Assembly: GCA_013202295.1 (NCBI GenBank)
Contig: JABMRT010000033.1
Location: 1-34,901, forward strand
Direction of reading: 5' to 3'
Length of the DNA stretch: 34,901 bases
Source: Candidatus Zhuqueibacterota bacterium
Lineage (GTDB): Bacteria; Zhuqueibacterota; QNDG01; JABMRT01
Positions 1-34,901 of the stretch are shown here, piece by piece. Within the stretch, counting starts at the first letter, position 1; every line of letters starts with the position of its first letter. Below the pieces are notes generated by a model that ran no database searches, was not told the DNA's origin, and worked only from the letters and a program-made list of their open reading frames with translations. The translations under genes were made by a program, and so were the position numbers.

Positions 1-121
1 ACACAAAAATGCAGTGGATTGAAAACAGCGGCTTTTTTTGGGGATTTGAAAGTATGTTGGAATCACTTGTATTCTTTAGAGTTTCGGTTTGTTTCCAACC
101 ACTGATTTAATCGTTATGTGT
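1..121. other. attC-like recombination site A (left edge)
   Basis: The stretch folds into a long imperfect hairpin. ACACA (1-5) pairs with TGTGT (117-121). CAGTGG (12-17) pairs with CCACTG (99-104). TTGAAAACA (19-27) pairs with TGTTTCCAA (90-98) with one mismatch. A18 is left unpaired between two paired arms, like the extrahelical bases of integron attC sites. The right end carries CGTTATG, like an R' box. It shares the 13-mer GGATTGAAAACAG with the site at 1015-1140. Assignment to attC is an inference from structure; the window edge may cut the left arm. Confidence 0.5.
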
Positions 122-187
122 TAATAAAACCTGAAGCCATGTTGTTAATCTCGCTACAAATGATGTACATATAAAAACAAAACATAT

Positions 188-213
188 AAAGCCTAAGCCG
201 ATAAAGGCTTTTT
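188..213 (+). terminator. Short hairpin with T-tract before the first gene
   Basis: AAAGCCT (188-194) and AGGCTTT (205-211) form a perfect 7-bp stem with a 10-nt loop, followed by only two more T. It ends 20 nt before the start codon at 233. It could stop read-through from the previous cassette or act as a leader hairpin for the gene. The stem is short, so confidence is low. Confidence 0.3.
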
Positions 214-232
214 CCATCAATACGGGAAAAAT

Positions 233-658
233 ATGATAGCCATCCAAAATAAAATCCTTTCTTTTAGATCTGTGCTATTAATGGTCTATACAACCGATCG
301 GCGCATAAAAGAACTCCATAAAATTGAGCCAACTTGGGACCCTGAATATATAAATAAAGTTTCCGATGACATCTCCTTGATAAAACGTTGTTATGCAAAA
401 AGCTTTTTGCATTCGGTTATCTTCTTTATTGTTTTACTTTCTTTGCTCGTTTTTTCAGGTAAAATAAATAATTCTGTTAATCATGTTATTCGGTTTTTCG
501 GTTCATTTTTCGGTTTATGTTGTGTTTTCTTCCAATGGTATATACCCAAATATTACATTGACAATAATCCAGGTATAAACATATACAAGCTATCACAAAA
601 AACGCTCTTTCTATTGGGGACAGGATTAATTTTGCTGTCAATATTTTTCAAGTTATAA
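233..658 (+). CDS. Small integral membrane protein, unknown function
   Basis: This is a 141-residue protein of no family I recognise. Residues 1-58 are polar and charged and probably cytoplasmic. Three hydrophobic segments follow at about 60-77, 85-104 and 122-139, with a short loop rich in Tyr, Asn and Pro between the second and third. There is no cleavable signal peptide. The start ATG has only a weak purine stretch (GGGAAAAA) in front. The gene lies 112 nt after attC-like site A and 22 nt before a coiled-coil micro-gene, so it reads as the first gene of a cassette. Low-GC composition and lack of recognisable homology fit a cassette gene, but the function is unknown. Confidence 0.6.
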   Translation: MIAIQNKILSFRSVLLMVYTTDRRIKELHKIEPTWDPEYINKVSDDISLIKRCYAKSFLHSVIFFIVLLSLLVFSGKINNSVNHVIRFFGSFFGLCCVFFQWYIPKYYIDNNPGINIYKLSQKTLFLLGTGLILLSIFFKL

Positions 659-679
659 GCTAACTTCATGGAGGTTCCA

Positions 680-817
680 ATGTCAAGCACAGATTATATT
701 CTTAATCCATCACTTGAAAACCTTTCGCAAAAGGTACAAGAATTAGAACGAGAGATAGCCAATCTCAGAGCGAAAATTAAACACCTTGAAGAGGGTAAAA
801 AAAGCAGCCCCTTCTAA
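680..817 (+). CDS. 45-residue coiled-coil micro-protein
   Basis: The ORF encodes 45 residues starting MSSTDYILNP and ending KKSSPF. A strong GGAGG (670-674) sits 5 nt before the ATG, which is why it is called as a gene despite its size. Residues 12-40 have heptad spacing of Leu, Val and Ile with abundant Glu, Lys and Gln, so a single amphipathic or coiled-coil helix is likely. It lies 21 nt after the stop of the membrane-protein gene and is probably co-transcribed with it. Its stop overlaps by 4 bp the stop of a convergent gene on the other strand. No function can be assigned; partnering with the upstream membrane protein is a guess. Confidence 0.55.
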   Translation: MSSTDYILNPSLENLSQKVQELEREIANLRAKIKHLEEGKKSSPF

Positions 818-972
818 TGTTTGTCGGCTGGAATGCTTTCATAGCGCAATATTGTAATAGCCAATTCAATGACAGCCCTAAATTCAGTTGATGTAAAATT
901 ATTCTTGTGTGCTATTTCAAGAAAATCATCAACAGATTTAAATAAGTCTTTTGATGTTTTTGGCTTTGCCAT
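814..972 (-). CDS. 52-residue small protein, convergent micro-gene
   Basis: Read on the minus strand, the ORF starts MAKPKTSKDL and ends SIPADKH, 52 residues. AAAGGAAA lies about 6 nt before the ATG, a good ribosome binding site. The sequence is balanced and protein-like, with a predicted helix-turn-helix-like layout: FKSVDDFLEIAHKNN, then TSTEFRAVIELAITILR. It may be a small helical regulator, but no family is recognised. It is convergent with the coiled-coil micro-gene and shares its last 4 bp, so transcripts from the two would overlap. A gene pointing against the others is unusual inside an integron cassette. Confidence 0.5.
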   Translation of the reverse strand: MAKPKTSKDLFKSVDDFLEIAHKNNFTSTEFRAVIELAITILRYESIPADKH

Positions 973-1014
973 TGTTTGTTTCCTTTAAATATGTTAAATG
1001 TTTAGAGAATAAAG

Positions 1015-1140
1015 ACACATAACCAAATAATGAACCGGATTGAAAACAGTGACAGCTTTCTTAAAATCAAAGTTTTCTGGAATCTCTTATCTCATTATTC
1101 TTTATCCTTGTTTTCAACGCGGTTATTATGATCGTTATGC
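1015..1140. other. attC-like recombination site B
   Basis: This is the best of the three attC-like hairpins. CATAAC (1018-1023) pairs with GTTATG (1134-1139). AACCG (1033-1037) pairs with CGGTT (1120-1124). TTGAAAACA (1040-1048) pairs perfectly with TGTTTTCAA (1109-1117). A1039 stays unpaired in the same place as A18 of site A, and the loop is about 60 nt. The outer TAAC and GTTA ends resemble R'' and R' boxes. The site lies between the first cassette and the kelch gene, which starts 50 nt downstream. No integrase is in the window. Stem pairing is seen; attC function is inferred. Confidence 0.55.
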
Positions 1141-1190
1141 CAATAGAATATTGAGATCGATAACTTTCTTTAAAAATAGGGAGGAAGATG

Positions 1191-2216
1191 ATGTCATTTA
1201 TACGAAAGTTAGAGTATATGGCTCTCATTGGTCTGTTAGCAGTTTCGGGGATATTGCGGATTACTTCAATCGGTTTTGCAAAAGGTAATGCCTGGACAAT
1301 GAAAGCCAACATGCTAACGGCAAGGTCTGGTCCTTCCACCTGCGTAGTGAATGGGAAGGTTTATGTCATTGGGGGTGTAAAGGATGCGAACAGTTCAACT
1401 ATTAAGACAGTCGAAGAATACGATCCCGCGACGGACACGTGGACTACTAAAACCGACATGCAAACACCAAGAAGTTGGTTTGCGATCTGCGCCGTGAATG
1501 GTAAGATTTATGTCATTGGGGGTGGAAAAAGTGTTATAGGTGTCGGTCTTTCGACTGTGGAAGAGTACGATCCTGCGGCAGATACCTGGACAACTAAAAC
1601 CGATATGCCTACAGCAAGGTTTGTTCTTTCAGCCAGTGCAGTGAATGGAAAGATTTATGCTATCGGGGGAAAACCGAGGCATGGTGTAGCACCTCTTTCA
1701 ACTGTTGAAGAGTACGATCCAGCTATGGACACGTGGAAAATCAAAACCGATATGAAAACGGCAAGATGGAGTCTTTCAACTAGCCAGATAAATGGGAAAA
1801 TCTATGCCATTGGGGGAGATAGTGGTTCTTCTGAGGGTACTTATGTGGGACTCGCCACTGTGGAAGAATATGACCCAACAACGGACACCTGGACAACTAA
1901 AACAAAAATGCCAACCGCAAGAGGGTATTTATCTGCCAGTGCAGTGAATGGTAAGATTTATGCCATTGGGGGTGGACGAACTTTAAGTACCTCAGGTCTT
2001 TCGACTGTGGAAGAGTACGATCCTGTGGCAGATACCTGGACAACCAAAACCAAAATGCCAACCGCAAGATTTTTTTTGTCTACCAGCGCGGTTAATGATA
2101 ATATCTATGCATTTGGTGGATCGGTTTCATCTTGGCCTTCCTGGCAGGCTTGTTCGACTTTGGAAGAATATGATCCCTCGTCTGATCCGACAAGTGTGAG
2201 GAATCCTTCATGGTGA
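1191..2216 (+). CDS. Secreted kelch-repeat beta-propeller protein, ends at an in-frame TGA before its sorting domain
   Basis: The 341-residue product starts at the ATG of MSFIRKLEY, 6 nt after GGGAGG (1179-1184). An in-frame ATG at 1188 is too close to that site. A signal peptide covers about residues 1-30. Six kelch blades follow, each with the pattern TARxxxSxxxVNGKIYxIGG, a variable loop, TVEEYDPxxDTWTTKT. Together they would close a six-bladed propeller of the galactose-oxidase-central-domain type, usually a protein or glycan binding surface. Blades are near-identical at DNA level in places, so copy number may vary by recombination. The last blade loses WTTKT and ends SVRNPSW before TGA. 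The same frame then continues into a complete T9SS sorting domain (2217-2504). Without read-through the protein would reach the periplasm but lack its export tag. Confidence 0.8.
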   Translation: MSFIRKLEYMALIGLLAVSGILRITSIGFAKGNAWTMKANMLTARSGPSTCVVNGKVYVIGGVKDANSSTIKTVEEYDPATDTWTTKTDMQTPRSWFAICAVNGKIYVIGGGKSVIGVGLSTVEEYDPAADTWTTKTDMPTARFVLSASAVNGKIYAIGGKPRHGVAPLSTVEEYDPAMDTWKIKTDMKTARWSLSTSQINGKIYAIGGDSGSSEGTYVGLATVEEYDPTTDTWTTKTKMPTARGYLSASAVNGKIYAIGGGRTLSTSGLSTVEEYDPVADTWTTKTKMPTARFFLSTSAVNDNIYAFGGSVSSWPSWQACSTLEEYDPSSDPTSVRNPSW

Positions 2217-2504
2217 CAAAGTCCAACTAAATCTTTACTTTATCCAAATTGTCCCAATCCTTTTAATCCTGAGACTCGAATAATCTATGATATTCCCAAA
2301 CACGCACACGTGAAGTTGAAGGTTATTAATTTTTTAGGTCAAGAGGTTCGCACGCTAGCAAATGAATATAAAACTGCAGGATTCTATAAAGTGATTTGGG
2401 ATGGCAAGAATGAGAGAAGTCAGCGGGTATCTAGTGGTGTTTATCTACGCAGACTTAAATCAAGCGAATTTGTCCGAACTAGGAAAATGCTGGCTCTCCA
2501 ATAG
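2217..2504 (+). pseudogene. Severed T9SS C-terminal sorting domain of the kelch protein
   Basis: Directly after the TGA at 2214-2216, in the same frame, 95 codons run to TAG. They encode LYPNCPNPFNPETRIIYDI near the start, then FLGQEVRTLANEYKTAGFY, SSGVYLRRL and a final RKMLALQ. This is a full type A sorting domain matching those of the proteins at 4492, 9442 and 18292. No ATG or good ribosome binding site starts it independently. The simplest reading is one nonsense mutation in a formerly 437-codon gene. UGA read-through or a sequencing error remain possible. Other genes here do end in TGA, so a reassigned code is unlikely. Confidence 0.75.
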
Positions 2505-2548
2505 GAAATAGGCGAAATGATATGGAAACTATCTTTTCATGTTCGTGG

Positions 2549-2638
2549 CATAACACGCTGCTCAACGCGGACGCTTTTATTGGTGGCATGTTTAGGTTCT
2601 GTAGTATCAGGCGCGCCGGTTAGCAGCAACCGTTACAC
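2549..2638. other. attC-like recombination site C
   Basis: TAAC (2551-2554) and GTTA (2632-2635) form the outer ends. GCTGCT (2557-2562) pairs with AGCAGC (2622-2627), C2563 is unpaired, and AAC (2564-2566) pairs with GTT (2619-2621). G2567 is a second unpaired base before CGG/CCG pairing continues. The order of boxes and the bulged bases on one arm match integron attC sites closely, more than sites A and B in primary sequence. The site closes the kelch cassette 45 nt after its TAG. The R' core reads GTTACAC, which departs from the GTTRRRY consensus. Confidence 0.55.
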
Positions 2639-2653
2639 CGCTTAAAATATTGC

Positions 2654-2682
2654 TTGCATAAAAACCAAATTTATATTATAAT
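2654..2682 (+). promoter_or_regulatory. Candidate sigma-70 type promoter
   Basis: TTGCAT (2654-2659) and TATAAT (2677-2682) are separated by 17 bp, close to the housekeeping consensus. It lies just outside attC-like site C and points toward the repeat-rich region and the 24-codon ORF at 2755. FCB bacteria often use other promoter motifs, so activity is not certain. Confidence 0.4.
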
Positions 2683-2754
2683 TCAACCTCATCAAAGCAC
2701 TGCACAATCACAATTTTCATAACACTTTTATTTTCATCAAAACCGAAGCGAGTC

Positions 2755-2829
2755 ATGACGACTGTCTTTATTGTTATTCTAGTACTATTATTTGGCCTGC
2801 TGATCAGAGGGCCGTTTATATTCAAATAG
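2755..2829 (+). CDS. Possible 24-residue hydrophobic peptide
   Basis: The ORF encodes MTTVFIVILVLLFGLLIRGP followed by FIFK, a single membrane-spanning helix. It begins 73 nt after the -10 of the candidate promoter at 2654-2682. GAAGCGAG upstream is a weak ribosome binding site. Such peptides occur as type I toxins and as small membrane-complex subunits; neither is shown here. It could be a chance ORF. Confidence 0.25.
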   Translation: MTTVFIVILVLLFGLLIRGPFIFK

Positions 2830-2926
2830 AATCATTCAGCATCTTGGCATTCACACCCTGATAAACACACCCGCATCAGAGAAATCGCAAAAAAGAATAG
2901 CACTGCATCAGGGCATCCCTCTACCA

Positions 2927-2946
2927 CGTCCCGCACGGGCGGGACG
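2927..2946. repeat. REP-like perfect hairpin
   Basis: CGTCCCGC (2927-2934) and GCGGGACG (2939-2946) form an 8-bp GC-only-rich stem with an ACGG loop. It has no T-tract, so it is more like a REP palindrome than a terminator. The 11-mer GCACTGCATCA occurs on both sides, at 2900-2910 and 3002-3012. Confidence 0.45.
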
Positions 2947-2996
2947 AGGATCTCCTCCCGGGTTAAAGATTGCCGGGACAGGCTTCAAAGGGAGAT

Positions 2997-3302
2997 TAAT
3001 CGCACTGCATCATGAAGTAATGGTTCTGCAATGCATAACAACCATTCTGTAAGCCGTAACAACCACATTCAAACACAAAGCAACAGCATTTAACCGGGGT
3101 AAAACCGCATTTCACCGGGGTGAAATGGGTCATGACCAGGGTAAAATGACAGAGCATCAGGGTAAAATAGCCCGTCACCGGAGTGAAATGACCGAGGACC
3201 AGAATAAAATAGCAAATCACCGGGGTAAAATGGCCGGGAACCGGGGTGAAACCACAGGGAACGGGGGTAAAACGACAAAGTACCGGTAATTTGTCGTCCC
3301 TA
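2997..3302. repeat. Phased 21-bp tandem repeat array
   Basis: The core ACCGGGGT or a close variant starts at 3093, 3114, 3135, 3156, 3177, 3198, 3219, 3240, 3261 and 3282, every 21 bp with no slippage. The extended consensus is ACCGGGGTRAAA followed by a variable 9 bp. The same period continues leftward in degenerate form, with CAAC at 3039, 3060 and 3081. Because 21 is divisible by 3, the minus strand stays open as seven-residue repeats (FYPGxxx), but those have no credible start and I do not call them genes. A 21-bp period equals two DNA turns, so the cores face the same side of the helix. The array ends ~80 bp before the gene at 3385. Confidence 0.85.
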
Positions 3303-3326
3303 TATGTTCAAAATTGAAAAAGGAGG

Positions 3327-3360
3327 GGGTGTTGACACCCTTATTATTCATACTTCCTAT
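3327..3360 (+). promoter_or_regulatory. Hairpin overlapping a candidate promoter for the 3385 gene
   Basis: GGGTG (3327-3331) and CACCC (3336-3340) form a short stem with a TTGA loop. The same bases contain a perfect -35 box TTGACA (3332-3337), and TCCTAT follows 17 bp later (3355-3360) as a poor -10. The leader to the ATG at 3385 would be about 18 nt. The stem followed by TTATTATT could alternatively be a weak terminator closing the repeat region. Confidence 0.35.
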
Positions 3361-3384
3361 CACCTAATCGAAAGGAGCCATACT

Positions 3385-4041
3385 ATGGCAAACAAGAACA
3401 TGAACATTGACGAACGACTCACACGCGCGCAGGTGGCGATTGACAATGCGTTATCAGACGAACCGATCAAGACTTTGCTCACGCCGTTCGGGTATGATGA
3501 CGCTAAACTGAATGAAGGCAAAACTCTGATCGAGCAAACCGTGACACTCAATCAGAAGCAGGACAAAGAGTACGGCGAGCAGTTCGCGGCCACGCAGGAG
3601 CTGCACGCATTGCAGACCACAGCCCACAAGCAGTACATGGATGCCGTGGAACTGGCGCGTATCAAATTTCGCGATAATGTCAAGGCCTGGCAGGCTCTCG
3701 GATTAAACGGCAGTCGCAAGAAAAGTTTGTCCGGCTGGGTAGAGCAGGCAACCAAGTTTTATTCGAATCTGCTGGCTGATTCTGATTTAATTACGGCAAT
3801 GTCCGGTTTCGGGTATACGCAGGAGAAGTTACAGGCTGAGCTTTCTCAGGTTCAGGCTGTGCCTGCGGCGAATGCGAATCAGGCCAAGGAGACAGGTGAG
3901 GCCCAGGCAGCGACCAAAGAACGCGACGCGGCTCTTGACGACCTCGATCAGTGGATGAGCGATTTCAAGACTGTGGCCAAGATCGCGCTCAAAGATCACG
4001 ATCAGTGGATAGAAAAGCTGGGGCTGGCTGTGGTGGCGTAA
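3385..4041 (+). CDS. Helical protein with two tandem copies of an ~85-residue module
   Basis: The 218-residue product starts MANKNMNIDE, with AAAGGAG (3371-3377) 7 nt upstream; an earlier in-frame start at 3304 has no support. It has no signal peptide or membrane segment and is rich in Ala, Gln, Glu and Lys, so it should be an all-helical cytoplasmic protein. Residues ~15-100 and ~125-210 align as two copies. The clearest anchors are LLTPFGYDDAKL against AMSGFGYTQEKL, EQFAATQELHA against GEAQAATKERDA, and ELARIKFRD against KTVAKIALKD. I do not recognise the family. It sits alone between the phased 21-bp array and a REP-type element, and may act on the array, but nothing in the sequence proves DNA binding. 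GC content is higher than in the cassette genes to the left. Confidence 0.8.
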   Translation: MANKNMNIDERLTRAQVAIDNALSDEPIKTLLTPFGYDDAKLNEGKTLIEQTVTLNQKQDKEYGEQFAATQELHALQTTAHKQYMDAVELARIKFRDNVKAWQALGLNGSRKKSLSGWVEQATKFYSNLLADSDLITAMSGFGYTQEKLQAELSQVQAVPAANANQAKETGEAQAATKERDAALDDLDQWMSDFKTVAKIALKDHDQWIEKLGLAVVA

Positions 4042-4052
4042 TCCCGATTCCC

Positions 4053-4130
4053 TGTCATCCCGGTTATCCTTGCAGCCGGGATCCACATCATCCCACCACC
4101 CTCTGGATTCCCTTTTTCAAGGGAATGACA
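4053..4130. repeat. REP-type inverted-repeat element
   Basis: TGTCAT (4053-4058) and ATGACA (4125-4130) form the outer ends. Inside, ATCCCGG pairs with CCGGGAT, and ATTCCCTT pairs with AAGGGAAT, giving two side-by-side hairpins. Repeats of the general form TGTCATTCCC...GGGAATCCA are widespread in bacterial genomes. This copy looks like a chimera of two variants. Confidence 0.6.
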
Positions 4131-4137
4131 AGAAATC

Positions 4138-4186
4138 AAAACCGGGGATAGGGTAGACAGCGACTGAAATGACAGCCCCCGGTTTT
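4138..4186 (+). terminator. Terminator-like inverted repeat after the 3385 gene
   Basis: AAAACCGGGG (4138-4147) and CCCCGGTTTT (4177-4186) are perfect 10-bp arms with a 29-nt loop. A second overlapping stem, GACAGCC (4171-4177) with GGCTGTC (4190-4196), could form instead. The T-tract is only four T. It probably ends transcription of the 3385 gene, and the mutually exclusive stems are notable. Confidence 0.45.
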
Positions 4187-4196
4187 ATTGGCTGTC

Positions 4197-4491
4197 ACAA
4201 TGGAACGATTTTTAAAAATAATCCGTTAACATAATAGTTACTTGCTTTTTTAAATTGTGTTAGTATATTACTGGCAGAAATACTACTTCTTGCACGACAA
4301 CAATTATAGAAATACGAGCTGAATAATCTGAATGAGTGACACTGAAAAATGTGTGCCAACCACATACTGTATGGAAAACAACCGCATCCCGGGTTGCCGT
4401 TAAGGACTGGAAATATTGTTGGCAATATCTGTTTACGTATGTATGGGACATCTTCTTTACAAAGGTGGATTGAAATTTAAGGTGAGATGAC
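4197..4491. other. Intergenic leader before the FG-GAP gene
   Basis: I see no gene here. AT-rich sequence contains a perfect ATTTTTAAAAAT palindrome near 4208 and CAACC/GGGTTG arms near 4379-4396. The last bases carry AAGGTGAG (4479-4486), the ribosome binding site of the next gene. A promoter for the long same-strand gene series is expected here, but no box is convincing. Confidence 0.4.
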
Positions 4492-6078
4492 ATGTTACGA
4501 TCATTGTTAGTAATTTTAACAATATTATCGTTTAGAAATGTGCTATGCCAGGAGTCATTGGATCTATTATCAATGTTTGAAATTGGCTCTCCAGATTCCT
4601 CGGTTTATGATCTTTGTGTATCTTCTGCTGGAGATGTGAACCGCGATGGGTTTGATGATGTAATTGTTGGTTATCTAGATTACTCAGAAGTTGAAGAATG
4701 TGCGGGAAGCGCGTATATCTATTTTGGAGGTGAAAACTTTGATTCCGAGGCTGATCTAATAATATTAGGGCAAAATACTTATGATTTCCTTGGTGAAAAC
4801 ATATCATCTGCTGGTGATGTAAATAACGATGGATATTCGGACTTCTTGGTTGGGATTCCCAAGCTTGATAGAACTTGTCTATATTTTGGTTCATCAACAT
4901 TTAAAAATAATGATATACTAGTTCATTATTATAATGATAGAATGAGGAATCGTTTTGGAGCAGCCGTATCAAATGCGGGTGATTATAATAATGATGGGTA
5001 TCATGATTTCATCATTGGAGCGCCAAGTGATACTTCAGGAGGGATTCAAACTGGTCGAGCAGATCTGCATTTTGGAGGACCCACTTTAGATAAAACGGCA
5101 GGTATTGTCTTTAGAGGAGAATCTGCATGGGACTGTTTTGGGAGAGCCATTGCATGTATTGGTGATATAAACAATGATGGCTTTTCCGATTTAGCGATTG
5201 GTGCACCAAGATATGAAACTGATGAAGACCTCGTTGGCCGGGTATATGTTTATTTGGGAAACAGTTTTAAAACCGATAAATGCGATCTATTTATTACAGG
5301 TCAACCGATGAAAAGAATAGGAAATGCGATTTCATGCGCTGGCGACGTGAACAATGACGGATTCGATGATTTAATAATCGGTGCTCCTTATTTGGGTGCA
5401 ATGTGGGGCCCTTCAAGCTATGTTTACATCTATTTTGGTGGCAGCACTGTGGATACATTGGCCGATGTTGTTATTCAAGGAGATTTTGGATTCGGTTCTA
5501 CTGTTTCTTGTGCTGGTGATATGAACTATGATGGGTATGATGATGTAATGATGAATGATGAGAAAACAATTTATTTCTATTTTGGCGGTTCAGAGATTGA
5601 CACCATTCCAGATTTAATCCTTCCGACGACGAATTTCTATGAACGCATTTCATCATTATCACTGGCCGGTGATGTAAACTATGATGGTTTTAAAGATATA
5701 ATTTTTAGCACAATAGATCGCTATACTGAGAAAACATGGATTCGTAAGGTATATATATACTCTGGAAACATGACTGGTGGACGAATCAACACCCTTCAAA
5801 CGATTACACTGTATCAAAACTATCCAAATCCTTTCAACCTAACAACAGCAATTCCTTTCTCATTGTCTGAAGACGCTCATGTCAAGATATCAATATTTGA
5901 TATAACAGGACGACTCGTTAATACAATTGTTAATCAGCCATTTCCTATGGGTTGGCATGAAGTCATATATAATGGTTCTTATATTTCAAGCGGCATTTAC
6001 ATACTTCAAGCAGATATTATCACGACTGATCAAAAAGAAAAACACTCATTTACTCAAAAAATAACATTCTTAAAATGA
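4492..6078 (+). CDS. Secreted FG-GAP (integrin-alpha-like) propeller protein with T9SS sorting domain
   Basis: The 528-residue protein has a signal peptide over about residues 1-20 (MLRSLLVILTILSF, then NVLCQES). Seven FG-GAP repeats follow, each with AGDxNxDGxxD and most with a downstream IGAP and YFGG. The Asp/Asn-rich loops DxNxDGxxD are calcium-binding loops of the integrin-alpha propeller type. Residues ~440-528 form a type A sorting domain (TLYQNYPNPFNLTTAIPF, IFDITGRLV, SSGIYILQA, KITFLK). The protein should cross the outer membrane by T9SS and be surface-attached or released, most likely as an adhesin or binding protein. AAGGTGAG lies 5 nt before the ATG. Its stop overlaps the next start by 4 bp, so the two are co-translated. 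The enzymatic role, if any, is unknown. Confidence 0.9.
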   Translation: MLRSLLVILTILSFRNVLCQESLDLLSMFEIGSPDSSVYDLCVSSAGDVNRDGFDDVIVGYLDYSEVEECAGSAYIYFGGENFDSEADLIILGQNTYDFLGENISSAGDVNNDGYSDFLVGIPKLDRTCLYFGSSTFKNNDILVHYYNDRMRNRFGAAVSNAGDYNNDGYHDFIIGAPSDTSGGIQTGRADLHFGGPTLDKTAGIVFRGESAWDCFGRAIACIGDINNDGFSDLAIGAPRYETDEDLVGRVYVYLGNSFKTDKCDLFITGQPMKRIGNAISCAGDVNNDGFDDLIIGAPYLGAMWGPSSYVYIYFGGSTVDTLADVVIQGDFGFGSTVSCAGDMNYDGYDDVMMNDEKTIYFYFGGSEIDTIPDLILPTTNFYERISSLSLAGDVNYDGFKDIIFSTIDRYTEKTWIRKVYIYSGNMTGGRINTLQTITLYQNYPNPFNLTTAIPFSLSEDAHVKISIFDITGRLVNTIVNQPFPMGWHEVIYNGSYISSGIYILQADIITTDQKEKHSFTQKITFLK

Positions 6079-6683
6079 ATTTTCATAGACATACAAATAT
6101 TTTCTTCATCCTTGCCCTATCATTACTTATTCATTGCAAAGGATTATTCAACCCTGATTCCGATGAAGTTGGCTGGAGTGATGTTCAAAATGGTTTACGT
6201 TTTCGGATATATACCGATAAAACTTCTTATAAAGTCGGTGAGGACATCTGGCTTCATGTGGAATTTCAGAACTTTAGTCCTCAGCCCATAGTGATTCTGG
6301 TGACTTGGGGATTTGCAGAACCACAGAATAAGCCGCTTTATGATCTTGAGAAATTGATATTGCCTTTTGTTGAAGTCATCCCTTTAATAACGAATAGGTA
6401 TGTTATTATACCTTCTTTATTCAAACTTTTACCTATGAAAACCTTTCATGAACAATCCAAATTAAATCAGTCTATGTGGGTAATAAAAGAGATATATGAA
6501 CAAACATGGTTGAAGGCCAATCCATTTCTTGAACCAGGGGAATTCAAAGTTCGAGCTGTTTATCATTGGGAGGAATTACCCTATGCTATACCTGAGAGAC
6601 AACAAGAGCTTGCAGAAATGGACGCCCCATTGTGGAAAGGATATTTAGAGTCAAATGAGATTGAATTTACTATAATTGAATAA
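6075..6683 (+). CDS. Putative lipoprotein with a beta-sandwich domain
   Basis: The 202-residue product has a short lipoprotein signal, LALSLLIHC, with Cys21 as the likely lipidated residue. The segment YKVGEDIWLHVEFQNFSPQP resembles the opening of BsuPI-like or other immunoglobulin-type beta-sandwich domains, and LEPGEFKVRAVYHWEEL resembles the closing strands. An ~80-residue insert between them is unlike any family I know. The start codon lies within the stop of the FG-GAP gene (ATGA overlap), so translation is coupled and the two proteins may act together at the envelope. The BsuPI comparison is a fold-level impression only. Confidence 0.65.
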   Translation: MNFHRHTNIFFILALSLLIHCKGLFNPDSDEVGWSDVQNGLRFRIYTDKTSYKVGEDIWLHVEFQNFSPQPIVILVTWGFAEPQNKPLYDLEKLILPFVEVIPLITNRYVIIPSLFKLLPMKTFHEQSKLNQSMWVIKEIYEQTWLKANPFLEPGEFKVRAVYHWEELPYAIPERQQELAEMDAPLWKGYLESNEIEFTIIE

Positions 6684-6786
6684 AGAAGTCATATATTTTT
6701 ACTCAAACGTCGTCTAATCTATGAAATTTTATGAAACAATCCCTCTTTTTTTTAAAGTTAGATTGAAAGATAATCAGAGGCCTATC

Positions 6787-8115
6787 ATGAATATTTTAAA
6801 ATGTCTATTTAGAATATGCGCTACGCTTTGTCTGATTGCAGGAACATACAGCCCATGTTTTTCGGATGGCAGCTTTTTTCCAGTTGAGGTCGATCAAATC
6901 GGGAACAGCGCACTCTCACCCAATCAACGTGCCGTAATCATTCACGATGGTGAAAACGAAACCATGATCGTTCAGGTGAAATACAGCGGCAATGTGCAAG
7001 ATTTTGCCTGGGTGATCCCCCTGCCCGCCTTGCCTGATGAAACCGGCATTCAAATAGAAAGTGACTCGATATTTACACTGCTACATGACTGGTCTCAGCC
7101 GAAAGTATATATGGCCAGTGCAACCCGGTCTGGAGGCGGTGGCGGTGGAGAGGGTGGATCCCATGATGAAGCGATAAATGAGGACATTGACGAACAAGCA
7201 AAAGTATGGCAAACCTTGTCGGTTGGGCCTTATGACGTACAAATTATATCTGGGAATTTGGCTGAATCTGTGCGAAAATCGCTTAATGATAACGGGTATG
7301 CGTACTCTCCTTCCATTGATCCAATATTAAATTTCTATATCAGAAAAAATTGGTATTTCATGGCTGCTAAAGTCTCTATTGATATGCAAGAAAATGGGGA
7401 TAACTCTATGTATCAAGCAGGTCTTCCCGCGATAAAAGTCACATTCCCGATTGATAAAGCCGTGTTCCCTTTACGAATATCAGAAATATCATCAGCTCGG
7501 AAAAATGAAATCGAAGTCTACCTGATTGCCGATCATCGCATGATCAGCGACACTTACCCGACTTATGCAATGAATCCTGAAACAGTCGACAAAAAAATAA
7601 GATCACAAATTGAAGCACAAACTGAAAATTTCAGCAGCGGTCTGGCATGCGCATGCAACAGGATCACAGATCCTGTACAACAAGGATCATTAACATTTGA
7701 TTATGAATCCATTTTTCAGGAAGAATTGGCTTCTCACCCTTCCGGCTCATTTATTATTGAGTATGTGGATTATGGATATACATCAAGGGAGGGCTATGAC
7801 TATACTTATCCAGGAAGTTTTGATGGTTTTTTCGATCCATATTTTCCTGAAGATGATCATTACATGATCACACGTCTTCGAACGGTTTTATCGCCTGATG
7901 ATATGACGGATGATGTAATCTTTATACCTGATCCAAATGGGGATGTACCCCTGCATTTAAGTGTATTTATTAACCAGTATAATCCATGGCAAACAGCTGG
8001 TTTTGGCCTTCCTTTTCTTCTTTTATTGCCAATTTTCCTGTTCAGAACATTTAGAAAACGATATAGCAGGCATATACTCCTTGCCCTGTTGGCGTTGTAC
8101 CTTATTCTTCTATAA
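6787..8115 (+). CDS. DUF2330 family membrane-anchored envelope protein
   Basis: The mature protein opens DGSFFPVEVDQIG, then ALSPNQRAVIIHDG and FAWVIPLPALPDE, the conserved start of DUF2330. I choose the ATG at 6787 because it has AGAGG upstream and gives a clean signal peptide (MNILKCLFRICATLCLIAG). An in-frame ATG at 6721 lacks a ribosome binding site. This start gives 442 residues. A glycine run (GGGGGGEGG) interrupts the domain near residue 120. A C-terminal hydrophobic segment, FGLPFLLLLPIFLF, followed by basic residues and a second hydrophobic stretch, anchors the protein in the inner membrane. The function of DUF2330 is unknown. It is 15 nt upstream of the PorV-like gene and likely shares its transcript. 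Confidence 0.8.
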   Translation: MNILKCLFRICATLCLIAGTYSPCFSDGSFFPVEVDQIGNSALSPNQRAVIIHDGENETMIVQVKYSGNVQDFAWVIPLPALPDETGIQIESDSIFTLLHDWSQPKVYMASATRSGGGGGGEGGSHDEAINEDIDEQAKVWQTLSVGPYDVQIISGNLAESVRKSLNDNGYAYSPSIDPILNFYIRKNWYFMAAKVSIDMQENGDNSMYQAGLPAIKVTFPIDKAVFPLRISEISSARKNEIEVYLIADHRMISDTYPTYAMNPETVDKKIRSQIEAQTENFSSGLACACNRITDPVQQGSLTFDYESIFQEELASHPSGSFIIEYVDYGYTSREGYDYTYPGSFDGFFDPYFPEDDHYMITRLRTVLSPDDMTDDVIFIPDPNGDVPLHLSVFINQYNPWQTAGFGLPFLLLLPIFLFRTFRKRYSRHILLALLALYLILL

Positions 8116-8130
8116 ACGGACTCGAATATC

Positions 8131-9303
8131 ATGAGACATTTAATCGTTCACATAGGTCTTGCTCTGCATTTGATGCTTAGTTCCACGGGTTTCTCTGAAG
8201 AACCAACTCATGCAATACCTCAAACCGGGAGTCACCGCTCCTTTGCAATGGGTGGTGCATATCTCGCTTTTGATACGGGCATTAATGCCCTTTACGGAAA
8301 TCCCGCAGGATTGGCTAAAAGCAGTCAGGCAGAAATTATCATCGGTCATTATTGGCAGGTTTATAAGACCATGCAATATGAAGACGCATATTATACGACC
8401 CAGTATAGTGATGTTTCAATATCTTATAAACCGGTTCAGCGGATCAATTATGTAGGTGTATCTTTTTTAAAAGCTTCAAGGGATTCAATTTATTGTTTTG
8501 GTGGCGGTATTGGATACAGCTCATTTTATACATGGCATACAACGCGGCATGAAAGACGCATATATGATGATGGCAGCCAAACTCGAATAGAACGGGATTC
8601 ATATGGCAATTATAGCCTTATTCATTTAGGCATTGGCTTTTCAATTGGAAATAAAAGCGAAATCGGCATTACAGCAAACATCCCCTTTTTGAACCGGACA
8701 ACCAATGTAACACATTATATAGATATATATGAACCATTCAGCACCTATTCAAATACGATTAACCGTAAAGAAGCAAACCCTTTCTTGCGTATTGGGGCAA
8801 CAATCCAACTTACATCTCAAATTTCCCTTGGTATTCTGTGGAATCAATCATATTGGTATAAATATGATTTTCAGAAAACAGTTCTCCCGAGTGCATTGAA
8901 TTTTGGTTTGGCAGTCAAACCTGTAAAAAACTGTTTAGTCGCAATCGATCTTGAAAGCCGGCCTTGGTCAAAAGTAAAAATATATGATGGATATATTGGC
9001 AATGCTCAGAGTGGCACAGCCTGGCATTTTGGTGTAGAGTATGGGAAAAGGCTCAAAACAAGAGCAGGCTACACTTGGGATATTCTGCCAATACTGGACG
9101 CAGAGGAACAGCCCGTCGATTTACAGAGTATTTCTCTGGGATTCGGTTACAGAATCGGCACCGTTCAAATCGATTTGGGTACGAGATATCGTTTTTCAAC
9201 TCACAAAACAAATAGCCCACTCTGGTGGCGCAACACAGATATAACCTACGATTATCTTTTTCGTGATCTGGTCATACAGTCAGGGATAAAATTTATACAT
9301 TAA
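8131..9303 (+). CDS. PorV-like outer-membrane beta-barrel protein
   Basis: The 390-residue protein has a signal peptide (MRHLIVHIGLALHLMLSSTG). The mature start matches the PorV/UPF0164 branch of the FadL-like barrels: GSHRSFAMGGAYLAFDTGINALYGNPAGLA. The rest shows alternating hydrophobic and polar residues typical of outer-membrane strands, with repeated short segments ending in aromatic residues. PorV is the shuttle protein of T9SS that receives cargo from the translocon. A role in T9SS is therefore plausible given the cargo genes on either side, but PorV-like paralogues also serve other functions and no porU, sprA or porT is nearby. The ribosome binding site is weak. Confidence 0.7.
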   Translation: MRHLIVHIGLALHLMLSSTGFSEEPTHAIPQTGSHRSFAMGGAYLAFDTGINALYGNPAGLAKSSQAEIIIGHYWQVYKTMQYEDAYYTTQYSDVSISYKPVQRINYVGVSFLKASRDSIYCFGGGIGYSSFYTWHTTRHERRIYDDGSQTRIERDSYGNYSLIHLGIGFSIGNKSEIGITANIPFLNRTTNVTHYIDIYEPFSTYSNTINRKEANPFLRIGATIQLTSQISLGILWNQSYWYKYDFQKTVLPSALNFGLAVKPVKNCLVAIDLESRPWSKVKIYDGYIGNAQSGTAWHFGVEYGKRLKTRAGYTWDILPILDAEEQPVDLQSISLGFGYRIGTVQIDLGTRYRFSTHKTNSPLWWRNTDITYDYLFRDLVIQSGIKFIH

Positions 9304-9441
9304 TAAGTAGCTGCAAAACACAAAAGATCAAACCAATCTCTTGCAATTAATATTTCATATTCTTATTTGATAAAACCGTCCTGATTGCTTATCTTTTCCC
9401 GTTACCTATATTTCACGTGTTTAAAATCGGAGATCTCCTAT

Positions 9442-11964
9442 TTGATAAAAAACCGGTTGTACAATGTATTACTACTATGTATATGGATAATTCTTCCAAC
9501 CTTGGGAGCTATTTCCAGTCACATCACGTATCACTTTCCCAAAGATGGCGCAAAATGGGTTACTCCCAAAGCAACCATCATTTTAAAATTCAACACATCC
9601 ATCCTTTCTGAACAGTATGAATTTACAGTGATCGGGGATGAAAGTGGCGTCCATATTGGGGATAAAATAATCTCCCCCGACCAGCGCACTCTCATCTTTA
9701 AACCGCAAACATCATTTTCACCTGGAGAAGAGGTTCAAGTCATAGTAGTGGATGCATATAACCAATCGGAACTACTTCAATTCGAATTCATGGTTTCCTC
9801 CAGTATTTCAGATCAACTGAATATGGACTGGATTAATGAGCATGATTCTCAATCCAAAACGTTACAGAGCCAGCCGATGAAAACAGTGGGGCATACCACG
9901 ATCCTAAACGGAGTTAGCGTACCCAGCGATTTTCCTGAAATCCACACACAGGTTTATGAAGCAACCGCACCTGGCAGGGTGTTCTTCAATACATGGTATA
10001 CGACTGTAGGCAGGTATTTAATTATCTGTGAGAACGATGGCACACCCTATTTTTATCGTCGCTTCACAACTGCCCTTGCTGATTTTAAAGTGCAGCCTTC
10101 TGGTGTGCTCTCCGCATTTATAATGAATCCGCGCAGTTTTATGATATTTGATAACCATTATAATCAGATTAATGCATTTACACCCGGCCATGGCTACTGG
10201 ACAGACCCTCACGATTTTGTACTATTGCCAAACGGTCACGCATTAATAATTGCTTTTGAATGGCTCATCGTGGATATGCGCGAAATCGTTCCCGGCGGGT
10301 CTCCAAATGCGCAGGTTTTGGGAAACCACATTCAGGAAGTGGATAGCGAAGGTAATGTCTACTTGGAATTTCGGTGTTGGGATCATTATCAAATCCAGGA
10401 TGTCGTTCATAAAAGCCTGACTTCCAATACCATTGATTATACACACACGAATTCGGTGGCCGTGGATTACGACAGCAATTATGTGATTTCCGTCCGGCAC
10501 TTCAATGAAATCACAAAAATTAACCGGTATACGGGTGAAATCATATGGCGGCTCGGCGGGCCGAACAATCAATTTGATTTCATCAATGATCCTTACGAAC
10601 TAGACTATCAGCATCATGCGAGGCCTGTACCCGGAAAACCGAATCACTACACCGTCTTCGACAATGGGAATCATCGCACTCCCGAATTCTCACGCGCTGT
10701 GGAATTCAGAGTGGACACTGTGAACATGACTGCTGAGAACGTTTGGGAATTTCGATATTCACCCGATTTGTATGCATCCGGAATGGGCAGTGTACAACGT
10801 TTACCCAATGGGAATACGTTTATTGATTGGGGCCGGGGTCCTCCGACTTCATGGGCATGTGAAGTAGATTCAAGTGGAAATGTCATTTATGAGACAGAAC
10901 GACTGGGTATTGCAAGCTATCGATCAAAACGGTTTGAATGGGAAGGCATGCTGGATGCCCCCTACCTGATCGCGGAACCCCATAATGACTGTGTTACCTT
11001 AATTTTTAATAAATTTGGCGATGAGAATGTAAATTACTACAGAATCTTTGGTGACACTCTGGAAGAGCCGACAAACATGCTCATGAACTCGCAAGAGACA
11101 ACGGCTAATCTGACAGATCTGATAAATAATATTACCTGGTACTTTCGCGTGACCGCAGTGTACAACAACGGACAGCAAAGTACTTTTTCAAATACTCAAA
11201 AAGTAAAGGTTAAATTCTTTGGGCCGGGTAAAAATCACATTTTAAACGGTGCTTTTTCAGATGGATCATCGCGCTGGTATGATCAGAACTCAGATGAAGC
11301 AGAAGGACGTGGCAGCGTTATCGATGGGCAGTATCATATGCAAATAGAAAATGGAGGAACGGATTATTCTCACATCCAGGTAGTTCAAGAGAACATTGAA
11401 CTCTCTCAGGGTGAGACCTACCTTTTTGAATTTGATGCATATTCCGATTCCATTAAAGTCATTGATGCGAAGTTTGAGAGGCGATTCGAACCTTATGAAA
11501 ATTATGGTGAAACACCTCTATCCCTGATCAATGAACAGATGAAACACTTTTCGTATGAATTTATCATGAAAGCAACAAGCGATTATAATGCACGTGTTGT
11601 TTTCAACTGTGGCGGCTCAGATGGGGATGTCTATCTAGACAATGTCTCGCTTCTCCATATTGATCCTACAGGCATAGAATCATATAGTCACGTTGTTCCC
11701 ACAACGATGACTCTACATCAAAATTATCCCAATCCCTTCAATGCATCAACCCGAATTCAGTTTGATTTACCGAAGCAGGAAATTGTAATTCTTAAAATTT
11801 ATGATATGTTGGGGCGTGAAATAGAAACTCTCGTCAATGAAAGAAAACGGGCTGGATCTCACACAATTAATTTTGATGCATCAGATCTTTCCAATGGTAT
11901 TTATCTATATCGACTGGATTCGCCATCTAAAGTACAGACACAGAAAATGATATTGCTGAAATAA
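9442..11964 (+). CDS. Arylsulfotransferase-like secreted protein with T9SS sorting domain
   Basis: I place the start at TTG 9442, since GGAG (9429-9432) precedes it and it gives a proper signal peptide, (M)IKNRLYNVLLLCIWIILP. A TTG at 9385 is possible but unsupported. The product is 840 residues. In order it has an Ig-like SbsA-type domain (~25-120) and an arylsulfotransferase (ASST) propeller (~175-510) with WTDPHDFVLLPNGH, NTIDYTHTNSVAVD, TGEIIWRLGGP and VFDNGNHR. Then come an FN3-like domain (~515-595), a carbohydrate-binding-like jelly roll (~605-745) and a sorting domain (754-840, HQNYPNPFNAST). ASST enzymes move sulfate between phenols using an active-site His; candidates are His in PHDF and THTN. 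The binding module suggests a polysaccharide or glycan target, but the substrate is unknown. Confidence 0.85.
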   Translation: MIKNRLYNVLLLCIWIILPTLGAISSHITYHFPKDGAKWVTPKATIILKFNTSILSEQYEFTVIGDESGVHIGDKIISPDQRTLIFKPQTSFSPGEEVQVIVVDAYNQSELLQFEFMVSSSISDQLNMDWINEHDSQSKTLQSQPMKTVGHTTILNGVSVPSDFPEIHTQVYEATAPGRVFFNTWYTTVGRYLIICENDGTPYFYRRFTTALADFKVQPSGVLSAFIMNPRSFMIFDNHYNQINAFTPGHGYWTDPHDFVLLPNGHALIIAFEWLIVDMREIVPGGSPNAQVLGNHIQEVDSEGNVYLEFRCWDHYQIQDVVHKSLTSNTIDYTHTNSVAVDYDSNYVISVRHFNEITKINRYTGEIIWRLGGPNNQFDFINDPYELDYQHHARPVPGKPNHYTVFDNGNHRTPEFSRAVEFRVDTVNMTAENVWEFRYSPDLYASGMGSVQRLPNGNTFIDWGRGPPTSWACEVDSSGNVIYETERLGIASYRSKRFEWEGMLDAPYLIAEPHNDCVTLIFNKFGDENVNYYRIFGDTLEEPTNMLMNSQETTANLTDLINNITWYFRVTAVYNNGQQSTFSNTQKVKVKFFGPGKNHILNGAFSDGSSRWYDQNSDEAEGRGSVIDGQYHMQIENGGTDYSHIQVVQENIELSQGETYLFEFDAYSDSIKVIDAKFERRFEPYENYGETPLSLINEQMKHFSYEFIMKATSDYNARVVFNCGGSDGDVYLDNVSLLHIDPTGIESYSHVVPTTMTLHQNYPNPFNASTRIQFDLPKQEIVILKIYDMLGREIETLVNERKRAGSHTINFDASDLSNGIYLYRLDSPSKVQTQKMILLK

Positions 11965-12004
11965 ACGCTAAAAGATTTAAATCGAGAAGCAGTCAGGAAA
12001 GTGA

Positions 12005-12442
12005 ATGAAACGGTTGATCTTTGTTTTTATGATTATATTGACGGTGTCTTGCATAAGGGACAAATTACCCTTCACACCTGTACAAAGTGATTTTACACCC
12101 ACCGATCATGTCATCGGGACAATGGGCGAAACCATGTGCCTGTCAATAAGAGTTCCTGTTAATGTACACCATGTAATGTCTGCCGATTCCAATAAAATCC
12201 AACTCAACCAGCCAAATTGTTATCTTATCCCTCGCGATGAAATGATTCAATTAGTGCAAAACTTATCCGACACGACAGTATTTCACTGGGAATTCATGAC
12301 AGCAGTAACGCCTTATCCCGATGAAGATTGTGTGTTACTTGCACACCTTGAAAATTTGGACGGATATATGTGTTCTATTGGTTCTGGAAACAACGCGGGC
12401 GTGATATTGCATAAATTAATCAATCGCTTACTGGAGATGTGA
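12005..12442 (+). CDS. Small putative lipoprotein
   Basis: The 145-residue product has a lipoprotein signal, MKRLIFVFMIILTVSC, with Cys16 as the lipidated residue. AGGAAAG lies 3 nt before the ATG. The mature part has no recognised domain. It contains five further cysteines (near SFTxxx of TMCLS, PNCYL, DEDCV and YMCSI), which could form disulfides in the periplasm. It follows the arylsulfotransferase-like gene by 40 nt and is probably on the same transcript. A role beside that enzyme is possible but not indicated by the sequence. Confidence 0.65.
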   Translation: MKRLIFVFMIILTVSCIRDKLPFTPVQSDFTPTDHVIGTMGETMCLSIRVPVNVHHVMSADSNKIQLNQPNCYLIPRDEMIQLVQNLSDTTVFHWEFMTAVTPYPDEDCVLLAHLENLDGYMCSIGSGNNAGVILHKLINRLLEM

Positions 12443-12498
12443 GAGTGGTACTTGATGCAGCTGCGGATATGTTTTAAAAAGAATAGTGGAGGAAAACA

Positions 12499-12909
12499 TT
12501 GACCAAAGACGATATCGCTTATTGCGGATTGGACTGCTCGGTCTGTCAGAGCAAATTCGCGGAGGTTCGAAAAAAGATCGAATCGTTGGATGATGCATTT
12601 GAAACCGTGAATATGGAAGCCATAGCCAAGGTCATCCCCTTTATGCGATTCAATTATTTCGGTTATAAGAAACTGGCCCAATTTTATAAACAGGAATGCC
12701 CCGGCTGCCGGAACAAAGGAGGCAATCCGTTTTGCAGCATTCGTAAATGCGCGATTAAAAAAGGCTACTTTACTTGCGCGGAATGCGACGAACTCTGTGG
12801 CAAATTCAAAGCTTTATTTAAAGTTCACACGGACAATGAAATCCAGAACAATATTCAGCACATTCGGGAGAACAGCATTGAATCTATGGTGCAGTCGAAA
12901 TCTGAGTAG
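12499..12909 (+). CDS. DUF3795 cysteine-rich protein
   Basis: The 136-residue product begins at TTG, set by GGAGG (12488-12492) 6 nt upstream. The start MTKDDIAYCGLDCSVCQS is the hallmark of DUF3795, with CxxxCxxC. Further pairs follow: CPGC, CSIRKC and CAECDELC. The 13 or so cysteines are arranged to bind zinc or iron-sulfur. No signal peptide is present, so it is cytoplasmic, unlike its exported neighbours. The family has no established function. The length is normal for the family. Confidence 0.8.
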   Translation: MTKDDIAYCGLDCSVCQSKFAEVRKKIESLDDAFETVNMEAIAKVIPFMRFNYFGYKKLAQFYKQECPGCRNKGGNPFCSIRKCAIKKGYFTCAECDELCGKFKALFKVHTDNEIQNNIQHIRENSIESMVQSKSE

Positions 12910-12954
12910 TCGTTCCGGGTGAGGAGAATTTTCATTATTCTTAGGAGAAAACAG

Positions 12955-13710
12955 ATGGAATGGTCCAAGAAATTTACATTGATCAGTGCATGCATTCTCA
13001 TGTGTGCTTTTCTAGTATCCTGCGGTGTTCGGCACTCTCTGCATCAGACTACCCTATATCAGGATAGCACCTTTTCGGTCGGGGATCTACAAAATAAACG
13101 ACTGGCCGTTTGCGGTATGGCCTCCTCATTCGTATCAATGTCGGAAACAGAACGCGTGGAAATCAGCATGCTTCTCTCCACCCTTCTTTTTGATAAATGT
13201 GTGGAAGAATCCTCCACAATGGAGATATTCAATACCAAGCAGGTGCGATACAATCTGGGTGAGAAGCTGTACACTCCTCTGATGAAAAGCCTGGATTCGA
13301 ACAGTGAGCTGGATCTCAAGATGATGCAATCTCTGAGCGATTCACTGCCCAATACAGATTATCTGCTTTTGGGTACCATTGAAGACGAAGTGATCCGTAA
13401 TGATTCCGTTGAGAACACAGTTGAGAGCGATGGCGAAGAAATGATTGAGACTACTTATACTCGGACCTATGTAATCTCGTCCGAATTTCAAATTTACAAT
13501 CTTAAGTCTGGCAAAAAAGTCTGGCACAATGCCATAGAAAATGAAGCGTCAAAATCAGAGAAGACCGAAGAAAAGGCCAATCCCTCACTCGGTGAAATCG
13601 TCACAGATATTATTTTTGGAGAAGATGAGCAGCTTGATCCGGTCAAGCTAAAACGGGAAGAGGTGCTTGAGGGCATCTATAAAAAATTGGCCAAACTCTT
13701 AATTCAATGA
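12955..13710 (+). CDS. Putative periplasmic lipoprotein
   Basis: The start is the ATG at 12955, with AGGAG 8 nt upstream; an earlier alternative at 12919 has no support. The 251-residue product has the lipoprotein signal LMCAFLVSC with Cys23. The mature part contains LQNKRLAVCGMASS, DYLLLGTIEDE and a later FQIYNLKSGKKVWH. These resemble lipoproteins of the curli-assembly CsgG or LPP20 kind, which form alpha/beta periplasmic domains (a resemblance only). A charged stretch rich in Glu and Lys (residues ~195-215) is probably disordered. It lies 45 nt after the DUF3795 gene. Confidence 0.65.
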   Translation: MEWSKKFTLISACILMCAFLVSCGVRHSLHQTTLYQDSTFSVGDLQNKRLAVCGMASSFVSMSETERVEISMLLSTLLFDKCVEESSTMEIFNTKQVRYNLGEKLYTPLMKSLDSNSELDLKMMQSLSDSLPNTDYLLLGTIEDEVIRNDSVENTVESDGEEMIETTYTRTYVISSEFQIYNLKSGKKVWHNAIENEASKSEKTEEKANPSLGEIVTDIIFGEDEQLDPVKLKREEVLEGIYKKLAKLLIQ

Positions 13711-13797
13711 GCCAAACATAAATTTGACATTGCATCACGCTGATTTATGCGACACCTTATCATCTGACAAGAATTCAATAGTTAAGGAGCAAAGAAA

Positions 13798-15657
13798 ATG
13801 AAATTAAAGCGCACTCCAATCTGGATTGTTGGGTTGTTTTGCTGCCTGATGCTTCTTCCGGCAGTCGCTACCGCGCAGCCCTCCGGTGGTCCGTACGGCC
13901 CGATTCCCCAAACCTATGAGCTGCCCAAAGTGGAAGGAACCATTTATTATGTCGCACCGGATGGAAAGACAAAGGCATCCGGAAAGACTCTGGACGAACC
14001 CACAACAATTGAAATCGCGATAGAGCGTGTCAAAACCGGTGATGCGATCATTCTGCGCGGCGGCGTGTACCGTACCGGGAACCTGATCCTGAATCAGGGG
14101 ATCACCATGCAGCCCTATCTGGATGAACAGCCGATTTTAAAGGGAACCTTTGTGGCAACCGAGTGGCAGAAACTCCGTTTCGACACATGGAAGACCTCCT
14201 GGTCCCGGCTATTTCCCATGAAACCACAAAGCTGGTGGCGGCGTGATCGCGAGGGAGAACGCACCCCTCAACATCGTTTCAACAATGACATGGTTTTCGT
14301 GGACGGAAAATTCCTGCAATCCGCCGGATGGGAAGGTGAGTTGGATGAGAATTCCTATTACATCAACCATGAATCCGAACATGTTTACATCGGAGTGGAT
14401 CCCACAGATCATCTGGTGGAAATCACTGCATTCGATGTCGCGATATTGCGGACGACAAAGAAAGTACATGGTAAAAAATCGGATGGCAAGGGCCCGACGA
14501 TTCGGGGCATCATCTTCACACAATACGCCTACCGAGCGCTCGAAATTGAGGGCACTGAGCTGGAAAGGGTCGCAGATGAGGCCGAACTTGGAAAAGAGGT
14601 CGTCGGCACGACACTGGAGCATTGCACCATCTCCTACTGTTCCCGGGTTGCCGGATACTTTCGTGGAGATCGCATGACGATCCGCCATTGCAAGATCAGC
14701 GATACCAGCACGGAAGGTATTTATCTGATAAGCTCCGCAGATGCTCTGCTGGAAAAAAATATTTTTACCCGGAATAATATTGAACGCATTACCGGATATT
14801 TTCCCGCTGCTGTGAAAATTTTCAATCAATGTTATCGGGTCACCTGCCGGGACAATCTGGTCATTGATCATCCCTACTCCAATGGTATTTGGTACGATGT
14901 CGGCAATGTCGACGGCGTCTTTGTAAACAACTGGGTTCAGGATGTCGGTTTGTTGGACGGGCCCTTTTCCACAAATCAGCCCTGGCCAAGTGACAATGGA
15001 TTCTTTTTTGAAATTTCCAAGGGCGTGACCTGTGTCGGCAATGTGTTCGTCAATTGTGATCATGGCCTGTGGATTTTGAACAGCTCGAATGCGCGCATCT
15101 ATCAGAACACCTTCATCAACAGCACGGCCTGCATCTCACGTACGGCGCGAAGCGCGGAAGGTGATCATTTCGGCTGGCATCCCGCCTCAGGGCCAGGTGT
15201 GGAAGAGCGGGTCGGACACATCTTTGTAAACAATCTCATGACCGGTGACGAAAATTTCGGACGTCCCCTCTTCTACGTCTGGCAGCCTGCTGCCTTGTGT
15301 GAGCGGGTAAAGGACTCGCAATTAAAGGAGCTGGACAATAATGTCTATGTACGCGCCAGGGAAACCGCATCCTATCCAATGATTATATGGAGTCCCGCTG
15401 AAAATGAGGAGTGCCAGTTACACTTCGATTCATTAAATGGATTCCATGAGATTCATCCGGAGTTTGAGGCTGGAAGCCTCCATTTCGCCAATTATAATGG
15501 CCCGCTGTTCCAGAGTCCTGATCTCGGCAATTATCAGGTCTTGAATCAGTTTTTAGGATCGGAGGCAGCAGCTCCGATTTCGGATGAAGTGAAAGGACTT
15601 CTGCGTCTAAATACGGATGCTTCCTACATTGGCGCTTATCCTTCCCTTCCAAAATGA
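13798..15657 (+). CDS. Secreted right-handed parallel beta-helix protein
   Basis: The 619-residue protein has a signal peptide ending near VATA|QPSGG. The segment IYYVAPDGKTKASGKTLDEP followed by AIERVKTGDAIILRGGVYR is the classic opening of parallel beta-helix proteins of the pectate-lyase-like fold. Rungs follow, for example LEHCTISYCSRVAGYFRGD, IRHCKISDTSTEGIYL, VFVNNWVQDV, CVGNVFVNCDHGLWIL and IYQNTFINS. These folds act as polysaccharide lyases, glycoside hydrolases or epimerases. The specific catalytic residues cannot be identified by eye. It carries no T9SS sorting domain, so it is probably periplasmic or exported another way. AAGGAG is 9 nt before the ATG. It is the last gene of the same-strand series. 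Confidence 0.8.
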   Translation: MKLKRTPIWIVGLFCCLMLLPAVATAQPSGGPYGPIPQTYELPKVEGTIYYVAPDGKTKASGKTLDEPTTIEIAIERVKTGDAIILRGGVYRTGNLILNQGITMQPYLDEQPILKGTFVATEWQKLRFDTWKTSWSRLFPMKPQSWWRRDREGERTPQHRFNNDMVFVDGKFLQSAGWEGELDENSYYINHESEHVYIGVDPTDHLVEITAFDVAILRTTKKVHGKKSDGKGPTIRGIIFTQYAYRALEIEGTELERVADEAELGKEVVGTTLEHCTISYCSRVAGYFRGDRMTIRHCKISDTSTEGIYLISSADALLEKNIFTRNNIERITGYFPAAVKIFNQCYRVTCRDNLVIDHPYSNGIWYDVGNVDGVFVNNWVQDVGLLDGPFSTNQPWPSDNGFFFEISKGVTCVGNVFVNCDHGLWILNSSNARIYQNTFINSTACISRTARSAEGDHFGWHPASGPGVEERVGHIFVNNLMTGDENFGRPLFYVWQPAALCERVKDSQLKELDNNVYVRARETASYPMIIWSPAENEECQLHFDSLNGFHEIHPEFEAGSLHFANYNGPLFQSPDLGNYQVLNQFLGSEAAAPISDEVKGLLRLNTDASYIGAYPSLPK

Positions 15658-15947
15658 TGGATGGGTGGATTGAGCATATGTTGTAGAATGATTCTTTAGA
15701 GTTGGATGGTGGCAGGATAAAATCCAATTCTGTCAACTGTATTCGGATCGGATTACAATCCGACAAACAGGAATATGAAAATCCTGGCGGGTCGATTTAA
15801 TGCAATCCAGTCAAATTCGATTGCATGTAAATTGCGATAAAAAATATCAATCCTTTTAGGTTATCAAAAAAATCAATCTAAATGATAGATGTTTTCACTA
15901 GAATCTTGGCACTATTTTGGATTGAGAGGATATTTTAAATACAATAT
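15658..15947. other. Intergenic region with palindromes
   Basis: No gene is seen. TCGGATT (15748-15754) and AATCCGA (15757-15763) form a near-perfect 16-bp palindrome without a T-tract. TGCAATC and GATTGCA near 15800-15825 form a second inverted pair. They may be regulator sites or the weak terminator of the beta-helix gene. Confidence 0.35.
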
Positions 15948-16208
15948 GCCACAGATAAACACGGATGAAACACGGATAGAATGAAATGAATTAAAAAAAT
16001 AGCCTCTATGATCTGATCTGTTTTTGAATGTTATATTATTGAACTGGAAGTATTGACAAAGTATAATTCGAAAAATGAGTTCCAATTATTAATAGCATTA
16101 ATAGTGACTTAACAGATAATCAGATTGTTCATCAGTCTCGGAATAATGAATATTTGAGTTAGGCGTCTCGTCTTTTTAAATCGGTGTGCATCCGTGAAAA
16201 TCCGTGGC
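15948..16208. mobile_element. MITE-like element with ~29-bp terminal inverted repeats
   Basis: The left end starts GCCACAGATAAACACGGATG (15948-15967) and continues to about 15977. The right end (16180-16208), read in reverse complement, starts GCCACGGATTTTCACGGATG, so the two ends match at most positions. The 261-bp interior is AT-rich and has no ORF, which fits a non-autonomous miniature element. Sequences of this CACGGATG type recur in many environmental genomes. No clear target-site duplication is visible by eye. Confidence 0.65.
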
Positions 16209-16470
16209 GAATTCATAATCGTTGATTGGTGCTACCCACTTAATATAACATTGAGCCATATTGTTTTTATCCCTAATCACATTTCTCCATATTTAAAATC
16301 GTTGTTAACCATTTGGTCATCAGCATCCAGTTAGTTTTTCTCGCAGAAAAAATGTATATTGTAACAATGAATGAACAAAACTCATGGATGCGGAGTTGAA
16401 TCCATAGAATAGCCATATCCAAGCCGGGAACTACTCGCTGGCTTAAGAATAACAAGGAGCACATATTCAT

Positions 16471-17796
16471 ATGATATTTGATCAATTTTCTTTTGATCCC
16501 AACATACATAAAGGGATTAAAATAGCAGGATATGTCACACCCACGCCCATCCAGGAGAAGGCGATACCCCTGGTTCTTGAAGGTGGGGATGTGCTCGGAT
16601 TGGCCCAGACCGGAACCGGTAAGACAGCTGTCTTCGTTTTACCGATTCTCCAGCGGCTCATGAAAGGACCGAGACGCCGGGTGCGTGCTTTAATCATTGC
16701 TCCAACCCGGGAGCTTGCCGAACAGATACACCAGGCAAGTATTGATCTGGGTAAAATGACGGGAATCCGAAGTGTTTCCATATACGGCGGTGTAAGCAAG
16801 AATCCCCAGCTGGCGGCTCTGAAACGAGGTGTTGAGATTGTTGTGGCCTGTCCGGGGCGCCTTCTTGATCATTTGGGGGAGAGGGCCATCGATCTCTCTC
16901 ATGTTGAAGTCCTCGTTCTTGATGAGGCCGACCGGATGTGCGATATGGGATTTCTTCCGGATATTCGCCGGATCATAAAATATCTTCCCCAGAAAAGACA
17001 GACTCTCTTTTTCTCTGCGACAATGCCGGATGAAATACGCAGTCTGGCGGATAGTATTCTGAACAATCCGAAGACAGTTCAGATTGGCATAAGCGCTCCT
17101 GTGGAGACAGTCTCACATGCCCTATACCCGGTTCCCCAAGAGTTGAAAAAGGCTCTACTTTTCGCAATGTTAAAACAGACTTCCACGGGCCGGGTATTGA
17201 TCTTCACTCGTACCAAACATCGGGCGAAGAGCCTCGCGGCGCAGCTTTTAAAAAAGAACTATCGTGTTTCAGCACTTCAGGGGAACATGTCTCAGAACCG
17301 CAGGCAGGATGCCATTAACGGTTTTCGCGGCAACAAGTACGATGTGCTCGTCGCAACCGATATAGCAGCCCGCGGCATTGATGTTTCTGATGTGACCCAT
17401 GTCATTAACTTCGATATGCCTGATACGGTGGACGCCTATACCCACCGGATTGGCCGGACTGGCAGAGCGCTTCAGACCGGGGATGCTTTTACTTTTGCAG
17501 TGAAGGATGATGATTTGATGCTTCGAAGTATCGAAAAGGTTCTCGGATCTCCAATTGAACGGAGAAGTTTAACCGATTTTAATTACGGTGATTTTATCCC
17601 GGAAAATCAGTTTAAGCGGAAACATACATCCGAAATTCCTATGAGTCGAAAACCGAAGAGTGCCCATGTTTTCATCCGGAGACAAGGCGCAAAGGAAATT
17701 TCCCAGGGTGGAGGAAGGAAGCGCCTGAGTTCATCAGATCGAGGAGGTCGGGGCACTCCGAAGCACGTTGGAACAGCCACAAGCCGAGCAAGCTGA
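16471..17796 (+). CDS. rhlE: DEAD-box ATP-dependent RNA helicase RhlE
   Basis: The 441-residue protein has all helicase motifs in order. The Q motif is GYVTPTPIQEKAIP (20-33), Walker A AQTGTGKT (45-52), PTRELAEQ (78-85), DEAD (151-154), SAT (182-184), then ARGIDV and HRIGRTGRA in the second RecA domain. The tail after ~370 is short and basic (KRKH, RKPKSAHVFIRRQ, RGGRG), as in RhlE, which uses it to bind RNA. RhlE unwinds short structured RNAs and helps ribosome assembly and RNA decay. AAGGAG sits 10 nt before the ATG. It stands alone between a MITE-like element and a long intergenic region; the 16209-16470 leader shows no gene. Confidence 0.9.
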   Translation: MIFDQFSFDPNIHKGIKIAGYVTPTPIQEKAIPLVLEGGDVLGLAQTGTGKTAVFVLPILQRLMKGPRRRVRALIIAPTRELAEQIHQASIDLGKMTGIRSVSIYGGVSKNPQLAALKRGVEIVVACPGRLLDHLGERAIDLSHVEVLVLDEADRMCDMGFLPDIRRIIKYLPQKRQTLFFSATMPDEIRSLADSILNNPKTVQIGISAPVETVSHALYPVPQELKKALLFAMLKQTSTGRVLIFTRTKHRAKSLAAQLLKKNYRVSALQGNMSQNRRQDAINGFRGNKYDVLVATDIAARGIDVSDVTHVINFDMPDTVDAYTHRIGRTGRALQTGDAFTFAVKDDDLMLRSIEKVLGSPIERRSLTDFNYGDFIPENQFKRKHTSEIPMSRKPKSAHVFIRRQGAKEISQGGGRKRLSSSDRGGRGTPKHVGTATSRAS

Positions 17797-18189
17797 ATAT
17801 AGCCTATTACTTCTCTTCTCCATCCCAAGTTATGCTTGGGGCACAGAAAAGAAATTTGGCCTGCTGGCGTAAATGTTACGGGTTTATTAGTAGACTGCTA
17901 TTGCTACAAAGTAAGTAATAAATGTTGTTACTGAAAAATTAGTTTGGCAATTCCTTGCCAAATAAGATTTTAATGTGCAAAAAATTACAAGATCGTATTT
18001 AAACGTGTGATTTCTATTAACATATTAGATTAATAGAAACTTTCCTTATATCATTGATAATGAAGTTTATAAGATAGGGTGAAGAATATTATCTGATTTC
18101 ATGGTATTATCTTTGCAGATTCAAGATAAACTCGAAGGTGACTGGAAAGATCTTCGATAATTGTTAATCCTCTGTTAGCGTTTTTTACT
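17797..18189. other. Intergenic region downstream of rhlE
   Basis: No gene is seen. CCCAAG/CTTGGG (17824-17840) is a weak hairpin just after rhlE and may be its terminator, though it lacks a T-tract. TTTGGCAA (17943-17950) and TTGCCAAA (17955-17962) form a perfect 8-bp stem with a TTCC loop; this could be an operator or an RNA hairpin. The remainder is AT-rich. Confidence 0.35.
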
Positions 18190-18234
18190 AACTGTGAATT
18201 CACGGTTTTTCACTTACTATTGTATAAAACAATA
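18190..18234 (+). promoter_or_regulatory. Tandem palindromes upstream of the xylanase gene
   Basis: AACTGTGAATTCACGGTT (18190-18207) is an 18-bp palindrome around a perfect GTGAATTCAC core, with one T/G mismatch per arm. TATTGT (18218-18223) and ACAATA (18229-18234) form a second inverted repeat spaced by ATAAA. They lie 58-102 nt before the start codon, the expected place for operators of a substrate-controlled gene. The regulator is not in the window. Confidence 0.45.
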
Positions 18235-18291
18235 TTCTATTTTATATTAAGTCATACGCACACCGAACATACAATTGAAGAAGGGAGCGTC

Positions 18292-19569
18292 ATGGAATTT
18301 ATCATCAACAAACGATTCAGCATCCCGATCATTATCAGCGGCCTCATTTTTTGTTTCATTTCTCAAGCTCCGGCCCAATTGGCTGAGGGGCATGACAAGT
18401 GGCTGGGGTGTGCAACAGGCGGTACGATTCCTGATAATTTTTGGGAATACTGGAATCAGGTGACGCCTGAGAATGCGGGCAAATGGGGCAGCGTGGAATC
18501 AGGTCCTGATTATTATAACTGGGGCCAGCTCGACAATATTTATAATTATGCGAAGGACAATGATTTCCCATTCCGTCTGCATGTACTTGTTTGGGGTAAA
18601 CAGCAGCCAGGTTGGTGGTTAACACCACTCGATTCAGCCGCCCAGGCCGCAGAGGTAGAAGAATGGATTCAGCTCTGTGGTGAGCGGTATCCTGACGCAG
18701 ATTATGTCGAAGTGGTGAACGAACCCATTGAACGACCGCCCTGGGATTATTATCCTGAGTATTATGAATCTCTTGGCGGTGAGGGTGAGACCGGCTGGGA
18801 TTGGGTGATCTGGGCCTTTGAGAAGGCACGTGAGTATTTCCCGGATGCGAAATTGCTTCTCAATGAGTATGAGCTGTTAGGAGGCGCGAAATCCATTACT
18901 CGATTCAATAACATTGTTGCATCATTAAAGGAACGAGATCTAATTGATGGAATTTGTGCTCAGGGTCATTTTCTTGAGAACGATAATATCAGTTCTATTT
19001 CAACCCGTCTAGATCGATTGGCGGAAAACGAGTTGCCTATTCAGATTTCTGAATATGATGTGAATATTGCAGATGATCAAGATCAACTGGAAACACTGCA
19101 AGAGCAAGTTACATTGTTCATAGAGCATCCTTTGGTTGAAGGAATTACTTTTTGGGGATATATTCAAGGGAGGATGTGGCGTGAAAACGGATATCTTGTC
19201 GACAGTGAGGGATTAGAGCGTCTGACCCTCACATGGTTACGTGGTTATATGAGCGGATCGGCGGTGGATCAAAATCCAGAAACGGCACCACAGGATTTTC
19301 AGCTTTATCCCAATTATCCCAATCCCTTTAATCCGACAACCACGATTCGCTATGCGCTCGATGTATCATCCCCTGTCAAGCTTACGGTTCAGAATGTGCA
19401 GGGACAAATCGTCCAGACTCTCATGAATTCAACCCAGTCTGACGGAGAGCACTCCGTAGTGTGGAACGGGATGGACAGCTCTAACCAGTCCGTCAGTTCG
19501 GGAATTTATCTGTATCGTCTGGAAATAAATGGTGATGTGTTGCAGCGGAAGATGATGTTGATAAAATAG
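18292..19569 (+). CDS. Secreted GH10 endo-beta-1,4-xylanase with T9SS sorting domain
   Basis: The 425-residue enzyme starts at ATG 18292 with AAGGGAG upstream. A signal peptide covers ~1-28 (ending APAQ). The GH10 catalytic domain spans ~30-322. It has TPENAGKW (58-65), HVLVWGKQ (97-104), the acid/base Glu144 in VVNEP, the nucleophile Glu254 in QISEYDV, and FWGY (287-290) near the last strand. The domain is shorter than many GH10 enzymes (about 300-350 residues). Residues 337-425 are a type A T9SS sorting domain (QLYPNYPNPFNPTTTIRYAL to KMMLIK). The enzyme cleaves xylan outside the cell or on its surface. No other xylan-use genes are beside it. The gene converges with xthA; the stop codons are 68 nt apart. 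Confidence 0.9.
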   Translation: MEFIINKRFSIPIIISGLIFCFISQAPAQLAEGHDKWLGCATGGTIPDNFWEYWNQVTPENAGKWGSVESGPDYYNWGQLDNIYNYAKDNDFPFRLHVLVWGKQQPGWWLTPLDSAAQAAEVEEWIQLCGERYPDADYVEVVNEPIERPPWDYYPEYYESLGGEGETGWDWVIWAFEKAREYFPDAKLLLNEYELLGGAKSITRFNNIVASLKERDLIDGICAQGHFLENDNISSISTRLDRLAENELPIQISEYDVNIADDQDQLETLQEQVTLFIEHPLVEGITFWGYIQGRMWRENGYLVDSEGLERLTLTWLRGYMSGSAVDQNPETAPQDFQLYPNYPNPFNPTTTIRYALDVSSPVKLTVQNVQGQIVQTLMNSTQSDGEHSVVWNGMDSSNQSVSSGIYLYRLEINGDVLQRKMMLIK

Positions 19570-19575
19570 TAAGAA

Positions 19576-19610
19576 GTGACAAGTGACAAATGACAAGTGA
19601 TTGGTGACTT
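19576..19610. repeat. 7-bp mini tandem repeat between convergent genes
   Basis: Five units run in register: GTGACAA, GTGACAA, ATGACAA, GTGATTG, GTGACTT. The array fills the gap between the xylanase stop and the end of xthA. ACTTGA and TCAAGT directly after could form a short hairpin shared by both transcripts. Confidence 0.5.
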
Positions 19611-19637
19611 GATCCTTTTCTCAAGTAGGGATCAGTT

Positions 19638-20411
19638 TTATGGAATGTCCAGTTCAATGCCGATAGGGCAGTGGTCGGAGCCCATGATATCTTTAAGAAT
19701 AAAGCCATCCTTGACACGGGATTTTAAACTTTCCGACACAAAGAAGTAGTCGATGCGCCAGCCTACATTCCGTTCTCTTGCACGGGTTTTATAATCCCAC
19801 CATGAATAATATCCGCCCTCCTTTGTAAACATCCGGAAGGTGTCGGCATATCCATCTGCCAGGAATTTATCAATCCAGGCGCGTTCCTCCGGAAGGAATC
19901 CCGAGAACTTCTCATTTTCTTTCGGGCGGGCCAGATCAATTTCAGCATGTGCAGTATTGACATCGCCACAGATTACAATATTCTTTCCCTGATCTTTCAC
20001 CCCATTTGCGTGATCCAGAAACGCATCGTAAAAACGCATCTTGTAATTCAACCGTTCGGGTGACGCTTTGCCGTTTGGATAGTAGATATTATAGAGTGTG
20101 AAATCCGGGTACTCACAAATCAGGGTACGTCCCTCACCGTCGAATTCAGCGACTCCCAATCCGGGATGCACATTAAGAGGCTTCTCCTTTGAATAGATCG
20201 CCACACCGCTGTATCCTTTTCGTTCCGCAGATGCAAAGTATACGTGGTATCCAGGTACTTCAATCAGGGCCACATCAAGCTGATCCGACTGGGCCTTGGT
20301 TTCCTGGAGACAGAGCACATCGGGCTGTTCCTTCAGAAACCAATCCAGGAAGCCTTTCTTCTGAATCGCGCGGATTCCATTGACATTCCAGGATATGAGA
20401 CGTTTACTCAT
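19638..20411 (-). CDS. xthA: Exodeoxyribonuclease III
   Basis: The 257-residue protein is a full-length Xth-type AP endonuclease of the EEP fold. Metal and catalytic residues are in place: SWNVNGIRA near the start, Glu in [35 protein letters not shown] and the terminal GSDHCPI. It cuts the backbone 5' to abasic sites and removes 3' nucleotides during base-excision repair. The ATG overlaps the upstream gene's stop by 4 bp (ATGA), so translation is coupled to the membrane-protein gene at 20408-20941. It is cytoplasmic and should be a housekeeping gene. Confidence 0.93.
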
Positions 20412-20941
20412 GATTTTGTGTGTGAGGCGATGGATTTGAGGACGTGTTTGCGATTGACATCCGATTCGAGTAAAAAGATAAACCGGATGTGGTCTTTTTG
20501 ATTGAGATGTTTCAGGTGAATGTGAACGGTTTGTCCATCCTCCAGTTGGAAGTGTACGATGTCGTTTGAACCTGACGGCAGAATGAACTGAATTTCGTCA
20601 AACGTATAATAAGCGCGGTTGGATAGAAGAGCCGGTTTGTAATAGAATCCATCATCGGTAAACAGGATGATCGGACTTCGGGTCGCATATACAAAAAGCA
20701 TCGCTCCGACTCCTGCCACGAGGCTGGATATTATGAATATGAAGCTTCCCAAATTTAAAACAAATTGAGAAAGTGAAAGAGATGCAAGTCCAAGCCCGCA
20801 CAACAAACTGTATACAAGTCGTTCTTTGGCTTTCACTTTGAAATTCACAACGGACTGCTTCTCCATTCTGAAAACTCCGAAAAGGGGTTTCAACGCAAGA
20901 ATCGATTCTTCATTTACACCATATTGATTTAGTTTAGCCAT
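20408..20941 (-). CDS. Small membrane protein, unknown function
   Basis: I start this protein at the ATG at 20941 ([19 protein letters not shown]), giving 177 residues. A TTG at 21097 would extend it into the neighbouring gene with sequence that does not look protein-like, so I reject it. Residues ~48-90 hold two adjacent membrane helices ([20 protein letters not shown] and [20 protein letters not shown]). The rest is a soluble domain containing [20 protein letters not shown]. This resembles PH-like domains placed after two helices in small bacterial membrane proteins, but only in outline. The ribosome binding site is weak. It overlaps xthA by 4 bp. Confidence 0.65.
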
Positions 20942-21065
20942 CTCAAAACAATTGATATTAAATAACTTGAGAGAGTTCCATTTATAGGTGATACGACTCT
21001 GTTTTGTGACCTTCTGTGATTGCTTTGCAATTCCTGTTCCAAGATAACCGTCTGTTTCAATAATG

Positions 21066-21845
21066 TCAAATCTTTGTTGTGAGCACATCGGGTTCAAGCC
21101 AGTTCATGGGCCAACGCCATTCTTTTCCATCCATTGTCTGTATAACAATCCGCGTTGAATTGGTCCGGATTGGCCGAAGTACCCGTGCTTCCTGTCTCGT
21201 GTATTTCTTTCGTGGATCATTTACAATCCTCACTGTATCCCCTTGTTTTAATCCGCGAAAATGACTGAACGGATCGCCAACTATTTTCTTCCAGAGCGTA
21301 TTTTTTTTTGATGGTTTTTTTTGTTGCGACGTTTGAATTCGGCGGTATTCCAGAGGATAATCCAGATTGCGTACGTGATCGAGTGCCCACTGATTGGCGC
21401 TGTGTTCACCTTCTCTTGGATGAAGCCCGAGATGATATCGTCTGAAATGGTGGAGTTCATGGGCGAATAAGTGGGCGAGATGGGTTTTAAAATCAGGATA
21501 TTGGAATTCCCACCCATAGATATCTAATTCTTTTTTTGGATATGCAGAACGATTACCATCCAACCTTAACCGGATCAATTTGAACCTGGCAGGGAGATCC
21601 GCAGGGACGCCAAAGGAGCGCACAGCTTTCCAGTTGCCGTGTGTGGGCAGAAATCGTCTGGGAGTCATCCAGCGATTAACATAAGCGGTGCCACGTGTTC
21701 TGAATCGTCCCGGCCACAGGTACAGTGCGACCACCAGATCCGATGAATCTGTTTGAGCGGCAATCCGGTGAATGATGTCGCGTAATGGATCGTATTGAGT
21801 CTGGGTGTCATTCTCGGAGAGATTTGAATAGATGTACAGTTGCAT
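21066..21845 (-). CDS. HExxH metalloprotease-like protein with an SH3-like C-terminus
   Basis: The 259-residue protein has the zinc-protease motif HELHH at 129-133 inside a helix (LAHLFAHELHHFRRYHLG), followed by EGEHSANQWALDHV, which could supply the third ligand. No signal peptide is present. The C-terminal third (from LKQGDTVRIVNDPRKK to EWRWPMNWLEP) reads like a small beta-barrel of the SH3 or KOW type. I do not recognise the family, and catalytic activity is inferred from the motif. A Lys-rich linker (QQKKPSKKNT) is encoded by A-rich DNA at about 21299-21325. The gene lies 124 nt upstream of the membrane-protein gene. Confidence 0.65.
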   Translation of the reverse strand: MQLYIYSNLSENDTQTQYDPLRDIIHRIAAQTDSSDLVVALYLWPGRFRTRGTAYVNRWMTPRRFLPTHGNWKAVRSFGVPADLPARFKLIRLRLDGNRSAYPKKELDIYGWEFQYPDFKTHLAHLFAHELHHFRRYHLGLHPREGEHSANQWALDHVRNLDYPLEYRRIQTSQQKKPSKKNTLWKKIVGDPFSHFRGLKQGDTVRIVNDPRKKYTRQEARVLRPIRTNSTRIVIQTMDGKEWRWPMNWLEPDVLTTKI

Positions 21846-21895
21846 GTTTTAGTCCGACACAAACATTATCTGATCATTTTCCTGATTTACATAAA

Positions 21896-21924
21896 GAAAA
21901 AGGACTGCTGTGGCAGTCCCTTTT
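21896..21924 (-). terminator. Rho-independent terminator of the PAP2-type gene
   Basis: On the minus strand GGACTGC and GCAGTCC form a 7-bp stem with a 4-nt loop (21902-21919), followed by TTTTTCTTT. Flanking A and T runs extend the pairing. It follows the stop of the gene at 22015-22923 by about 90 nt. Confidence 0.75.
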
Positions 21925-22014
21925 CGCGAAGAGATCCCAAAGGAGATGCTGAATAATGCGGATTCCTCACGCTTTTAAAATGTTCGAAAATAAATTAAGT
22001 TCTCCAAGGCTATA

Positions 22015-22923
22015 TCAATTGTTCTGTTTCTTTAAAATGCGATTTGATATCCAGTAAAGCAGGAAACCTGTAAATACACCACTTATCGCGTCGATGGCAT
22101 GATGATACCGGCAGTATACAGTGGAGACAGCAACACCAAATGACAAGATCAACAACAGGATTCCCAATCGTTTGAAATATTTTATCGAGGTGCAGGCCAC
22201 AACAAAAGACAACGCCACATGAGAACTCGGCAGGGCACCACCCCGGATCGTTCCTTTAGCCTGAGCCGCTTGATTAAGATGCTGAAAAAATCCACCCTCT
22301 GGTTCAGCATGATGCAAATCTTTCAAAACGATCCATGCACCTTCGCTCGGAAAAATCAGAAAAAGCGTGAAGCAGACAGCATAAGCAAAAGAGACCGCAA
22401 AAAAGAAATCAAATAAATCCTGCTCCCGTTTTTTTATATATAAAGCCAACGCAACAATGGCTGTATAGAACCAGAACACCGCGTAGAAAAAATTCATGAG
22501 TTCTGTGAGCCATGGAGTAAAGAACTGCTCAACCCAGACGGTAGGATGCACACCAAATAAAAGCATGTCGATCTGAATCACCAAATCATTTGCCCAGTAA
22601 GGGAAGATCATGGTGATTAAGTTATTCAGCTCTTTCCAGCCCAGTGTGGCAAATAATAAGGGATAGAAAATGCGTATGGCTCTCAATATCCGGTTCGATC
22701 GTGATTCGCTAAAGCGGATAAATTCCACCAGGATCAGGATAAGCGCCAGATGCATGAAAGGATAAATCCACCATGATTTTACGTCTTGATGAAAGGGAAT
22801 CACAAGGATTCCAATTAAAAGCAGATAGCTTGTTATGTTCCAATCCATTAATTGAAATCGAGTGGACCGATATCGGGTGTGAATCGCTTGGATGATCCGT
22901 TGAAAGAATGTGGGAGTTTTCAT
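22015..22923 (-). CDS. PAP2-type integral membrane phosphatase or lipid phosphotransferase
   Basis: The 302-residue protein has six or so membrane helices. The catalytic motifs are PSSH (232-235) in GGALPSSHVALSF and CRYHHAIDAISG (271-282), placing it in the PAP2 superfamily near the Aur1-like inositolphosphotransferase branch. PAP2 enzymes remove or transfer phosphate on lipids at the outer face of the inner membrane. The usual first motif (KxxxxxxRP) is absent or altered, as in the Aur1 branch. AGGA lies about 10 nt before the ATG. It is probably a lipid or cell-envelope enzyme; the substrate is unknown. It is followed by a strong terminator. Confidence 0.8.
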   Translation of the reverse strand: MKTPTFFQRIIQAIHTRYRSTRFQLMDWNITSYLLLIGILVIPFHQDVKSWWIYPFMHLALILILVEFIRFSESRSNRILRAIRIFYPLLFATLGWKELNNLITMIFPYWANDLVIQIDMLLFGVHPTVWVEQFFTPWLTELMNFFYAVFWFYTAIVALALYIKKREQDLFDFFFAVSFAYAVCFTLFLIFPSEGAWIVLKDLHHAEPEGGFFQHLNQAAQAKGTIRGGALPSSHVALSFVVACTSIKYFKRLGILLLILSFGVAVSTVYCRYHHAIDAISGVFTGFLLYWISNRILKKQNN

Positions 22924-23007
22924 AAATGGACTATCCTAGAATCCGGTAAAATGAGTTGCATTGTGCCGCTCCCCAATAGCCGGGAGCAGCGTATATATTA
23001 TGAAGGA

Positions 23008-24672
23008 TTAAATTTCTCCTTCAATCGGATAGATCGGGCGAATATCAATAGGCACATCTTTGAGTCTGTCTAACGCCAACTGAACTTCAGGGCGGATGAC
23101 TCGATATTTTTCTATGAGCGCCTTGGCCGCTGCGTAATCGCCTTCTGCTTCAATCTTGAGCAGATCTTCCGCCAGATCCTTCACTGCCCGTTTCATTCTA
23201 CGATCATTGACACGGAATCGGCCGTCACTGTCCACGGTGCAGGCGCGTTTGTCCAGATAATAATTCAACTGAATGGTTACACCGCCGCCATGTGCTTCAT
23301 CTATCCCAAACCGAATGGATCGAAACATACCGCCCAGATTGGATGCATACAATGTCTTTTCCAAATCTTTTGAAAACACGCCTGCATCAATCAAGTACTG
23401 GGCCGTGAAAATACCCAACACATCGGCTTTGGCTTCCTCTATTGTAGAATATAAGTCACTGAGTTCTTTGTTGACCGTGGTTTCGCGTCCATCCACGATA
23501 ATCCTGCCGGGACCCAGACCGTGGCTGACTTCGTGCATTAAAACGTGTGCGAAGTAAGCGTCGAATGAAACGTGGTTCAAATCCTTTTCCACAAGCACTG
23601 TGTTTACAATTGGAATCCAGCATTTTTCAAACTTGGCCTGCATGACATTTTTCAACATGACTTTCTTGGATCCCTTGGCCTCACGCACACGTTCATCGTT
23701 CGGCAGGTTGAAGGCAGTGGTTTGAATGCCAGCTTTGGTATCGCCCGATGAATAGAGCAGGTTGACCACTTTGATGGGGGAAGAAGCACCGCGGTCAAAA
23801 TTCTTATGCTTTTCCGCAATAGGCAATGCCTTTTCCAAATCAACCAGATATTTGGCGATTTCCATTTGCTTTTCGCTGGCTTCGTGATCTACGACACAGA
23901 TGAAAGATTCAAATGCGGCCTTGAGTCCGAATAAATTGTCTTCATACACTTCATAGGGGCCAATCACGACCTCGATATCTTCGGCCAAATCCATCCAATC
24001 CATGTCACTCTGATAATAATCATCAGTTAAAAATGCCTCGGCCCTGCTTCTCAGGAAGCGTTCCAATGTGGTATCCTGTGTCAGATCAGCAGCCTGAAGT
24101 AAAAGTTTTTTCAGCTCCTTTAATTCGTCCTCAAAATATTCTGAATAGGGTATGGCTACAAGTGCCCCATCCTCTCGTCTGATCACGGTAAAGTTACTTT
24201 CGAAACCAGTTCGGTCTTCGGGATGGGTTTCGATCCATTTGTTAAATTCATCTTTCGTCATGTCGAGGGGATAATATGCGGCACCTTTAGGTTTGGCCTG
24301 CTGGTTTATGAAGGGTATGTCTTCTTCCATGCGGTTCCAGGGACCGAACATGATTTTAAAGAAATCAAGGTAGGTTTCAGATTCTAAATCTTTCGATTTC
24401 ATCAGTTCTTTCATCATGACCGGATTTGATTCTGATACTTGCATCAGATAAAGTCGATCAATATGTTGCGAGGCCTTTACCAGCAATTTTATGACCTGTA
24501 CTTCGTGTGTGGGCAAGTATGAAAGATCGGCGGTTAATGTCACCGGCGCCAGTTTATTTAACTCATGTTGTATGTCACTCACGGGAGCTTTCTCCTCAAT
24601 CACGGGTTGTGCACATCCTGCTAAAAAACTTATTATTAAAAGAATACCAAATGATAGGTGGTAGTTACGCAT
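23008..24672 (-). CDS. M49-like (dipeptidyl-peptidase III family) zinc peptidase lipoprotein
   Basis: The 554-residue protein has a lipoprotein signal, LLIISFLAGC, with Cys20. The zinc site is HEVSH (380-384) in MHEVSHGLGPG, and EEAKAD (412-417) in STIEEAKADVLG gives the third ligand Glu. This pair matches the M49-related peptidases that use HExxH rather than the HExxxH of dipeptidyl-peptidase III, and that are often joined to a NUDIX domain, which is absent here. Residues ~35-370 are a helical N-terminal region. It should act at the periplasmic face of a membrane, cleaving peptides; the substrate is unknown. AAGGAG lies 7 nt before the ATG. It is separated from the PAP2 gene by 84 nt. Confidence 0.75.
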   Translation of the reverse strand: MRNYHLSFGILLIISFLAGCAQPVIEEKAPVSDIQHELNKLAPVTLTADLSYLPTHEVQVIKLLVKASQHIDRLYLMQVSESNPVMMKELMKSKDLESETYLDFFKIMFGPWNRMEEDIPFINQQAKPKGAAYYPLDMTKDEFNKWIETHPEDRTGFESNFTVIRREDGALVAIPYSEYFEDELKELKKLLLQAADLTQDTTLERFLRSRAEAFLTDDYYQSDMDWMDLAEDIEVVIGPYEVYEDNLFGLKAAFESFICVVDHEASEKQMEIAKYLVDLEKALPIAEKHKNFDRGASSPIKVVNLLYSSGDTKAGIQTTAFNLPNDERVREAKGSKKVMLKNVMQAKFEKCWIPIVNTVLVEKDLNHVSFDAYFAHVLMHEVSHGLGPGRIIVDGRETTVNKELSDLYSTIEEAKADVLGIFTAQYLIDAGVFSKDLEKTLYASNLGGMFRSIRFGIDEAHGGGVTIQLNYYLDKRACTVDSDGRFRVNDRRMKRAVKDLAEDLLKIEAEGDYAAAKALIEKYRVIRPEVQLALDRLKDVPIDIRPIYPIEGEI

Positions 24673-24809
24673 GGTGCAACTCCTTCTCCTCTGTCAGAGG
24701 TAGAGAAATGGATGAATTGTAATATAAAAAAAAATTAAAGATATGCAAATGAAATTCTAAATTCAGGATTTCTTGCTATTTATCCATGTATTTTATCTGG
24801 AATGCGCCA

Positions 24810-24879
24810 GTGTGGCACACATGAATAAATATGTCTGTCAATGTCGCATAGCTGTGTTATGATGGCAGGTGGTCTGCCA
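24810..24879 (+). promoter_or_regulatory. Inverted repeats upstream of the sigma-54 promoter
   Basis: GTGTG-G-CACAC (24810-24820) and TGGCAG-GTGGT-CTGCCA (24863-24879) are perfect inverted repeats. The second lies about 60 bp upstream of the -24 element. This is where enhancer-binding activators of sigma-54 promoters bind, so both are candidate activator sites for the Hsp20 gene. The rest of 24673-24938 shows no gene. Confidence 0.4.
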
Positions 24880-24938
24880 GATGGATCTCGTTGCCATAAA
24901 CAGTTGTAAATAAAAGACAAAAAGTATTTTTAAAAGAT

Positions 24939-24954
24939 TGGCATACCGATTGCA
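24939..24954 (+). promoter_or_regulatory. Sigma-54 type promoter of the Hsp20 gene
   Basis: TGGCATACCGATTGCA matches the -24/-12 consensus TGGCAYG-N4-TTGCW, with GG (24940-24941) and GC (24952-24953) exactly 10 bp apart. Transcription would start near 24965, giving a leader of about 38 nt to the ATG at 25003. Confidence 0.65.
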
Positions 24955-25002
24955 TATCCACTGCATGAAGTTAAATTTATAATCATTGAAAGGAGAAATA
25001 AA

Positions 25003-25416
25003 ATGACACTCGCAAGAATTCAATCAGATTATCATCTGAACGACACTCTGAACCGATTTCTCAACAGCTCAGATTACGATTCATCCTGCCTCTGCAATTG
25101 GACACCCCTTGTAGATGTAGTTGAGAATGAAGATGCGTATGAGGTCGTGGCTGAAATTCCGGGTATGAGCAAAGATGACATCCATCTTTCCCTGGAAGGC
25201 AATGTATTAACTCTCAGTGGCGAGAAGCTGACCGTATCTAAAGACGGTACAGTTCTGCATCGCAACGAACGCTCTAATGGCAAGTTCGAACGCTCTTTCA
25301 AGCTGCCCAAAGAAGTAAAAGCAGCTGAGATCAAGGCCCAATATGAGAATGGTATCTTGACTGTAACACTGCCGAAAGCAGAAGTAGTAAAACCAAAACA
25401 GATCTCCATCCATTAA
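25003..25416 (+). CDS. Hsp20 family small heat-shock protein
   Basis: The 137-residue protein has an alpha-crystallin domain over ~33-125: WTPLVDVVENEDAYEVVAEI, then GMSKDDIHLSLEGNVLTLSG, ERSFKLP, and the closing GILTVTLPK. The C-terminal KQISIH carries an IxI-type motif for oligomer contact. The protein holds unfolded clients without ATP during stress. AAAGGAG lies 7 nt before the ATG. The gene is monocistronic, between a sigma-54 type promoter and a strong terminator. Small heat-shock genes are more often under sigma-32 or HrcA control, so sigma-54 control is unusual. Confidence 0.93.
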   Translation: MTLARIQSDYHLNDTLNRFLNSSDYDSSCLCNWTPLVDVVENEDAYEVVAEIPGMSKDDIHLSLEGNVLTLSGEKLTVSKDGTVLHRNERSNGKFERSFKLPKEVKAAEIKAQYENGILTVTLPKAEVVKPKQISIH

Positions 25417-25430
25417 CCTGCGCACTATAT

Positions 25431-25468
25431 AAAGCCCCTGAGAGTGAATCTCAGGGGCTTTCCTCTTT
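25431..25468 (+). terminator. Rho-independent terminator of the Hsp20 gene
   Basis: AAAGCCCCTGAGA and TCTCAGGGGCTTT form a perfect 13-bp stem with a 5-nt loop (GTGAA), followed by CCTCTTT. It lies 15 nt after the stop. Confidence 0.85.
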
Positions 25469-25677
25469 ATTTCAACCCGGCGTCTATTCATGCAAATTAC
25501 ACCATGCGCTATTGATCTCATAAAATTATTTTTTTACAATTTAATACAAACAAAACATTGATTTTATGTATTATATTGTTCCGGTGAGCGATATGGTTTT
25601 TTTAATATAATATACTATTTCTGGGAATAAGTTGAATTCTCGATTGTCTAACATTTGATAACAAGTGAACCTTTAAA

Positions 25678-27564
25678 ATGCAAGTTGCTATGAAAACATA
25701 TTTTAAACGCGTAAAACCTATCCTGATACAGGTTCGTGATTTTGTCCTTCAGATCAACCATTGGCGGCGCTGGGCCATCGGGAGCGTGCTTTTCTTCATC
25801 CTAATGACCTTGTTGTGCCAGAAGGATCAACCCTCCTCTGCCTTCCAGCGTGAAGATTATTATGTTGTGAAAAAAGGATCTTTCATTGTGGATCTGATTG
25901 AATCCGGTGAAGTCGAAGCGCTCTCAAAACGGTCGATTTCCACGCCGATGATGTGGTCATCCAACATGCAAATTATTGATCTGGCGCCCGAAGGCACCTT
26001 TGTGGATTCAGGAGATTTTCTCATCCAGTTCGATGTCAGTGATTTAGAGGAACGTTTTACATTAAATGAAGAGCGCGTCGAGAGTCTGAAAGCCGATCTT
26101 CAGCGTATCCTGGCTCAACAGCGACGCAGGATCTCTGAACTTGAGAGCAATATCATAATAGCCAATTATACCAACAAGCAGGCGCAGCTGACCATTGAAT
26201 CACAGCAATATGAATCCGAGGCCAAAAAAGAGGAAGCGCGAATTCTGTTGAAACAAGCCGAAATCCAGCTTAAAACGAACCAAGAGATGCTTGAGGCCCA
26301 GCGAATCATCGACCGCAGTGAGTTGCTTCGCATTCAGACCTCAATTCGTCAGGCTGAAAGTGATCAGGTGATCACCAGGGAGCGTATGGATAAAATGCGT
26401 TTGACCGCACCGGCCAAGGGCATGGTGGTTTATGAGGATGTCGGACAAATGAACTCCCGAGAACGGCTGCGGGTGGGATACACGGCCCGGCCAGGCGAAG
26501 CATTGGTGACCATTCCGGATCTAGCGGAAATGCAGGTGAAAGCATTCATCAATGAGGTCGATCGCGCTAAAGTCCTACCCGGACAATCAGTCGATATCTG
26601 TCTTGACGCGTATCAGGACGCGATGTTTAGCGGTGAGGTGAGTGAGGTCGCACGACTGGCCCAGATGCTTGAATTTGAAGACAATCTTAAAGGATTCGCG
26701 GTATACGTTGATATCCATGGGATGGATGAACGGTTAAAACCGGGTATGACCGCCAAAGTGCGCATCCACTTAAAAGAATATGAAGACATTATCGCGGTTC
26801 CGCTCGGAACAGTGTATGAAATCGATGGCCAACCTGTGGTCTTCAAGGGACGGGGTCGATCCAAAAATTCTGTGGAGCTAGGCGAACGGAATAACGGATC
26901 TGTAATCATTACGGAGGGAATCAGGGACGGAGACAAATTGTCATGGACCGCGCCTGATGAAGAAGTAAATATATTGGGATTATGGGCAGAGCAGCAGCGC
27001 ATTCAGGATCTCGCACTGACCCTGCGGCAGAGTTTTAATGAGTTTGAATCCAGAGGAATTTTATTTGATTATTTTACCCAGGCCATCTCAGGTGAAGAGA
27101 AACAGGATGCCATGGATTCTCCGCCTTCGGGCTTTCCCCAGGGAATGCCACCCGATATGCAGGGCATGCCTGGAGAGCCTCCACAGGATGTGGATTGGGA
27201 GGCCATTCGAAAACGGATGCAGGAGTCGGGTCGGATGCCAGGACAACAGCCCGGTCAGAGTGGGGGGCAGCGGCCTAGCATGACTCCACCCCCTGGATCA
27301 GGACAAACTCCCGGACAACCCCCGCAAGATGTAGACTGGGAAGCGATTCGGAAACAGATGCAGGAATCCGGTCAGGGCGCGCAATCTTCGAATCGAACTC
27401 CGGGTCAACGGCAAGGTCAAAGAGGCGGGCAGCGGCGCGAAAGAACACCGGGTCAACAGCAAGAGCAAGGATCGAGACCAGATCCTGCACAACAAAGGAA
27501 TCAATCACAACCTGAAAATTCTGAATCGCAAGCTGATCGTGAACAAAATAATAATACGGAGTAA
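25678..27564 (+). CDS. HlyD-type membrane-fusion protein of an efflux system, with a repeat-bearing disordered tail
   Basis: The 628-residue protein has a single N-terminal membrane helix (~32-47), a barrel-sandwich half from ~60 (EGTFVDSGDFLIQFD), a coiled-coil hairpin (~125-240), the second sandwich half (RLTAPAKGMVVY, 241-252), and a beta-barrel domain to ~430. It links an inner-membrane transporter to a TolC channel. A tail from ~475 to 628 is disordered and rich in Pro, Gln and Gly. It contains PPQDVDWEAIRKRMQESG (501-518) and a second copy with one change (548-565). Most family members lack such a tail. A start at ATG 25690 is also possible; neither has a strong ribosome binding site. 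The next gene starts 4 nt after the stop. Confidence 0.85.
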   Translation: MQVAMKTYFKRVKPILIQVRDFVLQINHWRRWAIGSVLFFILMTLLCQKDQPSSAFQREDYYVVKKGSFIVDLIESGEVEALSKRSISTPMMWSSNMQIIDLAPEGTFVDSGDFLIQFDVSDLEERFTLNEERVESLKADLQRILAQQRRRISELESNIIIANYTNKQAQLTIESQQYESEAKKEEARILLKQAEIQLKTNQEMLEAQRIIDRSELLRIQTSIRQAESDQVITRERMDKMRLTAPAKGMVVYEDVGQMNSRERLRVGYTARPGEALVTIPDLAEMQVKAFINEVDRAKVLPGQSVDICLDAYQDAMFSGEVSEVARLAQMLEFEDNLKGFAVYVDIHGMDERLKPGMTAKVRIHLKEYEDIIAVPLGTVYEIDGQPVVFKGRGRSKNSVELGERNNGSVIITEGIRDGDKLSWTAPDEEVNILGLWAEQQRIQDLALTLRQSFNEFESRGILFDYFTQAISGEEKQDAMDSPPSGFPQGMPPDMQGMPGEPPQDVDWEAIRKRMQESGRMPGQQPGQSGGQRPSMTPPPGSGQTPGQPPQDVDWEAIRKQMQESGQGAQSSNRTPGQRQGQRGGQRRERTPGQQQEQGSRPDPAQQRNQSQPENSESQADREQNNNTE

Positions 27565-27568
27565 ATCC

Positions 27569-28705
27569 ATGCGGATGTTGAAAACAATACATGAATGGAA
27601 GGATTGGGTCCTTCTTAAGAAAGACGGGATACTCAAACAGGCAAAATGGAAACTGGTGGTCGGCGGTATACTGCTGTTGGCACTTATCGTGCTCTTGATT
27701 GTTCTCCTTTCGGGGAGTTCCAATGTTGCGACGACAGAGGTCATGCGAGGCGAATTTGTGATCGATATTAAAACACGCGGAGAAATCGATGCGCTAAATT
27801 CGACTAATATTTCTCTTCCGCGGATCCGACGACGTATGTCTCTACAGATTGTGGATATGGCTCCAGAGGGCACCATTGTGAAAAAGGGTGACTTTCTAAT
27901 TCAGCTCGATCAGAGTGAGATGCAGCAGAGTGTTGATGAATCCAATGACGACCTGGCCAATGCCCAGGCTCAGCTTGAGAGCGAGAAGGCGACTATGGCG
28001 TCTAATATGGCACAGCTGCAAAGCCAATTGGAGCAGGAAAAATATAGTTACGAGCAGGCTGAGCTTAATTTAAAGATGATGGAATATGAGGCAGAGGCCA
28101 AAAAGCAGGAATATGAGATTCGCATGCGGAAGGCCGAAGTGGCGCTTTCCCAGGCAAAGGAAAAGATTGATTCTCAGAAGATCATTGACCGGGCCACGCT
28201 GAAGAAAGCGGAGTTGTCCGTTCGACAGGCTGAATCTGAACTTCGCGAGGACGAGCGGAACTTGAGTGCGTTGACTATCACCGCACCGATAAACGGTCTG
28301 GTGGTTTATCAGGAGATTCACTCTAGCACGGGTATGAAAAAAGTCCAAATTGGGGATACACCTTGGCATGGCATGGCTGTAATGAAAATTCCGGACATGA
28401 GCACAATGATGGCTCGAACGACCGTGAATGAGGTCGACATCGCGGATGTGCAGCAGGGGAACAATGTGATCATTACGGTCGAAGCGCTCGAAGGGACACA
28501 GTATTTCGGGCACATCGATCGGCTCGCCACGCTTGCGCGGCGCGAGAATGAAACCAATATTAAGGTGTTTGACGCGGATGCAGTGATCGACTCTACAGAT
28601 GGCGAATTACGGCCCGGTATGACCTGTGAATTGTCGCATCATTACTGGAAGAATCCAGGATGTGATTTACGTGCCGCTTCAGTCCGTTTTTCAAAAAGAG
28701 GGTGA
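27569..28705 (+). CDS. Second HlyD-type membrane-fusion protein, frameshifted near its end
   Basis: The start is ATG 27569, with CGGAG (27557-27561) 7 nt upstream. The frame gives 378 residues. It resembles the preceding protein throughout: EGTIVKKGDFLIQLDQSEM against EGTFVDSGDFLIQFDVSDL, KIIDRATLKKAELSVRQAES against RIIDRSELLRIQTSIRQAES, and ITAPINGLVVYQEI against LTAPAKGMVVYEDV. The pair arose by duplication. The membrane helix is near residue 35 (VVGGILLLALIVLLIVLL). After ELRPGMTCELS the frame changes to unrelated residues ending RFSKRG, and the true C-terminus continues in the next frame from 28638. One extra base at about 28634-28637 explains it. Confidence 0.8.
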   Translation: MRMLKTIHEWKDWVLLKKDGILKQAKWKLVVGGILLLALIVLLIVLLSGSSNVATTEVMRGEFVIDIKTRGEIDALNSTNISLPRIRRRMSLQIVDMAPEGTIVKKGDFLIQLDQSEMQQSVDESNDDLANAQAQLESEKATMASNMAQLQSQLEQEKYSYEQAELNLKMMEYEAEAKKQEYEIRMRKAEVALSQAKEKIDSQKIIDRATLKKAELSVRQAESELREDERNLSALTITAPINGLVVYQEIHSSTGMKKVQIGDTPWHGMAVMKIPDMSTMMARTTVNEVDIADVQQGNNVIITVEALEGTQYFGHIDRLATLARRENETNIKVFDADAVIDSTDGELRPGMTCELSHHYWKNPGCDLRAASVRFSKRG

Positions 28706-28943
28706 GACTGTGGTGTACGTCATGAAATCATCCGGCCCGAAAAAGCAGGATGTTAAAGTCGGCCGGAAGAACAGTGATTATATTGTGATTGAAGAGGGAT
28801 TGGTAGAAGGGGAGCGGATCTGTTTGCGCGATCCGACCCAACCGGTACAGCGTCTCGGTGGCGATGAAGGGACAGAAGAAGCGCCTGCTGCTCCGGCGGC
28901 TCGTAGGGAGCAGCCCTCCGGCGAATTCCAGTTTTTCCATTAA
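28638..28943 (+). pseudogene. Out-of-frame C-terminal end of the second membrane-fusion protein
   Basis: From ATC at 28638 the frame reads IITGRIQDVIYVPLQSVFQ, then GETVVYVMKSSGPKKQDVKVG and EGLVEGERICL. This is the membrane-proximal domain expected after PGMTCELS of the 27569 frame. It ends in an Ala/Glu-rich tail (GDEGTEEAPAAPAARRE). The shift requires skipping one base. No homopolymer or slippery motif is present, so a mutation or assembly error is more likely than programmed frameshifting. With one base removed, a single 458-residue protein results. Confidence 0.75.
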
Positions 28944-29013
28944 AATGGGCGATCAACGAGGGATTATAGGCAATGGGATTTCACTGCCTCCCGGTAAGAT
29001 CAGGAATTAAATT

Positions 29014-30249
29014 ATGGAATATCAAGAAATATTAAGCATGAGTTGGAACGGAATCAGCTCGCATCGGTTGCGAACATTCCTCACGATTCTTGGAATCATC
29101 TTCGGTGTGGCCGCAGTGGTCTCAATGCTCTCCATCGGCGCGGGTGCGAAAAAGCAAGCGCTTGATCAAATCCGACTGCTCGGTGTAAACAACATTATCC
29201 TGCATTCCGAACCAGTCACATTTCGCACTGATGATCGTGGTACGGTCATGGAATCCATGGGACTTACCATTGATGACGCACGATCACTGATGACCCTGAA
29301 TCCACTCATTGCCGCATCAGTGCCCCAGCGGGTTCTGCAAGGCGTTCGTGTCACACGAAAGAGTGAAGAGGTGCTAACCGTGATTGTTGGCACCACGCCC
29401 GACCTCCAGAATGTTTTGAGTTATTTACCCGTTAAAGGTAATTTTTTTAATTATAAAGATGTACATGAAGCCCGGCGGGTCTGTGTGCTTGGCAGCAAAA
29501 TCAAGCGGAATCTTTTCTTTTATGAAGAGGCGGTCGGGCAATCTGTTAAAATCGGCAATCTTTGGTTTACGGTTGTGGGTGTTATGGAATCCAAGCCCAG
29601 GTCGACTGGTAGGGGCGGCGTGGGCGACCGTGACCTGAATATGGATATTTACATCCCTTTGTCCAGCTCGGTGCTTCGCTTCAGTCAGGATCCCACACAG
29701 CCCGAAGTTGAACAGATTATCCTCAAGGTACATGAAGAGGATCGCATCATGGAGGCCGCGCATCTGGCCAACTCTTTGATCAGTCTGCGTCACGGTGGCG
29801 CCCAGGATTACCGACTCGTGGTGCCGGAAGAGCTCATGCGCCAGAGTCAGAAAACACAACAGATTTTTAATATCGTGATGGGCGCAATCGCGGGGATTTC
29901 CCTGCTTGTAGGCGGCATCGGGATTATGAATATCATGCTGGCCACAGTCATGGAGCGGACACGGGAGATTGGTGTCCGGCGGGCGATTGGCGCGACACGC
30001 AAGGATGTGCTCAGTCAGTTCCTGATCGAATCCGTTCTACTCAGTTTTTCGGGGGGGCTAATCGGCATCCTGCTGGGATTCATCATGACCAAGCTGATTT
30101 CCACTTACGCTAACTGGACTACCATCGTGGAGTGGACATCCATCGTGCTGGCTTTTTCTGTATCCGCAGCGGTCGGAATTATTTTCGGCATTTATCCGGC
30201 TCGTAAAGCGGCCATGCTGGATCCCATCGAATCATTGCGGTATGAATAA
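29014..30249 (+). CDS. MacB-type ABC transporter permease (FtsX family)
   Basis: The 411-residue protein has one membrane helix at ~20-42 (TFLTILGIIFGVAAVVSMLSI), a MacB-like periplasmic core (~45-280), and three FtsX helices over ~285-400. The cytoplasmic loop after the second helix, MERTREIGVRRAIGATRKDV, is the conserved contact for the ATPase, and the end ARKAAMLDPIESLRYE is typical. MacB itself carries an N-terminal ATPase domain, absent here, and no separate ATPase gene lies in the operon. The system with its two membrane-fusion proteins and TolC probably exports a peptide, lipid or drug across both membranes. The ribosome binding site is a modest AGGA. Confidence 0.88.
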   Translation: MEYQEILSMSWNGISSHRLRTFLTILGIIFGVAAVVSMLSIGAGAKKQALDQIRLLGVNNIILHSEPVTFRTDDRGTVMESMGLTIDDARSLMTLNPLIAASVPQRVLQGVRVTRKSEEVLTVIVGTTPDLQNVLSYLPVKGNFFNYKDVHEARRVCVLGSKIKRNLFFYEEAVGQSVKIGNLWFTVVGVMESKPRSTGRGGVGDRDLNMDIYIPLSSSVLRFSQDPTQPEVEQIILKVHEEDRIMEAAHLANSLISLRHGGAQDYRLVVPEELMRQSQKTQQIFNIVMGAIAGISLLVGGIGIMNIMLATVMERTREIGVRRAIGATRKDVLSQFLIESVLLSFSGGLIGILLGFIMTKLISTYANWTTIVEWTSIVLAFSVSAAVGIIFGIYPARKAAMLDPIESLRYE

Positions 30250-30288
30250 ATCCAAGAAGATCGCATTTTAAATACTGGAGTACACCCT

Positions 30289-31827
30289 ATGAAACGGGTT
30301 TTATTTTATCTCTTCATATTATGTTTTATTGTCCATCCTCTCCTGTACGTAAATCTCAATGCACAGGATGTGTTGGTGCTTAACCTCGAAGAAAGTATCG
30401 AGATCGCGTTGGATGAGAGTTACAGCATCAAACAGCTCAGGGAGAGTATGAACTGGGCGGAGTGGAATTTGTGGGCGGCCAAGGCCGGTTACCGCACTTC
30501 CATTGAAAGCCGGATTTACACACCGGTGTATGAAGAAGGCTACCGGCTGGTAGACGTGGTCGAAGGCACACCAGTCGCCAAACAGTTTGGAAGTCAGCAG
30601 GTGCGCGGCGTGCTTGATCTGCGTCAGCCCATGCCCTGGATTCCGTTCGGCGGCGCGGACATGACCCTGCGTTCCGAAGCGTATCGCCTCGATTCATGGA
30701 CACCCTCCAACGCAGATCCTGAAGTGGACATCAAGTCCTCCAAGTTTTACACTTCTCTCAGTTTGATTGTGAACAAACCGTTGTTTACAATCAATGAGAC
30801 GGCCTTGAATCTGAAACGGGCGAAGCTGTCTTACGAACGGCGATCCCGCGCGTTCAAACGCTCAGAGTTGGATCTGGTTTTTCAGGTTACCCAGATGTTT
30901 TATCAGCTTTACAGCTGGACCCAGCGCATGGAGATTGACCGGGACAAGGTCCGCCGACAGGAGGACATTTATCAAACCACCTCCAACAAGTTTAAGGCCG
31001 GGCTGATCGCAGAAGTGGATGCCATGCAGGCAGAAGTTGATCTCATTGAGTTTCGCAATGATTTGAAGAGGTCCGAGGGCATGCTGGCCGAGGTCTCCTC
31101 CCGATTTAAACAATTGATTGGCGTGCCGTTTGAAGTTGATGTCCATGTGATTACTGAACTTGAACCCAAGCGGGTGGAGGTTGATCAGGCGCAGGCGCTT
31201 AACCTGGCACTGGCCAATCGCAGTGAGCTTGTCGAAAAGAAGATCGATATTGAAGAACAGAAAATTTCAATCGAGCAGATCGATGCGCAGAGTTCAGTGA
31301 ACGGGAATTTAATGGGCTATTATGATCTGTCCGGTTTTTCCGATCCCGCATTTGCGTGGGGTACTGATACAGAGCAGCTTTTCCGCTCCAGCTGGGATGG
31401 ATTGCAGCAAACCCCGAACCGCGGATTTACGTTTGAACTTGAGGTTCCCATATTCGACTGGGGACGGAACAAGGCACAGGTCGAAGCGGCCAAGGCCAAT
31501 ATGCGGCAAGATGAACTTGATTATGGTGATCTCACACTGGATATTATCCGTGAAGTGCAGGATGTCGTTCGCACAGTCTATCAGAGCTGGGATCAGTTGC
31601 AGATGTTGACCAAGAGTAAGGCCGTGGGTGAGAAGTCCTTCGACATTAGCCTCAAACGATTTAATAATGGGGATATTACTTCTACGGAACTGTCACGCGC
31701 GAGTGATCAGTTGAATCAGGCCAAGTTATCCTACCTGACAGCCTATGTGGATTATAAAGTGGCGCTGGCGGATTTGAAGCGGAAGACGCTGTTTGATTTT
31801 GATTTGAATCAGTCTTTGATGGAGTAG
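30289..31827 (+). CDS. TolC family outer-membrane efflux protein
   Basis: The 512-residue protein has a signal peptide over ~1-25 (LFILCFIVHPLLYVNLNAQ). Two OEP repeats follow, each of long helices, with LEESIEIALDESYSIKQLRE at the start and RFNNGDITSTELSRASDQLN near the end, both typical of TolC. It forms the trimeric outer-membrane duct. Length is normal for the family. It is 39 nt after the permease gene, with TGGAG before the ATG, and closes the operon at a strong terminator. Confidence 0.9.
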   Translation: MKRVLFYLFILCFIVHPLLYVNLNAQDVLVLNLEESIEIALDESYSIKQLRESMNWAEWNLWAAKAGYRTSIESRIYTPVYEEGYRLVDVVEGTPVAKQFGSQQVRGVLDLRQPMPWIPFGGADMTLRSEAYRLDSWTPSNADPEVDIKSSKFYTSLSLIVNKPLFTINETALNLKRAKLSYERRSRAFKRSELDLVFQVTQMFYQLYSWTQRMEIDRDKVRRQEDIYQTTSNKFKAGLIAEVDAMQAEVDLIEFRNDLKRSEGMLAEVSSRFKQLIGVPFEVDVHVITELEPKRVEVDQAQALNLALANRSELVEKKIDIEEQKISIEQIDAQSSVNGNLMGYYDLSGFSDPAFAWGTDTEQLFRSSWDGLQQTPNRGFTFELEVPIFDWGRNKAQVEAAKANMRQDELDYGDLTLDIIREVQDVVRTVYQSWDQLQMLTKSKAVGEKSFDISLKRFNNGDITSTELSRASDQLNQAKLSYLTAYVDYKVALADLKRKTLFDFDLNQSLME

Positions 31828-31881
31828 TCCAAAAAAATATTTCAAACCCGTACAAGCGGGATTTGATGTGATAATTTTTCA

Positions 31882-31920
31882 AACACCCCGTGGCTTTCGA
31901 GTTTCGGGGTGTTTTTTTTA
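31882..31920 (+). terminator. Rho-independent terminator of the efflux operon
   Basis: AACACCCCG and CGGGGTGTT flank a loop of about 13 nt and are followed by a run of T. It lies 55 nt after the TolC stop. Confidence 0.85.
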
Positions 31921-32030
31921 ATAGAAAAACATTTGCATTTTCAATCTGCCTTTGTAAATTGCATTCAACTCATCTTCTTATTGCGCGACACCATTGGATG
32001 TTTTTGAAAACCGAAATACTTTTTTTACAG

Positions 32031-32170
32031 AGTTATAATTTATTCTATATAGATATATATATTGTGTAAGCTTTACTGGTTAATATAATTGTTTGTTCAA
32101 TGGAACGAGAAAAAAATAGCATTATTGTGATTGCTTTTATAGCACTGTACTTTATGGAGTTATAATTTAT
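32031..32170. repeat. 13-bp direct repeat flanking the leader of the RloC-like gene
   Basis: AGTTATAATTTAT occurs at 32031-32043 and at 32158-32170, the second copy overlapping the start codon. The leader between them is AT-rich and shows no gene. GGAG (32156-32159) is the ribosome binding site 9 nt before the ATG. The repeat could be a duplicated insertion boundary or an operator. Confidence 0.45.
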
Positions 32171-34739
32171 GCCAAGTTTAACGGAAGAGTTAGAAAGTTG
32201 GTTTAAGGGCCGACCTTTGTGGCTACAAGATGCTGCAAGGAGATTGATTGAGAAAGGTGAATTGGATGAAGAAGACTATGTTGACCTATTGAAGATATGT
32301 GGAACGGAAGCAGGCGTTGAATTTGAAGGAGAAGAAATTCCGCTTGCTAAATCCACACCCGCTGCCGCATTTACGAAGGAAGAGCATGCCCACAAAGTGG
32401 AAATTTGTTCCATCTCAAATGTTGTCGGCGTAAATGCCCTAAATCCAAAAAAACCTCTGAATATCCCTGACGGGTTAACTGTTATTTTTGGCCAGAATAG
32501 TGCTGGTAAGTCGGGTTATACAAGATTATTAAAACATGTATGTGGGGCAAAGAATCCTGGTCAATTATACCCTGATGCGTTCAAAGATCGGCCTGCTAGT
32601 CAGTCCTGTAAAATTGAATATAAGTATGATGGTAATGAGGATGAATTAAATTGGGATATTACCCAAGGCATCAATAAGCAGCTTTCTGCTATCGAATTAT
32701 ATGATACTGCATGTGGCTCTGTATATGTCATCTACGAAAACCAGTTGGCATATGAACCGCCATTATTAAGATTATTCGCCGAATTAACAGCTACCAGCGA
32801 TATTCTTTCAGATCGACTGGATGGTTTATCGAGAACTTTGGTTTCAGCAAAGCCACTCTTGCCAAATGAATATTGGATGACAAAGTTAGGTCAGTGGTAT
32901 CAAACTTTAACATCAGCGACAACTGAGGCAACAATCGAACAAAAATGCGCTTGGTCTGAAGAGGATCAGCAATTGCTCGATGCTTTAAACTTAAGACTAA
33001 AATCACCAGATCCAAAAGCAAGCGCAGAAGCAATTAGAAAATCTAAATTACAGGTAGATAAACTGTTAGCAGGTTTTCGTAATTGGGATTCTAAATTAAG
33101 TGATGATGCTTGTTCAACATATATTGTTTCAAAGAAAGATTGCTCAGATAAAAAAATAGCCGCTTCAGAGTACGCTAAAAGTATATTCGAAAAGAGCCCT
33201 TTGACGGGCATCGGTGAAGACGCATGGAATCTGCTTTGGGAACAGGCTAGAGCGTATTCCCAAAAAGTAGCATATCCACAGGCAGAATTCCCCAATATTG
33301 GGGATGATGCTGTATGCGTGCTTTGTCAGCAACCGCTAGTAGATGATGAAGTAAAAAGGAGGCTAACAGATTTTGAAAGATTTGTTAAGGGCGAATTGGA
33401 ATCAGCTGCAAAAACAGCAAAAGAAACGTTGGATGTGACTGAAGAGTCGCTCAAACACACGCCCGAAGAAGAACTTATAACTAGCATGATCACTGGCGCG
33501 GGACTTGATGATGCAATGTCAAAGCGGCTTCTCGCACTTCGAGAAAGTATTACGCAGAAGACTAAGGAGTTATTGGAAACAGAAATATGTAAGGAGTTTA
33601 CTGCAGGGATGGATTTCACAGTTTTGGATGAGCTTGTCACTTTATTAGAAAGTATGGGGGAAACTGAAAAACAGTTCGAAGAAGACGCTAAAGAAGATAA
33701 AAGAGAAGTAATTAAGAAAGAGGCGCTTGAGCTAAATACAAAAAAGTGGATATCACAGCAAAAGGATGCAATTTTTGCTGAAATACTTGTATTAGGTAAA
33801 AGAGCCAAAATTACTCAAGCCAAACAGCTTGTAAATACCACCGCGTTAACACGTAAAAAGTCGTCGTTAGCAGAAGAGCTTGTAACAGCGGAATACATTC
33901 AGAGATTTGAAAATGAGATTGAGAAACTTGGTGCAGGCAGGATTAAAGTTAATTTGGAGAAAACACGCTCAGACAAGGGTAGAGTGTATTTCCAAATCAA
34001 GCTTGAGGGCAATCAGCTAGAATTGCCGGTTGATAAAATATTAAGTGAAGGAGAGTTTCGCATAATTTCACTAGCCGCATTCCTGGCAGATGTTGAGGGC
34101 CATGCGGATAAGTCGACATTTATATTTGATGATCCTATATCATCCTTAGATCAAGATTATGAAGAGAAAGTAGCTGAGAGATTGGTAGAACTTTCGAAAT
34201 CAAGACAGGTACTAGTTTTCACCCATCGATTGTCTTTAATGGCGCTGATAGAGGAGGCAGTTAAAAAGCAGGGATTAGCCCAAAATATAATAGGATTGTA
34301 TAAAGAACCTTGGGGTACGGGAGAACCAGGATTACCCCCAATATATGCTCAAAAAACAAAAGCAGCCATCAATACCCTGATTTCAAAAATACCAGAAGGT
34401 AGAAAAATTCTCGATGAACAAGGGAATGAACCTTATTCTTGGTGGGTAAAAGGTATGTGTAGTAATTCTCGTATCACTCTAGAAAAAGTAATTGAGTTTG
34501 ATTTGCTGGCAGATGTAGTTCAGAGATTCCGTAGATCTATAACTACACAAGGGAAGCTACATAATGTAGCAAAGGTAACTTCGAAGGATTGCGCATACAT
34601 TGATGGATTAATGACAAAATACTCACGTTATGAGCATTCTCAGCCGAAAGAAGTGTCGTTGCCTCCACTAGAGCCAGATGAGCTTGAAACAGATTTAAAT
34701 CAACTAAAGGAATGGCGTGACAATTTCACTAAGAGATAG
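32169..34739 (+). CDS. RloC-like ABC-type ATPase with zinc hook, candidate anticodon nuclease
   Basis: The 856-residue protein has Walker A GQNSAGKS (108-115), a coiled coil, a Rad50-type hook CVLC (383-386), a second coil, the ABC signature LSEGE (625-629), Walker B with FIFDDPISSLD (651-661) and an H-loop His686 in VFTHR. This matches the AAA_13 (PrrC/RloC) family. The C-terminal ~120 residues have Arg768-x3-Glu772 and His798, spaced like the Arg-x3-Glu...His triad of PrrC, a tRNA anticodon nuclease that stops phage growth. SRYEHSQP (819-826) is another striking motif. Nuclease activity is inferred; a canonical HEPN RxxxxH is not present. No restriction-modification gene is seen nearby. The low GC and isolated position fit a transferred defence gene. 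Confidence 0.75.
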   Translation: MPSLTEELESWFKGRPLWLQDAARRLIEKGELDEEDYVDLLKICGTEAGVEFEGEEIPLAKSTPAAAFTKEEHAHKVEICSISNVVGVNALNPKKPLNIPDGLTVIFGQNSAGKSGYTRLLKHVCGAKNPGQLYPDAFKDRPASQSCKIEYKYDGNEDELNWDITQGINKQLSAIELYDTACGSVYVIYENQLAYEPPLLRLFAELTATSDILSDRLDGLSRTLVSAKPLLPNEYWMTKLGQWYQTLTSATTEATIEQKCAWSEEDQQLLDALNLRLKSPDPKASAEAIRKSKLQVDKLLAGFRNWDSKLSDDACSTYIVSKKDCSDKKIAASEYAKSIFEKSPLTGIGEDAWNLLWEQARAYSQKVAYPQAEFPNIGDDAVCVLCQQPLVDDEVKRRLTDFERFVKGELESAAKTAKETLDVTEESLKHTPEEELITSMITGAGLDDAMSKRLLALRESITQKTKELLETEICKEFTAGMDFTVLDELVTLLESMGETEKQFEEDAKEDKREVIKKEALELNTKKWISQQKDAIFAEILVLGKRAKITQAKQLVNTTALTRKKSSLAEELVTAEYIQRFENEIEKLGAGRIKVNLEKTRSDKGRVYFQIKLEGNQLELPVDKILSEGEFRIISLAAFLADVEGHADKSTFIFDDPISSLDQDYEEKVAERLVELSKSRQVLVFTHRLSLMALIEEAVKKQGLAQNIIGLYKEPWGTGEPGLPPIYAQKTKAAINTLISKIPEGRKILDEQGNEPYSWWVKGMCSNSRITLEKVIEFDLLADVVQRFRRSITTQGKLHNVAKVTSKDCAYIDGLMTKYSRYEHSQPKEVSLPPLEPDELETDLNQLKEWRDNFTKR

Positions 34740-34749
34740 TATATTATTT

Positions 34750-34775
34750 AGCTCCGAAAAGACTTCGAGCTTTTT
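34750..34775 (+). terminator. Terminator after the RloC-like gene
   Basis: AGCTCCGAA and TTCGAGCT form a stem with one bulge, followed by TTTTT. It lies 11 nt after the stop codon. Confidence 0.6.
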
Positions 34776-34878
34776 CTGGTCATTCGGTGGCTGGCAGGTG
34801 ATGTTAACGTTATACTGAGAATTATTACATTTGAATTAATAGGACTAAAAAAATAAACTTCTTTGAAAGGAAATTGAC

Positions 34879-34901
34879 ATGAACTCAGTTGTCAAACCCA
34901 A
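34879..34901 (+). CDS. Start of a gene cut by the right edge
   Basis: GAAAGGAAA lies about 6 nt before an ATG encoding MNSVVKP, and the window ends seven codons in. The ribosome binding site supports a real start, but nothing can be said about the product. It could belong with the RloC-like gene although a terminator separates them. Confidence 0.4.

Follow-up and report, generated by a model that had tools for sequence, protein, structure and literature searches.

The window (the whole stretch of DNA analysed, 34,901 nt, which is contig C5 of a 5.15-Mb genome in 303 contigs) most probably contains the final two gene cassettes of an integron-type array, beside the 3' chromosomal boundary of that array. 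The array would be served by an integron integrase (IntI) encoded on contig C8, either in trans or from the array head that is missing here; we give this reading a probability of about 0.94. It draws on attC homology and structure, the organisation of the array, an intact IntI gene, and the chromosomal flank. In the features below, bit scores of attC sites are those of model R2, built from 70 matches that include sites A and B, whereas site C is in neither this set nor the 13 sites behind model R1, and E-values come from a short calibration, partly of a model trained on the same genome.

1..119, plus strand: attC site A, 5' end cut by the contig start (R2, 86.5 bits, E = 9e-17)
114..1134, plus strand: gene cassette 1, 1021 bp, from the TT after the G/TT cut point of site A to the G of R' in site B, as predicted from integron biology
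233..658, plus strand: main ORF of cassette 1, 141 aa, with hydrophobic stretches and no Pfam family
820..973, minus strand: small ORF in cassette 1, about 51 aa by translation (MAKPKTSKDLFKSVDD...)
1017..1140, plus strand: attC site B, complete (R2, 97.4 bits, E = 3.4e-19)
1135..2632, plus strand: gene cassette 2, 1498 bp, between the cut points of sites B and C
1188..2216, plus strand: kelch beta-propeller ORF, 342 aa (PF01344, 4.6e-69; repeats of about 147 bp)
2217..2504, plus strand: T9SS-type/FlgD_ig C-terminal sorting domain (PF13860, 26.5 bits against a cut-off of 27)
2548..2638, plus strand: attC site C, weak and terminal (R2, 25.1 bits, E = 0.0037; absent from model training)
2639..34901, no strand: attC-free chromosomal flank, the 3' boundary of the array (no R2 match; Pfam content)

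The opening bases of the window (ACACAAAAATG) correspond to the interior of an attC. For site A, only the last two bases (AC) of the R'' box lie in the window, while its R' box (GTTATGT) occupies positions 113-119. A 119-bp stretch identical to site A is found at C218:22-140, where it is followed by a different cassette, and it forms part of a complete 124-nt copy (C218:17-140, 100% identical, reading ACATAACACAAAAATG...CGTTATGT), the only place where the full R'' box of site A (ACATAAC) is visible. The contig start at site A is thus most likely a repeat-induced assembly break, which accounts for the absence of the TAAC end of this site from the window. Since the break falls within a repeated attC, the window lacks the upstream end of its array, which may be a CALIN or the tail of a longer integron.

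Site B has both outer boxes (R'' ACATAAC at 1017-1023, R' GTTATGC at 1134-1140) and a clear orientation, scoring 109 bits on the plus strand vs 22 bits on the minus strand with model R1. An independent structural scanner, at a score of at least 14, returned site B as its sole match in the window and no site in 20 dinucleotide shuffles of it. Site C also has both boxes (R'' GCATAAC at 2548-2554, R' GTTACAC at 2632-2638), but its single-strand fold is no better than that of shuffles (z = -0.15), although its 25.1 bits are at the level of the weaker Vibrio VCRs (24.8-26.9 bits). The three attC-like hairpins described in the earlier note stand essentially as placed. The sequence it saw in both A and B is GGATTGAAAACAG (16-28 and 1037-1049), and the unpaired base it set at a matching place corresponds to A18 in site A and to GA at 1038-1039 in site B, both on the 5' arm and at the same spot in a 13-site consensus fold. 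The gene it placed shortly after each site is likewise present, with main ORFs starting 113 nt past A and 47 nt past B. Outer TAAC/GTTA ends had been described for all three sites; this is correct for B and C, while the 5' TAAC of site A lies outside the window.

The consensus fold was derived from an alignment of 13 related sites of this one genome, including site B and the identical C218 copy of site A, with A and C themselves left out. With no structure supplied, RNAalifold recovered both stems, R''/R' and L''/L', together with the additional base of the 5' arm. TAAC/GTTA was invariant across the alignment, in agreement with the R''/R' core boxes RYYYAAC / GTTRRRY, and the inner L''/L' stem was imperfect, with extra base(s) on its 5' arm and conservation of structure rather than sequence. 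Cells at paired positions could pair in 92.3% of cases vs 72.3% in shuffles, and compensatory changes on both sides were seen in 10 of the 16 pairs. The covariation score reached 0.464 vs 0.114 in shuffles, and 0 of 500 shuffles attained this value, a figure that is not to be read as a probability because the alignment consists of related sites from one genome. When partners were slid by one to three columns, covariation fell to 0.04-0.14.

A scan of the window with R2 returned sites A, B, and C, and beyond these chance-level matches only, so that the covariance check proposed in the earlier note, run with the genome's own model, gave strong matches at A and B and a weak one at C. The same model, trained without any Vibrio sequence, recovered 45 VCRs at E < 0.1 on a 34-kb segment of a Vibrio superintegron, all between annotated cassettes and on one strand, which most annotated cassette genes share. 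No other single result speaks as strongly for the attC identification. Conversely, nine long stretches of chromosome from this genome (loci L151-L156 and L158-L160) had no R2 match in the same search that found sites on four array contigs. An Rfam scan matched no family. Judged from sequence and predicted fold, the hairpins are genuine attC sites that would mark two gene cassettes at the edge of an array, with cassette boundaries at 114-1134 and 1135-2632, as the earlier note had suggested for an integron-derived array.

In cassette 2, a single in-frame TGA (2214-2216) splits the kelch domain from the T9SS-type sorting tail (window 1188-2504), through either a nonsense mutation or a sequencing error. 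T9SS-type C-terminal sorting domains also support the FCB-type host proposed in the earlier note. The flank consists of 32 kb of ordinary chromosomal genes and encodes, according to Pfam, an FG-GAP protein, an arylsulfotransferase-like protein, a DEAD-box helicase, a GH10 protein, an M49 peptidase, HlyD proteins, and others. Within it, about eight imperfect direct repeats with a 21-nt spacing (CACCGGGGTAAAATG...) occupy window positions 3061-3290, just upstream of an ORF at 3304-4041.

Two genes in the genome match TIGR02249 above its cut-off, one on C8 and one on C241. The absence of an integrase reported in the earlier note is hence true of the window contig only and fails for the genome, where the C8 gene is intact and the C241 gene interrupted. 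The C8 gene (C8:40986-41927) is a 331-aa ORF scoring 451 bits against a cut-off of 265, and matches V. cholerae IntI4 over its full length (PDB 2a3v, 1.2e-91). Both the tyrosine-recombinase motifs and the integron-specific insertion align in this match, and the gene is predicted to encode an intact integron integrase. The C241 gene (C241:1-1286, L027; 369 bits) has its frame broken after HSFATHL. Its insert is about 300 bp long, encodes an 88-aa GIY-YIG protein, and is bounded by the inverted repeats CCCTGTGAGAT / ATCTCACAGGG. No attC was found on the intI-bearing contigs (C8:2918-42917 and C241), so that a complete intI-attI-cassette locus is not assembled in this genome; C8 ends about 1 kb past the intI stop. 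Among 20 sampled genomes of relatives, nine had a TIGR02249 match above the cut-off. In a relative, G017, intI lies 0.76 kb from an attC.

Two further observations concern the surroundings of intI. In 8 of 91 intI loci, drawn from several phyla, a small ORF of about 110-117 aa that matches no Pfam or NCBIfam family adjoins intI, following it immediately or being transcribed divergently (L009:2448-2801; L033/L179, L034, L035, L068, L073, L075, and L078). At the end of C8, close behind intI, lies a partial ORF (L009:2953-3432, i.e., C8:42438-42917) whose NCBIfam match, to the antiviral reverse transcriptase Drt5, is weak and far below the cut-off (E = 7e-4).

Across the genome, scans of the assembly and of individual contigs gave about 99 attC candidates, of which a few are weak, spread over 38 contigs. 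The scan of the whole genome scored the best 150 first-look candidates, and more attC sites may exist. Strand is uniform within each contig, with one weak hit on C218 as the exception, and successive sites are separated by a median distance of 1.4 kb. The longest ORF lies on the attC strand in 51 of 56 inter-attC intervals, most starting less than 140 nt past the preceding site. These are consecutive attC sites in the same orientation with single ORFs or modules between them, i.e., arrays. Cassette genes scanned encode a TIR-domain protein, a sulfatase, ParE-type toxins, an OLD-like AAA ATPase, and a methyltransferase, and several encode exported proteins with T9SS sorting tails. On at least 11 contigs (C5, C218, C142, C68, C287, C238, C208, C252, C75, C289, and C81), attC borders, on its 3' side, a stretch of attC-free DNA at least 17 kb long; the C218 flank holds one further weak match. 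C68 and C287 each carry three attC sites and no intI on the contig, with flanks of 49 kb and 12 kb for C68 and of 28 kb and 55 kb for C287, and these clusters are clearly CALINs within single long contigs.

Three attC sites have R' interrupted at the same point, directly after ...GAC where GTTA is expected (C209:645-766, L018; C54:3077-3197, L022; C183:10906-11028, L046). The inserts are about 89% identical copies of one element that starts with a short hairpin (TACTTGC...GCAAGTA), and all three contigs end inside it. The element may be an attC-targeting insertion sequence; a Pfam search with its partial ORF yielded nothing meaningful.

It is highly improbable that these hairpins are a dispersed repeat family, such as a MITE or a regulatory RNA, that merely resembles attC. 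Some lone copies do occur in relatives, where G007 and G017 have single or paired matches embedded in long contigs. Other copies, however, mostly form same-strand series at cassette spacing, the covariance matches are strong, and the earlier note's own grounds for giving up its proposal thus did not materialise. We rejected a non-integron repeat on the strict same-strand order of the arrays, the ORF or module in each interval with its orientation, and the recognition of Vibrio VCRs by the model; the lack of an Rfam match and the presence of IntI in the genome point the same way. As to the kind of array that the window ends, two refinements of the main reading can be considered. The earlier note's CALIN-type array fits the lack of intI on the window contig, yet this contig is cut at site A and IntI is encoded elsewhere in the genome. 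We give slightly better than an even chance to a true CALIN, in which the window array never had or no longer has its own integrase, through off-target (attG) insertion or intI loss; this and the main reading can both hold. At least 11 contigs with an attC-to-chromosome 3' junction stand against two intI loci, and the C68 and C287 clusters, with their long flanks on both sides, provide examples. Origins proposed for integrase-less clusters include off-target insertion by an IntI encoded elsewhere, intI loss, and rearrangement (PMC8618304), as well as cassette insertion at non-classical attG sites (Loot et al. 2024, as cited in PMC11023631). Given the contig break at site A, the window could nonetheless close an array whose head carries the C8 or C241 intI.

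That is the alternative refinement, a large sedentary chromosomal integron fragmented by the assembly, with the C8 or C241 integrase at its head and the window as its 3' tail, which we consider plausible at somewhat short of even odds. The roughly 99 attC candidates, the many contigs ending inside arrays, and the recurrence of an identical 119-bp attC stretch in a second context agree with it, as does the position of intI 3' ends within the same order, often close to contig ends; integrons are also expected to be split between contigs in draft genomes (PMC9024848). Chromosomal 3' junctions are, however, too many for one or two arrays. With two intI loci vs 11 junctions, most of these junctions would represent separate integrase-less arrays, unless some of the flanks are in fact cassettes of very large size or strains are mixed in the bin. 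Because the assembly breaks at attC repeats, we infer many loci from many contigs. Such chromosome-bounded arrays without intI would have originated when cassettes inserted off target or when arrays became separated from an integrase. More tentatively, and with the odds somewhat against it, IntI in trans may have scattered cassettes and small clusters over many attG-like chromosomal sites, creating a genome-wide pool instead of one array; the lone or paired attC sites in long contigs of G007 and G017 would then reflect the same process. Two empty-site comparisons, one between the C287 cluster and same-order relatives and one between a lone G017 attC and same-phylum relatives, met too little synteny to be informative.

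Under the main reading, the last two cassettes of an integron-type array, each cassette would comprise one ORF, or a small number of them, and a downstream attC, whose bottom strand would fold into a hairpin resembling that of VCRs and about 124 nt long, with R''/R' and L''/L' stems and the extra base. The integron integrase would recognise this hairpin and cut at G/TT, allowing cassettes to be excised, captured, or reshuffled. The enzyme would be the intact 331-aa IntI of C8, in trans or from the missing array head; we infer that it, among the integrases of this genome, acts on the window array, and that the predicted attC sites are active in recombination.

Overall, the gene-capture system is genuine but of an ordinary kind, in a bacterium that has been little studied, and is mildly unusual in having at least 11 chromosomal 3' array junctions vs two integrase genes. 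One point alone might interest a specialist, namely the large number of array loci: if many loci are confirmed, this order would lend itself to studying whether cassettes insert genome-wide outside attI. The data also add a large cassette pool with VCR-like sites (about 99 attC candidates) to a poorly sampled FCB-type lineage. As in Vibrio, the sites are about 123-128 nt long with outer TAAC/GTTA boxes and L stems whose 5' arm has an additional base, and they form same-strand arrays; the architectures are close enough for one model to find both. Unlike in the Vibrio superintegron, the host belongs to a different group, cassettes are longer (median site gap about 1.4 kb), several encode T9SS-exported proteins, and arrays are apparently spread over many loci. 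The window, C68, and C287 share with CALIN elements (Cury et al., IntegronFinder 2.0, PMC9024848) at least two attC sites, cassette spacing, and the lack of intI on the contig, but truncation of the contig may be the sole reason why the window lacks intI. Sedentary chromosomal integrons of uncultured bacteria and archaea (PMC8618304, PMC9668308) similarly combine intI with a large cassette pool and attC sites over many contigs of a draft genome, whereas here no complete intI-attI-array locus is assembled. Finally, integration at attG sites, as far as the cited account of Loot et al. (2024) goes, offers a mechanism by which an IntI in trans could produce many scattered clusters.
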